From Nitrospirota bacterium (GTDB taxonomy: Bacteria > Nitrospirota > Thermodesulfovibrionia > Thermodesulfovibrionales > UBA6898), in contig JAJXTV010000022.1 in the NCBI GenBank assembly GCA_021783515.1, positions 1 to 59,050 on the forward strand: a DNA stretch of 59,050 bases. The letters are read 5' to 3'. The notes under the pieces are model-generated. The model was given only the letters and a program-made list of their open reading frames with translations, did not search any database and was not told the origin of the DNA. Position 1 is the first letter of the stretch. The number at the start of each line of letters is the position of its first letter. Positions 1-59,050 of this stretch are shown here, in pieces. The position numbers and the translations under genes are program-made.

Positions 1-463
1 ACACCGAATGAATGAAAACCTCAGGTGTAGCGAAGAGATGGTAGCTGACGACAAAGGCGTAAAAAGACTCTTTTTACGAGCGGATTATTGCGGGCTCTTG
101 ACAGGGTGGCCTTTAATGGGTGACCCCCTTTTTCATTAAACAGACAATCCCCACTCCGCCATAGCTCCAGGAGATAGACTGTATCTCTCTACGAGACCGG
201 CTGGGACCCAAACGACGAGGCGACTTTGAAAACGCTCCGTCCTCACTGGGGTCCCTTAATCCCCGTTCCGGTTTCGGTGCGTCAACATAGCTATTCCCAT
301 TTGCTCACGCTACACAATCGAAAGCACACCGTCCTCACTCCAGAAAAAAGTTGCGGTTTCGGGGTGCCGTTGATTTGGGGGACCCACTGACCGGGTAGAA
401 AAAAATCGGTAAAGAAACCAAGGCAGTATGATAGAATTTCGTAGATGAGGGGAAACTGTTTAA
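1..463. other. Gene-free stretch with imperfect direct repeat
   Basis: I see no convincing coding frame here. The stretch holds an imperfect direct repeat: CCGTCCTCACT at 237-247 and 329-339, each followed after 17 or 10 bases by a related block reading GTTCCGGTTTCGGTGC (265-280) and GTTGCGGTTTCGGGGTGC (350-367). No tRNA or insertion-sequence ends were recognised. It may be decayed mobile or intergenic DNA. Confidence 0.4.
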
Positions 464-985
464 TTGCATGTTAGCTCTGAGATTAATGGAATGACTGAAC
501 CTAAGTTCTCACATTGGGTGCAATGGGAGAATAGACATAGCCTCGACCGAACAGATAATCCAGGCGTATACGCACTTGCGTTGTCAAGTAAGGATATGTC
601 CGACAGTTCATTCGCTTGGCTGAAAGAAATTATATATTTTGGAATGACCAATTCGGGGGGCGGTTTAAAAGCAAGGTTAAAGCAATTTGATGATACTATT
701 GTCGGGAAAGAAGGGCACGGCGGGGGTGAGCGAGTTCGCTACAAATACAGAGACTATAACGACCTTACAAAGAAATTATTTGTCTCGGTATGCCCAATCG
801 AATGCGATGTTAAGTCGAATAAACCGAAAGACCTTCTGAAAATGGGGGAAGTCGCTTACTTGGAATATTATTGCTTTGCCAAATATGTTGAGCTGTTCGG
901 ACGATGGCCTGAATTTAATGACAAAAAGAATGCCCCTAAGCTGAAGGCCAGTGAATTAAAAAAAGGCCTATGGGGTCAGACTTGA
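464..985 (+). CDS. GIY-YIG-like domain protein
   Basis: The 173-residue product has a plausible GIY-YIG nuclease-like core: GVYALAL near residues 33-39, then IIYFGMTNSGGGLKARLKQF near residues 56-75, which is the usual spacing of the GVY and YIG-like strands with the following Arg. This fold is found in UvrC, homing endonucleases and many small uncharacterised proteins. The usual second motif tyrosine is replaced (YFG rather than YIG), so activity is uncertain. The frame opens with TTG at 464 behind a distant GAGGGG; ATG at 491 is an equally good start. Base composition is lower in GC than the neighbours, and the flanks are gene-poor, which suggests an acquired gene. The function is unknown. 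Confidence 0.6.
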   Translation: MHVSSEINGMTEPKFSHWVQWENRHSLDRTDNPGVYALALSSKDMSDSSFAWLKEIIYFGMTNSGGGLKARLKQFDDTIVGKEGHGGGERVRYKYRDYNDLTKKLFVSVCPIECDVKSNKPKDLLKMGEVAYLEYYCFAKYVELFGRWPEFNDKKNAPKLKASELKKGLWGQT

Positions 986-1235
986 CTATTGACATGTGTG
1001 TCTCTTTTTTGCAATTGCCGGGCAGCAGGCCATCGAATACCTCATGACGGTGTTTTCAATACCCTTCCCGCATGATAATTTAATCCCCTGCGCGGCAGCA
1101 AGGATTTGGGCAAAGGCCTGCTTCACGCCCTAATGAGGCAAGGAGGATTATAATGATACTCACCTATCCGGCAAAGATAAGGCATATTGAGAATTTTTCA
1201 TAGCACTATCCGGCCCTTTTGTTGTAAAATTCCGG
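986..1235. other. Possible decayed gene remnants
   Basis: No full-length gene is visible. A short open frame runs from a GTG at 996 to TAA at 1131-1133 on the plus strand, and its middle (IPFPHDNLIPCAAARIWAKA) vaguely recalls the centre of VapC-type PIN toxins. A strong ribosome site (aaggagga, about 1139-1146) then precedes a 16-codon frame at 1153-1203 that stops at once. Both look like remnants; the PIN resemblance is only an impression. Confidence 0.2.
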
Positions 1236-1472
1236 ATGGAAGATAAGACGAACCAATGGGAACGTTGGTTCTGGCGTTCCAAGGTGAAAGAGCAGTGCAA
1301 GTATTACGAAGCGAAGGCGGCTGCGCCGCCGTTCACTCCCTCCGGGCGATCCTCAAAGGAGAAATTCTTTTGCATCCATCCTCATTCGGAGCATGACAAC
1401 AGGACGGTTTTTCCTCCCTGCGGCGGCGATAAGGTGAAGTGCGATATCCCAAGAAGAAAGCGGATTGTCTGA
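1236..1472 (+). CDS. Small hypothetical protein, Cys/His-rich
   Basis: The 78-residue product is not recognised. It is basic and carries four cysteines and two histidines in its second two thirds (CKYY, FFCIHPHSEH, PPCGGDK, KCDIPRR), so a metal site is possible. No clear Shine-Dalgarno precedes the ATG; a TAAAAT box lies about ten bases upstream, so a leaderless transcript is possible. It converges with the flavodoxin-family gene that ends at 1513. It could be spurious. Confidence 0.35.
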   Translation: MEDKTNQWERWFWRSKVKEQCKYYEAKAAAPPFTPSGRSSKEKFFCIHPHSEHDNRTVFPPCGGDKVKCDIPRRKRIV

Positions 1473-1512
1473 GGGGCGACCGTTGCCCCCTTCACAGCCG
1501 CGCCACGGGCCG

Positions 1513-2160
1513 CTATTTCCCCCCCGCCAACCTCACCCCCATTTCATACGCCCGCCGGCAATCAACAGGGAATATCTCATCATGCCTCTTCTTTTTCTTC
1601 CCGGGGTCGAACCGGGTTGCGAGGACCTTTGAATAATCATCGAACTGATAGGCGTCGAAACTGCACATATATTCTGAATACCCGTATAGCCTTGTCAGGA
1701 ACATTTTCTGGCGGTCGAAATTTTGGGCGTATCCCATCTGCTGCATCATCTCCTCCGTGACACCCATCGCATAGATGAACCCCGCCTTAATCTTTTTGGG
1801 GAAAAGCGTCTGCGGAGGATCGGTATATGTGTAATAGGGAAACACCAGACGCTCCAAAAACGATTTCATCTCCCCGGAAACATCCCCGAAATAGATCGGG
1901 GAACCGAGGATGATTGCATCGGCCTCCTCAACCCTCCTGAATACTGCCGTCAGGTCGTCCTTGACGGCGCACCTGCCGTAGCTTTTGCCCCCTATCGTCT
2001 TACAGGCAAAACAGCTTATGCATCCTTTGTAATCGAGATCATACAGATGGATGAGTTCTGTTTCGGCCCCCTGTGAGGCAGCGCCTTCAAGGGCCTTCTC
2101 AAGCAACGCTGCCGTATTCCACTTCTTCCTCGGACTTCCGTTGAATGCCATTATGTTCAT
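1513..2160 (-). CDS. Flavodoxin-family NAD(P)H-dependent FMN reductase
   Basis: The 215-residue product begins MNIMAFNGSPRKKWNTAALL, the flavodoxin-like FMN phosphate-binding loop (GSPRK.N), followed by CISCFACK (residues 47-54), typical of the iron-sulfur-flavoprotein/NADPH-dependent FMN reductase group (Pfam FMN_red / Flavodoxin_2). ADAIILGSPIYFGDVSGEMK supplies the second FMN contact and a flavin-ring loop. Such proteins reduce flavins, quinones or other acceptors in the cytoplasm; the substrate here is unknown. The gene stands alone, and a strong inverted repeat lies 29-53 bases upstream of its ATG, probably an operator. Confidence 0.8.
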   Translation of the reverse strand: MNIMAFNGSPRKKWNTAALLEKALEGAASQGAETELIHLYDLDYKGCISCFACKTIGGKSYGRCAVKDDLTAVFRRVEEADAIILGSPIYFGDVSGEMKSFLERLVFPYYTYTDPPQTLFPKKIKAGFIYAMGVTEEMMQQMGYAQNFDRQKMFLTRLYGYSEYMCSFDAYQFDDYSKVLATRFDPGKKKKRHDEIFPVDCRRAYEMGVRLAGGK

Positions 2161-2188
2161 AGTCTTCTCTCCTGCTGCGTATCATTAT

Positions 2189-2213
2189 CCTATTCTCTAT
2201 TATAGAGGATAGG
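2189..2213 (-). promoter_or_regulatory. Inverted repeat upstream of flavodoxin-family gene
   Basis: Arms CCTATTCTCTA (2189-2199) and TAGAGGATAGG (2203-2213) are inverted repeats with one mismatch around a 3-base centre. The site lies just upstream of the flavodoxin-family gene that starts at 2160. Its size and position fit a dimeric repressor or activator operator; no regulator gene is adjacent. Confidence 0.45.
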
Positions 2214-2268
2214 TCGGCCCGGCGCAGACATCATCTCGCTATGGGGAAGGGGCCCCTTTGCTCCATCC

Positions 2269-2509
2269 TCACCAGATCGCCTTCGTCTTGTTCATATATC
2301 CTCCCTTACGCGGCTCGTTCTTCATAACGAACGGCTGTTTCGATTTCATAACCACATACTCGACCAGGGCCCTCCCGTATCGAATCGATCGCAAGCGCCG
2401 TCCCGGCGGCTGCCGAGACAGCAAGAGCGATCTTAGCGCATCGGAAGCCACGTCCAAAGACCTCTATCAGAACATACATTTGCTTGAAGTCCCGTATTCC
2501 CGACGCCAT
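2269..2509 (-). pseudogene. Possible frameshifted small ORF
   Basis: Two overlapping minus-strand frames look like halves of one small protein. The first (from ATG at 2509) starts MASGIRDFKQMYVLIEVFGR and includes an Ala-rich stretch; the second supplies a natural-looking C-terminus (KSKQPFVMKNEPRKGGYMNK) ending at 2269. They would join near 2370-2385, around a GGGAGGGCCC run, by a one-base shift. I do not recognise the protein. It may be a pseudogene, a sequencing error or chance. Confidence 0.25.
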
Positions 2510-2589
2510 GCTCCGTCAAATCCTGCCGCATCAGAAAAGATGCGAGGGACGCTCTGCCCGCCGGTATGCACCACGAGGGTAAACTCCTC

Positions 2590-4458
2590 TTACCCGATGC
2601 TCTCCATAAACTTCCTGCCGTAGTCCTTCGTCACGGCCCTCTCGTCGCAGATGATCACCCTCCCTCTGTCGTCTTTCGACCGTATCAGCCTTCCGAACCC
2701 CTGCCTGAACTTCAGGACAGCCCTGGGGAGCGAATAGTCTCTGAAGGGGTTTCCACCCCGCTTCCTGATCTCCTCGGTGCGCGCCACCATGAGCGGTTCG
2801 GTCGGCACCTCGAACGGAAGCTTCGTGATGATAAGACACCTGAGGGCATCGCCCCTGACGTCCACCCCCTCCCAAAACGAGTCGAGCCCGAAGATGACGC
2901 TGTTGGTGCTTCCCCTCATCTCCCGGAGTATCATCCGGTTCGGCATCTCGCCCTGAAGCATAGGATTCAGACCGGCGTCGGAGAGGTGTCCCGCGGAACG
3001 CTCCCACGTCTTTCTCATCACCTCGCGCGAGGTGAAGAGCACGAGCGTCCCGCCCTCCTCTTTCGTCGACTCCCGCAGGACCGCCCGGGCGAGGTGCTCT
3101 ATGCCGTCTTCCCTCTGAAGATCGATCCCCCGCTCGACGCTCACCTCGGTCTGGCCCCTGATGTCGAACGGGGAAGGCACCGACAGGGTCTCGGGGCTGT
3201 CGAGCCCCAGCACGCCCTCGATCAGCCCGAAGTCGCCCCCGACTGAAAGAGTCGCGGAGGTGAGGATGACCGAGTCGTAGTCCGGAAGCAGGTTCGTCCT
3301 GACGAACTCGGCGGGATAGACCGGCGACATCCTGAGGACGGTGCGTCTCTCCTCGATCTCGGCCCACCTCACGAATCCGTCTGCCTCTTCGCCGAAGGTT
3401 TCCATCCCATCAACATACGAACGGAGCCTGAGGACCGCGGCCTTCAGGTCGAGTTCCTCGTCTTCGGTGAAAAGACCCGCGGCCGAGGCTCTGATCTTTT
3501 CGAGAAGAGACCTGATGGAGACGGCCAGTTCCGAAACAGGCCCGGCGAGCGCAAACCTTCCTCTGATAAGCCTTCTGTGTTCCGTGGAGTCCCTCACCTT
3601 GCTGAAGAAGACACCCGTTTCGACCTTCAGCGCCTCGACGTCCGGAAAGAGCGCAGGTGTTTTCGCAAGAAGCCCCTTGTAGGCCCCCCGCTGATCGACT
3701 CTCAGCAGCACGTTGAAGATCTTCTCGAAGCCCCTGTCCGAGAGGTTCAGCCCTATCTGTTCGGAGAATATTGCGTCCAGCGCATGCCCTTCGTCGACCA
3801 CCAGAACGTCGGCCTTCGGAAGGAGCTTCCTTTCGTCGGACATCATCGCGTTGATCGCAAGAAGCGCGTGGTTCGTCACCACGACATCGGCCGCCTCCCA
3901 TTTCTGCCGTGCGAGGAAGTAGAAGCATTTTCTGAAATGGCCGCATTTCTTCCCCCTGCAGGCGTCGGCATCGGCGCATACCTTCTCCCAGACCGGAGGC
4001 CTCCGGCCGCCCTGGTATTCCTCGATATCGCCGGAAGCGGTCTCCTCCGACCAGTCGAGAAGGACCTTCTGTCCGGTCTTTTCCTCTGCATCGTCCGGAT
4101 GAAAGGCATGCAGCCGCCGGAGACAAAGATAATTGCTCCTCCCCTTTGCGACCGCATACCGGAAATCCCTCAGCCCGGAAAGGAACCTGAGGTCTTTCGA
4201 TGACAGCTGCTCCTGAAGGTTGATCGTCCTGGTCGAAACGATCGCCTTCCGGCCCGACAGGACGATCGGGACGAGATACGCGAAGGTCTTGCCTGTGCCG
4301 GTGCCCGCCTCGGCGACGAGCATGCCGCCGGCGCCGATCACGTCTGCGCAGGCCTCCGCCATCCTAAGCTGCGGCTCCCTCGTCTCATAGCCCTCCATCG
4401 ATGCCGCCACCTTCTGCGACAAAAAAGACTTCGCCTCTTCTGCAAGGTTCGCCGCCAT
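2590..4458 (-). CDS. dinG: DinG/XPD-family ATP-dependent DNA helicase
   Basis: This roughly 620-residue superfamily 2 helicase has the Walker A loop AEAGTGTGKTFAYLVP in its first 70 residues and the DEAH-like box VVDEGHALD. Between them sit four cysteines (one in NYLCLRRL, then VCADADAC, KKCGHFRKC) placed as in the [4Fe-4S] domain of DinG, XPD and YoaA. The C-terminal motor has SATLSVGG, FWEGVDVRG and the QGFGRLIRS motif VI. The family unwinds 5'-3' and acts on R-loops and damaged or stalled forks. ATG at 4458 follows GATGAGG; ATG at 4467 and 4497 are alternatives. The gene is single, downstream of a hybrid kinase and separated from it by about 150 bases. Helicase assignment is firm; the exact subfamily name is less so. 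Confidence 0.88.
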   Translation of the reverse strand: MAANLAEEAKSFLSQKVAASMEGYETREPQLRMAEACADVIGAGGMLVAEAGTGTGKTFAYLVPIVLSGRKAIVSTRTINLQEQLSSKDLRFLSGLRDFRYAVAKGRSNYLCLRRLHAFHPDDAEEKTGQKVLLDWSEETASGDIEEYQGGRRPPVWEKVCADADACRGKKCGHFRKCFYFLARQKWEAADVVVTNHALLAINAMMSDERKLLPKADVLVVDEGHALDAIFSEQIGLNLSDRGFEKIFNVLLRVDQRGAYKGLLAKTPALFPDVEALKVETGVFFSKVRDSTEHRRLIRGRFALAGPVSELAVSIRSLLEKIRASAAGLFTEDEELDLKAAVLRLRSYVDGMETFGEEADGFVRWAEIEERRTVLRMSPVYPAEFVRTNLLPDYDSVILTSATLSVGGDFGLIEGVLGLDSPETLSVPSPFDIRGQTEVSVERGIDLQREDGIEHLARAVLRESTKEEGGTLVLFTSREVMRKTWERSAGHLSDAGLNPMLQGEMPNRMILREMRGSTNSVIFGLDSFWEGVDVRGDALRCLIITKLPFEVPTEPLMVARTEEIRKRGGNPFRDYSLPRAVLKFRQGFGRLIRSKDDRGRVIICDERAVTKDYGRKFMESIG

Positions 4459-4605
4459 AATCCTCATCCTATATATTATATTTTCTTCGCTTCGCAATAC
4501 TCCATATACCCGCCGATCCCCCTTTTTCTGCAGAGTCAGCGGCAGTGAAACAGCTTTTCCTTTTGAGGGATAAATGGCCCGTTGGTATCGCAGGAGAAGA
4601 ACCGA

Positions 4606-7221
4606 TTACCCGGAGGAAAGGCCGGTGAGCACCCTCTTCAGCGCCGACGCCGTATAGGGTTTTGCTATCGCGGCGAGAAAGCCGCATTTCTGATAGTGCC
4701 TCATGGCCGGATCATCGGCATACCCGCTTGAGATGACCGCCTTCACCGAGGGATCGACCTTCCGCAACTCCTTTAAGGTGTCGAGGCCTCCGGGGCCTCC
4801 CTGGATCGTCAGGTCCAGGATGACGACGTCGAAAGGCCGGCCGGAAGCACGGGCGGTCCGGAACGCCTCGACCGCCTGGCGGCTGTCCGGGGCGGCAAGG
4901 ACGTCGTAGCCGTAATGGCGCAGTATGTCCTGCACGATCGCCCGCACCAGTTCTTCGTCGTCCATCACAAGGACGCGCGTGATCTGTCCGGCCGGCCCGG
5001 CAGGACGGCGGGGGGCCATCTGCCGCTCTTGGCTTCGTCTCTCCCCGGCGGGGAGGTATACCGCAAACGATGCGCCCTCTCCCGGCCTGGATTCGACGGT
5101 AATGCCGCCGTCATGCTTGCCGACGATCGAATGGCAGATCGTCAGTCCGAGCCCCTGGCCTTTCCTGCTCCCCATTCCCTTCGTGCTGAAGTACGGGTCG
5201 AATATCCTCCCGACGCTGTCCGGGGAGATGCCAGAGCCGTGGTCGGTCACCGTGATCTTCACGTATTCGCCGGGACGGAGGGCAACGCTGCCGCCTTCGT
5301 CGATCCTGACCAGATCGCTTTCGATCCGCACGGTCCCGCCACCCGGCATCGCCTCCCGCGCGTTCGTCACGATATTTCTGAAGACCTGCGTCATCTGACC
5401 CCTGTCGATCATCACCGGCGGCATATCTTCGGGCAGACTGAATGCCGCGATCACGTTTGAGTTCCCGAGCGCAAGGGCAGCAGCGTCACTGAGTAGCTCC
5501 CGGATGTCCGTCGCCTCCCGGAGCGGCTCTCCGCCCGAGGAAAAGGTGAGCAGCCGGCCGCTCAGTTCGGCGGCGCGAAGACAGGCCTCTTCCGCCTCCC
5601 GGAGAAGTTTCTCCATCCCGCCGCTCAACGGCCCGGCCATCTTCGCAAGGGAGACATTGCCGAGGATCGCCGACAGCAGATTATTGAAGTCATGGGCGAT
5701 CCCCCCCGCCAGGATCCCTACGGACTCGAGCTTCCGTGCCGTGGCGAGCTGTTCCTCCACCTGCCTGCGCTCCGTAACGTCCTGGACGGTTCCGAAGAAA
5801 TGAGAGGGCCTTCCCCCGGAGTCACGAGACACCTCTGCGTAGGCGAAGACGTAGCGAATCGTCCCGTCGGGACGGACGATCCTGAATTCCATCTCAAAAG
5901 TCCCGCTCCGCTCCAGCGCATCGGAAATGCCCCGGCCGACCGCCTCCCGGTCTTCCGGATGCAGGTGCCGCAAGAAGAATTCGTTCGAAACCCGATCGTC
6001 CTGCGGCTCGTGCCCGAAGATCCGGAAGGTTTCGGCCGACCAGGTCGCCGTCCCGGCTGCGATATCGCGGTCCCAGTGGCCCAGGTGGGCGATACGCTGG
6101 GCCTGCGCGAGCCGCTTCTCGCTTTCGCGAAGCGCCTCTTCCGCCTGCTTGCGTTTCGTGATGTCCCGGAAAAAACCGACCCCGTATGCCTTCCCCCTGA
6201 AAGTGACGGCGGAAGAGCTGACATCGGCGCAGAAGATGCTGCCGTCTTTCCGCACCACCCTCAGGCCCTCGGCAATCGTCTTCTCTCCCGCCATCTGCTT
6301 TCCGAACTCCGCCGCCACATGCGGCAGGTCCTCGGCGGGATGGATGTCTTCGATACCCAGGCGGAGGATTTCATCCCTGTCGTAGCCGGTCATGAGGCAT
6401 ATCGTCCTGTTTGCCTCGACGAACTTCTTCGTCGAGATATCGGCGATCAGGACCCCGTCGTTCGCCCTGTCGAAGACGTTTCTGAATTTTTCCTCGGACT
6501 CCCGCAGGGCGTTCTCATCGAGCTTGCAGTCGGTGATGTCCCTGATAATCGTGCTGGTCCTCAGCTCGCCGCCCCTGTCAGTATAGACAGAAGAAGAGAT
6601 CTCGGCCTGGAGCCTCGTCCCGTCTTTCCGCACAAGCGTGACCTCGCCCTTTGCGCTCCCCGTCCGGCTCCTCTCCTCGAGAAGTGCGCCCAGGCGGGGA
6701 TCGGAGGCATCCACCAGCCCCTCCCTGCCCGCGCGGCAGATCTCGGACTCGGTCATCTGAAATAATTCCGAGGCCGCCTGGTTCGCGGCCAGGATACTCC
6801 CGTCGGCGGGGGACGTCAGAAGGATCGCATCCCTGCTGTTTCTGAAGAGCGACTGGTACCGCTCCTCGGCTTCTTTCTGCTTCGTGATGTCGTTGTTGAT
6901 CTCGAGGATTTCCTGCGGGCCCCCTGAATCATCCCTTCGAAGGACCCACCGGCTCGCCACGATGATTCGAGAACCGTCGCGCGTGCGATGCACCAGCTCC
7001 CCTTCCCACCGCCCGCCCCGAAACAGTTCGGCCCGGATCTCTTCCAGGGGAACGGGGAACTGAGTCCGAAGGAGCTCGTGAGTCACACGGCCCGATGCTT
7101 CTTCTTGATCCCACCCGTACCTCTCCCGGGCAGCACGGTTCCAGAAGGTGATCCGGTCATCCATGCCGCGTATGATGATCGCATTATGTGTGACGTCCAG
7201 AAGATAGGCCCAGTCTTTCAT
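4606..7221 (-). CDS. PAS-rich hybrid sensor histidine kinase with receiver
   Basis: About 871 residues, with no membrane segments, so it is a cytoplasmic sensor. Four PAS domains follow one another (roughly residues 1-110, 115-240, 245-365, 370-495). Next comes a HisKA dimerisation helix with the variant H-box [14 protein letters not shown], an HATPase domain ([11 protein letters not shown]-box, DHGSGIS, GQGLGL) and a C-terminal receiver (VLVMDDEEL, phospho-acceptor Asp in VVILDL, lysine in AKPY). The HDFNN H-box is usual for hybrid kinases of this type. ATG at 7221 has GAGGGAAAGGG just upstream; GTG 7260 and ATG 7254 are alternatives. There is no partner regulator next to it. It is divergent from phoB. 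The signal is unknown. Confidence 0.88.
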
Positions 7222-7387
7222 CCCTTTCCCTCGCAGGCCGGGAGGTGCGGCCATAGACACAGCTTACCACCCTCTGCCGGCCAATTCCATCCTGACCGGC
7301 CTCCTGTCTGGCTGAATGCGCCGATTTCTGTTATACTTCGATACACTATCGATGCGTTTCGTCAACGAAAGGACCCGGTAAACGGCA

Positions 7388-8089
7388 TTGAAGGCCCAGA
7401 GGAATATCCTGGTCGTCGACGACGAGCCCGATATCGTGGAGCTCGTCGCCTATAATCTCGGGAAAGAAGGCTTTCTCGTTTCCTCCGCATCCGACGGAGA
7501 CGAGGCGCTCGCAAAGATCAGGGGCGGGAAGTTCGATTTCGTAGTTCTCGACCTGATGCTGCCCGGGATGACCGGGATGGAGCTCTGCAGGGTCATAAGA
7601 AATGACCCCGCGACGAAAAACCTTCCGGTCATCATGCTCACCGCCAAAGGCGAAGAGGTCGACAAGGTACTCGGCCTCGAGGTCGGCGCGGACGACTATC
7701 TCACCAAGCCCTTCAGCCCGCGGGAGCTCATCGCCCGCATACGGGCGGTCTTGCGAAGGACCGCGGGCAGGAAAGAAGACGAGAAGGTGATGCGGCTAGG
7801 AGACCTTACGATAAACAGGGAAACATACACCGTAACGAAGCGGGACGTCCCGCTTTCTCTCAGCTCCACCGAGTTCAGACTCCTCCTGTATCTGGTCGAG
7901 AGAAAAGGCAAGGTCTTTAGCCGCGACCAGCTGCTCGATGCGGTCTGGAAGGACGAGGCTTTCGTGGAGCCCCGGACAGTCGACGTACATGTGCGGAGAC
8001 TGCGGACCCAGATCGAGGACGACCCTGCGGAGCCAAAGTACCTCAGGACGAAGAGGGGAATCGGATACTACGTGGACCCGGTGCTATGA
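7388..8089 (+). CDS. phoB: PhoB-type response regulator
   Basis: The 233-residue OmpR/PhoB-class regulator has a receiver domain (VVDDEPD acidic pocket, phospho-acceptor Asp in VVLDLMLPG, lysine in YLTKPF) and a C-terminal winged helix (RLLLYLVERKGKVFSRDQLL, then VDVHVRRLR and GIGYYV). It overlaps the following kinase by four bases and is followed by pst genes with phased Pho boxes, so it is the phosphate-starvation regulator by context. The start is a TTG at 7388 with a distant GAAAGGA; no ATG or GTG fits the conserved N-terminus better. Confidence 0.9.
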   Translation: MKAQRNILVVDDEPDIVELVAYNLGKEGFLVSSASDGDEALAKIRGGKFDFVVLDLMLPGMTGMELCRVIRNDPATKNLPVIMLTAKGEEVDKVLGLEVGADDYLTKPFSPRELIARIRAVLRRTAGRKEDEKVMRLGDLTINRETYTVTKRDVPLSLSSTEFRLLLYLVERKGKVFSRDQLLDAVWKDEAFVEPRTVDVHVRRLRTQIEDDPAEPKYLRTKRGIGYYVDPVL

Positions 8090-9825
8090 AGGCGAGAATA
8101 TTCAGACGGATCTTCCTGATCTATGCGGCGGTGCTTCTGGCTGCGGGCATTTTCACGGAGCTTTACATCACCTCGGCCGTGAGGGAGAATTACGTCGCGA
8201 ACCTCGAGAGCCATCTCTTAGACACCGTCTCCCTTGCCTCGAAGATGATCTCCTTCGATAAACCGGACCTCGACGTCGTCTGCCGGGACCTCAAGAGCGA
8301 AATCCATGCGCGGGTGACCGTCATCCTCCCCGACGGAAGGGTGATCGGCGACTCCGACCACGACTCCGGCAGCATGGAGAACCACGAAAACCGCACCGAG
8401 GTGCAGCAGGCGGCGCTTCTCGGCAGCGGCTCGGCCGTCCGGCGCAGCCATACGCTTGGATATGATTTCCTTTACGTCGCGAAACAGGTCGCCGCCGGAG
8501 GGAAGGAAGAGGGCTTCATCCGCCTCGCGGTGCCGCTCAGCGAGATCGACAGCGCGGTAAACGCCCTCAGGGGGAAGATCATCCTCGTTATGCTCGCGGT
8601 CCTGTTCGCGACACTGGCAGTCTCGACATGGCAGACCGACCATCTGCGAAGGCTGCTCCACCAGATCACCGAGTTCTCCCGGTCGTTATCGAAGGGGGAG
8701 ATAGACAAGAGGCTCTTCCTGAAAAACGCCGGCGAATTTACCGAGATCGCGGACAACCTGACCGCCATGTCGGTGACGCTGCAGGAGATGATGACCCGGT
8801 GCGCGGAGGAGCGCAACCGCCTCAGCGTCATCCTCAGGAGCGTGCCGGACGCACTCCTCATAATCGACGCAAAGGGCATGGTGATACTTTCGAGCGAGTC
8901 GGTGAAGGATTTCTTCGGGGATATCCCCGCCGCGGCCCCCCGGTTCGCCGAAATCGTCAGGAACCACGAATTCACCGAGCTGATCGGGCAGGTGAGGGAG
9001 AGCCGCATACCCGGCATGTCACAGTTTATGATCGAATCTCCTTCCGAAAAATATCTCGCGGTCAGGGTATCTCCCCTCTTTTACCGGGAAGGAGAGCTTT
9101 CGGGCTTCGTCGCGGTCTTCCACGACATCACCGAGATCAAGAAGCTCGAACAGGTCAGGAAAGATTTCGTCGCAAACGTCTCGCATGAGCTGAAGACGCC
9201 GATCACCGCGATCAGGGGATTCGCGGACACCCTCCTGGACGGGGCGCTGGCCGACCGCGAAAACGCCGCCCGGTTCATCGAGACGATCCGGTCCAACAGC
9301 GAACGTATCAACGCCCTCGTCGACGACCTGATGACGATATCGAAAATAGAGCTCGGCGTCATAAAAGTCGAGAAGGCCCGCACGGACATCCGCGGCGTCT
9401 TCGAAAATATCGTCGAATTGTTCGGTGCGAAGTCAGCGGCAAAGGGGCTATTCCTGGAGGTCGAGACTGACCCTGCCCTCGCAGAGATCGAGGCGGACAG
9501 GAACCGGCTTCTCCAGATACTCACCAACCTCGTGGACAACGCGATCAAGTTCACCGAGGCCGGGGGAGTGACCTTCGGCATTGAAGGCGGGGGTGAGGGC
9601 GGAAGGCCCTTCCTCTTCGTCCAGGACACCGGTACCGGGGTGCCGGCCAAGTTCCTGCCGAGACTCGGGGAGCGGTTCTTCAGGGTCGATCCCGCGCGCT
9701 CGCGGAAGATGGGCGGCACCGGCCTCGGCCTCGCGATCGTCAAACACCTGGTGAAGGCCCACGGCTGGAGCATGAAGGTGGAGAGCGTCCACGGCAAGGG
9801 CACGAAGGTGCTCATCGTCCTTTAG
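8086..9825 (+). CDS. phoR: PhoR-type phosphate sensor histidine kinase
   Basis: This 579-residue membrane kinase has an N-terminal membrane segment (about residues 8-28), a periplasmic region, a second segment (about 166-184), HAMP, a PAS domain (about 240-350), HisKA with H-box VSHELKTPITAIRGF, and HATPase with DNAIKF, DTGTGVP and GTGLGLAIVKHL. The large periplasmic part makes it longer than E. coli PhoR and like the Bacillus-type kinase. It is translationally coupled to phoB (ATGA overlap) and lies upstream of pstSCAB-phoU, so it should act with PstSCAB and PhoU in phosphate sensing. Confidence 0.9.
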   Translation: MKARIFRRIFLIYAAVLLAAGIFTELYITSAVRENYVANLESHLLDTVSLASKMISFDKPDLDVVCRDLKSEIHARVTVILPDGRVIGDSDHDSGSMENHENRTEVQQAALLGSGSAVRRSHTLGYDFLYVAKQVAAGGKEEGFIRLAVPLSEIDSAVNALRGKIILVMLAVLFATLAVSTWQTDHLRRLLHQITEFSRSLSKGEIDKRLFLKNAGEFTEIADNLTAMSVTLQEMMTRCAEERNRLSVILRSVPDALLIIDAKGMVILSSESVKDFFGDIPAAAPRFAEIVRNHEFTELIGQVRESRIPGMSQFMIESPSEKYLAVRVSPLFYREGELSGFVAVFHDITEIKKLEQVRKDFVANVSHELKTPITAIRGFADTLLDGALADRENAARFIETIRSNSERINALVDDLMTISKIELGVIKVEKARTDIRGVFENIVELFGAKSAAKGLFLEVETDPALAEIEADRNRLLQILTNLVDNAIKFTEAGGVTFGIEGGGEGGRPFLFVQDTGTGVPAKFLPRLGERFFRVDPARSRKMGGTGLGLAIVKHLVKAHGWSMKVESVHGKGTKVLIVL

Positions 9826-9891
9826 CAGCGGAGAGTGTCGAAGCACCCTCCTTATTCCCGAAGCCGCCGACACCCATTTTTCTTCTTCAAA

Positions 9892-9920
9892 CTGTAACCT
9901 CCCGTTAATATTTCTGTAAC
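9892..9920 (+). promoter_or_regulatory. Upstream Pho-box array (three repeats)
   Basis: Three 7-base repeats sit at exact 11-base spacing: CTGTAAC (9892-9898), CGTTAAT (9903-9909) and CTGTAAC (9914-9920), with 4-base spacers. This is the PhoB-binding layout. It lies about 155 bases upstream of pstS and about 75 bases before the promoter-proximal array, so it may be a second cooperative PhoB site. Confidence 0.8.
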
Positions 9921-9994
9921 ATCCAGCTGGTATCGTAATACAAAGTGACATCCGATGCGCAGCGGAATTGTTGCTGAGACAAGGGACAGCGGGT

Positions 9995-10048
9995 ATGTAA
10001 CATACTTTTAACCCTGCTGTAACACTGTTGTAACAATCGAAGTATAAT
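9995..10048 (+). promoter_or_regulatory. pstS promoter with four Pho boxes
   Basis: Four repeats at 11-base spacing, ATGTAAC (9995), TTTTAAC (10006), CTGTAAC (10017) and TTGTAAC (10028-10034), are followed 8 bases later by a perfect TATAAT at 10043-10048. No -35 box is present; the Pho boxes take its place, as in known PhoB-activated promoters. Transcription would start near 10055. The pstS ribosome site AAGGAGG is at 10064-10070. Confidence 0.88.
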
Positions 10049-10075
10049 CTAATTGAGATCCAGAAGGAGGCACTC

Positions 10076-11086
10076 ATGAAAGTATTCCTGAAATTAGCTC
10101 TGGCCTTGGCGCTCGTCTTTTCTTTTACCCATGCGGATGCGGCGGACATGCTCAACGGTGCTGGGGCGTCTTTCCCTTATCCGGTTTACTCCGCATGGTC
10201 GTATGACTATAACAAGGTTACCGGGGTGCAGCTGAACTACCAGTCTATCGGCTCGGGTGGCGGGATCAAGCAGATCAGTGCGAGGACGGTCGCCTTCGGA
10301 GCATCCGACGCGCCGCTTGCGCCGGCCCAGCTGAAAAAGGACAGCCTTCTCCAGTTCCCGGCAGTAATAGGAGGAGTAGTGCCGGTGGTGAACGTCCCCG
10401 GCGTAAAGGCAGGAGAGCTGAAGCTCGATTCCGACGCGCTCTGCAGGATATATCTCGGGGACATCAAATACTGGGACGACGGCAGGATCAAATCCCTGAA
10501 CGCCGGCTTGCGTCTTCCCCACAGCGAAATGACGGTGGTCCACAGGTCCGACGGCTCCGGCACTACCGCGATATTCACCACCTATCTCAGCGAGGTCTGC
10601 CCCGTCTGGAAGAGCAAGGTCGGCGCCGGCACCTCGGTCAACTGGCCCGCAGGCATCGGCGGCAAAGGCAACGAAGGCGTGGCCAACTACACGAAGAGGA
10701 CCGCCGGTTCGATAGGGTATGTCGAATTCGCCTATGCGGAGCAGAACAAACTGGCCTATGCGCTTCTGAAGAACTCCGCCGGCAATTTCGTAAAGCCGAG
10801 CTTCGAGACCTTCGAAGATGCCGCCGCCACCGGCAATTTCGATCCCGGAAAGGATTTTCATCTCTGGCTCGTAAATGCTCCGGGTAAGAAGGCCTGGCCG
10901 ATTGCCGGGGCGACCTTTATCCTCCTGGCAAAAGAAAAGACCGACTCGAACAAAAAGGTCGTGAAATTCTTCGACTGGGCGTTCAATCACGGCGACAAGA
11001 AGGCCAAAGACCTGGTATACGTGCCGCTGCCGTCTTCCCTGAAGAACAAGATCAGGGCCTACTGGAAGACGCACGGAATTCTGTAG
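10076..11086 (+). CDS. pstS: PstS phosphate-binding protein
   Basis: The 336-residue periplasmic phosphate-binding protein has a cleavable signal peptide (MKVFLKLALALALVFSF, cleavage near HADA-ADM). LNGAGASFPYPVYSAW starts the mature protein, and SIGSGGGIKQI, FGASDAPL and HRSDGSGTTAIFTTYL form the phosphate pocket seen in PstS. It delivers phosphate to PstCAB. The gene sits directly behind the four-repeat Pho-box promoter and is separated from pstC by a GC-rich hairpin that could keep pstS expression above that of the membrane genes. Confidence 0.95.
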   Translation: MKVFLKLALALALVFSFTHADAADMLNGAGASFPYPVYSAWSYDYNKVTGVQLNYQSIGSGGGIKQISARTVAFGASDAPLAPAQLKKDSLLQFPAVIGGVVPVVNVPGVKAGELKLDSDALCRIYLGDIKYWDDGRIKSLNAGLRLPHSEMTVVHRSDGSGTTAIFTTYLSEVCPVWKSKVGAGTSVNWPAGIGGKGNEGVANYTKRTAGSIGYVEFAYAEQNKLAYALLKNSAGNFVKPSFETFEDAAATGNFDPGKDFHLWLVNAPGKKAWPIAGATFILLAKEKTDSNKKVVKFFDWAFNHGDKKAKDLVYVPLPSSLKNKIRAYWKTHGIL

Positions 11087-11101
11087 ATCGCGCTTTAAGG
11101 C

Positions 11102-11124
11102 GGGGCAGGCAATCGGCCTGCCCC
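11102..11124 (+). terminator. pstS-pstC intergenic hairpin
   Basis: A perfect 9-base stem, GGGGCAGGC (11102-11110) and GCCTGCCCC (11116-11124), with a 5-base loop, is followed by ATTGTTAT rather than a full T-run. It is likely a partial terminator or mRNA-stabilising hairpin between pstS and pstC. Confidence 0.65.
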
Positions 11125-11159
11125 ATTGTTATCCGAAAAAGAATCGGGCGAGACGAGAG

Positions 11160-12101
11160 ATGGCAAGGACCGCAAAGAAGAACCCCGTTGACAGATTCTT
11201 TTCCGTCATGACGGCGGCGGCGGCGTTTTCCGTCATTGTCCTCATTGCCGGGATTCTTTATGTGCTCGTCTCGGAGTCTTCGCTCGCGATAGGGAGGTTC
11301 GGCGTCTGGAGGTTCCTCAGTTCGACGGACTGGGACCCGGTCAGGCAGTCCTTCGGCGCACTCACCAATATTTACGGTACTGTTCTCACAACCGTCCTTT
11401 CCCTGGCGATCGCGATACCGCTTGCGGTCGGCATCGCCATATTCGTCACCGAGATCTCGCCGAATTTTCTAAAAGGGCCCATCGGGGCCGCCATCGAGCT
11501 CCTCGCCGCGATCCCGAGCATCATATACGGCATGTGGGGGCTTTTCACCCTCTCGCCGATCATGAGCACCTATATCGAGCCTTTTCTGAAGAAGATATTT
11601 TCCGGGGTCCCCCTGATCGGCATACTGTTTCAGGGCACACCGATGGGAATCGATATCCTGACGGCAAGCGTAATCCTGAGCATCATGATCATCCCGTTTA
11701 CTGCCAGTATCTCGAGGGACTCGTTCAACCTCACGCCCGCGGTCGTGAAGGAGTCGGCCTATGCGATCGGCGCCACCAGATGGGAGGTGGTGAAAAACGT
11801 TGTTATCCCCTATTCGAAACTCGGGGTGTTCGGAGGCGTCGTCCTCTCCCTCGGGAGGGCGCTCGGCGAGACGATGGCCGTCGCCTTCGTGCTCGGCAAC
11901 AACCACCGGATCACGACGTCCCTCTTCGACGCCGCCGCGACGATCACCGTGACGCTCGCCAACGAGTTCGCCGAGGCTGACAGCGACGTCTATCTGTCCT
12001 CGCTCTTTTATCTCGCCCTCGTGCTGTTCGTCCTGAGCTTTATCACGCTTGCCGTGGCGAAATTCTTTCTCCTCAAGGCGGAGAGGAAGTACTCCCGATG
12101 A
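11160..12101 (+). CDS. pstC: PstC phosphate ABC permease
   Basis: The 313-residue inner-membrane permease has about six hydrophobic segments starting at residues 17-40. The cytoplasmic coupling loop is EAAA-like (VVKESAYAIGATRWEVVKNV), the region that contacts PstB, followed by GRALGETMAVAFVLGN, a PstC hallmark. It pairs with PstA to import phosphate. The end overlaps the start of pstA by four bases. Confidence 0.94.
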   Translation: MARTAKKNPVDRFFSVMTAAAAFSVIVLIAGILYVLVSESSLAIGRFGVWRFLSSTDWDPVRQSFGALTNIYGTVLTTVLSLAIAIPLAVGIAIFVTEISPNFLKGPIGAAIELLAAIPSIIYGMWGLFTLSPIMSTYIEPFLKKIFSGVPLIGILFQGTPMGIDILTASVILSIMIIPFTASISRDSFNLTPAVVKESAYAIGATRWEVVKNVVIPYSKLGVFGGVVLSLGRALGETMAVAFVLGNNHRITTSLFDAAATITVTLANEFAEADSDVYLSSLFYLALVLFVLSFITLAVAKFFLLKAERKYSR

Positions 12102-12937
12102 CACGCGAGCAGATCAGAAAGACGGAGGGGTTCATCGCCCTTTCCCTGAGCACCCTTGCGGCGCTCGGCGGTCTCTTCTGGCTCGTTTTCATCCTCGGCG
12201 ACGTCCTCGTCCATGGGATCAAGGCCCTGCACATCGACCTCTTTCTGAACGATCCCGCGCCTCCCGGCGTCGACGGCGGCGGGCTGCGGAACGCCTTCGT
12301 CGGCCAGCTGCTGATCACCGTCTGCGCGACGCTGATCGGCGTGCCGATGGGTGTCCTGGGCGGGACGTTCCTTGCGGAATATGCGCGGGGGCGAAAGATC
12401 GCCCGGCTCATCAGCATCCTCGCCGACATCATGGTCAGCGTACCCTCGATCGTCATCGGCACGTTTATCTATGCGGTGCTGGTGAAGCCGATCGGCCACT
12501 TCAACGGGTGGGCCGGTGCCGTCGCCCTTGCGATCATCATGATCCCGGTGGTGTTGCGCACCACGGAAGACATGCTTTCTCTCGTCCCCTGGACGCTGAG
12601 GGAGGCGGCCTTTGCCCTCGGCGCGCCCTACTATAAAGTGATTACGCAGGTGGTCTATCGCGGGGCGGCGACAGGCATCCTCACCGGGGTGCTCCTTTCG
12701 ATCGCCAGGGTGGCCGGCGAGACGGCCCCCCTGCTGTTTACGTCCTTCAACAATTCATTCTACTCGCTGGACATGAAACAGCCGGTGGCGTCGCTGACCG
12801 TGACGATCTTCCAGTACGCGATGGGGCCCTACGATAACTGGCATGCCCAGGCGTGGGCGGCCGCCTTTGTCATCACCATATTCATCCTCATCCTTACCAT
12901 TACGGGAAGGCTCATCATCAAGTGGAGGTACAAATAG
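12098..12937 (+). CDS. pstA: PstA phosphate ABC permease
   Basis: The 279-residue second permease has six predicted membrane segments. The coupling loop reads [20 protein letters not shown], followed by [14 protein letters not shown], both characteristic of PstA. The start ATG overlaps the pstC stop (ATGA) and its own TAG overlaps the pstB GTG start by one base, so pstC, pstA and pstB are translationally coupled. Confidence 0.94.
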
Positions 12938-13701
12938 TGGCCGGGAAGATCGAACTGGAGGTGAAGGGGCTCAACTTCTACTATTCGGGCAATATCCACG
13001 CCCTGAAGAAGATCAATCTGACTGTCTACAGGAACACCGTAACGTCCCTGATCGGCCCTTCCGGCTGCGGGAAGACGACCCTGCTTCGGTGTTTCAACCG
13101 CATGCACGACCTCTATCCGGGCAACCGTTATCAGGGGGAGGTCCTTTTCCAGGGAGACAACATCCTTTCCGGCGGGACCGATCTGATTAATCTCAGGAGC
13201 AGGATCGGGATGGTCTTCCAGAAGCCGACGCCGTTTCCGATGAGCATCTTCGACAATATCGCCTACGGGCTGAAGCTGAAGGGCGTGAAGAAAAGGGCTG
13301 AGCTTTCGGAAAAGGTCGAGAAGGCGCTCGTGCATGCGGCGTTGTGGAACGAGGTGAAGGACAAGCTCGGTGCCGGCGCATATGCCCTCTCCGGCGGGCA
13401 GCAGCAGCGGCTCGTCATCGCACGGGCGCTCGCCGTAGACCCCGAGGTGCTCCTCTTCGACGAGCCCACGTCGGCGCTCGATCCCATATCCACCGCGAAG
13501 ATAGAGGAGCTCACCGAGGTCTTGAAAAAAGACGTCACAATCGTTATAGTTACCCACAATATGCAGCAGGCGGCAAGGATATCCGACTGGACCGGATTTC
13601 TGATGCTCGGCGAGTTGATTGAGTTCGACAGGACCGACAAGATATTCACTGCGCCTTCGGAAAAACTGACTGAAGACTATGTGACCGGGAGGTTTGGATA
13701 A
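12937..13701 (+). CDS. pstB: PstB phosphate ABC ATPase
   Basis: The 254-residue ATPase has Walker [21 protein letters not shown] (the FNRMHDL tail is typical of PstB), signature LSGGQQQR, Walker [14 protein letters not shown] and switch His in VTHNMQQA. An open frame extends upstream to 12853 inside pstA, but GTG at 12937 is the natural start: it begins [16 protein letters not shown], matches PstB length and overlaps the pstA stop as TAGTG. It powers phosphate uptake through PstCA. Confidence 0.95.
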
Positions 13702-14369
13702 TGACAGTTCTCGACGATGAATTACAGCAGCTGAAAGAAAAGATACTCAAGATGGGCTCCCTTGTCGAGGAGGCGCTCAAGAACTCAATTCAGGCCCTCG
13801 TCGAAAGGGACAACGCCCTTGCGCAGAGGGTGATCGACAACGACCGCGTCGTCAATACGCTGGACGTCGAGATCGACGAGGATTCCATACGGCTTATCGC
13901 CCTGCGGCAGCCGATGGCGGGCAACCTCCGCTTCATCACGACCGCGATGAAGATCACGACCGACATGGAGAGGATGGGGGACCTTGCCGTCAATATCGCC
14001 GAGCGGGCGATCGAGCTCAATGAAGAACCGATCCTGAAGCCCTATATCGATATCCCGCGAATGAGGGAAATCGCACAGGGGATGATGAGGGATGCGCTCG
14101 ATGCTTTTGTGAGAAAGGACAAGAAACTTGCCACGGAGGTCATCATGAGAGACGACGAGGTGGACGACCTGAAGCACGACGTTTTGCAGGAACTCGCGTT
14201 TTTCATGGCCCAGGATCCGACCACCGTCTCCCGGGCGATGAAGATAAGCTTTGTGGCGCAGTATCTCGAGCGGCTTGCCGACCACGCGACCAATATTGCC
14301 GAGATGGTAATCTATTTGGTGGAAGGGAAAATCATCCGCCATATGATTCATCCTCCCGAGACCGCCTGA
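13701..14369 (+). CDS. phoU: PhoU phosphate-signalling regulator
   Basis: This 222-residue all-helical protein has the two PhoU repeats, each with an acidic metal-binding motif (TDMERMGDLAVNIAER in the first, YLERLADHATNIAEM in the second). PhoU links the Pst transporter to PhoR and keeps the Pho response off when phosphate is plentiful. Its ATG overlaps the pstB stop (TAATG), and it is the last gene of the pst operon. Confidence 0.94.
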   Translation: MTVLDDELQQLKEKILKMGSLVEEALKNSIQALVERDNALAQRVIDNDRVVNTLDVEIDEDSIRLIALRQPMAGNLRFITTAMKITTDMERMGDLAVNIAERAIELNEEPILKPYIDIPRMREIAQGMMRDALDAFVRKDKKLATEVIMRDDEVDDLKHDVLQELAFFMAQDPTTVSRAMKISFVAQYLERLADHATNIAEMVIYLVEGKIIRHMIHPPETA

Positions 14370-14425
14370 CCGCCCGCGCCGGCCGACCGATTTTTCCCGT
14401 ACCAATCCGGCCTGGGATAGTGATG

Positions 14426-14455
14426 TTGACAGCTCTCGCTTCAAATAATTATAAT
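14426..14455 (+). promoter_or_regulatory. Strong sigma-70 promoter
   Basis: A perfect TTGACA (14426-14431) and a perfect TATAAT (14450-14455) are separated by 18 bases. This is the closest match to consensus in the window. It drives the structured leader and the 52-aa zinc-ribbon gene; the start site should be near 14462. Confidence 0.85.
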
Positions 14456-14472
14456 AGGGGGTTTACTTTTTT

Positions 14473-14576
14473 GGCGGCCCATTTTTGGGGGTCGCCCAGT
14501 AGTCCGGTCCCCCCGTGCGGGGCAGGATGTGTGTCCGGCCAGAAATAAACCGGGCGCACAGACGGAGAAAGGAGGT
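14473..14576 (+). ncRNA. Structured 5' leader of zinc-ribbon gene
   Basis: The roughly 120-base leader can fold into three consecutive hairpins. Hairpin 1 is 8 base pairs, 14473-14480 with 14489-14496 (one G-U). Hairpin 2 is CCCC 14511-14514 with GGGG 14519-14522. Hairpin 3 is 11 base pairs, 14528-14538 with 14550-14560 (two G-U), loop CCAGAAATAAA. The ribosome site AAAGGAGG at 14569-14576 follows directly. I do not recognise a known riboswitch class. It may be a cis-regulatory element, or an RNA thermometer-like or protein-binding leader. Confidence 0.5.
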
Positions 14577-14582
14577 ACCATC

Positions 14583-14741
14583 ATGGCAGGTGAGAAAAAA
14601 TCCAAGACCGACGTCAGCGCGAGGCTCGAGAATAAAGGGAAGGGCAATTTCTGCAGCAACTGCGGCAAGAAGATCGAGGTCGTGCTCGCAGTCTCTCCCA
14701 ACGGAAAGAAAAGAATGAGAAGGCTCTGCTGCGAGGCCTAA
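14583..14741 (+). CDS. 52-aa zinc-ribbon protein
   Basis: The small basic protein starts MAGEKKSKTDVSARLENKGK and carries FCSNCGKKIE, then RRLCCEA at the C-terminus: a CxxC plus CC arrangement that could bind one zinc, with many lysines and arginines. ATG at 14583 is set by AAAGGAGG 7 bases upstream; a longer in-frame start at 14529 lies inside the leader and is unlikely. The strong promoter, long leader and flanking hairpins suggest high, controlled expression. I do not know its function; a nucleic-acid or ribosome-associated role would fit. Confidence 0.75.
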   Translation: MAGEKKSKTDVSARLENKGKGNFCSNCGKKIEVVLAVSPNGKKRMRRLCCEA

Positions 14742-14749
14742 CTTTTTCG

Positions 14750-14785
14750 CTGTTGCGCGGCGGAAGGCGTTCCGCCGCGCAACAG
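14750..14785. terminator. Perfect 16-bp stem hairpin
   Basis: CTGTTGCGCGGCGGAA (14750-14765) and its exact inverse (14770-14785) surround a GGCG loop. It lies 9 bases behind the zinc-ribbon stop codon. A T-run precedes the stem (TTTTT 14743-14747) but none follows on either strand, so it is not a textbook intrinsic terminator; it may protect the 3' end or terminate with Rho. Confidence 0.55.
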
Positions 14786-14865
14786 AACATACGTCCGGAT
14801 CAGGGGACAAAAAAAAGCGACATGAGCGCCATCTCATGCCGCTGCACGTCCCGAAGACAGGTCAT

Positions 14866-15039
14866 TCATTCGTTGTGGACCTTCTTTCTCCAGGCGTCCA
14901 GGTAATCTTTTGTCACTTTATCGACATGATGGTCTTTCCTGGCGTGATTCGCCGCCTTTCTGACCACCTCGTCAACCGTTGTGCCCCGCGCCTGGAAATC
15001 ACAGTTTACTCCCACATCCCTGCATGACAATACTTTCAT
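14866..15039 (-). CDS. DUF1059 small protein
   Basis: The 57-residue product MKVLSCRDVGVNCDFQARGT carries the two conserved cysteines (C6 and C13) of the DUF1059 family, then a helical segment (VDEVVRKAANHARKDH). Family members are small cytoplasmic proteins of unknown function, often stress-linked. ATG at 15039 has AAGGTGAG upstream; a GTG at 15048 is possible. It lies just downstream of the small coiled-coil gene on the same strand, probably co-transcribed. Confidence 0.8.
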   Translation of the reverse strand: MKVLSCRDVGVNCDFQARGTTVDEVVRKAANHARKDHHVDKVTKDYLDAWRKKVHNE

Positions 15040-15075
15040 CACCCTCACCTTCTTTCGGGCTTCTCCTCATCACTA

Positions 15076-15261
15076 TCAGCTCACCAGCTCGTTACTCGCC
15101 ACCTTCGTCATTATCCTTTCGAGCAGGTACTGGTCTTCGCGCAGACACTCCCGCATCTCCCTGTTGTCAGTCTTCACCCTTTCGTCCTTCAACTGGCTGT
15201 CGAGAACCTCAAGGGCATGCCGTAACGCCTCTAACTCCTTTTTGTCCAGTTCGAGTACCAT
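15076..15261 (-). CDS. Small coiled-coil hypothetical protein
   Basis: The 61-residue, charge-rich, helical product (LDKKELEALRHALEVLDSQL) resembles a widespread group of short proteins built from a LxxxELxxLxxAL helix, a linker with TDNRE, and a second helix. No catalytic residues are seen and the function is unknown. Upstream on the minus strand lies GAAGGAGGCG-type ribosome-site sequence. It is about 36 bases upstream of the DUF1059 gene. Confidence 0.65.
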   Translation of the reverse strand: MVLELDKKELEALRHALEVLDSQLKDERVKTDNREMRECLREDQYLLERIMTKVASNELVS

Positions 15262-15563
15262 AACCTACGCCTCCTTCCCCCCCGCCATCTTCGCCGGGGA
15301 TACATTCTTTCTTGAACCCTTTCTTATATATAGCCTAGTGCACGGCTCCAACTTGCGCAACTATGCAACTTAAGACCGCGCACCCGAATCCGACCGTTTT
15401 CGGAATTTACAGCGAAATATCCCCATTTATCGCTCCCATGATGCCGATATGGCGACCGGAGTGCCTCTAGCTGGGGAATCACTCAGTAATTAGCGAATCT
15501 TTTTCGCCCATTTCAGCAGAGCGGCAGCGTCGGGAACAAAGGGAGGAATCCAGTAAGGCAGAC
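15262..15563. other. Intergenic region upstream of small genes
   Basis: No gene was found. Around 15325-15375 an AT-rich TATATA patch and repeated TTGC/GCAA motifs could form the minus-strand promoter for the coiled-coil gene and the DUF1059 gene. The rest shows no clear structure. Confidence 0.35.
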
Positions 15564-15598
15564 AAAAAAAAGGGGCGACGGGAAAACCCGCCGCCCCT
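15564..15598 (-). terminator. Rho-independent terminator after ferredoxin gene
   Basis: On the minus strand a 12-base stem (AGGGGCGGCGGG with CCCGTCGCCCCT, one G-U) with a TTTT loop is followed by an eight-T run. It lies 15 bases past the ferredoxin stop and closes the dsrMKJOP-ferredoxin unit. Confidence 0.92.
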
Positions 15599-15613
15599 AA
15601 AACCCCCAAACAA

Positions 15614-15799
15614 TTACATCTCGGTAAGGGTAACCGCACCCGTCGTACATACGCTGGTGCAGGTCTGGCAGCCCTCGCAAAGATCAGCCTGCTCCGCGAA
15701 TGCCTTGCCGTCCTTCATCACAAAAACGCTGACAGGACAGTTATTTACGCACTCCTCACAACCTTCGCACTTCGATGCGTCAACAGAAACAAGATACAT
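15614..15799 (-). CDS. 2[4Fe-4S] ferredoxin
   Basis: This 61-residue bacterial-type ferredoxin has two complete cluster motifs, CEGCEECVNNCP (residues 12-23) and CEGCQTCTSVC (residues 42-52). It is a soluble low-potential electron carrier. It lies 81 bases behind dsrP in the same direction with its own AGGAGG, ahead of a strong terminator, so it is likely co-expressed with dsrMKJOP; an AT-rich TATAAT in the gap could also give it its own promoter. Its partner may be DsrK, DsrAB or another redox enzyme. Confidence 0.9.
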   Translation of the reverse strand: MYLVSVDASKCEGCEECVNNCPVSVFVMKDGKAFAEQADLCEGCQTCTSVCTTGAVTLTEM

Positions 15800-15880
15800 T
15801 ACTCAATCCTCCTTCGTGTCATTAACCACCAGCATGGTTTTCTTAATTATAAATAACTTGCTTTATAAAAAGCCAGCCCT

Positions 15881-17044
15881 TTACTCGTGATATCCGCCCT
15901 CTTCCCTGACCGCAATCGCCACCTTGTATAACACGGTCAGGACAAGGAACCCGATCGCCCAGACGCCGATAGTAATCATCGTCTCCGGCGCAGTAGGCCA
16001 GTACTCGGTGACCCCCTCAAACATATTGGGAACAAAACCGCCGACGATGAGTCCGAATCCCTTGTCGATCCAGAGGGAGATGAACATAGACACGCAGGCG
16101 ACGACGAGTATGTTCTCGTTCCTCCTCAACGCAGGGAAAACAAGAATGGTGAGCGACAGCACGGCCAGGATGCTCGACGTCCACATGATCGAGACGAGTT
16201 TGCCGTGTCCTTCAAAACCGGTATACAGATACCGGATCGGCGCCATATGGCCCGGGATATTGCTGTAAAACGCAGTGAAGATCTCGAGGCCGAGGAAAAA
16301 GACGTTGGCGAACATCGCATACGTAACGATCTTGCCGAGCGCCTGGATCGGCTCGTACCCGGGATCGAATTTCGAAAGTTTCCTCACCAGCAGGGCGAGG
16401 ATGATGAGCAGCGCCGGACCTCCGGCAAATGCCGATGCGAGAAATCGGGCGGCCATAATGGCGGTCAGCCAGAAGTGCCTCCCGGGAACTCCCGAATACA
16501 GGAAGGCGGTAACTGTATGGATACTGACCGCCCAGGGGACCGAGAGATAAATGAGGGGCTTCACCCACTGCGGCGGATGCACCCCTTTCTTGTCCGCATG
16601 CAGCGTAGTCCAGCCGATGACGATGTTCAGGATGAGATAACCGGTGAGCACGATGAAGTCCCAGAACATGATCGAATTCGGCGTCGGATGGAGCACGACG
16701 TTCATGATCCTCATCGGCTGTCCCATGTCGACAAAGATGAAGAGCACGCACATCGTGACCGCCGAGACCGCGAGGAACTCGCCCAGAATGACGATCTTGC
16801 CGAACTTCTTGAAGTCGTGCAGATAATAGGGAATGACGAGCATCACTGCCGAGGCCGCGACTCCGACCAGAAAGGTGAACTGGCCTATGTACAGCCCCCA
16901 CGAAACATCGCGGCTCAAACCGGTGATTCCCAGACCATAGCTGAACTGACGCAGATACTGGGTCATGGCGACACCGATAATGACGAGCAGCGCCCCTATC
17001 CACAACCAGTAGCGTTTGCCTCCGATAAGCGCTTTCTCGAGCAT
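15881..17044 (-). CDS. dsrP: DsrP, NrfD-like membrane subunit
   Basis: The 387-residue integral membrane protein has about ten hydrophobic segments and belongs to the NrfD/polysulfide-reductase family. It holds no haem and interacts with menaquinone. As last gene of dsrMKJOP it is DsrP, partner of the Fe-S subunit DsrO. Its ATG overlaps the dsrO stop (TAATG), showing translational coupling. Confidence 0.93.
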   Translation of the reverse strand: MLEKALIGGKRYWLWIGALLVIIGVAMTQYLRQFSYGLGITGLSRDVSWGLYIGQFTFLVGVAASAVMLVIPYYLHDFKKFGKIVILGEFLAVSAVTMCVLFIFVDMGQPMRIMNVVLHPTPNSIMFWDFIVLTGYLILNIVIGWTTLHADKKGVHPPQWVKPLIYLSVPWAVSIHTVTAFLYSGVPGRHFWLTAIMAARFLASAFAGGPALLIILALLVRKLSKFDPGYEPIQALGKIVTYAMFANVFFLGLEIFTAFYSNIPGHMAPIRYLYTGFEGHGKLVSIMWTSSILAVLSLTILVFPALRRNENILVVACVSMFISLWIDKGFGLIVGGFVPNMFEGVTEYWPTAPETMITIGVWAIGFLVLTVLYKVAIAVREEGGYHE

Positions 17045-17871
17045 TATTCCCTACCTCCTATTACATAGTAAATACTTGGCTGAGTCCCGAGTTCGGGCTT
17101 CCGACGTATCGTATAGCTCGACTCGATGACCTTCCTCACCTCGGAGTTGGGGTCTCCGAGATCGCCGAACACAATCGCGCCGTTGGACACCTCCGCGCAA
17201 GCGGGAAGAAGACCCACGGCGAGACGCTCATAACAGAGCGTGCATTTTTCGACGACGCCGATCATGCGGGTAGGGAACTGCGGATTCTCCTTCTTGATGA
17301 AGGGCATCCCGTTGGCGTCCTTACCTCTTGGATCGCGGTAGTTGAAGCTTCGCGCGCCGAAGGGACAGGCCGCCATGCAGAACCTGCAGCCGATGCAGCG
17401 GTGCATATCCTGCATCACGATGCCGTCGGGCCGTTTGTATGTCGCCTGGGTGGGGCAGACCCGGACGCACGCCGGCTGCTCGCAATGATTGCAGAGAAGG
17501 ATAAACTGCTTCTCCCTCAGTTCCTTGTTCATGATCTGGTCTTCCGTCACGGTAGGAAACGTATGCTCGTACGAATCCTTCCAGATCCACTTCACCTCGT
17601 CCTTAGGGTTGCCGAACTCCGGGATATTGTGGATATCGTTACAGGCCCTGAAGCATTTCTGGTAGTCCTCGTCCGTCTTGAGCTTGCCCACGTCGATCGC
17701 AAAGCCGAATCTCTTGCCCGTTATGCCTTTGGGGTCGGTCGTAAACCGGGGCGTCTGCGATGATGAGGCCTCGCCCTTGCCGGTCAGCGCTTCGAGGACC
17801 GAAGCCCCACCGATTCCGAGCACGGCCGTGACTCCCGCTAGTCTGAAAAATTGTCTTCTGTTTATGCTCAT
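17044..17871 (-). CDS. dsrO: DsrO, periplasmic Fe-S subunit
   Basis: About 275 residues, beginning MSINRRQFFRLAGVTAVLGI, a twin-arginine signal for Tat export. The mature part holds four [4Fe-4S] motifs (CNHCEQPACVRVCP, CIGCRFCMAACP, CTLCYER and flanking cysteines). A longer frame reaches 17940, but ATG at 17871 gives the Tat signal and overlaps the dsrJ stop (ATGA). It passes electrons between periplasmic haems and DsrP. Confidence 0.93.
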   Translation of the reverse strand: MSINRRQFFRLAGVTAVLGIGGASVLEALTGKGEASSSQTPRFTTDPKGITGKRFGFAIDVGKLKTDEDYQKCFRACNDIHNIPEFGNPKDEVKWIWKDSYEHTFPTVTEDQIMNKELREKQFILLCNHCEQPACVRVCPTQATYKRPDGIVMQDMHRCIGCRFCMAACPFGARSFNYRDPRGKDANGMPFIKKENPQFPTRMIGVVEKCTLCYERLAVGLLPACAEVSNGAIVFGDLGDPNSEVRKVIESSYTIRRKPELGTQPSIYYVIGGRE

Positions 17872-18281
17872 GACTGTTTCTCCTTCGGTACGATATGGCA
17901 GCTGAAGCAATAGGGGTTCACCGCGAGATAATTGTGGCACTTGTCGCAGAACTCCTTCTTGTTCGAATGGCAGTTCAGACAGGTGTTCTGAAGACTGATA
18001 TGGAAACTCTCGCCGCGCGAATTCACGTAGATGCGCTGGCCGTAGCGGACGACCTCGTCACGCCAGGTGTTCAGCAGCTGCATGTGCTCCTTAGCCATGA
18101 ATTCCTTCGGTTCAACGCATTCCTTCTTGCCGTGTTCTTTTTCGTACTCAAGGATCGCAGGGGTATCGTACTTCAGCTTCGGCGCCACGTTCGCCTTTCC
18201 CAGGTTATAGTAGAACGGAAAGCCGAAGACGGCCACGAAGCCGATCACCACTCCGATGACGATCTTCCAGGCATTATTCAT
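17868..18281 (-). CDS. dsrJ: DsrJ, periplasmic trihaem cytochrome c
   Basis: The 137-residue protein has one N-terminal membrane anchor (residues 5-22) and three CxxCH motifs (CLNCH, CDKCH, CFSCH) near its C-terminus. This three-haem pattern and its place between dsrK and dsrO define DsrJ. DsrJ is known for one haem with unusual Cys/His ligation; several other cysteines and histidines are present (for example CVEP). It links the complex to the periplasm. Confidence 0.94.
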   Translation of the reverse strand: MNNAWKIVIGVVIGFVAVFGFPFYYNLGKANVAPKLKYDTPAILEYEKEHGKKECVEPKEFMAKEHMQLLNTWRDEVVRYGQRIYVNSRGESFHISLQNTCLNCHSNKKEFCDKCHNYLAVNPYCFSCHIVPKEKQS

Positions 18282-18282
18282 C

Positions 18283-19902
18283 TCAGTTGCCCTCCTTTCC
18301 GGGGAGCGGCTCGCCGCGCAGGTTGGTCTCCCGCTCCTTTTCGCCCTTCATGATGAGGGCGTTGGCGACCATCTCGTGCACGCCCGTGACCCGCACACCC
18401 GGGACCCAGTAGTCCATCGAGGCCGAAAGGGTGGCCCTGTCGATTGCACAGATATTCGCCAGCATGTTGACGCCGTGTTTTTCCTTGACATGCTTGACCG
18501 CATTGGCCCTCGGGAACCCTCCCCTCATCCTCAGCTCCATATTTTCGCTTGCGTTGAGTCCCGTACCGCTGCCGCAGCAGAAGGTCTGCTCGCGGATCGT
18601 GTTCTCGGGCATCTCATAGAAGTTGTTGCAGACGCTCTTGATGACATAGCGCGGCTCATCAAGAAGGCCCATGCCCCGCGAGGTGTTGCAGGAGTCATGA
18701 TAGGTCACGACAAGGTCGTCGTTCCTCGAGGGATCGAGCTTCAGTTTCCCGTGCTTGATCAGGTCGGCGGTAAACTCGGTGATATGGATCATCTTGAGCA
18801 CCTTCGCCGTATCGAACCTCGTACCGGTGATGGGCGAGACCGGGACCTCGAGGAAATCGGCCGGGCCGTTCCAGGTATCCATATACTGATGGAGCACCCG
18901 CCACATATGGCCGCATTCTCCGCCGATGATGTACTTCACCCCCAGCCTTTTGGCCTCTGCATAGATCTTCGAGTTCAGTCTCTTGGCCATCTCGTTTGAG
19001 GTGAAGAAACCGAAGTTCCCCCCCTCCGATGCGTAGGTCGACCAGGTATAATCAAGACCGAGTTCGTGGAAAAGCGCCAGGTATCCCATGCAGGTGAAGG
19101 TGCCGGGATCGGCAAAGAGGTCGCCTGAGGGTGTGACGAAGAGTATCTCTGCGCCCTTCCGATTGAAGGATGGGTTCACCCTTACGCCGGTGACTGTTTC
19201 TATGTCGTCGATCATCCCCTCGATGCTGTTCATGATGGCGTGGGGCTCGAGGCCGAGATGGTTGCCCTTCATATAGCAGTTGGCAACAGGCCCCGATATC
19301 CAGTCGGTGTTCAGTCCGAGCAGGTTCAGCATCTCCCGGCACATGATCGTTATCTCGGCGGTATCGATGCCGTAGGGACAATAAAGCGAACAGCGGCGGC
19401 ACTCGGTACATTGGTACGCATAGTACCAAAGCTCCTTCAGCACATCCACCGTCAGCTCCCGCGCTCCGGCGACTTTGCCGAGCATCTTCCCGGACGCCGT
19501 GAAATATTTCCGGTAGACCGACCTCAGGAGTTCGGCCCTCCCCACCGGCATATTTTTGGGGTCACCCGAACCGATAAAGAAATGGCACTTGTCGGCACAT
19601 GCCCCGCACCTGACACAGATGTCCATGAAAACCTTGAAGGAACGGTATTTGCCGAGCAGATCTTCCATCCCCTTTAAGAATATCTCCTGCCAGTTCTCCG
19701 GGAGTTTCCAGTCCTGATCGGACGGGTTCCAGTCACGCGCGTTCGGGAACTCCACGGTGGCAAGGTTCTTTCCCTTTGCGCCCCAGCAGAATGTCCCCGG
19801 TTTTATGATCGTCGGGGTATCCATCCACCCGGTCTTGGGCGGCGTAAAATCTATAGAGGTTACCAGTTGATCGGGTTTTGGAGTAGTTACCTTTGTCGCC
19901 AT
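18283..19902 (-). CDS. dsrK: DsrK, catalytic Fe-S subunit
   Basis: About 539 residues, HdrD-like. Two ferredoxin motifs (CVRCGACADKCHFF and CTECRRCSLYCPYG) are followed by a C-terminal CCG-type region (YHDSCNTSRG, TFCCGSG) that would hold the special [4Fe-4S] cluster reducing the DsrC trisulfide. It is cytoplasmic, bound to DsrM. ATG at 19902 follows AAGGAG; GTG 19908 is less likely. It follows dsrM with close coupling. The function comes from the family; the motifs are seen directly. Confidence 0.94.
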   Translation of the reverse strand: MATKVTTPKPDQLVTSIDFTPPKTGWMDTPTIIKPGTFCWGAKGKNLATVEFPNARDWNPSDQDWKLPENWQEIFLKGMEDLLGKYRSFKVFMDICVRCGACADKCHFFIGSGDPKNMPVGRAELLRSVYRKYFTASGKMLGKVAGARELTVDVLKELWYYAYQCTECRRCSLYCPYGIDTAEITIMCREMLNLLGLNTDWISGPVANCYMKGNHLGLEPHAIMNSIEGMIDDIETVTGVRVNPSFNRKGAEILFVTPSGDLFADPGTFTCMGYLALFHELGLDYTWSTYASEGGNFGFFTSNEMAKRLNSKIYAEAKRLGVKYIIGGECGHMWRVLHQYMDTWNGPADFLEVPVSPITGTRFDTAKVLKMIHITEFTADLIKHGKLKLDPSRNDDLVVTYHDSCNTSRGMGLLDEPRYVIKSVCNNFYEMPENTIREQTFCCGSGTGLNASENMELRMRGGFPRANAVKHVKEKHGVNMLANICAIDRATLSASMDYWVPGVRVTGVHEMVANALIMKGEKERETNLRGEPLPGKEGN

Positions 19903-19904
19903 GT

Positions 19905-20894
19905 TCACTCCTTCTCGACCGGCAGACCGGCCTTTTTCATTTTTTCTCTGAAGTCGTCTTCATACTCCTCATAGGTATGGACATGCACCGGATAGTTCCA
20001 GGGGTTGATATGTCTGACCTCCCTGTTGTTGTTCGCCATGTTCCTCGTGGGGCTGAGGAAAACGCCTCCCATATGCATGAGCTTGCTCAACGGGAAATAG
20101 GCAAGCAGGGTGCTGACGAGAAAGAGATGGGCATAAAAGAGGGAGCTGATACCCTGCGGAATGACCGGGCTGAAGGTGAGAAGCCCCATGACGAGCTCTT
20201 TCACGCTCACAACCGGCACCTTCGCGAAATACCGCATCAGAACGCCTGTCGCGCCGATCCCGAAGATGAGCAAGAGCGGGAAATAGTCCGCCGGCAGCGA
20301 GATATATTTGATCTGGGGCATCATCACCCTTCTCAGAAACAGAAATGTCACGGCACCCAGCAGGACCACATCAGTAATGTAGAGGAGCGGAGCGCCGATC
20401 TGGAGAAAACTGTCCAGATGCTCCACAATCTGGATGGGGTACGGCACATCCTGCATGAAGAACCTGAAGTGCCTCACGAAGATGATCAGGAACGACCAGT
20501 GGAACGCAAGCCCTCCGAGCCAGAGGAACTTCTCCGAGCCGTAGGTCAGCTTGGTGCCGGGGTACAACTGCGTCTTCGTGTTCCTGAAGAGCGAGCGGAA
20601 AGCAAGCACCTCAAGGAGCATCCTTCCGAGGACCCCAAGACTGCTCGACGGATTGTCGAGCTTGTTCTGCTTGATCCAGGGCGCAAAGGACTTCATCTGC
20701 CCCGCTGTCGTTGGGATCCGGAACGGCACGGGGGAACGCCCCCACTTGAGCACCTTGAATATGAACCCGAACACGAAGATCAGGACTGCCGCATAGGGGA
20801 TCCAGATCCCGAAGAGGGCATGGCTTGCCTGCGCACCCACCAGGGCTATCACCACAAGCGCGATTACAGCAAAGAAGGGTATCAAGATTTTCAT
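19905..20894 (-). CDS. dsrM: DsrM, dihaem cytochrome b subunit
   Basis: The 329-residue membrane protein of the nitrate-reductase-gamma (NarI) type has about six hydrophobic segments and histidines in FHWSFLIIFVRHFRFF and FYAHLFL suited to haem b ligation. DsrM oxidises menaquinol and passes electrons to DsrK. It is the first gene of dsrMKJOP and starts about 30 bases after the RsbRD-like gene. Confidence 0.94.
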   Translation of the reverse strand: MKILIPFFAVIALVVIALVGAQASHALFGIWIPYAAVLIFVFGFIFKVLKWGRSPVPFRIPTTAGQMKSFAPWIKQNKLDNPSSSLGVLGRMLLEVLAFRSLFRNTKTQLYPGTKLTYGSEKFLWLGGLAFHWSFLIIFVRHFRFFMQDVPYPIQIVEHLDSFLQIGAPLLYITDVVLLGAVTFLFLRRVMMPQIKYISLPADYFPLLLIFGIGATGVLMRYFAKVPVVSVKELVMGLLTFSPVIPQGISSLFYAHLFLVSTLLAYFPLSKLMHMGGVFLSPTRNMANNNREVRHINPWNYPVHVHTYEEYEDDFREKMKKAGLPVEKE

Positions 20895-20925
20895 TGAGTT
20901 ACCTCTTTTTCTTTATGCGTTATCA

Positions 20926-21486
20926 TTATTGCTTCCTTTCGGGGGGGGATTCTGCATCCGGCTCCCCGCCCAGTTCGTTTGCTCTTTGCACCAATCTGAA
21001 CGTCATTCTCCTGAGCTCGTTTGCCTTGATTTCGTAAAGTTTCTCCCGGCATCTCTCGAAAATATCGAAGGACGCCAGGGCGAGCGAGTCTATCCGGGAA
21101 TCGAGTTCGCGCAGTTCGCCGGGCGATACCGCAAAGTTTTTGTCGCCTTCCAGCTCTTCGCGTATCACACTCTTCAGTGAAAATATAAACGATACGGCCT
21201 GTGACGGGGTAAAGTCCTGGACCGCCCGGACCCTGAGGATGCTGTCGAGGAACGGAGAAACCTTCCCGATATCAACGACGTGAATGAGTTCGTCGAGGAT
21301 CTCCTCTATCCCCTGATGAATGGTATGCCCAACGGGGTTGGTGAAGCGGTCTTTCTGGTTCTTCAGGAAATTCGATGTGTCGGCCGGATAGGTTGCGAGG
21401 ATCAGATGAAACCATTTCTCTGCTATCGCCGGCTTCTTTTCGGAAAGAAACGTCTCCAGCGTCATAGACAGTACAGGCCGCTCCAT
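20926..21486 (-). CDS. RsbRD N-terminal-domain protein, dsr-linked
   Basis: The 186-residue, all-helical soluble protein (LETFLSEKKPAIAEKWFHLI near the start) matches the RsbRD_N type, which is often found directly before dsrM in sulfate reducers. The role is unknown; the fold is globin-like or sensory in related proteins. No haem motif is visible. ATG 21486 lies inside an inverted repeat and lacks a clear ribosome site; ATG at 21465 overlaps a short upstream frame stop (ATGA) and may be the true start. Likely co-transcribed with dsrMKJOP. Confidence 0.75.
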   Translation of the reverse strand: MERPVLSMTLETFLSEKKPAIAEKWFHLILATYPADTSNFLKNQKDRFTNPVGHTIHQGIEEILDELIHVVDIGKVSPFLDSILRVRAVQDFTPSQAVSFIFSLKSVIREELEGDKNFAVSPGELRELDSRIDSLALASFDIFERCREKLYEIKANELRRMTFRLVQRANELGGEPDAESPPERKQ

Positions 21487-21506
21487 ACGATTCCGTCCGA
21501 ATCGTA
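21486..21506 (-). promoter_or_regulatory. Inverted repeat at RsbRD-like gene start
   Basis: TACGATTC (21486-21493) and GAATCGTA (21499-21506) form a perfect 8-base inverted repeat around CGTCC. It covers the ATG at 21486. It could be a hairpin controlling translation or an operator for the dsrM operon. Confidence 0.4.
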
Positions 21507-21632
21507 CGTCATCGCCGCGGTAAAGCTCGCAATCCTTTCTGCTCTGGTATGCGGGATCTGTAGTATTTTCATGAATAGTGAACTCGACAGAACGCTCTTC
21601 GCTTCCCCTGACTCTTGCTCAGGGCTGAACAA

Positions 21633-21680
21633 CCGAGGAGGCACTCCATTGAGGTCGTCAATGGAGTGCCGGCTCCTCGT
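21633..21680 (-). terminator. Hairpin downstream of dsrC
   Basis: A perfect 13-base stem, GGCACTCCATTGA (21640-21652) with TCAATGGAGTGCC (21658-21670), extends through a short bulge by GAGGA/TCCTC. It lies about 20 bases past the dsrC stop. No long T-run follows on the minus strand, so it may stabilise the dsrC transcript or cause partial termination before the dsrM operon. Confidence 0.6.
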
Positions 21681-21697
21681 ACTGCTTGTTGCAAAGA

Positions 21698-22033
21698 CTA
21701 TACGCAGCCGGTAGGCTTAGGAAGACCGGCGTACTTACATGCCTGCTTCGCAGGTCCGCCCGGATAGAGTTCGTAGAGATACTTGGTGTTGCCCTTCTCA
21801 GGCCCCATCGCCTTGCCGATCTCTTTGACGAGAATCTTGATCATCGGGGCGATCTGGTACTGCTTGTAGTACTCCCTGAGGAAGTTGATCACTTCCCAGT
21901 GGGCTTCCGAGAGATCGATGCCGTCCTGCTTTGCGAGATGCTCGGCCAGGTCCTTGGTCCAGTCATCAAGATTCAGCAGGTAGCCGTCGTCGTCAACCTC
22001 GATCTGTTTTCCTTGAAAATCCATCATTGCCAT
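21698..22033 (-). CDS. dsrC: DsrC sulfur-carrier protein
   Basis: The 111-residue DsrC/TusE-family protein ends QACKYAGLPKPTGCV, with both redox cysteines (C99 and C110, the penultimate residue) at the 11-residue spacing of true DsrC. It receives sulfite-derived sulfur from DsrAB as a trisulfide, which DsrMKJOP reduces. The start follows a GGGGG-rich ribosome site. It has its own promoter region and a hairpin downstream, which suits the high abundance known for DsrC. Confidence 0.96.
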   Translation of the reverse strand: MAMMDFQGKQIEVDDDGYLLNLDDWTKDLAEHLAKQDGIDLSEAHWEVINFLREYYKQYQIAPMIKILVKEIGKAMGPEKGNTKYLYELYPGGPAKQACKYAGLPKPTGCV

Positions 22034-22110
22034 TGTACTTTCCCCCTTTCACGAGAAAATGAGATTTTAAAATTTTGTAGGGATTAACTCCCAACAACCA
22101 GAAACAGGAT

Positions 22111-22139
22111 ATTGTAAAGCATACGCACTCATATTGCAA
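22111..22139 (-). promoter_or_regulatory. dsrC proximal promoter
   Basis: On the minus strand TTGCAA (22134-22139) and TACAAT (22111-22116) are 17 bases apart, giving a start near 22104 and a 5' leader of about 70 bases before dsrC. Confidence 0.6.
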
Positions 22140-22183
22140 AATCAAGTATTCTATTCTTCGGATTATCAGATTGAGCTATAAAA

Positions 22184-22247
22184 AGTAATACAGATACATG
22201 CTCGCGGTCAAATAAAAAAAACTTATTCATTAATCATCAATATTTAT
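22184..22247 (-). promoter_or_regulatory. Shared dsr element and distal dsrC promoter
   Basis: Bases 22206-22247 match 27678-27719 upstream of dsrA at 34 of 42 ungapped positions (hand alignment), with identical blocks GGTCAAATAAAA, TTAATCAT and TATTTAT. On the minus strand the element ends in TTGACC, a -35-like box; a weaker TATTAC lies 15 bases on (22185-22190). It is probably a common regulator site or UP-like element for dsr genes. Confidence 0.6.
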
Positions 22248-22312
22248 CGGCGAATTTTCCGTGGACTATCGGTCTCTTATCACGGCCGCGAACAAAGATG
22301 ACGCGCCATATG

Positions 22313-22687
22313 TCACGCCCGGTCTGCCGGGGAGCCCTCCCGTTTAAGGTGGAGAAAAAGAAAGACAGGGGAGTTCGATCTGCGCCGCGGTTCACCCCCA
22401 AACCTCTTTCTTCTGCTGTCGTATCCGAGTTCCACCACTTCATAGTCTTCGCCCGGCACAAGACTCCAGGCCCTGTCCCAGTCGTCCCCGCAGAGGAGCC
22501 CGAGCGCGTCGACGTAAGCGTCTCCGAGCGAATGTCCGCCCCGGTCATAGATAAAGACGGCCCCGCAGTCGCACCTGCCCCCCTCAAAGGAGCTGCCGAA
22601 GCGGCATTGTATCTCCTCGGGACTGCCCATAAGTCTGCTGCAGAAGGGGCATTTCAAGGCGTTATCGTCAATGCTGCGGTCGATCAT
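22313..22687 (-). CDS. Uncharacterised Cys-rich protein in dsr locus
   Basis: The 124-residue product starts MIDRSIDDNALKCPFCSRLM and then has RCDCGAVFIY: two Cys pairs, as in a zinc ribbon, followed by an acidic middle part and a basic tail. I do not recognise its family. Its ATG lies within the last codons of the HEAT-like gene, so the two are translationally coupled, and both follow dsrN. It may serve DsrAB assembly or cofactor handling; that is only context. Confidence 0.7.
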   Translation of the reverse strand: MIDRSIDDNALKCPFCSRLMGSPEEIQCRFGSSFEGGRCDCGAVFIYDRGGHSLGDAYVDALGLLCGDDWDRAWSLVPGEDYEVVELGYDSRRKRFGGEPRRRSNSPVFLFLHLKREGSPADRA

Positions 22688-23333
22688 TCATTTTCCTCCG
22701 CAGTATTATAGCAGTTTCCTCCGCAATAGTTGCCAGTTTCTCTGCCGAAAGTTCCCTGTTGCGGTATATCTTCACCTCCGCGGTGTCGGCGCAAAGCCCG
22801 TCGACCGCGGGGAGAAGTCCGACGAGCATGAGACGGCCGGCGGCGAGCAGCGCATAATACCGCGTCAGCGCATCAGGGTGCTCCAGATAGTGCCCGATAA
22901 GAGGCGACGCGCACTCCACCAGGTCGGGTCTTATTTCACCGATCCGCGCGACTGCCCTGAGCACGCCCCGCCTGAGCAGTTCCTCATCATGGAAGGAGAT
23001 GATAATCGGCGCGATGTCGCAAAAATCCTCCGGATCGTTCCTCACGATCTCCCCGAGCAGATCCGGCGCGCTGCGGGGGTTGTTCCCCGATTCCTCCCGC
23101 ATCATCCAGAGTATCCTCTGCACCACAACCCTTACGGCGGCCGCATCGGCCTTCCCCCGCTCCCCCGCTATCAGACCGACCGCCTCAATCGCCCGCCAGC
23201 TTACGACGTCCTCCGGGTCATAACTGAGAGAAATGAGGGTCCTGAAGATGCCGCGATCACCTTTTGCCGCTGCGAACAGCCCGTCAAAATCACTCTCCCG
23301 CAAACATTCTATTACTTCATGCCTTGACGCCAA
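22668..23333 (-). CDS. HEAT-repeat-like protein in dsr locus
   Basis: About 221 residues, all-helical with repeats such as TLISLSYDPEDVVSWRAIEA, IAPIIISFHDEELLRRGVLR and LEHPDALTRYYALLAAGRLM, typical of HEAT/armadillo-like scaffolds. No catalytic motif is seen. TTG at 23333 is the probable start: GAGGAGG lies about 10 bases upstream and the gene then overlaps the dsrN stop; upstream in-frame ATGs lie inside dsrN. Position suggests a scaffold or maturation helper for the Dsr system. Confidence 0.7.
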   Translation of the reverse strand: MASRHEVIECLRESDFDGLFAAAKGDRGIFRTLISLSYDPEDVVSWRAIEAVGLIAGERGKADAAAVRVVVQRILWMMREESGNNPRSAPDLLGEIVRNDPEDFCDIAPIIISFHDEELLRRGVLRAVARIGEIRPDLVECASPLIGHYLEHPDALTRYYALLAAGRLMLVGLLPAVDGLCADTAEVKIYRNRELSAEKLATIAEETAIILRRKMNDRPQH

Positions 23334-24741
23334 GTCTGCTCTTCCTCCTCTTATATGCTGCGGCCTTCCTGACAAGACCGTTCGCCCATTCCGGGGTGCC
23401 GTACGCATGGACATGCGTGTAGGTCGCCAATACATTCTTATAGCATGCGCCGTCCATTCCGTCTACTATACCCTGCCCCCTCGTCATCCGGAAGGCGAAG
23501 TACATGCCCTCCCTGCGCCGATAGCCGAGTACCTTCGAATAGTGAAATTCGTGCCCCTTCAGCGTCGTCCCCCTTGCGTAAAACGGGTTCACCCTGCCCG
23601 CCCTGACGACGGTATACCCGTGGGCCTGGGGTTTCCCTTCGAGACTGAAAGAGAGAGGAAATACACCGACCATGGGATATCTTTCGTTGTCGAGGACCAA
23701 CGACTCTCCCAGGTACATCAGACCGCCGCATTCCGCATACACCGGCAGACCCGATTCTACCGCCTTTCGGAGCGACCGCCGGAACGAAACGTTGTTGGCA
23801 AGAGCAATAGAATTGGTCTCCGGGAAGCCCCCTCCGATATAGAGGGCGTCGACGTCCGGAAGCCTTTTTTCCGTAAGCGCGCTGACTTCCCACAGCCGCG
23901 CTCCCCTTGCCCGAAGCTCCTCGAAATTCTCGGGATAATAAAATTGGAATGCCGAATCTCTGATAATGCCGATAACCGGCCCTGACGCGGGAGGGTCCGG
24001 CTGCCGGAAGGGTCCGGCTGCCGGCAGTCCCCCGCCGGCCGCCCGCAATGCGACTTCCTTCAGGCCTTCAACGTCCACGTACTTCCTGACAACGTCCCCC
24101 GCAAGGGAAATCGCCGCGTTCACTTCCGGATGTTCCTGAAAGGGCGTAAGGCCCATATGTCTCTCGGTAAGAAGCGCGTTACGGAGCTTCGGTATGGCCC
24201 CGAAAACCGGGACGCCGCAGCAGTTTGCGATGACCTCCCTGATGATCTTTTCATGCCTCGCCCCCGCCACCTGGTTCAGGACTACGCCCCTGATCGCAAC
24301 CTTCCCGTCGAACTTCAGCATGCCGAGGAGCATCGCCCCTACGGTCCTCGTGGCCTTCGTGCAATCGATAACAAGCACGACTGGTGATTGGAGGGTCTTG
24401 GAGAGCTCGGCGGTGCTGAACGTCCCCGCAGCGTCCATCCCGTCGTAAAGACCCCGGTTACCCTCTATTACGGCCACCTGTGCGTCTCCGAAGTGTTGTA
24501 TGAATGACGTCAGGACTCTGTCGTTTCCGGTCAGAAAGGGGTCCAGATTATAGCAGGGGCGTCCTGCGGCGGCGGACAGCCACCCCGCGTCGATATAGTC
24601 GGGTCCTTTTTTGAAAGGGGCCGGCGCAAACCCGCCTTCCCGCCAGGCGGCAATCAACCCCAGCGACAGGGTGGTCTTCCCCGATCCGCCTTTCAGTCCA
24701 GCGATAACAAGCCTCGGGAACAACGTCTTTCTTCCTCTCAT
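23317..24741 (-). CDS. dsrN: DsrN / CbiA-type amidase-synthetase
   Basis: The 474-residue protein belongs to the cobyrinic acid a,c-diamide synthase family. P-loop GLKGGSGKTTLSLGLIAAW near residues 15-33, dethiobiotin-synthetase-like ATPase region (VIEGNRGLYDGMD), and a C-terminal class I glutamine amidotransferase with nucleophile in VYAECGGLMYLGE. In dsr loci this gene is called dsrN and is thought to amidate sirohaem. No cobalamin genes are nearby, which supports the Dsr role. ATG follows GAGGAGAG. Confidence 0.88.
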   Translation of the reverse strand: MRGRKTLFPRLVIAGLKGGSGKTTLSLGLIAAWREGGFAPAPFKKGPDYIDAGWLSAAAGRPCYNLDPFLTGNDRVLTSFIQHFGDAQVAVIEGNRGLYDGMDAAGTFSTAELSKTLQSPVVLVIDCTKATRTVGAMLLGMLKFDGKVAIRGVVLNQVAGARHEKIIREVIANCCGVPVFGAIPKLRNALLTERHMGLTPFQEHPEVNAAISLAGDVVRKYVDVEGLKEVALRAAGGGLPAAGPFRQPDPPASGPVIGIIRDSAFQFYYPENFEELRARGARLWEVSALTEKRLPDVDALYIGGGFPETNSIALANNVSFRRSLRKAVESGLPVYAECGGLMYLGESLVLDNERYPMVGVFPLSFSLEGKPQAHGYTVVRAGRVNPFYARGTTLKGHEFHYSKVLGYRRREGMYFAFRMTRGQGIVDGMDGACYKNVLATYTHVHAYGTPEWANGLVRKAAAYKRRKSRLGVKA

Positions 24742-24880
24742 TCTCTCCTCATTCTGATATGTTCTGGTCCTGACAGGTCGGCCACAGAGGGGCTCTGTTA
24801 TAATGCCCCAACCGGAAAGGGATTATCAACGAGGCGCGGGATATTGGATTCGCCCGTACGCGGGGTAGGGAACGGCAGAT

Positions 24881-24904
24881 ACAGAGGGGCCTGGGCCCCT
24901 CTGT
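24881..24904 (-). terminator. Hairpin after dsrD
   Basis: A perfect 11-base stem, ACAGAGGGGCC (24881-24891) with GGCCCCTCTGT (24894-24904), has only a 2-base centre. It lies 23 bases behind dsrD with no T-run on the minus strand. It may be a partial terminator or RNA-end stabiliser between dsrABD and dsrN. Confidence 0.55.
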
Positions 24905-24927
24905 TGTGCAAACGTGGAATTAATGTA

Positions 24928-25176
24928 CTACTTTATGAGACCTTTTTCCCTGAGGTATTCTTCGCTGGGGATCTCGACGGAGCTGGCGCCGCCACCGTAG
25001 GAATACATGAGTCTTCCGACGTCGATCATCGCCCTCATCGCCTTTTTGACTTCGTCCGGCTGCATGCTCTGCTCTGCCGATACCCCTTTGATGATGTCTT
25101 TTTCCTTCAGCTTCTTCTTACCCTTTGCGGCTTCTACGAAGGCAAATATCTTGTCCTGCAGTTCAGCTATTTCCAT
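24928..25176 (-). CDS. dsrD: DsrD
   Basis: The 82-residue winged-helix protein (MEIAELQDKIFAFVEAAKGK, then DVGRLMYSYGGG) is DsrD. It is restricted mainly to reductive-type Dsr organisms and is reported to be an allosteric activator of DsrAB. It lies about 80 bases behind dsrB, beyond a strong hairpin, so its level may differ from dsrAB. Confidence 0.94.
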   Translation of the reverse strand: MEIAELQDKIFAFVEAAKGKKKLKEKDIIKGVSAEQSMQPDEVKKAMRAMIDVGRLMYSYGGGASSVEIPSEEYLREKGLIK

Positions 25177-25212
25177 TCACCTTACCCCCGTTCGAACGTA
25201 ATTTTTACAAAT

Positions 25213-25240
25213 GGGACGGCCCGCGCAGGCGGGCCGTCCC
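25213..25240 (-). terminator. dsrB-dsrD intergenic hairpin
   Basis: A perfect 12-base stem, GGGACGGCCCGC (25213-25224) with GCGGGCCGTCCC (25229-25240) and a GCAG loop, is followed on the minus strand by ATTTGTAAAAATT, a weak U-rich tail. This fits an attenuator or mRNA 3'-end stabiliser that lets dsrAB be made in excess over dsrD. Confidence 0.7.
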
Positions 25241-25256
25241 GCTTCCCATTATACCA

Positions 25257-26327
25257 CTACCACTTAAATGTGGAAGCGGTCCTCATCGTGTCTCTCATGA
25301 AGGTGAAGTCGTCGATCGACTGGAAGGTGAAATCGATACCGGTGAGGGAGAAGAACCTCTCCCATCCGATCCGCTCGATCCACTCACCGAGTCTCTCGTG
25401 CTTCCTCGCGTTCGCCGCATACACTTCAACGATATGCTTGATCGCCGCAACGGCCTTCGGCCACCTCGGCGGCTCGTTCGAAATATACGGGATAACGAGT
25501 TTGGAGAACTTCGGGTTCGACCTGAGACTGTTGATCTTGCCGCCGACCACGATCGCTACGCCGTCGCGTTCGGGGTCCTTGATGCTGATAGGCGGACAGA
25601 CGGTGAAGCAGTTGCCGCAATACATGCACTTGTCGGCGTTGATCTTCACGCTCTTGTTCGCCGGGTCGGGGCTGATCGCGCGCGTCGGGCATGCGCCGAT
25701 GACCGTCGGCAGTTCGCACATATTCTTGAAGTTCGCGTGGTTGACGACCGGAACTTTCGTATGAACGGCAACGACAGCGATGTCGGAGCAATGAACCGCT
25801 CCGCACATGTTCACGCAGCAGGCAACCGCAAGCCTGACCTTGTTGGGAAGCCTTTTCGACTCGAAGTAGTCGTAGAGTTCGTCCATCATCGCCTTGACGA
25901 GACCCGACGCGTCGGTCGCGGCACTGTGGCAGTGCACCCATCCCTGGGTATGGACGACGTTCGTGATGCCGTACCCGATACCGCCCATCTTGAAGCCGCG
26001 GGCGGTCAGGTCCTTCTTCAGGGGCTCGAGCTGCTTCTCGTCGGAGACGAGGAATTCCGCGTTGTTCCTCGTCGTATAGCGCAGATAGCCGCCGCAGTAT
26101 TTCTCGGCGATATCGCAGTGCTCCCGGATCGTGTCAGTGGACATAAGCCTCGGGGAGGCCACCCTCACCGTCCAGAGCTTGTCGCCGCTTTCGGCAACGT
26201 GGACCATGGTGCCCGGGGTAAGGACTTCGTGGTATTTCCATTTGCCGTAATTCTTCTTTATTACAGGCGGCAGAAACTGCTCGAAATGAGGCGGGCCGAT
26301 ATCTGTTCTTCTCTGGGGTAATGCCAT
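25257..26327 (-). CDS. dsrB: DsrB, dissimilatory sulfite reductase beta
   Basis: The 356-residue subunit has the cysteine cluster [12 protein letters not shown] (C170-C180) for the [4Fe-4S]-sirohaem site and an inserted ferredoxin domain with [13 protein letters not shown] and [21 protein letters not shown] is typical of the sulfite-reductase core. With DsrA it forms the cytoplasmic alpha2beta2 enzyme that reduces sulfite and loads DsrC. It lies about 30 bases after dsrA with AAGGAGG before ATG. Confidence 0.97.
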
Positions 26328-26360
26328 TTTATATCCTCCTTATAAAATTATGTATTGAAT

Positions 26361-27587
26361 TTAGAATTTGTATTTGCCGGTCTTCTTTTCTTCAGCTTCC
26401 TTGGCCTTGTAGGAAGCGATATCGTCTTCGGTGTAGAACATGAAGGGGTCTTTCCTCGGCTCCCTGATCTGCTGCGGCATCGGCGGAACGCCTATCGCCT
26501 CGAGGAACGACCTCATGCCCTTCATTTCGATGACTTCTCCGATTCTCTCTCTCGGCTTCGCGTTCTCATCCCACCAGTCCCAGATCTTCCGGATGAGATC
26601 TTTCAGCTCGGTGTAGGGCTCTTCGATCTTGATGAACGGAATGATGACCCATGACAGCAGAGAGCCGACAACGATCGGGGCCTTACTGCCGATGCAGATC
26701 GTGGCGCCTCTTTCCTTGCCAGGCTTAAGGGCCTTGGTCATCTTCGAGATACAGTGCATGCACCTGTTGCACTCGGCGTTGTTGATCTTCAGCTCCTTGC
26801 CGTCATAGCTCATGCACTGGGTGGGGCACATATCGATGATTTCCGCCTTGATATCCATCTTGGAAGAATAGTTCTTCACCTCGGCCTGGTCGATCTGGAT
26901 ATCGCCCTTCCAGGTACCGATGATGGACATGTCGGCGCGCGCGATGGAGGCGACGCAGTCGCAGGCGCATCCCGATGATTTTATCTTGAACTTGTAGGAG
27001 AAGGTCGGCCTGTGGATCTCATCCTGGAACTCCTGGGTGAGGGCATAGGTGAGCCCCATGGTGTCGTACATCGCCCACTCGCAACGGCCCTGTCCTACGC
27101 AGCAGCTCGGGGTCCTCAGTGCGGAGCCTGAGCTTCCAAGGTCCCATCCGCGGGAGGAATACTCGGCGAATATCGTTTCCAGGGCATCCGTCTTCGTCCC
27201 GAGAAGGACCAGGTCGCCGGTGGAGCCGTGCACGTTGGTCAGGCCGCTTCCGTATTTGTCCCAGATATCGCAGATCTCTTTCAGCGCCTTGCTCGTGTAA
27301 AAGAACCCCGACGGCTGGTTCAGTCTGACGGTATGGAAGTGGGCGACGCCCGGGAATTCATCCCCGATCTCCGAATACCTTCCGATGACTCCGCCTCCGT
27401 ACCCGAGGACGCCGACGATGCCTCCGTGCTTCCAGTAGCCCATCTTCGTCCTGTAGCACTTTTCGAGGTGTCCAACCGCATCATTCGCCATCTCGTTGTG
27501 CTTCCCGGCCTTCTTCATTTCCGTGACAAAGCTCGGCCAGGGGCCTTTTTCGAGCTCGTCGATCAACGGCGTAGTATACTTCTTCAT
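26361..27587 (-). CDS. dsrA: DsrA, dissimilatory sulfite reductase alpha
   Basis: The 408-residue subunit has the CX5C (C163-C169) and CX3C (C207-C211) pairs that bind the [4Fe-4S] cluster next to sirohaem. The ferredoxin insert carries DMCPTQCMSY and CNRCMHCISKM. It is the first gene of dsrABD, with AAGGAGG 6 bases before ATG. The length and the presence of dsrD fit the reductive bacterial type; a tree would be needed to place the lineage. Confidence 0.97.
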   Translation of the reverse strand: MKKYTTPLIDELEKGPWPSFVTEMKKAGKHNEMANDAVGHLEKCYRTKMGYWKHGGIVGVLGYGGGVIGRYSEIGDEFPGVAHFHTVRLNQPSGFFYTSKALKEICDIWDKYGSGLTNVHGSTGDLVLLGTKTDALETIFAEYSSRGWDLGSSGSALRTPSCCVGQGRCEWAMYDTMGLTYALTQEFQDEIHRPTFSYKFKIKSSGCACDCVASIARADMSIIGTWKGDIQIDQAEVKNYSSKMDIKAEIIDMCPTQCMSYDGKELKINNAECNRCMHCISKMTKALKPGKERGATICIGSKAPIVVGSLLSWVIIPFIKIEEPYTELKDLIRKIWDWWDENAKPRERIGEVIEMKGMRSFLEAIGVPPMPQQIREPRKDPFMFYTEDDIASYKAKEAEEKKTGKYKF

Positions 27588-27655
27588 CTAAATCCTCCTT
27601 CTATGGTGATTTTTTTCGAAGCCCATTATAGAATAAATTTACAGACGCTAAAAAG

Positions 27656-27724
27656 ATTAAAACACCTAATATCTAATGGTCAAATAAAATAAATTAATCT
27701 GTTAATCATAATTATTTATTGACC
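27656..27724 (-). promoter_or_regulatory. dsrA promoter and shared dsr element
   Basis: On the minus strand TTGACC (27678-27683) and TTTAAT (27656-27661) are 16 bases apart, with TG one base before the -10, an extended -10 promoter. Start would be near 27649. The 42 bases 27678-27719 resemble the element upstream of dsrC (34 of 42). GGTCAA (27678-27683) and TTGACC (27719-27724) form a wide inverted repeat, and GATTAA occurs twice inside it. Confidence 0.65.
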
Positions 27725-27855
27725 TGCTACCGCAAAGATTACTGCGGGCCCCGCGGGCCGCCCCCAGAAGCCTTTTTTTATTTACATTCCCCCCTCCCTC
27801 AGTGCTATACTTATCGAGTTTTTATACCTAATGAATATATAGCAGGGGGATAAGC
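27725..27855 (+). promoter_or_regulatory. Divergent region with bamA promoter
   Basis: A GC-rich patch (27743-27768) is followed by TTACAT and TATACT (near 27806-27811) 18 bases apart, a likely sigma-70 promoter for bamA. CAGGGGGATAAGC supplies the ribosome site. Confidence 0.5.
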
Positions 27856-30093
27856 ATGCGTAAAATGGCCCTATTGGTGTTTCTGCTGGTGATCATGTCC
27901 GGAGTGGTCCTCGCACAGGAACTGCCGATCGTCAATAAAATCGAGATCCAGGGCCTCAAGCGCATCGAAGAAGGGGCGGTAAAGGCAAAGATTACGCAAA
28001 AGACGGGCGAACCGGTCTCTGAAGAGCGGGTCAACGAAGATATCAAGTCGATATTCAGGATGGGGTACTTCGATGATGTCAGGGTGGAGATGGACCCTTT
28101 TGAGGGCGGGATCAAGCTGATTTACGCCGTCAAGGAAAAACCGACTATCATCAAAGTCGACTTCCAGGGCAACAAGGAGCTCGAAGACTCCAAACTCAAG
28201 GAAAAGATCTCGATCACGCCGGGCTCGATCGCCGATACCGTCCTCATCCAGGACAATGCCATCAAGCTGAAGAAATTCTACGAAGAGGAAGGGTATTGGC
28301 TCGCCAATGTGGTGCCGGTCGTCAGGAAGTATTCCGCAACCGATGTGACCCTTACCTACCAGATCGACGAGGGGCCCAAGATCAGGATCCACAAGATCAT
28401 CATCGAGGGCAACAGCCATATCTCCTCGTCGAAGATAAAGGGTGCGATGGAAACGAAGGAGTGGTGGCTTTTTTCCTTCCTCACCTCCTCGGGATACTTC
28501 AAGAAGGCACAGATGGACGCGGACGTCGAACGGATAAAGAACCTTTATTTTAACAACGGCTACATAAAGGTGGCGGTTGCGGAGCCGGAGATATCGGTCG
28601 ACAGGGAAAAGAAGGCGATGACTATCACGATCAGGATATCGGAGGGAGATCCGTACAAGGTTTCTTCCGTCGACTTCTCCGGGAACAAGACATTTGACGA
28701 CGCCGCGATCAAAAAACTTGTCACGATAAAGCCGGGAGGCGTCTTCGACAAGAGCGAGCTCGAAAAGGACATCCAGGCCATCTCGAATCTGTACACCGAT
28801 AGCGGCTATGCGCTCGTCTCCGTCGTTCCCGACCTTGTACCCGATGAAAAGAACCTGACGGTCCGGATCAGCCTGACGATCAGCGAGGGCGAAAAATACC
28901 GGATCGGGAGGATCGAGATCTCCGGCAACACCAAAACCCGGGACAAGGTAATCAGGCGTGAGGTCCGCTTCGACGAGGGAGACGTCTTCAGCAGTTCGAA
29001 ACTGAAAAGAACATACGAGCGGATCAACAACCTCAACTATTTCGAGTCGGTCGACATAGTCCCCAAACCGAAATACGAGGAAAAGGTGGTGGACCTCGAC
29101 GTCAGGGTAAAGGAGAGGCCCACCGGCTTCCTGAGCATCGGGGGCGGCTACAGCTCGGTGGACAAGTTCATCGCCACCGTAGACCTGACACAGGGGAACC
29201 TCTTCGGAAGGGGCCAGTACCTGAAACTCAAAGGCGAGCTGGGGGGGACGAGCTCCCTCTATGAGATCTCCTTCCGCGACCCCTGGTTCCTCGACAAGCC
29301 GATCTCCCTGTCCACCGGCATCTACAAGTCGACGAGGGAATTCATCGAATATAATAAGAAGGCCTTCGGGGCCTATATCGGCCTCGGGACCAACCTCTCA
29401 GAGTACTGGAGGGGTGACGTATCCTACAACTTCGAACGGGCAACGATCTCGGATATCACGGTCGGGGCCTCCCCGATCATCCTGGACCAGGAAGGCACGA
29501 AGACGACGAGCAGCATTACGCCGACCATCGCGCGGGATTCACGGGACAACTACCTCGATCCTTCGCGGGGGTCGAGAAACAGCCTGTCGGTGACGTATGC
29601 CGGCATCGGCGGCGACAATGCCTTCTTCAAGGCGGCGGTGGATTCGGGTTGGTATTTCCCGCTCGGACCGACCACCATCATGGTGCGGGGCCGGTTCGGG
29701 TACTCCAAGGGGCTTTTCGACAAAACGCTGCCGCTCTATGAGCGGTTTTACGTAGGCGGCATCTACACGGTCCGCGGGCTCGGCTTCGGGGACGCAGGGC
29801 CGAAAGACCCGGCGACCGGGGACCCCATAGGCGGGACGACCGAACTGATATTCAATACCGAGTATATATTCCCGATCATCACGGAGATGAAACTGAAAGG
29901 GGTCGTTTTTTTTGACGCAGGCAACGCCTACCAGGATTTCGACAACTTCGGATATCTCAGATATACAACCGGCGCGGGCGTCCGATGGATATCGCCGATC
30001 GGGCCGATCAGGATAGAATGGGGCTATAACCTCGACAAGAAACCGAGTGAGAGCTCGAGCAAGTTCGAATTTGCATTCGGAAGCTTTTTCTAA
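27856..30093 (+). CDS. bamA: BamA outer-membrane assembly factor
   Basis: The 745-residue protein has a signal peptide (MRKMALLVFLLVIMSGVVLA), five POTRA domains (about residues 22-420) and a C-terminal 16-stranded barrel (Bac_surface_Ag) that includes the VRGLGFGD-like lid-lock motif and ends in phenylalanine (FGSFF). BamA inserts proteins into the outer membrane. It opens an operon with skp and lipid A genes, the classic Gram-negative arrangement. Confidence 0.96.
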   Translation: MRKMALLVFLLVIMSGVVLAQELPIVNKIEIQGLKRIEEGAVKAKITQKTGEPVSEERVNEDIKSIFRMGYFDDVRVEMDPFEGGIKLIYAVKEKPTIIKVDFQGNKELEDSKLKEKISITPGSIADTVLIQDNAIKLKKFYEEEGYWLANVVPVVRKYSATDVTLTYQIDEGPKIRIHKIIIEGNSHISSSKIKGAMETKEWWLFSFLTSSGYFKKAQMDADVERIKNLYFNNGYIKVAVAEPEISVDREKKAMTITIRISEGDPYKVSSVDFSGNKTFDDAAIKKLVTIKPGGVFDKSELEKDIQAISNLYTDSGYALVSVVPDLVPDEKNLTVRISLTISEGEKYRIGRIEISGNTKTRDKVIRREVRFDEGDVFSSSKLKRTYERINNLNYFESVDIVPKPKYEEKVVDLDVRVKERPTGFLSIGGGYSSVDKFIATVDLTQGNLFGRGQYLKLKGELGGTSSLYEISFRDPWFLDKPISLSTGIYKSTREFIEYNKKAFGAYIGLGTNLSEYWRGDVSYNFERATISDITVGASPIILDQEGTKTTSSITPTIARDSRDNYLDPSRGSRNSLSVTYAGIGGDNAFFKAAVDSGWYFPLGPTTIMVRGRFGYSKGLFDKTLPLYERFYVGGIYTVRGLGFGDAGPKDPATGDPIGGTTELIFNTEYIFPIITEMKLKGVVFFDAGNAYQDFDNFGYLRYTTGAGVRWISPIGPIRIEWGYNLDKKPSESSSKFEFAFGSFF

Positions 30094-30105
30094 AGGAGAA
30101 GAGTG

Positions 30106-30630
30106 ATGAAAAAAGTATTGTTGTTTGCGGTAATGTTCGTACTGCTTGCAGGCCACGCCTACGCGGAAAACGTAAAAATCGGCGTCGTTGACCTGATGAA
30201 GGCCCTGAACGAGTCGGATTCCGGCAAGAAGGCCAAGGGAGAACTCGAAACGCTGATCAGGGCGAAGCAGACGGTCCTTGACCAAAAGGGCAAGGAGATC
30301 GAAAAAGTGAAATCGGAGCTCGAAAAACAGTCTTCGATACTCTCGGCAGAAGCAAAAAAATCGAGGGAAGACGACCTCGAAAAAATGCTGCGTGAGTATC
30401 AGAGGCTCGTTCAGGATTCCCAGAACGAGGTGAAAAAGAAGGAAGGGGAACTCACCGGCGATATCCTGAAGGAAATCCGGGTGATCGTCGAGAAGATGGG
30501 GGACGAGGGAGGCTATACGGTCATCCTTGAAAACGTCGAGGGCGTCGTACTCTTTTCAAAAAAGGAGATCAACCTCACCAGCGTCGTGATAAAGAAATAC
30601 AATGAATCGAAAGCAAAGGCCAGGAAATAG
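30106..30630 (+). CDS. skp: Skp/OmpH periplasmic chaperone
   Basis: The 174-residue protein has a signal peptide (KKVLLFAVMFVLLAGHAYA) and a long charged coiled coil, the tentacles of Skp/OmpH, which carry outer-membrane proteins to BamA. AAGGAG sets ATG at 30106 rather than the GTG at 30103. It lies 12 bases after bamA. Confidence 0.92.
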   Translation: MKKVLLFAVMFVLLAGHAYAENVKIGVVDLMKALNESDSGKKAKGELETLIRAKQTVLDQKGKEIEKVKSELEKQSSILSAEAKKSREDDLEKMLREYQRLVQDSQNEVKKKEGELTGDILKEIRVIVEKMGDEGGYTVILENVEGVVLFSKKEINLTSVVIKKYNESKAKARK

Positions 30631-30669
30631 CTGCAGGTCCCGCTCCGGGAAAGGCAGCATATCCGGCAA

Positions 30670-31716
30670 ATGCGCCGAAGCATGAAGCTGAAAGAATTTT
30701 TGAAAATATCGGGCGGTGAAATCATCGGCGATCCGGAGACCGAGATCACCGGGGTGGCTGGCATCAGGGAGGCGGCGAAAGGAGACATAACCTATCTTGC
30801 CGACAAGCGTTACCTTCGGTTTCTGCAGGACAACGCTGCTTCCTGCGTCATTGTAAAAGAGCCGCTCGAGGGAGTGACCGCCGCCCAGCTGAAGGTCGGC
30901 AATCCGCAATACGCGTTTGCGCGGGCGCTGGAGTGTTTTTACCTTCCCAGGCCGCCTGTTCCGGGCATCAGCGACAAGGCGGTCATATCCGCAACGGCAA
31001 AGATCGGCAGGGGCGTCCATATATCGCCTTTCGTTTTCATCGGCGACGGCGTTTCTGTCGGAGACGGATCGACGATTCTCGCGGGCGTCTCGATCGGCGA
31101 AGGCTCGAAGGTCGGCGGCAATTGCGTGATCCATGCAAACGTCACGATAAGGGAAAAGGTATCTCTCGGCGACAGGGTGACGGTGCATTCCGGCTCGGTG
31201 ATCGGCTCCGACGGGTTCGGATACGTTTTTGAAGGAGGAGTGCATTACAAGATTCCCCAGGTGGGCGGCGTCGTGATCGAAGACGACGTTGAGATCGGGT
31301 CGAACGTCTCGATAGACCGCGCTACCCTCGGCAACACGACTATCGGCAGGGGCACAAAGATAGATAATCTGGTGCAGATCGCCCACAACGTAACGATCGG
31401 AGAGAAGTCGCTTCTCATGTCACAGGTCGGCATCGCCGGCAGCAGCGAGCTCGGGAGTTTCGTCACGCTCGCCGGCCAGGCCGGAGTGGCCGACCATACC
31501 TCGATCGATTCGGGAACGATCATCGCAGCGCAGGCCGGAGTTGTCGGCCATGTCGCCAAGGGAGTCTACTCCGGATCGCCCGGCATACCCCACGGCAGCT
31601 GGCTCAGGGCCCAGGCGATATTTGCAAAGCTCCCCGAGCTCCAGAGGAGGATACGGGAACTCGAGGCGCGATTACACACATTAGAAAAGGGGGCCACTGA
31701 TGATACCCGTAACTGA
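30670..31716 (+). CDS. lpxD: LpxD, UDP-3-O-acylglucosamine N-acyltransferase
   Basis: This 348-residue acyltransferase has an N-terminal uridine-binding domain (about 1-100) and a left-handed beta helix of hexapeptide repeats ([15 protein letters not shown] onward), with the catalytic His in IAHNVTIGE. It makes the third step of lipid A synthesis in the cytoplasm. ATG 30670 is used; ATG 30682 (MKLKEF) is equally plausible. It overlaps fabZ. Confidence 0.94.
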
Positions 31717-32131
31717 AATAATGAAACTTCTTCCCCACCGGTATCCGTTTCTTCTCGTCGACAAGATCGTCGACCTGAAACCGGGGGAAAGCGCAATAGG
31801 GCTGAAAAACGTCACGATTAACGAGCCTTTCTTTCAGGGGCATTTCCCCGGCCAGCCGATCATGCCGGGAGTGCTCGTGATTGAAGCCATGGCGCAGGTT
31901 GCAGGCGTTATGGCCTTTAAGTCCGGGATGGAAGGCAAATCCGTCTACTTTATGAGCATCGACAACGTGAAGTTCAGGCGACCCATCGTGCCGGGCGACC
32001 AGCTGATGATGGATATCAAGGTGCTGAAGCAGAGGGGCAACGTCTGGAGATTTTCCGGCAGCGCCACGGTCGACGGGAAACTGGTCTCCGAGGCGGAATT
32101 CACCGCCATGTTGACCGATAAGGAGATCTGA
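31700..32131 (+). CDS. fabZ: FabZ, 3-hydroxyacyl-ACP dehydratase
   Basis: The 143-residue hot-dog protein carries the active-site [11 protein letters not shown] (His) and LVIEAMAQ (Glu). It dehydrates 3-hydroxyacyl-ACP in fatty-acid synthesis and sets the balance with lipid A, which uses the same hydroxyacyl-ACP. It overlaps lpxD by 17 bases and is followed by lpxA. Confidence 0.95.
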
Positions 32132-32135
32132 ACGA

Positions 32136-32915
32136 ATGAAAACAAGAATCCATCCCACCGCGATAGTCGATCCGAAGGCGGAGATCGGCGCGAACGTTGA
32201 GATCGGGCCCTTCTGCATGGTAAAGGCGGGCGTAGAGATAAAGAGGGGGGCCAGACTTCTCTCCAATGTGGTAGTCGAGGGCGCCACCGTAATCGGCGAA
32301 GACTGCGTGATCTATCCGTTTTCGAGCATCGGGTTTCCGCCCCAGGATCTGAAATACAAGGGAGAAGATACGCGGCTCGTCATTGGAAACGGGACGATCG
32401 TCCGCGAATATGTCTCGATCCACAGGGCCTCCGTCGGAGGTGAAGGCGCCACGATAATCGGCGACCACAGTTTTCTTATGGCCTACGTGCATATCGCCCA
32501 TGACTGCGTCATCGGCAGCAATGTCATCATGACCAATGCGGCGACGCTGGCGGGCCACGTGTTGGTTGAGGACTTCGCCTATATCGGCGGCCTCGTGGCG
32601 GTGCACCAGTTTACGAGGATAGGCCGATATGCGATGGTCGGCGGCTTCAGCGGAATAGGCCAGGACATACCGCCTTACATGATCGCGTCGGGCGCGCGGG
32701 CAAAGCTCTTCGGCCCGAATACGATCGGCCTGCAGCGCCGCGGCTTCTCCGAAAAGACGATCAACGAGATCAAAAAGGCCTACAAGATCCTCTTCAGAGA
32801 GAAGCGGACGCTCAAGGACGCGCTGAAAAAGGTGCAGGAAGAGTTCCCCTCGTCATCCGAGATCAGGCATCTCGTGGAGTTTATCGAAAAGAACAAGCGG
32901 GGGATCTGCAGATAG
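32136..32915 (+). CDS. lpxA: LpxA, UDP-GlcNAc O-acyltransferase
   Basis: This 259-residue hexapeptide-repeat enzyme has the catalytic His in YVHIAHDCVIGS and the C-terminal helical domain. It starts lipid A synthesis by acylating UDP-GlcNAc. AAGGAG lies 10 bases before ATG. The fabZ-lpxA-lpxI order is common outside Gammaproteobacteria. Confidence 0.95.
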   Translation: MKTRIHPTAIVDPKAEIGANVEIGPFCMVKAGVEIKRGARLLSNVVVEGATVIGEDCVIYPFSSIGFPPQDLKYKGEDTRLVIGNGTIVREYVSIHRASVGGEGATIIGDHSFLMAYVHIAHDCVIGSNVIMTNAATLAGHVLVEDFAYIGGLVAVHQFTRIGRYAMVGGFSGIGQDIPPYMIASGARAKLFGPNTIGLQRRGFSEKTINEIKKAYKILFREKRTLKDALKKVQEEFPSSSEIRHLVEFIEKNKRGICR

Positions 32916-32919
32916 CCCG

Positions 32920-33735
32920 ATGAAGAAGCTGGGTCTTATCGCGGGCCGCGGCGAACTGCCGTTTGCGGTGGCAGCGGAGGCGCGAGCGAAAGGCTACACG
33001 GTGGTGGCAGTCGGCCTCGAGCCGGTGGCCGACAAGGCGCTCGCCACTGCGGTAGATGAGATACATTGGATCAATGTCGGAAAACTCGGGTCGGTCATTG
33101 CGGCGCTCGGGAAGGCGGGGGTGAAAGAGGCGGTGATGGCCGGCAAGGTCCCCAAGTCGCTCATCTATAAAGGCAAAATAACTCCGGACCTCCGTGCCGT
33201 AAAGGTCCTTTTTTCGCTGAAAGACAGAAGTGACGACTCGATCCTGCTGGCAATCACGAGAGAGCTGGAACGGGACGGCATCACGCTTCTCAATACCACC
33301 GACTTCAGTTCGGGTCTGCTGATGCCGGAAGGACTGCTCTCAAAATCCGCCCCGTCAAAAAAGGAGTGGAAGGACATCGAGTTCGGCTTCGGGATCGCCA
33401 GGGAGATGGGGAGGCTCGACATCGGCCAGACGGTCGTCATAAAGGATATGGCGGTCATGGCGGTCGAGGCGATCGAGGGCACCGACGAGGCGATCCGGAG
33501 AGGCGGCAGGCTGGCCGGCCCCGGGGCGGTCGTAGTCAAGGTAAGCAAACCGCAGCAGGACATGAGATTCGACGTTCCGGCAGTGGGGATGGAGACCCTT
33601 GAGGCAATGATCGAGGTAAAAGCGCGGGTCCTGGCTGTCGAAAAGGGCAAAAGCATCGTCCTTAATAAAGGTGCGATGAAGATGAAGGCGGATAAGCACA
33701 AGATCTCGATAGTAGGCCTTCCCGCCGGGGAGTAG
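32920..33735 (+). CDS. lpxI: LpxI, UDP-2,3-diacylglucosamine pyrophosphatase
   Basis: The 271-residue protein starts KKLGLIAGRGELPFAVAAEA and carries the C-terminal DUF1009 core (GTDEAIRRGGRLAGPGAVVV). LpxI hydrolyses UDP-2,3-diacylglucosamine to lipid X and replaces LpxH in many bacteria. No lpxB follows in this window. It ends the operon. Confidence 0.92.
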   Translation: MKKLGLIAGRGELPFAVAAEARAKGYTVVAVGLEPVADKALATAVDEIHWINVGKLGSVIAALGKAGVKEAVMAGKVPKSLIYKGKITPDLRAVKVLFSLKDRSDDSILLAITRELERDGITLLNTTDFSSGLLMPEGLLSKSAPSKKEWKDIEFGFGIAREMGRLDIGQTVVIKDMAVMAVEAIEGTDEAIRRGGRLAGPGAVVVKVSKPQQDMRFDVPAVGMETLEAMIEVKARVLAVEKGKSIVLNKGAMKMKADKHKISIVGLPAGE

Positions 33736-33917
33736 CCCGTCCCTTCCGCACGATAGCGCGCCGGGGAAAGCGGGCTATTCTGAATTGTAATAAATCTATA
33801 AATTTCTTAAATTGGACAAACGGGGACGATTTTGTTTATATACCCTGATAATTCTAAGTTTAATCTTTAAGGCTATCCGCTAGCGATAGCTGAAAAATCC
33901 AATCAGTTGAGGTGCTT
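33736..33917 (+). promoter_or_regulatory. Leader region of the cytochrome cluster
   Basis: AT-rich intergenic DNA. GCTATC (33872-33877) and GATAGC (33885-33890) flank the palindromic CGCTAGC and would form a small hairpin about 30 bases before the ATG at 33918. No known riboswitch pattern was recognised. A promoter is expected upstream, but I cannot fix its boxes. Confidence 0.35.
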
Positions 33918-34847
33918 ATGCCATACAAGAAGGTCGTTTGTTTTGCCGCGCCTTTGTTGGTTCTCGCACTCCTTCTCCCCATGAAGGCTTCGGCTCAGGA
34001 GTCGGCGAACTGCCTCGCCTGCCACAGCTCGATGAAGGGAAGGGTAAAGGCCGCCTCGGGCAATCTGATCGAACTGAACATCGATACGCAAAAGTTCGAA
34101 TCATCCGTCCACGGCGCTCTGGCCTGTACTGATTGCCACATCAAATTTTCTGACAATCCGCACTCTTCGCCGAACGCCCCTGTCCCGCAGGAAGTGCTCT
34201 CCGTATCGTCGAAGATTTCGAAAAAATACCCGGTCGACCCGGTCGCCGCCGCTGCCTGCGTCCAGTGTCACAACGAGACCTATAACAAGGTGCTCGAGAG
34301 CGTCCACGGGAGGAATATCACCGTGAAGCATCAGACTGACGGCGCACTCTGTCTCGACTGCCACGGGTCTCCCCACTATATCCTGCCGGCAGGAAACCCG
34401 GGAGCCCTGATGGGCCGCCAGCATCAGGTGGAAACCTGCGGCAAGTGCCACGGGAACAAGGCGCTCAACGAAAAATACAAGATGGAAGAGAACGTCATGG
34501 AGAGCTTCGAGGAGAGCTTTCACGGACGGAAACTGGCCCTCGGACACACAAGGGTCCCGGTCTGCTCCAGCTGCCACGGCTCCCACGACATAAAGGCGGC
34601 GGACGACCCCACCTCCCCCGTATTCGGCAACAACAGGCTGAAGACCTGCGGCAAGTGCCACAAAGGGGCGAACGAAAAGTTCATCCCGGCGATCACGCAT
34701 AAGATGCCGGGACCGATCCCCTACTACACCGAAAAGGCGCTGATACTGCTGGTCCTGGGCGTCTTCACCTTTATCATTTCTCACGTACTGCTCGAGGCAT
34801 TCTCCGACATCAGGGATGCGATATTCAGGAAAGGGGGGCACGAATAA
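33918..34847 (+). CDS. Seven-haem membrane-anchored cytochrome c
   Basis: About 309 residues, with a signal peptide (VCFAAPLLVLALLLPMKASA), seven CxxCH motifs (CLACH, CTDCH, CVQCH, CLDCH, CGKCH, CSSCH, CGKCH) and a C-terminal membrane helix (ALILLVLGVFTFIISHVLL). It therefore faces the periplasm with a C-terminal anchor. GAGG before ATG 33918 decides the start over GTG 33912. Its stop overlaps the following cytochrome b start (TAATG). It resembles parts of quinol-cytochrome c modules; the physiological partner is unknown. Confidence 0.85.
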   Translation: MPYKKVVCFAAPLLVLALLLPMKASAQESANCLACHSSMKGRVKAASGNLIELNIDTQKFESSVHGALACTDCHIKFSDNPHSSPNAPVPQEVLSVSSKISKKYPVDPVAAAACVQCHNETYNKVLESVHGRNITVKHQTDGALCLDCHGSPHYILPAGNPGALMGRQHQVETCGKCHGNKALNEKYKMEENVMESFEESFHGRKLALGHTRVPVCSSCHGSHDIKAADDPTSPVFGNNRLKTCGKCHKGANEKFIPAITHKMPGPIPYYTEKALILLVLGVFTFIISHVLLEAFSDIRDAIFRKGGHE

Positions 34848-35596
34848 TGAGCCAGACCGCTACGACATCTACCCGCGAGATCCCGAAGGAAATAGAGAGG
34901 TTCAACGTAACGTTCCGCATACAGCATATTATCATGTTCACGACGTTCCTGCTCCTGAGCTTCACCGGCTGGGGGCTAAAATACGCATACGCGCCAGGAG
35001 GTGTATCGAGCTGGTGGATACGCGTCTGGGGCGGTCCCGAGACCGCCGGCATCATCCACAGGGTCGCAGGGGTGACGATGCTGCTCGATTTCATCTGGCA
35101 CGTCATTTATCTTTTCTACCTCCTGGGCACGAAGAGAATGACGATCAACCTGAAGACGACGATCATCCCTCTTCCGAAGGACATCTTCGACGTGGTGCAG
35201 AACTTCCTGTACTTCTTCGGCCTGTCTAAGGAGAAGGCGAGATTCGGGAAATACTCCTACGCGCAGAAATTCGACTACTGGGCGGTCTTCTGGGGCATGT
35301 TCATCATCGGTTTTTCCGGATTCTCTCTCGCCTTTCCGATGCTCGTCTCCCACATCATCCCCCAGTTCGCCACGGCCTGGATATGGCAGCTCCTTTCGAT
35401 CATGCACAGCGATGAGGCGCTCCTCGCGATTGTCTTCATTCTCTTCTGGCACTTCTACAACGAGCACCTCAAGCCGGAGAACTTCCCGATGAGCTGGCTC
35501 TGGATAACCGGAAAGATATCGACTGACACGCTGAAGCACCACCACCCGATTGAATACGAGATGCTCTTCCCGGATGCGAAAAAGAAAGAGGACTAG
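34847..35596 (+). CDS. Cytochrome b (FdnI/HydC-like) membrane subunit
   Basis: The 249-residue protein has four hydrophobic segments with histidines in RIQHIIMF, GIIHRVAG, FIWHVIYLF and ILFWHFYNEH, the pattern of dihaem cytochrome b561-type subunits such as formate dehydrogenase gamma. It would exchange electrons with menaquinone. It lies between two periplasmic multihaem proteins and overlaps the first by one base, so the three probably form one complex. Confidence 0.85.
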   Translation: MSQTATTSTREIPKEIERFNVTFRIQHIIMFTTFLLLSFTGWGLKYAYAPGGVSSWWIRVWGGPETAGIIHRVAGVTMLLDFIWHVIYLFYLLGTKRMTINLKTTIIPLPKDIFDVVQNFLYFFGLSKEKARFGKYSYAQKFDYWAVFWGMFIIGFSGFSLAFPMLVSHIIPQFATAWIWQLLSIMHSDEALLAIVFILFWHFYNEHLKPENFPMSWLWITGKISTDTLKHHHPIEYEMLFPDAKKKED

Positions 35597-35604
35597 GGGG
35601 AACG

Positions 35605-36363
35605 ATGGCGAGAATACTAGCGTCCCTTTCCATAATCCTGCTGCTGGTTTCCTGCAGCAAGTGGAAGCCGGTCGAGAAACCGGCCGCCGAGCAGAAGGAG
35701 TCCCCGGTGATCGCCTCGCTGAAAGACTCCGGACTGCCCTGTTTCCGGTGCCACTCGTATGAGAAATTTTCGCTCGATTCGAAGGGTAAATTCTCCCATC
35801 CGAAGCACATGGGGTTCGGGGTCCACTGCAACCAGTGCCACATCATCGTGCCTCACAAGGAGATGGCGCTGAACAAAGACACCTGCAACAACTGTCACAA
35901 CCTGACGACTTTCACCTACGAGGCCGCAGGACTCCCCGTAACGTACCCTCATCGCAATCATGAAAAGAGATACAGCTGCGGGGAATGCCATCCGAAGCTC
36001 TTCCAGATGAAAAAGGGCACCTCGAACATCACGATGGACGAGATGCTCAAGGGAGAAAACTGCGGGAGATGCCATAACGGCAGGATAGCCTTCTCCGCAA
36101 GCGACTGCGCAAAATGCCATAACCTCGCGGCGCTGAAGAAGGATTTCACCTACCCGGCCGGCGACATGAGGCCTGCGGTCTTCAGCCACCAAGTGCATAC
36201 CGCGATGTTCGAATGCAGCAGCTGCCACCTGTCCCTTTTTAAGTACAAGAAGGGCGGCTCCGGCATGAAGATGGACGCCCTCTACCAGGGCAAATTCTGC
36301 GGCAAGTGCCACGACGGCAAGACGGCATTTGCCGCTACCGAATGCCAGCGCTGCCATAAATAA
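35605..36363 (+). CDS. Nine-haem lipoprotein cytochrome c
   Basis: The 252-residue protein has a lipobox (IILLLVSCSK, lipidated Cys 17) and nine CxxCH motifs (CFRCH, CNQCH, CNNCH, CGECH, CGRCH, CAKCH, CSSCH, CGKCH, CQRCH) in c7-like repeats with preceding FSHP/YPH-type distal histidines. It would be anchored in a membrane facing the periplasm and conduct electrons along its haem chain. It is the last gene of the cluster, before a strong terminator. Confidence 0.88.
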   Translation: MARILASLSIILLLVSCSKWKPVEKPAAEQKESPVIASLKDSGLPCFRCHSYEKFSLDSKGKFSHPKHMGFGVHCNQCHIIVPHKEMALNKDTCNNCHNLTTFTYEAAGLPVTYPHRNHEKRYSCGECHPKLFQMKKGTSNITMDEMLKGENCGRCHNGRIAFSASDCAKCHNLAALKKDFTYPAGDMRPAVFSHQVHTAMFECSSCHLSLFKYKKGGSGMKMDALYQGKFCGKCHDGKTAFAATECQRCHK

Positions 36364-36378
36364 GAAGGCACGAGAGAA

Positions 36379-36410
36379 AGAGGGGGCGGCTCACGCCCCC
36401 TCTTTTTTTT
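36379..36410 (+). terminator. Terminator after nine-haem cytochrome gene
   Basis: AGAGGGGGCG and CGCCCCCTCT form a strong stem with a GCTCA loop, followed by a run of eight T. It lies 15 bases after the stop codon. Confidence 0.93.
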
Positions 36411-36573
36411 GCCGATTCCCATGCCGCTACGCCTTGAAAAAAATTCCGCCTCCGACGGTCAATTGATGTATAATTGGTAATCGCGGTTTCTTCCCGCTTA
36501 CGCACTGGCGGGCGCGAAACAGCGGACGGCGTGCAGCCGTCTGAGGGGAATACGACTTCAGGAGAGTAAAGTC

Positions 36574-38007
36574 ATGAATAGTCATCGCACGGCAAGGCGC
36601 ACCAATTCTTTCAGTTCGGCCCTGGTTTCACTCTCGATCGTCTTTGCGGCGTTAATGCTATCGGGATGCAGCGACAGCAGGACATATACGGTCTCGGGGA
36701 CGATCACATCGGGCGGCGCGCCGCTTTCGGGCATTACCGTTAACCTCGCGGACAACAACTCATCTTTCACTGCTACAGCGATAACCGACGCAAGCGGCAA
36801 GTACAGCTTCACAGACATCGCGGGCGGCATATACACGGTAACTCCTTCCAAAACAACCTTCGGCATCTTCACCCCGCCTCTCCGAAGGGCCTATCTCGAC
36901 GGCCTCAGCGCGACCGAATTTAACTTCAGTATAACGAACGCAGGCAGGCTGTCAGGGACGAACCACACCATATTTCTCCGGACCGACGGCACCGTCTGGA
37001 CATGGGGGGATAACAGCAACGGGCAGCTCGGCAACGGATCTACCGCGGACAGCTCCGTACCGGTAAATGTCGCAGTCCTGACCGGGGTAACGGCCGTCTC
37101 TGCAGGCAATACGCACAGCGTCGCGCTCAGGCTCGAAAGCGGAGCCACGACTACCACCGTCTGGACGTGGGGGAACAATGCCAGCGGTCAACTCGGTGAT
37201 GGGACTACAGACCAGCGCACCACGCCGGTGCAGGTGATAAATCTGGACAGCGTCGTGGCAGTTTCAGCAGGCTCGGATCACACCGTTGCACTGAAAAACG
37301 ACGGCACCGTATGGGCCTGGGGCAAAAACGACACCGGACAGCTCGGAAATGGAAGCACCCTTGCGAGCGCCGCCCCGGTACAGGTGACAGGCCTCTCGAA
37401 CATCATCGCCGTCGCGGCGGGCGCCAACTTCACGCTTGCGCTGAAGAACGACGACACCGTATGGGCCTGGGGCAAAAACGACACCGGACAGCTCGGAAAT
37501 GGAAGCACCTCCTCAAGCGCAACTCCTGTGCAGGTGAGCGGGCTCGTCAATGTAGTGGCGATAGGAGCCGGCGACACCCATGGCATCGCTATCAGGAGCG
37601 ACGCGACCACCCTGTCAGTCTGGACCTGGGGGAATAATACTAATGGACAGCTCGGAGTCGGGACGACGACTCAGCACACAACCCCGGTGCAGGTGCCGGA
37701 CCTCAAGGATGTGGCCAGCGTTGCCGCAGGCGCCGATCATACCGTCGCCCTGAAGACAGACGGCACCGTGTTGGCATGGGGCAGCAACGGTAACGGGCAA
37801 CTCGGCAACGGAAGCACGACACAGAGCGACGCACCGGTACAGGCAAGCGGTCTTTCCGGCATCATCGCGGTGGCCGGAGGCTCTCAGTATAGTATGGCGC
37901 TGAAGAACGACAACACAGTCTGGACGTGGGGCAGCAACGGAAACGGGAGGCTCGGAAACGGAACGACGACTGACAGCCTGACGCCGGTTCAGGCGCTGGT
38001 ACCGTAG
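36574..38007 (+). CDS. RCC1-repeat lipoprotein
   Basis: The 477-residue protein has a lipobox (ALMLSGCSDS, lipidated Cys 32), a carboxypeptidase-regulatory-like beta domain (residues about 38-110, VSGTITSGGAPLSGITVNLA) and seven RCC1 repeats (WTWGDNSNGQLGNG and variants), enough for a seven-bladed propeller. Such bacterial RCC1 proteins are extracytoplasmic and usually of unknown binding specificity. Two repeats share a 55-base identical stretch (37305-37359 and 37455-37509), 150 bases apart, so the array has recently expanded or converted. TATAAT at 36469-36474 is a candidate promoter. Confidence 0.88.
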   Translation: MNSHRTARRTNSFSSALVSLSIVFAALMLSGCSDSRTYTVSGTITSGGAPLSGITVNLADNNSSFTATAITDASGKYSFTDIAGGIYTVTPSKTTFGIFTPPLRRAYLDGLSATEFNFSITNAGRLSGTNHTIFLRTDGTVWTWGDNSNGQLGNGSTADSSVPVNVAVLTGVTAVSAGNTHSVALRLESGATTTTVWTWGNNASGQLGDGTTDQRTTPVQVINLDSVVAVSAGSDHTVALKNDGTVWAWGKNDTGQLGNGSTLASAAPVQVTGLSNIIAVAAGANFTLALKNDDTVWAWGKNDTGQLGNGSTSSSATPVQVSGLVNVVAIGAGDTHGIAIRSDATTLSVWTWGNNTNGQLGVGTTTQHTTPVQVPDLKDVASVAAGADHTVALKTDGTVLAWGSNGNGQLGNGSTTQSDAPVQASGLSGIIAVAGGSQYSMALKNDNTVWTWGSNGNGRLGNGTTTDSLTPVQALVP

Positions 38008-38044
38008 GGGGATACTGAAGAAAAAGTGCATGCGGATCCCTGTG

Positions 38045-38130
38045 TGTCTTTCCCGTGGAGACGGGAATCCATTCTTTCAGGGGGGTGGCACCCGCCTTCC
38101 CGGGTATGACAGTTTTTCCGATAGGCAGGG
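38045..38130. repeat. Interspersed palindromic repeat, degenerate
   Basis: The stretch contains CCCGTGGAGACGGG and, after a purine-rich centre, CCCGCCTTCCCGGGTATGACAG. It resembles the widespread short repeat whose spurious translation reads MDSRLRGND; here the minus strand reads MDSRLHGKD. Such repeats occur in many intergenic spaces of Proteobacteria and Nitrospirota. The rest of 38131-38303 shows further weak GC-rich palindromes and no gene. Confidence 0.55.
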
Positions 38131-38303
38131 ATTTTCGGTAGCCTGACGGGAAAGCGTTTATCCTTCAGCACGATAGTATCCCAAGATCCCTGCCGTTAGG
38201 CTTGATCGTAGAGGATGCACTCGGTCGATAGGTGCTGCAACTTGTTGGAAAAGCCTGTCTTCCCGTTGGAGCGGGGCGGAGAGTCCGGTATACCGGAGTG
38301 CAG

Positions 38304-38948
38304 TTACTTCGCCAACTGTCTTAAGTTGTCGCAGGCGGCCTGATTGCCGGCATCGCAGGCCCTGCCGAAGTCTTCCATCGCCTTTCTGGTATAGGCGACA
38401 CCCCGGGACATATAGAAGTTCTTGTCTTTCGGCTTCAGGGAGATCGCCTTGTCGTAATCCCTGATCGCCTCGTCGAACCTTCCGGCATTGGAATAGGCGA
38501 TCCCCCTGTTATGGTAGGCGTCCGCAAAATCAGGCGTGATCGAGATCACCTTCGAATAATCGTCGATCGCGTAGTCGTACCGGCCGAGTTTCAGATAGGC
38601 GAGTGCCCTGTTATTGTAGGCCTGCAAATTTGCGGGGTCCTTGGATATAACCACGCCGAAGTCGGCGACCGCCTCCTCGTATCGGCCCATTTTATAATAG
38701 GCGAGGCCGCGGTTATGATAGGCATCGGTGAACTCCGGATAGAGCGAAATCGCTTCGGTATAAGCCTTTATCGCTTCGTCGTATTCCTGGTTGTTAAAGT
38801 GGGAGTTGCCCCTGTCGAAGTAAAAACCGGGATCAAGTTCAGCCGAAAAGGCGAACCCGGGGATAAGCATCGTCGCCAGCAAAACCAGAACGGGAAGCGT
38901 TCTTCCTGGCTGCCAGATAGCCCCTCTTACTCTTTTCGACCTGCTCAC
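38304..38948 (-). CDS. TPR-repeat protein, exported
   Basis: About 215 residues. A signal peptide-like N-terminus (residues about 1-36, PVLVLLATMLIPGFAFSAEL) is followed by five tetratricopeptide repeats (GLAYYKMGRYEEAVADFGVV and variants) for protein-protein contact. The true start is unclear: GTG at 38948 gives a normal signal peptide but sits against a TATAAT; an ATG at 39029 gives a longer, AT-rich N-terminus. The partner is unknown. Confidence 0.8.
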   Translation of the reverse strand: MSRSKRVRGAIWQPGRTLPVLVLLATMLIPGFAFSAELDPGFYFDRGNSHFNNQEYDEAIKAYTEAISLYPEFTDAYHNRGLAYYKMGRYEEAVADFGVVISKDPANLQAYNNRALAYLKLGRYDYAIDDYSKVISITPDFADAYHNRGIAYSNAGRFDEAIRDYDKAISLKPKDKNFYMSRGVAYTRKAMEDFGRACDAGNQAACDNLRQLAK

Positions 38949-39044
38949 CCGTAAATTATAGCAAAACAATATCGAAAAAATGTTATAATTAAAAACTGCA
39001 GAAAAAACCAATAATCCTGCATTTAGCATTACTTACGGGGTTTT

Positions 39045-39085
39045 TTCATATTTTCTTCAAATTTGTGCTATATAGTATTATCATA
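39045..39085 (+). promoter_or_regulatory. rpoD promoter region
   Basis: TTCAAA (39056-39061) and TATCAT (39079-39084) are 17 bases apart, a plausible sigma-70 promoter. The 17-mer TTCATATTTTCTTCAAA (39045-39061) recurs at 40649-40665 upstream of the small sigma-domain gene. Confidence 0.5.
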
Positions 39086-39163
39086 AAATAGGATGTGCGC
39101 TGTCTCTTTTGAGGGAAAAAGAATGCGGTCGCTGTCGGGCCGGGGAATATGAGGACAAAGAAA

Positions 39164-40588
39164 ATGGATAAAAATGAACTTTTTGAAGAGATAGTCGAGT
39201 TGGGGAAAAAACGGGGTGCCCTGACCTACGACGAGATCAACGAAGCGCTTACGCCTGAGTTCTTTGCCCCCGAGGAAATGGAGGAACTCATTGATCTTCT
39301 GGAAGAAATGGGCATCGAGGTGCTCTCTCCGGAAGAAGCGGGGTCTGCCGTAGAGGAGACCTGGGAAGAAGAGGAAGAGGTTGCCGAGACCGAAAAGACC
39401 GAGGACCTCGTCCAGGCCTACTTCCATTCGATGGGCAATATCACCATCCTGACGCGACAGGAGGAGATAGAGATCGCCAAGAGACTCGATGAGGGCAGAA
39501 AGATCATTAAAAAGACGATCACGGCCATGCCGCTCTATAAGAAAATCGAGTCGCAACTCGAGGCAAAGGAAGAAGAGGAGCCTGAAGACAGGGCCGATAG
39601 GGCGGTCCAGGCGTCATTCGAGATGCTTGACGGCCTCCATGAGCAGTTGGCCGAGGCCGACAGGAAGGTCGCCCGGCGCGGAGGACTGAAGGGGCTGAAA
39701 AAGACCGTTCAGGAGAAGAAGAAAAAAGGGATCAATCCGGCGAAGCTCCAGGAGACGCTGAAGGAGGTCCAGACATTTTACAAAGAAATCGAATCCGGGG
39801 TCGGAATGAAGCTGGATGATCTCCGGGAGTCGATGGAGAAGATAGCAAGGGCCAAGACGCTCTATAGCGAGGCAAAGAACGAGCTAACGACACGGAACCT
39901 CAGGCTGGTGGTGAATATTGCGAAGAATTACATCGGCCGCGGGCTTTCCCTGCTCGACCTCATCCAGGAGGGAAATATCGGCCTGATGAGGGCTGTCGAC
40001 AAATTCAAACATGAGAAGGGCTTCAAGTTCAGCACCTATGCAACGTGGTGGATCCGCCAGGCTATTACACGCGCGCTGATCGATCAGACGAAAACGATAC
40101 GGGTGCCTGTGCATATGGTTGAGTTTTACAATAAAGTGACGAGGACATCCCGGGAGCTGACCCAGGAACTCGGCAGAGAGCCGAGAAACGAGGAGATCGC
40201 CGGTAAAATGGGCGTATCTCCTGCAAAGGTCGAGGAGGTTTTCAGGGCGATACAGGATCCTATTGCGCTTCAGACCAAGGTCGGCGACGAAGACTCGGAA
40301 CTCGAGGATTTTATAAGCGACGAGAACGTCATGTCTCCGTACGAAGACACTGAAAAGATAGAGCTTTCCGAGAAGATGATCCTGCTCCTCAAAACGCTCC
40401 ACCCTAATGAGGAGAAGGTTATCCGGATGAGGTTCGGGATAGGAGTCGAGAGGGACCATACGCTTGAAGAGGTGGGAAAGAGTCTTTCCCTGACTAGAGA
40501 AAGGGTGCGCCAGATAGAGGCAAAGGCGCTCAGGAAACTCAAACACCCCGGAAGACTCAAGGTACTCAAGATACTTACCGCTGCGTAG
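39164..40588 (+). CDS. rpoD: RpoD primary sigma factor
   Basis: About 474 residues. Region 1.1 occupies residues 1-60 ([19 protein letters not shown]). Region 1.2 ([20 protein letters not shown]), a non-conserved linker, region 2 ([20 protein letters not shown] and [17 protein letters not shown]), region 3 and region 4 ([35 protein letters not shown]) follow in order, all typical of a housekeeping sigma-70. ATG 39149 is an alternative start. A separate copy of region 1.1 follows downstream. Confidence 0.95.
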
Positions 40589-40597
40589 GCAAACGAA

Positions 40598-40638
40598 CCC
40601 CTGATGAAATTTATTTAATCCTTCATCAGGGGTTTTTT
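40598..40638 (+). terminator. rpoD terminator
   Basis: CCCCTGATGAA (40598-40608) and TTCATCAGGGG (40622-40632) form a perfect 11-base stem followed by six T (40633-40638). Confidence 0.94.
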
Positions 40639-40716
40639 GCGCCCCATATTCATATTTTCTTCAAAGTATTTCTCTAATGTAGGTCGATCATTCACACTTA
40701 CCAAAAAAGGTGAAGC

Positions 40717-40899
40717 ATGAAAGAACGAGACGTATATGAGGCTATTATCGAAATCGGCAAAAGGCGCGGGTCCGTCACTTTCGACGAGATCAATGACGCG
40801 CTCCCGGCGGAGTTTTTCTCTCTCGAAGAACTCGAAAAGTTCCTGAGGCTTCTTCTGGGGATGGGGGTGAGGCTGAGGCCGAAGGCCGTCAGGGGGTAG
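40717..40899 (+). CDS. Stand-alone sigma-70 region 1.1 protein
   Basis: The 60-residue protein aligns without gaps to the first 60 residues of the neighbouring RpoD: about 25 of the first 50 positions are identical by hand, including RRGSVTFDEINDALPAEFF (residues 16-34) against [19 protein letters not shown]. It ends where region 1.1 ends, with a basic tail (RLRPKAVRG) instead of the acidic linker. AAAAAAGGTGAAGC gives a ribosome site. In sigma-70, region 1.1 masks DNA-binding parts and occupies the RNA polymerase channel, so a free copy could act in trans. Its 3' end overlaps the convergent regulator gene by 11 bases. Confidence 0.8.
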   Translation: MKERDVYEAIIEIGKRRGSVTFDEINDALPAEFFSLEELEKFLRLLLGMGVRLRPKAVRG

Positions 40900-42253
40900 C
40901 GCCGCCGATTCCGAGTTTCTTTATCTTCCGGTAAAGCGTGGCAAGGTCTACGCCGAGCTGCCGCGCCGTCTCTTCCTTGTTCCCGTCGTTCGCCTGGAGC
41001 GTTTCCCTGATGACATTTTCTTCACAGGCGTCGAGCCTGTCCTTCAGGGTCCTCAAGGTTCTCGTACCGTCGTGCGACCTGATCTTCTCGGGGAGCTCGG
41101 AAATCCCTATCGGCCCTGAGCCCGAGAGTACGACCGCCCGTTCGATAACGTTCCTCAGTTCCCTGATATTCCCGGGCCAGGGATAACTCACCAGGGCCGC
41201 CATCGCGTCATCCGAGATGCCTGCCGCCTTCTTATTGTTTTCCCGGCAGCACTTTTCGATAAAATGGCGGGCGAGGACCTCGATGTCCTCCCGCCTCTCC
41301 CTCAGGGGAGGAATCTTCACTTCGATCACGTTCAGCCGGTAGTAGAGGTCCTCGCGGAAAAGCCCCCTTTTGATCTGGTCTTCCAGGTCCTTATTGGTGG
41401 CGGCGACCAGCCTTATATCCACAAACCTCGGCTTCGTCTCACCCAGCGGCAGAACCTCTCCGGTCTCGAGGACCTTCAGCACCTTCGCCTGAAGCCCCAT
41501 CGGCATGTCGCCGATCTCGTCGAGGAAAAGTGTCCCCTGATCGGCCATCGTGATCAGGCCTTTCTTGTCGGAGGCGGCGCCGGTAAAGGCCCCCTTCCGG
41601 TATCCGAAGAGCTCGCTTTCAAGGAGATTTTCCGGAATCGCGGAACAGTTGATCGCGATAAACGGCTTGTCCTTTCTCTGACTGTTGCCGTGGACGATCT
41701 CGGCGACGAGACCCTTCCCGGTGCCGCTTTCGCCGAGGAGGAGGATGTTCGACCTCGTCGGGATCACCTTGCTCAGGATATCGAGCACCTGCGAGATCTG
41801 AGGCGAGACACCGATAAATTCCCGATTGCCGAACTGCTGGCTGAGCTGCTGCCGGAGAACGAGGTTTTCCATCAGGACCTTCCGGTGCTCCAGCAGCCTC
41901 CTTACGGTCATCTTGACGTCCTCATTGATAAAAGGCTTTACAATATAATCGCTCGCCCCCTTCTTCATCGCCTCGACTGCCGACTCGACCGAGGCAAAGG
42001 CGGTCATAATCACCACGATCAGGCCGGGGCTCATCGCAAGAGACCGCTCGAGCACCTGCATGCCGTCGACGCCTTCCATCTTAAGATCGCTGATGACGAG
42101 GTCGAATTCGTCCGATTCGACCTTCTTCAGCGCCTCTTGCCCGCTGTTAGCCGTGACCACCTTGTAGCCCTCCCGGGACAGCAGAAACTCGAGCGCCCTG
42201 CAGATGTCCCGTTCATCGTCTACGACCAGTATCTTCGCCGACTCAACTTTCAT
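40889..42253 (-). CDS. Sigma-54-dependent response regulator (NtrC family)
   Basis: The 454-residue protein has a receiver (VVDDERDICRAL, phospho-Asp in LVISDLKM, Lys in IVKPF), an AAA+ domain with Walker A GESGTGKGLVAE and the sigma-54-contacting GAFTGA (RKGAFTGAASDK), Walker B GTLFLDEIGDM, and a Fis-type helix-turn-helix (ETARQLGVDLATLYRKIKKL). It is coupled by a short overlap to the upstream haem-motif kinase, its likely partner. Targets are unknown. Confidence 0.93.
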   Translation of the reverse strand: MKVESAKILVVDDERDICRALEFLLSREGYKVVTANSGQEALKKVESDEFDLVISDLKMEGVDGMQVLERSLAMSPGLIVVIMTAFASVESAVEAMKKGASDYIVKPFINEDVKMTVRRLLEHRKVLMENLVLRQQLSQQFGNREFIGVSPQISQVLDILSKVIPTRSNILLLGESGTGKGLVAEIVHGNSQRKDKPFIAINCSAIPENLLESELFGYRKGAFTGAASDKKGLITMADQGTLFLDEIGDMPMGLQAKVLKVLETGEVLPLGETKPRFVDIRLVAATNKDLEDQIKRGLFREDLYYRLNVIEVKIPPLRERREDIEVLARHFIEKCCRENNKKAAGISDDAMAALVSYPWPGNIRELRNVIERAVVLSGSGPIGISELPEKIRSHDGTRTLRTLKDRLDACEENVIRETLQANDGNKEETARQLGVDLATLYRKIKKLGIGGATP

Positions 42254-44693
42254 AATACGGCAACCTCACCCTGAATATCGTTCCTCCCCCCGGCCTGTTC
42301 TCGACCAGGATATCTCCCTGATAGCTCTTGACGATATTATAACTGACCGCGAGCCCGAGGCCGGTGCCCTTTTCCTTCGTCGTGAAGAACGGGTCGAAGA
42401 TCTTCTCGAGGTGTTCGGGGGAGATCCCGGAGCCGGAATCCGCCACCGAAATCTCTACGTCGTCGTCGAGCTCCCGCGCGCCGATCTCGAGGGTGCCTCC
42501 GTTCGTCATGGCATCGGCCGCGTTCAGGATGATATTCATCAGCACCTGGATCATCTGCGTCTCGTCGACCCTCACCGGAGGCATCGTGCCGGGGATGTCA
42601 ACGCGCGTCGCGATGCCCTTCATCCGCTTGTCGTACTTCACGAGGTCGAGGGTCATATCGACGAGCGTCCGCGCATCGTGGTGCCTCAGATCGGACATCC
42701 TCGTCTTCGAGAAACTCGACATCTGCCGCACAATGTCGGCGATCCGGTTGATATGCTTGGCCACGGTGTCGAGGCTCTCTTTGGTAAATTCGTCATGGTC
42801 CATCTCCCTCAGGATCTGCACGTAGGAGGAGATGGAGGTGAGCGGGTTCCCGATCTCATGGGCGATCCCGGCCGAGATCCTGGCGAGCGCCGACAGCTTC
42901 TCCGACTGCATCAGCCGGTCCTCCATCTTCTTGATATCGGTGATGTCCTGGATCAGGACAAGCGTCTGCCGGTGGGCATGCGCGACGACAAGGGGCGTCG
43001 AGGTGATCTGGAAATAGCCCTTCTTCTTTCCGTAGTCGTGGTAGACAACCTCCCGGAGCATCTTGTCATCCACGATCGCACGGTGAAAGCCGCCTCCGCC
43101 GAAGATCTTCCCGACGCCGATCCCCTCTGCCGAATCCTCCCCGAGCCACTCCAGCAGCGTCCTGTTGACCCATATGATCTTTTCTTCGTCGTTGTCCAGC
43201 ACGCAGAGCCCTCCCTCGATGGCGCTGACGATGGCGTCGAGCTTCTCCTTCTCTCCCTGCAGCTCGTCCGTTCTGCTGACCACCATCTCCTCGAGCCGGA
43301 GCGCGTAGTCCTGGATCCTGGTCTTCAGGCTCACCTCTTCCGTCACGTCGCTGCTCGAAAGGATGATCCCCGCAACCTCGCCGTGGAGCACGAGGGGGTT
43401 GACGTTGATATTGAGCGAGAGCGTCTGGCCTCCCCGCGGATAGGCGTAGTTGCTCAGCCGGTGGCTCCTGCCCTCCAGGCACTGCTCAAGCACCCTCCGG
43501 AGGGCGCCCGTTTCGCGGTCGGCCGCGCTTATCTCGAAGACGTCGAAGAAGTTCTTCCCGACAATCTCCTCCTTCGCCCGGCCGCAGAGCCGCGCATGGG
43601 CCGAATTGACGGTATGCACGATCATGTCCCTGTCGAGCACCATGATCTTCGACTCGGTATTTTCGAGAAGGTTCTCCAGATAATCCTTCGCCTCTACGAT
43701 CTCCTTTTCGAGGAGCTTCTGAGCCTCGAGATACTTTGTCCTTTCCTCGGCCTTCACCCGCTGCCGGTTCATCGTCACGATCGCAAACGCCCCCGTCACC
43801 GTTGCGATGAAGATCGAGATGACGAGGAGCGAGTGGAGCTTCATGCTCTTGCGTATGCTGAAGGTCACTTCGGAATAGGGGATCGAGACGCAGACGATCC
43901 ACGAAAGGTCGGCCACCTTCACTTTCGAAAACGCGATCAGCTTGTCCTCTCCATACGGGGCGATATAGGAGCTGAATCCGATGTCCCCGCTTTCGAGGAT
44001 CTTCCTCTCGACGTCGAAGGACTTGTGGCAGTCGAAGCAGGACTTGTCCGCCTTGTAGAGGTTCTTGCCGACCATCTTCGGCTGGGTGGGATGATACAAA
44101 AGGGTGCCGTCTCCGGACATCATCCAGGCGTGGCCCCGGATACCTGCCTTGATCGGAGCCAGAAACTTCTTGCTGATCGTGTTAATCGACATCTCCAGGA
44201 CCAGCAGCCCGTTCGGGCCGCCCCGCCCGGCTACAGGGGTGAAAAGCACCAGTTTCCTCTCCTCCGCCAGCCGGTCGAGATAGACGATCTCTCCAACAGG
44301 GACGGCGGAGGAGTTTCTGAACAGCTCGACATCCTCCGGAGCGATCCGTTCTCCACGCGAGCTGTAGACCATCTTCCCCTTTCCGTCGATGATCTTGATC
44401 GCGACATTCGCGTCCTCGCTCAGTTCCACGTATGCGGTATAGACCGCCTCCTGCACGCTCCTGCCGCTCATGCTTCCCTCGCCGAGCAGCCTGGCGAAAG
44501 AGAGGGTTTCGGCATCGATGTGCTGCATGTCGCCTTCGATACCCTTTGCGATTGAGCGGGCGATCAACAGCTGCTGCCGGTTGAACTGCTCGGCCATCTC
44601 GCTCTGATAGCTCTGCTGGAAAAACATGTTGAGTGTAATAATCAGCGAGATGATGAAAAGGACGAGTCCGAAAAGAAATATGTTGGTCTTCAC
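42243..44693 (-). CDS. Sensor histidine kinase with periplasmic CxxCH
   Basis: The 816-residue kinase has a membrane segment (residues 5-23), a large dCache-like periplasmic domain (about 30-285) that contains CFDCH at residues 219-223, a second segment (about 287-306), two PAS domains (about 340-450 and 480-590), HisKA (ISAGIAHEIGNPLTSIS) and HATPase (NAADAMTNGG, DSGSGIS, GTGLGLAVSYNI). The CxxCH lies in the second half of the sensor domain and could bind haem c. It is followed by its response regulator and preceded by a Mut7-C gene; all three overlap. Confidence 0.9.
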   Translation of the reverse strand: MKTNIFLFGLVLFIISLIITLNMFFQQSYQSEMAEQFNRQQLLIARSIAKGIEGDMQHIDAETLSFARLLGEGSMSGRSVQEAVYTAYVELSEDANVAIKIIDGKGKMVYSSRGERIAPEDVELFRNSSAVPVGEIVYLDRLAEERKLVLFTPVAGRGGPNGLLVLEMSINTISKKFLAPIKAGIRGHAWMMSGDGTLLYHPTQPKMVGKNLYKADKSCFDCHKSFDVERKILESGDIGFSSYIAPYGEDKLIAFSKVKVADLSWIVCVSIPYSEVTFSIRKSMKLHSLLVISIFIATVTGAFAIVTMNRQRVKAEERTKYLEAQKLLEKEIVEAKDYLENLLENTESKIMVLDRDMIVHTVNSAHARLCGRAKEEIVGKNFFDVFEISAADRETGALRRVLEQCLEGRSHRLSNYAYPRGGQTLSLNINVNPLVLHGEVAGIILSSSDVTEEVSLKTRIQDYALRLEEMVVSRTDELQGEKEKLDAIVSAIEGGLCVLDNDEEKIIWVNRTLLEWLGEDSAEGIGVGKIFGGGGFHRAIVDDKMLREVVYHDYGKKKGYFQITSTPLVVAHAHRQTLVLIQDITDIKKMEDRLMQSEKLSALARISAGIAHEIGNPLTSISSYVQILREMDHDEFTKESLDTVAKHINRIADIVRQMSSFSKTRMSDLRHHDARTLVDMTLDLVKYDKRMKGIATRVDIPGTMPPVRVDETQMIQVLMNIILNAADAMTNGGTLEIGARELDDDVEISVADSGSGISPEHLEKIFDPFFTTKEKGTGLGLAVSYNIVKSYQGDILVENRPGGGTIFRVRLPYYES

Positions 44694-45184
44694 TTCCCGG
44701 TATCCTCCTCGCGGGCGAAAAGAGGCCCCCTGCGGCCGGGGAAGACGGTTTCAATCTTCTCCCTCATCTTCCGCTGGTGGCTGCCTTCCCAGTAGACCCT
44801 GCCGCAGTCCCGGCACCGCGCGAATTCCCTCGAGGTGAGATATACGAAATCGGGGACCGACTCCCGCACCTCTTCCCTGCAGGGCGCAGGATCGAGCAGC
44901 CCGTTACAGATCATGCACCGTCCCACGGAGGCCGCCTCACGGAAATCGAGCGTATCCCTGAGCTGGGCGAGCTGCTCGAAGACATCATCATGGCGGATGA
45001 AGATGCCGTCGACCCCTTTGCGTTTGAGAAAAAGCGTGTCCCTCGTAAGTATCGTCCGCTCCTGTTCCCGCGAGATTTTCAATAGCTGCCCGTCGCTGAT
45101 GCCCCTGTGGTAGAGGACGTCGAAGCCCAGAGCCCTCAGCCACCGTGCGAGCCTGCCGAGCATCGCATCGGCGATGAATTTCAT
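44690..45184 (-). CDS. Mut7-C RNase-domain protein
   Basis: The 164-residue protein starts MKFIADAMLGRLARWLRALG, the Mut7-C (DUF82) PIN-like nuclease signature, with TILTRDTLFLKRK and a C-terminal zinc ribbon (RCMICNGLL and CRDCGRVYWEGSH). Mut7-C proteins are predicted RNases with unknown substrates. Its stop overlaps the kinase start (ATGA), so it is probably the first gene of the kinase-regulator operon. Confidence 0.88.
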   Translation of the reverse strand: MKFIADAMLGRLARWLRALGFDVLYHRGISDGQLLKISREQERTILTRDTLFLKRKGVDGIFIRHDDVFEQLAQLRDTLDFREAASVGRCMICNGLLDPAPCREEVRESVPDFVYLTSREFARCRDCGRVYWEGSHQRKMREKIETVFPGRRGPLFAREEDTGK

Positions 45185-45395
45185 ATCTCAATTATAAGAT
45201 AAAAGCAGGGAGAAAAATCTCTCGCTATAATACCATAAGAGGACCGGCGCCGGTTGCGGCAGCGGCCGGTTATCCCCCTTACCGTCTTTGCGCCCGTATT
45301 GGCGGCAAAGGCTTTCCGCCGGCAGCGGAGCGTTATCTGCGCGCTGAGGATCTTTTCGCAGCCGGGCGCGGGCGGGGCTGAAGAAGAATCGCCTC
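45185..45395. other. Intergenic region
   Basis: About 210 bases between the PIN-PhoH gene and the Mut7-C gene. It should hold the minus-strand promoter of the Mut7-C operon, and TATAAT-like sequence is present near 45194-45230, but I cannot assign clear boxes. No gene was found. Confidence 0.35.
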
Positions 45396-46664
45396 TCAGA
45401 GAAGTCGGGAGGCCTGTTCGGCCACCGAGGAGCGCGCCGTTTTGCTCAGATTGAGATAGCAAAAATTCTCCTCGTTTATAAACCTGTCGATGAGATAGGC
45501 GAGGCCGTTTGAGTGTGAGTCGAGGAACGGGTGGTCCACCTGCTCCAGGTCGCCGGTAAAGACGATCTTCGTGCCTTCGCCGCATCTCGTAATGATCGTC
45601 TTGATATCGATCGGCCTCAGCTGCTGCGCCTCGTCGACGATAAAATACCGCCTCGGCAGGGACCGGCCCCGTATATACGTCAGCGGTTCGATCTGTATCA
45701 CGCCCGAATCGATCAGATACTGATAGCTCTTATACTTCACCGAGAGATTGTCCTTGATCAGACCCTTCGGGGTCCCCACGATGATCTCGAGGTTGTCGAA
45801 GATCGGCTGCATCCAGGGGTGCAGCTTCTCCTTTATATCTCCGGGCAGAAAACCGATATCGATGCCCCCCAGGGGGACCGTGGGGCGTGCAACGAGGACC
45901 TGCTCGTAGAGCGGCGACTTTTTGGTCGTCTGGTGGAGGGCGGCGCTCAATGCGAGGAGCGTCTTCCCCGTCCCGGCCGTCCCGGTGAGGGCTACGATCT
46001 CGATTTCAGGCCTCGTCAGGGCATCGATCGCGCATTCCTGCTCCGTATTCTTCGGATAGATATTGTCGAGCGACCTGCCGCCTTTTATCTTTGACTCCTT
46101 CTCCTTCCCCTGCAGTCGGACGATGCCGGAGGCCGACTGTAAATAGCGGACCGATGCTATTTTTTTTAAAGGCCCCTTCCCCTCCAAGACCCGACCGTGC
46201 TCTTTATAGATCGACGTCTTGTCATGCTTATAGTCCTGAGATGAAATACCGAAGGATTCGGCCTTTATTCTTACCGCGGTGTCCTTCGAGACAACCGCCA
46301 CGCTGCCGCTTTTGCTCTTTTCCGCAACCTTCGCGGCAACCGAGATGATCCTGTTGTCGGGTGAGTCCTTCATCGGCAGCCTCGACCGCTCATCGGTCTC
46401 TATCCGCAGCGTCCCGCCCTTGCCGTTGGGAATCATCACACCTTTCGAAAGATCGCCCTGCCTGCCGCTGCCGTTCTTGCAGAGAGACCCGAGGAACTTG
46501 AGCGCCTGCCGGGCCGAGTAGGGTATCTCGCCGTGGCCCTTTTTCAGTTCGTCGAGTTCCTCGATCACCGAGATAGGTATCAGGATGTCGTTGTCTTCGA
46601 ACTTGAAGATGGACTTGGGGTCGTGGATGAGGACGTTTGTATCGAGTACATAGGTCTTTTTCAT
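45396..46664 (-). CDS. PIN-PhoH family ATPase (YlaK-like)
   Basis: The 422-residue protein joins an N-terminal PIN nuclease domain (KTYVLDTNVLIHDP, DNRIISVAAKVAE, residues 1-150) to a C-terminal PhoH ATPase (ALTGTAGTGKTLLALSAAL, Walker B YFIVDEAQQL, FTGDLEQVD). PhoH2-type proteins are ATP-dependent RNA helicase-nucleases. Despite the PhoH name there is no Pho box nearby. GGAG lies about 11 bases before ATG. Confidence 0.9.
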   Translation of the reverse strand: MKKTYVLDTNVLIHDPKSIFKFEDNDILIPISVIEELDELKKGHGEIPYSARQALKFLGSLCKNGSGRQGDLSKGVMIPNGKGGTLRIETDERSRLPMKDSPDNRIISVAAKVAEKSKSGSVAVVSKDTAVRIKAESFGISSQDYKHDKTSIYKEHGRVLEGKGPLKKIASVRYLQSASGIVRLQGKEKESKIKGGRSLDNIYPKNTEQECAIDALTRPEIEIVALTGTAGTGKTLLALSAALHQTTKKSPLYEQVLVARPTVPLGGIDIGFLPGDIKEKLHPWMQPIFDNLEIIVGTPKGLIKDNLSVKYKSYQYLIDSGVIQIEPLTYIRGRSLPRRYFIVDEAQQLRPIDIKTIITRCGEGTKIVFTGDLEQVDHPFLDSHSNGLAYLIDRFINEENFCYLNLSKTARSSVAEQASRLL

Positions 46665-47079
46665 TGCGTCTCCGTCTCCTTCAGTCTGCGTGATGGCACC
46701 GTGAGAACAATCATAACGCCTTCCTCAGCATCTTTCGCATGTCGGGGAAAAAAGTCGTCTGGTGCGGGAAATCGGAAAAAGGGAATAAAATTCTTGCGCG
46801 GGAAATTGACCCGGTGACGAACAGCCTGGCCTGGCCGTCCGCCTGCATTACGCATGTAGCCACACAACCATTAACCGTATTATTACAGGTAATAATTTCT
46901 TTTACAATAAAAAAACTGCCTCTTCGGTTCAGCTGTTGCGGAGCGGACCCGGCGTATTGTCCGTTTCTTCCCAGCCGGAGCCGCCTATGATAAGCTGATA
47001 CCGGCAGAGTGGGATGAGGATGACTGATCATACCCAACATGCCGAGTCATAAGAACTCCTAGCTTAGTCCTGCCGTAAC
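46665..47079. other. Intergenic region with palindrome
   Basis: I see no supported gene in these 415 bases. A perfect palindrome ATTATTAC-AG-GTAATAAT occupies 46879-46896, about 215 bases upstream of the PIN-PhoH gene. An open frame on the minus strand (46711-47040) has no family resemblance or ribosome site. Confidence 0.4.
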
Positions 47080-47114
47080 AAAAAAATCCCCCCGCACCTT
47101 CCGATGCGGGGGGA
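47080..47114 (-). terminator. rpoC terminator
   Basis: On the minus strand TCCCCCCGCA and TGCGGGGGGA form a 10-base stem followed by a seven-T run. It lies 23 bases past rpoC and ends the rpoBC operon. Confidence 0.94.
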
Positions 47115-47136
47115 CCGATGACAAAATTGGATATGC

Positions 47137-51312
<4,176 letters not shown>

Positions 51313-51313
51313 T

Positions 51314-54300
51314 CTATTCCCCTTTCTTCTTTTTCTCCAGAAGCTCTACGTCGAGTCCGAGACTCTGGAGTTCTTTTATTAATACGTGGAAAGACTCGGG
51401 CACGCCGGGCTCAAGCATCGCGTCGCCCTTGACGATCGCCTCGTACATCCTCGCCCTCCCCGTGACGTCATCGCTCTTGACGGTAAGAAATTCCTGAAGC
51501 GTATAGGCCGCTCCGTACCCTTCGAGCGCCCAGACCTCCATCTCGCCGAGCCTCTGGCCGCCGAACTGCGCCTTGCCTCCCAGCGGCTGCTGCGTGACGA
51601 GGGAATAAGGCCCGATAGACCTGGCGTGTATCTTGTCGTCGACGAGATGATGCAGCTTCAGCATGTAGGTATATCCTACCGTGATCGGCCTCTTGAACTG
51701 CTCGCCGGTCCTGCCGTCGAACAGGATGGTCTGGCCGGTTGCCGAAAAGCCGGCCTTCTTCAGCATCGCCTTGATCTCGACCTCTTTGGCGCCCTCAAAA
51801 ACCGGGGTCGCGATCGGAATTCCCTCGCGGAGCTGAGAGGCGAGCTCCAGGACCTCGCCCTTGTCGAGGTCTTCGATCTCCTTCGCAGTCTCCCTGCTCG
51901 TATCCTTGTTGCCGAACCCGGCATAGACGTCCCTGACATATTTCCGCAGGCCGTCATGGTCCTTTGCCGGGAACTTCGCGATCTGAAGGCCGAGCATCCT
52001 CGCCGCGAGACCGAGATGGGTCTCGAGTATCTGCCCGACGTTCATACGGGAAGGAACGCCGAGGGGGTTCAGCACCACATCGACCGGGGTGCCGTCCGGC
52101 AGATACGGCATGTCCTCTTCGGGGAGGACCATCGCAACGACGCCCTTGTTGCCGTGGCGACCCGCCATCTTGTCTCCGATCTGGACCTTCCGCTTCATCG
52201 CGATATAGACCTTGACGAGCTTGTTGACTCCGGGAGGGAGCTCGTCGCCCTTCCTCACCCTGTCGACCTTCTCGTCGTACTTCGCTTCGAGGTCCCTGAT
52301 GTATGCGTTCGCCTCGCCGTTGACCAACTCGATCTTCTCCTGCGCCTCCGCCTTTTCTACCTTGATCCTCATGAGGTGCTCGTCCTTGACGGCTTCGAGG
52401 TGCTTTGCCGCGATCGTCTTGCCGGCCTGGCAGATCACTTCCTTCGTCTTGGGGTTCTTGATGTCTTCGGAAGGCTTCTGCCCCAGCATCAACTCGCGGA
52501 GCTTCTTGAATTTCTCTTCCTTGACGACGGTTATCTCCTCTTCGAGGTCCCGCTGGAGCCTCTGGATATCGTCTTCTTCGATGTTCTTCGCCCTTCCGTC
52601 CTTGGCAAGGCCTTTTCTCGAGAAGATCCGCACGTCCACGATCGTCCCCTCGATTCCGGGAGGAACGTAGAGGCAGCTTTCCTTCACCTCTTCGGCCTTC
52701 TCTCCGAAGATCGCCCTGAGCAGCTTTTCCTCGGGAGTGAGCTGCGTCTCGCCCTTCGGCGTGACCTTGCCGACGAGGATGTCGCCGGGCTTCACCTCGG
52801 CGCCGATCCGTATGATGCCGCTCTCATCGAGGTCTTTCAGCGCCTCTTCCCCTACATTGGGAATATCCCGCGTAATCTCTTCCGAGCCGAGTTTCGTCTC
52901 GCGGGCCTCGACCTCGAACTCCTCGATATGGATCGAGGTGTAGACGTCCTCCTTGACGAGCCGCTCGCTCAGCAGGATCGCGTCCTCGAAGTTGTACCCG
53001 CCCCACGGCATGAACGCGACCAGCACGTTCTGCCCGAGAGCAAGCTCTCCCAGTTCGGTGGACTGCCCGTCGGCCAGAATGTCTCCCTTCTTCACCCTGT
53101 CGCCGACGGTGACGATGGGCCTTTGGTTGATGCAGGTGGCCTGGTTCGACCTCTGGAGCTTGATCAGGTTATAGATGTCGACGCCGCTTTCGCTGCCCGA
53201 CACCCGGATGACGATCCTCGATGCGTCTACGCTCTCGACTTTGCCCGCACGCTTCGCAAGCACCAGGGCGCCCGAATCTCTCGCGGCCACGTATTCCATG
53301 CCTGTGCCGACGATCGGCGCGTGCGGCTGAAGGAGAGGGACCGCCTGCCTCTGCATGTTCGAGCCCATCAGCGCCCTGTTGGCGTCGTCGTTTTCGAGAA
53401 ACGGAATGAGCGCCGCCGAGATGCCGACGACCTGTTTGGGGGAGACGTCCATATACTGGACCTCCTGGGGCGTCACCATCCTGAAATCGCCGCCTTCTCT
53501 TGCCGAGATGGATTCGCCGATAAGATTCCCTTTCTTGTCCACCGGCGACGTTGCCTCGGCGATAATGAACCGCTCGCCTTCGATCGCCGAAAAGTACTGC
53601 ACCTCCTCGGTGACCCTGCCGTTGACAACCTTGCGGTACGGGACTTCGATAAACCCGTAATCGTTCACCCTCGCATACGACGCCAGCGAGGTGATCAGTC
53701 CGATGTTCGGTCCTTCCGGGGTCTCGATCGGGCATATCCTCCCGTAGTGGGTAGGGTGCACGTCCCTGACCTCAAAACCTGCCCGCTCCCTCGTCAGACC
53801 ACCCGGCCCCAGTGCCGAGAGCCTTCTCTTGTGGGTGATCTCGGAGAGGAGGTTCGTCTGGTCCATGAACTGGCTGAGCTGGCTGGAGCCGAAGAACTCT
53901 TTCACCGCCGCCATGACCGGCTTCGAATTGATGAGATCGTGCGGCATCGCCGTCTCGAGCTCGGTAAGGGTCATTTTTTCCTTGATCGCCCTCTCCATCC
54001 GGACGAGGCCGATCCTGAACTGGTTTTCAAGAAGCTCGCCGATTCCTCTGATCCTCCTGTTGCCGAGGTGGTCGATGTCGTCGACCTCCCCTTTGCCGGT
54101 CCTCAGGCTCAGGATATACCGCACGATCTCAATAATGTCCTTGTCGGTGAGGACCTTCGTTTCGAGCCCGACGTCCAGCCCCAGCCTCTTGTTGAGCTTG
54201 AGCCTGCCGACCGGAGAAAGGTCGTAACGCTTCGGGTCGAAGAAGAGCCCGTTGAAGAGGTCCCTCGCCGCCCTGATCGTCGGCGGCTCTCCGGGCCTCA

Positions 54301-55417
54301 GTTTTTTGTAGATCTCGATAAGCGCCTCGTCCTGCGTGCCTACCTTGTCCGTCAGGAGGGTGTCGCGCAGCGAAGAGAGATAATGCACGTTATCGATATA
54401 CAGCAGGTTCAGCGTCTCTATTTTCAGGGCAAGGACCTTGTTGAAGGCGTCTTCCGTAAGTATCTCGTTGCCCTCGAGGATGACCTCTCCGGTCCCGGGA
54501 TCGATAATGTCCTTCAGCGTGATCCTTCCGATGATCTCATCTTTGGCGATGCGAATCGTCTTGATCCCTGCTGCCTCCATCTTCTTAATGGCGACCTTAG
54601 TGATCTTGCCCCCCTCCTTCACGATCACTTCTTTCGTGCCGGGCGCCACAATGTTCTTCGCAGTCTTATATCCGACGAGGACATCGCTTACGACGATAGC
54701 AAAATCGTTGCTGCCGTTTATGACAATCGTATCGACGGGATAGAAGGTCTTCAGCAGGTCCTCGTTCGAATACCCGAGGGCCTTCATCACGATCGTAGCG
54801 GGAAGCTTCTTTCTTCTGTCGATCCGGACATAGAGAATATCTTTTGTGTCGAATTCGAAATCGAGCCAGGAACCACGGGAGGGGATGACCCTCGCCGAAT
54901 ACAGGAGCCGGCCGCTCGCATGGGTCTTGCCCTTGTCGTGGCTGAAGAAGACGCCGGGGGAACGGTGCAGCTGACTTACCACGACTCGCTCGGTCCCGTT
55001 GACAATAAAGGTGCCGGTGTCCGTCATCATCGGCATTTCGCCGATGTAGACTTCCTGCTCTCTGGATTCCTTCAGTTTCTTCTTTTCATCGGACTCCATT
55101 TCGAAGAGGTTGAGTTTGACGCTGATCTTGATCGGCGCCGCGAAGGTAGTGCCCTTCTGGAGGCATTCCCTCACCGAGAACTTAGGCTCCCCGACGGTGT
55201 ACCCGACAAACTCGATCTCGGCGGTCTCATTGTAGTCCGTGATAGGGAAGACGCTGAGAAAGGCTGACTGGAGGCCGATCTCCTCCCGCTTTCCGATCGC
55301 AACGTCGCTCTGCAGAAACTTGTCGAAGGACCTTTTCTGTATCTCGATAAGGTTCGGCACTTCGAGAAACTGAGGCACCTTCCCAAAATCCAATCTCTTT
55401 CTTAGCACCCTTGCCAT
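51314..55417 (-). CDS. rpoB: RNA polymerase beta subunit
   Basis: About 1367 residues. [20 protein letters not shown] marks the rifampicin region and [15 protein letters not shown] the catalytic part near the C-terminus. The frame opens at 55444, but ATG 55417 ([13 protein letters not shown]) follows AAGGAGATAT and is the start. It ends one base before the rpoC ATG region. The rifampicin region reads as wild-type ([19 protein letters not shown]). Confidence 0.97.
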
Positions 55418-55444
55418 ATATCTCCTTCTCCGATTAAAAAGCAA

Positions 55445-55480
55445 AGGTAGAGGTACGGGGCTTCCGCCCCGCCCTCTACC
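55445..55480 (-). terminator. rplL-rpoB attenuator hairpin
   Basis: GGTAGAGG and CCTCTACC flank GGGGC-ttcc-GCCCC, a two-part stem covering most of the rplL-rpoB gap. No T-run follows. It is placed like the partial terminator that sets ribosomal-protein against polymerase expression. Confidence 0.7.
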
Positions 55481-55505
55481 TGATTCTATACATTTAGCAC
55501 AATTT

Positions 55506-55886
55506 CTACTTTACTTCTACCGTCGCTCCCTGCTCCTCCAGCTTCACCTTCATGGAGGCGGCCTCTTCCTTCGATACGCCGGTCTTCACCGGCTTGGGAG
55601 CGCCGTCAACAAGGTCCTTCGCCTCTTTCAGGCCGAGGCCGGTCAGTTCCCTGACGACCTTGATCACCTGGATCTTCTTGTCCCCGGCGCCGGTGAGAAC
55701 GACGTCGAAACTCGTCTTCTCCTCGGCGGCCGGCGCGGCGGCGGCAGCCCCTCCGACGGCAGCAACCGCAACCGGCGCGGCGGCGGTGACCCCGTACCTT
55801 TCTTCGAACTCCTTCACGAATTTCGACATATCGAGAATCGTCATATTATCGATAAACTCAAAAACCTCTTCCTTGCTGATAGCCAT
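55506..55886 (-). CDS. rplL: Ribosomal protein L7/L12
   Basis: The 126-residue protein has an N-terminal dimer helix region ([20 protein letters not shown]), an Ala-rich hinge and the C-terminal domain ([29 protein letters not shown]). It forms the ribosome stalk with L10, encoded just upstream. Confidence 0.97.
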
Positions 55887-55928
55887 CTAATGAAACCTCC
55901 TTTTATTTCTCAACTTTTTATTTGCCGG

Positions 55929-56447
55929 TTATTCACTTTTCGTATTCTGCAGCGCCTGCATCGCGTAGGCGAAGCTGGTGACCGTGGCCGACAGCGCCCC
56001 TGCCATCTTGGACGTCGGAGCCTGGAAGGCACCGGCCATCATCGAGAGCAGGACCTCACGCGAGGGCAGGTCGGCAATCTCCTTCACCTCGGCAGGCTCG
56101 CAGAGTCTGCCTTCAACGACCGCGCCCCTCACCTGGATCTTCTCGTTCGTCTTCGCAAATTCGAGCACCTTCTTGACGACGAGCACAGGGTCGTCATACC
56201 CGATGGCGACGCCGATGGGGCCCTTGAAGACACGTTCCGCCGCCGCGACTCCCGTCTCCTTCGACGCGATCTTGGCAAGCGTGTTCTTCACGACGCGATA
56301 ATCCAAGGAGGACTTCTTGAGCAGCCTTCTCAGTTCCGTAAGCTCGGCAACGGTCATTCCCTTATAATCGGTAAAGACCACCGCTTTCGCCCTCGAAAAC
56401 TTTTCTTTCAGGTCGGCTATTACCTGTCCTTTTTCTTCCTTATTCAG
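55929..56447 (-). CDS. rplJ: Ribosomal protein L10 with CTG start
   Basis: The 173-residue L10 (NKEEKGQVIADLKEKFSRAK, then VFTDYKGMTVAEL) is the stalk base that binds L7/L12. No ATG, GTG or TTG occurs at the expected N-terminus. The only codon placed 6 bases behind the perfect ribosome site GGAGG is CTG at 56447. The frame continues upstream to an ATG at 56543 but would then run through the leader RNA. CTG initiation is therefore likely; a sequencing change is the alternative. Confidence 0.9.
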   Translation of the reverse strand: MNKEEKGQVIADLKEKFSRAKAVVFTDYKGMTVAELTELRRLLKKSSLDYRVVKNTLAKIASKETGVAAAERVFKGPIGVAIGYDDPVLVVKKVLEFAKTNEKIQVRGAVVEGRLCEPAEVKEIADLPSREVLLSMMAGAFQAPTSKMAGALSATVTSFAYAMQALQNTKSE

Positions 56448-56454
56448 TGTAGAC

Positions 56455-56700
56455 CTCCTTTCCCAGAGACCCAGGCAGGCGAACTGATGTAGGTCGGGAA
56501 GATGCGGACAGGGTCTCTTGCGGGATCCCCTCATCTGCACCACGACACTTTTCCGTTCTTCTCTCCGTCATACACAGACGGACTCTGCTTAGCCTCGGTA
56601 GGCTCGCCCCTTCCCGCTTCCCCCGAAATGCCCGGCGGAGGCAGTCAGGCCGATTTAAGCCGCTGCTCCTACTGTCTCTGACTAATATAAAGCGAACTCC
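56455..56700 (-). promoter_or_regulatory. L10-type ribosomal leader
   Basis: About 250 bases between rplA and rplJ hold GC-rich foldable sequence with the minus-strand core GCCTACCGAGGC (plus coordinates 56592-56603), resembling the conserved core of L10 leader RNAs. L10 or the L10-L12 complex probably represses rplJL from here. Exact pairing was not modelled. Confidence 0.6.
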
Positions 56701-56714
56701 TGTTCGGTTATTAA

Positions 56715-57407
56715 TTACTTGCCCGCGCTGACCGAATTCGGGTCAACCCTGAGCCCTGGTCCCATCGTGGACGAAATGCTCAGCTTCTTAAGATATTTGC
56801 CCTTGCTCGTAGACGGCTTCGCCTTGCTCACCGAATCGATGATCGCCCGGGCATTGTCGAGGAGCTTCTGCTCGTCGAACGACACCTTGCCGATCGGGAC
56901 GTGGACGACACCGGCCTTCTCGGCCTTGTATTCCACTTTGCCGGCCTTGATCTCCTTGACCGCCTTTGCCACATCGAACGTGACCGTGCCCAGTTTCGGG
57001 TTCGGCATAAGCCCTCTCGGTCCGAGTATCTTGCCGAGTTTTCCGACGGTGCCCATGACATCGGGGGTCGCCACGACCTTGTCGAAATCGAGCCAGCCCT
57101 TCGTGATCTTCTCGACCATGTCTTCGGCCCCGATAAAATCGGCGCCCGCGTCCCGCGCCTCTTTCTCTTTCTCGCCTTTTGCAAACACCAGCACCCTCAC
57201 GCTCTTCCCGGTCCCGTGGGGAAGGACGACCGTCCCCCTCACCATCTGGTCCGACTTTCTCGGGTCGACTCCGAGATTAAACGCAAGGTCTACGGTCTCG
57301 TCGAACTTCGTGTACTTCAGTTTCTTCACCAGTCCTATCGCCTCTTCGAGCGAATATTCCTTGGCCGGCTCAACCTGCTCGTTTGCGGCCTTCATCTTCT
57401 TGCCCAT
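56715..57407 (-). CDS. rplA: Ribosomal protein L1
   Basis: The 230-residue protein has the L1 features [27 protein letters not shown] and [15 protein letters not shown]. It binds 23S rRNA and usually represses the rplKA mRNA. It lies 12 bases after rplK. Confidence 0.97.
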
Positions 57408-57419
57408 CGTCTGCCTCCT

Positions 57420-57848
57420 CTAGTCGGTCACCTCAACGCCCATGCTCCGTGCGGTCCCGGCGATGATCCTCATCCCTTCTTCCGCGGAATATGCGTTGAG
57501 GTCCGTAAGCTTCGTCTGCGCGATCTCTTTCAGCTGCGCGGTCGTGATCTTCCCGACCTTGTCCTTGTTCGGAATGCTCGACCCCTTGATGATCCCGGCA
57601 GCCTTCTTGAGAAGTTCCGAGGCCGGCGGGGTCTTCGTTATAAACGTGAACGACCTGTCGGCGTAGATCGTCATGACGACCGGGATGATCGTGTCGCCAA
57701 GGGCCTGGGTCTGCGCATTAAACGCCTTGCAGAACTCCATGATATTGACGCCGTGCGGGCCGAGTGCCGGACCGATCGGGGGCGCAGGGGTCGCCTTCCC
57801 TGCGGATATCTGGAGTTTCACCTGGGCGACCATAGGTTTCTTAGCCAT
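57420..57848 (-). CDS. rplK: Ribosomal protein L11
   Basis: The 142-residue protein has the proline-rich N-terminal motif [20 protein letters not shown], the thiostrepton-site region, and FNAQTQ. It binds the GTPase-centre rRNA. It follows nusG by about 35 bases. Confidence 0.97.
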
Positions 57849-57883
57849 TTTCTCTGTCCTCCTGCCTTATTTCAAACTACAAT

Positions 57884-58408
57884 TCAGTTCTTTTCCACCT
57901 GGAAAAAATTGAGCTCCACAGGCGTCTGTCTCCCGAAGATACTCACCATGACGCGGAGCCTGCCGTGGTCCATGTCCACGTCCTCGACAAACCCGTTGAA
58001 GTTGCTGAACGGTCCGTCCGTAATCCTGACGTTGTCCCCCTTCTGGTATTGGGTCTTCACCTGCGGCACGGGTCCCTTTTCGACCTGCTGCATGATGATC
58101 TCGACTTCCTCTTCGGGGATCGCCACCGGTTTCTTGCCGCCCACAAAGCCGGTCACCCTCGGGATGTTCTTCACCATGTGCCATGTCTCGTCATCAAGCT
58201 CCATCTCGACGAGAATATATCCGGGATAAAACTTCTTGTCGCTTTCCCTCTTCTTGCCGGCCCTCAGCTCCACGACGCGCTCGGTCGGGATAAGGACCCT
58301 TGCGATCCTCTCATGAAGGCCGAGGGACTCGACTTTCTCCTCGATGGAAAGCCTCACCTTCTCCTCGAACCCCGAATACGTATGCACTACATACCAGTTT
58401 TTTCCCAT
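57884..58408 (-). CDS. nusG: NusG transcription factor
   Basis: The 174-residue protein has an NGN domain (KNWYVVHTYSGFEEKVRLSI, PGYILVEMELDDETWHMVKN) and a C-terminal KOW domain (YQKGDNVRITDGPFSNFNG). NusG speeds elongation, links RNA polymerase to Rho or the ribosome. It follows secE by four bases, the usual secE-nusG pair. Confidence 0.97.
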   Translation of the reverse strand: MGKNWYVVHTYSGFEEKVRLSIEEKVESLGLHERIARVLIPTERVVELRAGKKRESDKKFYPGYILVEMELDDETWHMVKNIPRVTGFVGGKKPVAIPEEEVEIIMQQVEKGPVPQVKTQYQKGDNVRITDGPFSNFNGFVEDVDMDHGRLRVMVSIFGRQTPVELNFFQVEKN

Positions 58409-58412
58409 TGTC

Positions 58413-58598
58413 CTACCTTATCGCCAGTCCGATCAGCTTGGTAAGGCTCACGTCGACCATGCCGAGAAATATTGAAATGACGACCACGGTAACGATCACC
58501 ACCCAGGTCGAGCCGATCAGCTCTTCCCTTCCCGGATAGACGACTTTCTTCGTCTCGACCTTGACTTCCCTGAAAAACTGCTTCATCTTCTCTATCAT
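58413..58598 (-). CDS. secE: SecE translocase subunit
   Basis: The 61-residue protein has the cytoplasmic amphipathic part (FFREVKVETKKVVYPGREEL) and one membrane helix (STWVVIVTVVVISIFLGMVD), matching the short single-helix SecE of most bacteria. It forms SecYEG. Confidence 0.94.
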   Translation of the reverse strand: MIEKMKQFFREVKVETKKVVYPGREELIGSTWVVIVTVVVISIFLGMVDVSLTKLIGLAIR

Positions 58599-58617
58599 TC
58601 ACCCGCCCTCATTCATA

Positions 58618-58694
58618 TGGCAGGCCAGGAGGGATTTGAACCCCCAACCCTCGGATTTGGAGTCCGATGCTCTAGCCGTTAGAGCTACTGGCCT
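58618..58694 (-). tRNA. trnW: tRNA-Trp (CCA anticodon)
   Basis: A full cloverleaf is visible: acceptor AGGCCAG with CTGGCCT, anticodon loop CTCCAAA with anticodon CCA, and T-loop GTTCAAATC. G is the discriminator and the 3' CCA is encoded (58618-58620). It lies between rpmG and secE, the classic position. Confidence 0.95.
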
Positions 58695-58789
58695 ACATGC
58701 CTGGTTAAAAGCAAAAAGCGGCCGGTGAAATGCACACATATCACACGCGTGCATTTTCGCAGCCTTTCACCTTCCACTTCTCACTATTG

Positions 58790-58942
58790 TTACGCCTTTG
58801 TCTCTTTATGCGCCGTATGCTTCGAGCACTGTCTGCAGAACTTCTTCCGCTGAAGCTTGTCGGTCGTATTCTTCTTGTTCTTCATGGTCGAGTAGTTCTT
58901 GCTCTTGCACTCGGTGCACTGGAAAAGGATGATGTCTCTCAT
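58790..58942 (-). CDS. rpmG: Ribosomal protein L33
   Basis: The 50-residue protein has two zinc-binding pairs, [10 protein letters not shown] and FCRQCSKHT, so it is the zinc (C+) form. It starts MRDIILFQ and its ATG overlaps the tuf stop (ATGA). tuf-rpmG-trnW-secE is a common order. Confidence 0.94.
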
Positions 58943-59050
58943 GCCAGCACCTCGGTAACGACGCCGGCGCCGACGGTGCGGCCGCCCTCACGGATGGCGA
59001 ACCTCAGCTCCTTCTCCATCGCGATCGGCGAGATCAGCTCCACCGAGAGG
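58939..59050 (-). CDS. tuf: Elongation factor Tu, C-terminal part (partial)
   Basis: Only the last 36 codons are in the window. They read [20 protein letters not shown], then [16 protein letters not shown], the conserved C-terminus of EF-Tu domain 3, and stop with TGA at 58939-58941. The rest lies beyond 59050. Confidence 0.95.

Follow-up and report, generated by a model that had tools for sequence, protein, structure and literature searches.

In Geobacter, the CbcBA, CbcL and ImcH systems oxidise menaquinol and deliver the electrons to the periplasm (PMC12307469, PMC9129911). CbcBA consists of the 7-haem CbcA and the b-type CbcB, and in G. metallireducens a gene for a 7-haem periplasmic cytochrome (Gmet_2928) is directly followed by a gene for a b-type cytochrome (Gmet_2929) (PMC10989804). 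In CbcL, all nine haems are bis-His coordinated, and conserved Met residues are absent (PMC9129911). Seep-SRB2, a partner of ANME, is without Qrc, and its CbcBA has been proposed to run in the reverse direction (PMC10553843).

Here we analysed a contig stretch of 59,050 nucleotides (the window) from a Nitrospirota bacterium, whose genome is 3.16 Mb in size and 98.7% complete. At positions 33918-36363, three genes arranged in tight tandem and in one direction encode a protein with 7 CXXCH motifs, an FdnI-type cytochrome b and a protein with 9 CXXCH motifs (Table 1). Gene 1 starts with an ATG behind the ribosome-binding site GAGGTG, the GTG at 33912 upstream being only a mechanical ORF start; the ATG of gene 2 overlaps the stop codon of gene 1 by 1 base, and genes 2 and 3 are 8 bases apart. 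The original prediction, made from the letters alone, had described a membrane-anchored 7-haem protein, an FdnI-like dihaem cytochrome b and a 9-haem lipoprotein, and all three descriptions were supported by sequence. It had also proposed to search for the same triple in other genomes. We ran this search and found the triple in dozens of Nitrospirota, with a gene order that recurs across families. Family f25, which belongs to a different class, has for the most part the pair of genes 1 and 2 alone, as seen in several loci that are without the lipoprotein gene. Among open-licence papers, we found none describing this Nitrospirota module and none on Nitrospirota plus CbcL.

Table 1 Features of the window, with the fused paralogues found at other loci
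Feature	Coordinates	Strand	Basis or remark
Gene 1, 7-haem c-type cytochrome, CbcA-like by layout	33918..34847	+	7 CXXCH, signal peptide, C-terminal transmembrane helix
Gene 2, dihaem cytochrome b of FdnI family, CbcB-like by layout	34847..35596	+	PF01292, 1kqf_C match
Gene 3, 9-haem lipoprotein, one specific triheme module and two GSU1996-type (TIGR04257) modules	35605..36363	+	TIGR04257, lipobox
Leader inverted repeat GCTAT-N9-ATAGC	33872..33890	+	About 28 nt before gene 1 ATG; DNA inverted repeat or RNA hairpin
NtrC-type sigma-54 response regulator	40889..42253	-	PF00158, PF00072, PF02954
dCache-PAS histidine kinase	42243..44693	-	PF02743, HisKA, HATPase_c; CXXCH in predicted periplasmic sensor domain
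DsrD	24928-25176		
DsrC-like protein	21698-22033		
Small DsrJ	17868-18281		
Fused 7-haem/cytochrome b	L119:6247-7983 (G228:C39); L120:10296-12041 (G309:C95); L055:8388-10085; L058:10527-12215		

All 7 CXXCH motifs of the gene 1 product (309 aa) were invariant in 34 diverse orthologues, together with seven distal His residues, one per haem (H65, H82, H130, H153, H202, H223 and H261), and with H289, which lies inside the C-terminal membrane helix. The AlphaFold (AF2) model, with a pLDDT of 86, places this helix at residues 269-306. As there is a distal His for every haem, none of the haems appears to have a free site, which suggests that the protein carries electrons and does not act as a reductase. 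Foldseek gave no significant match to the fold in the PDB. With VIA-align, the structure matched hydroxylamine oxidoreductases at a Z of about 8 and an rmsd of 12-17 Å, a similarity interpretable as a common multihaem arrangement only.

The gene 2 product (249 aa) matched PF01292 with an E value of 1.2e-8, and reached 33 bits against the NCBIfam model of the formate dehydrogenase gamma subunit, under its cut-off of 115.85. Both the profile comparison (E 8.4e-10) and Foldseek, in which it was the best match (E 8e-7), led to 1kqf_C, the FdnI subunit of E. coli formate dehydrogenase-N. H27, H71, H187 and H202, all invariant, aligned with H18, H57, H155 and H169, the four haem ligands of FdnI, and the loop GKFSYAQK aligned with GKYNAGQK, the quinone-side loop of FdnI. 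Thus gene 2 and FdnI have the fold, the four haem ligands and the quinone-side loop in common, and an FdnI-fold b subunit with four haem-ligand His residues, as expected of the CbcBA type, is present in the window, as judged by the protein's own fold and ligands. Gene 2 differs from FdnI in having neither FdnG nor FdnH nearby and a 7-haem cytochrome as the partner. Elsewhere in the genome of the window, two further loci (C48:61934-64172 and C28:36536-38928) pair a cytochrome b gene with one for a 13-haem protein; the former pair adjoins a histidine kinase gene and clusters with distant relatives from archaeal MAGs (L059 and L060). In a search of plasmids, one Yersinia FdoI was the sole match.

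The gene 3 product (252 aa) carries a lipobox, LVSC, with an invariant Cys17 followed in the window by Ser, not Asp, and all of its 9 CXXCH motifs were invariant in 18 orthologues. This invariance in genes 1 and 3, together with the gene order recurring across families, shows that the CXXCH motifs are not due to chance. The nanowire triheme domain TIGR04257 was found twice (E 1.3e-43; 147 bits versus a cut-off of 40), and the family profile matched 3ov0, the dodecahaem nanowire GSU1996, with an E value of 1.9e-87. The protein is composed of three triheme modules, in which modules 2 and 3 are of the same TIGR04257 type as GSU1996 and module 1 is of another triheme type. Orthologues carry 9 haems in 33 loci, 6 in 17 and 3 in 5, varying by lineage; module 1 is joined by two nanowire modules in the first group, by one in the second and by none in the third. 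Whatever the size of the protein, the module 1 sequences are similar to each other, and their scores against the nanowire modules are much lower. Proteins of this type therefore differ from GSU1996 in having zero to two such modules on a distinct N-terminal triheme module, and in the lipobox of the window protein and most of its relatives; in two loci (L056 and L058), the N-terminus of the 3-haem protein is hydrophobic but has no clear lipobox Cys. Modules 2 and 3 each have two invariant distal His residues with conserved Met residues nearby (Met135, Met144 and Met223), which is consistent with one His/Met haem in each of these modules. The resemblance of the 9-haem protein is thus to GSU1996, and the fewer distal His residues and conserved Met in two of its modules speak against regarding it as CbcL-like.

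Natural fusions indicate which of the parts belong together. Four loci encode proteins of 562-581 aa in which a 7-haem domain, a membrane helix and a paralogous cytochrome b are joined, and these proteins are encoded beside the separate version and sensor kinases. The cytochrome b parts of the fusions form one clade apart from the separate version (100/99 support). The layout of the fused paralogues is CbcL-like, but with seven haems. Given these four fusions of paralogous parts, the 7-haem protein and the cytochrome b are expected to be in contact. Over 31 loci, the pairwise distances correlated at 0.86-0.91 among the three proteins of the window type, which, uncorrected for the species tree, is a measure of co-inheritance only. 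The original prediction had paired the 9-haem protein with the cytochrome b in the manner of CbcL-type conduits. The notion of a conduit between quinone and periplasm built from separate parts was retained as very probable, but the partner of the cytochrome b appears to be the 7-haem protein, in view of its membrane helix, the fusion of its type in four proteins and the match with the CbcBA layout.

By layout, the closest known system is Geobacter CbcBA, with CbcL second, since it is the 7-haem type and not the 9-haem one that is fused to the paralogous cytochrome b. As in the published CbcBA layout, separate and adjacent genes encode a 7-haem c-type and a dihaem b-type cytochrome, with the c-type gene first. 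The two systems differ in the third gene, which encodes a GSU1996-type triheme-repeat lipoprotein in the window, whereas G. metallireducens (CbcABCDE) has the 11-haem CbcC and others. CbcL likewise combines a dihaem b-type membrane domain with a periplasmic multihaem part, as do the four fused paralogues; it is, however, a single polypeptide, while the parts in the window are separate and gene 1 has seven haems.

We consider it fairly probable, by analogy with these systems, that the triple constitutes an inner-membrane menaquinone:cytochrome c oxidoreductase that functions in the manner of CbcBA, is switched by redox conditions and passes electrons from menaquinol through the cytochrome b and the 7-haem protein to the 9-haem wire and on to extracellular or partner acceptors. 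Menaquinol would be oxidised at the cytochrome b, and the electrons would cross its two b haems. The 7-haem protein, fixed in the membrane through its C-terminal helix, would receive them into the periplasm, and the 9-haem lipoprotein, as a wire of triheme units, would lengthen the chain toward PpcA-like carriers or outer-membrane cytochromes. In this way the cell could make use of extracellular or partner acceptors, which the module probably serves. A bolder arrangement, to which we assign a low likelihood, is that the lipoprotein crosses the periplasm with a reach set by its triheme units (3, 6 or 9 haems), is anchored by its lipid in the outer membrane, as the Ser in place of Asp behind its lipobox Cys would allow, and docks on the inner-membrane complex of 7-haem protein and cytochrome b, forming a fixed bridge between the two membranes without a diffusing carrier, with the haem-c redox sensor as the switch. 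The genome of the window encodes further triheme-domain proteins and large cytochromes with 11 to 35 haems. A cluster of multihaem genes in it (G000:C24:150002-163192) encodes proteins of 2063 aa with 35 CXXCH motifs, 801 aa with 11 and 905 aa without haem motifs.

To see what surrounds the module, we compared about 60 loci, identifying by name only the commonest neighbour clusters, and saw no formate dehydrogenase, hydrogenase, reductase or other catalytic gene recurring beside it. An adjacent enzyme of a different kind, for example a formate dehydrogenase catalytic subunit, had been named beforehand as the finding that would speak against the proposed conduit. A role as the gamma subunit of a formate dehydrogenase or hydrogenase was rejected on the neighbourhoods and the scores. 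FdnI-type cytochromes b serve many enzymes, and a 13-haem/cytochrome b paralogue lies beside a sensor kinase in the same genome, so the triple could also be conceived as handling electrons at the membrane for some periplasmic enzyme that is encoded elsewhere and escaped recognition, for example a dehydrogenase or a reductase of nitrite, tetrathionate or the like. This seems improbable to us, as no catalytic gene was seen to recur near the module in the loci compared and the 7-haem protein, with its distal His residues, offers no open site. In the family of the window, a BamA-Skp-LpxD-FabZ-LpxA-LpxI block recurs next to the module, and small membrane proteins are other recurrent neighbours. Nine loci have, upstream of the module, a gene for a 10-haem protein that begins with a membrane helix and matches NapC/NirT weakly (e.g., L035:5245-6123); it is possibly an ImcH-like second quinol oxidase. 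Directly after the module in the window (36574-38007), a lipoprotein-like protein with seven RCC1 repeats is encoded.

Regulatory genes also recur near the module. The genes of a sigma-54 response regulator and a histidine kinase recur as a convergent pair near the module in many families, downstream of it in the window, and homologues of the regulator adjoin the module in about 30 loci. The CXXCH of the kinase is part of a SCFxCHxSF-type motif in full-length close relatives beside the module. We surveyed 396 genomes of the phylum, calling the module by its cytochrome b at E <= 1e-60, and found the module in 68, dsrA in 176 and the sensor domain in 87. The sensor domain was present in 59 of the 68 module genomes versus 28 of the 328 others, and was linked to the module within 12 kb in 29 genomes. 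Within the class, it occurred in 49/57 module genomes versus 24/110 others, and the association stratified by family remained strong (OR 17, p 1.5e-6), in tests that treat genomes of the same family as independent and in which MAG incompleteness adds noise to both the sensor and the dsrA comparisons. On these data, shared ancestry does not account for the sensor association. For the oxidoreductase that we favour, the haem-c sensor kinase and the sigma-54 regulator would probably act as the switch by which redox conditions control the module. Geobacter cbcBA is reportedly induced with the help of the regulator BccR, to which the presence of a sigma-54-type regulator near the module of the window is a parallel.

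RpoN is present in the genome of the window, and the region ahead of the module in the window showed no sigma-54 site. Strong sites resembling TGGCA-N7-TTGCT precede the module only in other lineages (L055-L058, L023, L030 and L047), and a sigma-54-like score was reached in 9 of 52 loci, with two sites tried per locus, compared with about 3% per control site. The inverted repeat in the leader stands before gene 1 at the majority of loci in the window's family, where its outer and sixth pairs show paired changes, and has its sole exact match in the genome at this position. No Rfam riboswitch was found in the leader, and the leader of the window folded no better than shuffled sequences.

From a reading of the sequence, positions 15881-27587 of the window hold a dsr set comprising DsrAB, DsrD, a DsrC-like protein, a DsrN/CobB-like protein and DsrMKJOP. 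The set is of the reductive type, with DsrD. Across the phylum, dsrA was found in 64 of the 68 module genomes versus 112 of the 328 others. This strong correlation vanished within the class (Fisher p 0.55, in a test of little power, as nearly all genomes of the class carry dsrA) and on stratification by family (p 0.40). As far as these data go, the dsrA association is thus explained by shared ancestry.

The original prediction had suggested that menaquinol electrons may be carried to DsrJ, and we had to abandon this idea: a dedicated menaquinol electron supply for DsrJ of DsrMKJOP is very unlikely, given that the link to dsrA disappears within the class and that 100 of the 154 dsrA-bearing genomes of the class are without the module. 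The module does lie about 8.5 kb from dsrA in the family of the window, in genomes that have both on one contig. This linkage, however, was unseen outside the family, and it sits behind the conserved BamA-to-LpxI block, which points to general synteny.

The dsr set does make both directions of electron flow physiologically plausible. The same complex might run in reverse and replace Qrc in a sulfate reducer: menaquinone would be reduced by periplasmic cytochromes, which in turn would receive their electrons from a donating partner or from oxidations in the periplasm. Such a route has its precedent in the proposal for CbcBA of Seep-SRB2 (PMC10553843), and it would suit the reductive-type dsr set of the window and the frequency of dsrA among the module genomes. 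We nevertheless regard reverse flow as unlikely, if conceivable: the association with dsrA was not significant within the class, and the genome turned up a single NiFe hydrogenase small subunit, and this one bears a Tat signal as well as a hydrophobic stretch at its C-terminus, so that the enzyme may have a membrane link of its own and need no such route.

Two features are new compared with the known systems: a lipoprotein built in modules, with 3, 6 or 9 haems, and a sensor system with a haem motif that co-occurs with the three genes. The variation from 3 to 6 to 9 haems amounts to a natural experiment on the length of a triheme wire, and through the haem-motif sensor the signal that controls the module becomes testable. 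For dsr-bearing Nitrospirota, the module offers a marker at the genome level, and it is a concrete candidate for the link between the quinone pool and the periplasm, a link that perhaps extends to minerals or partner cells.
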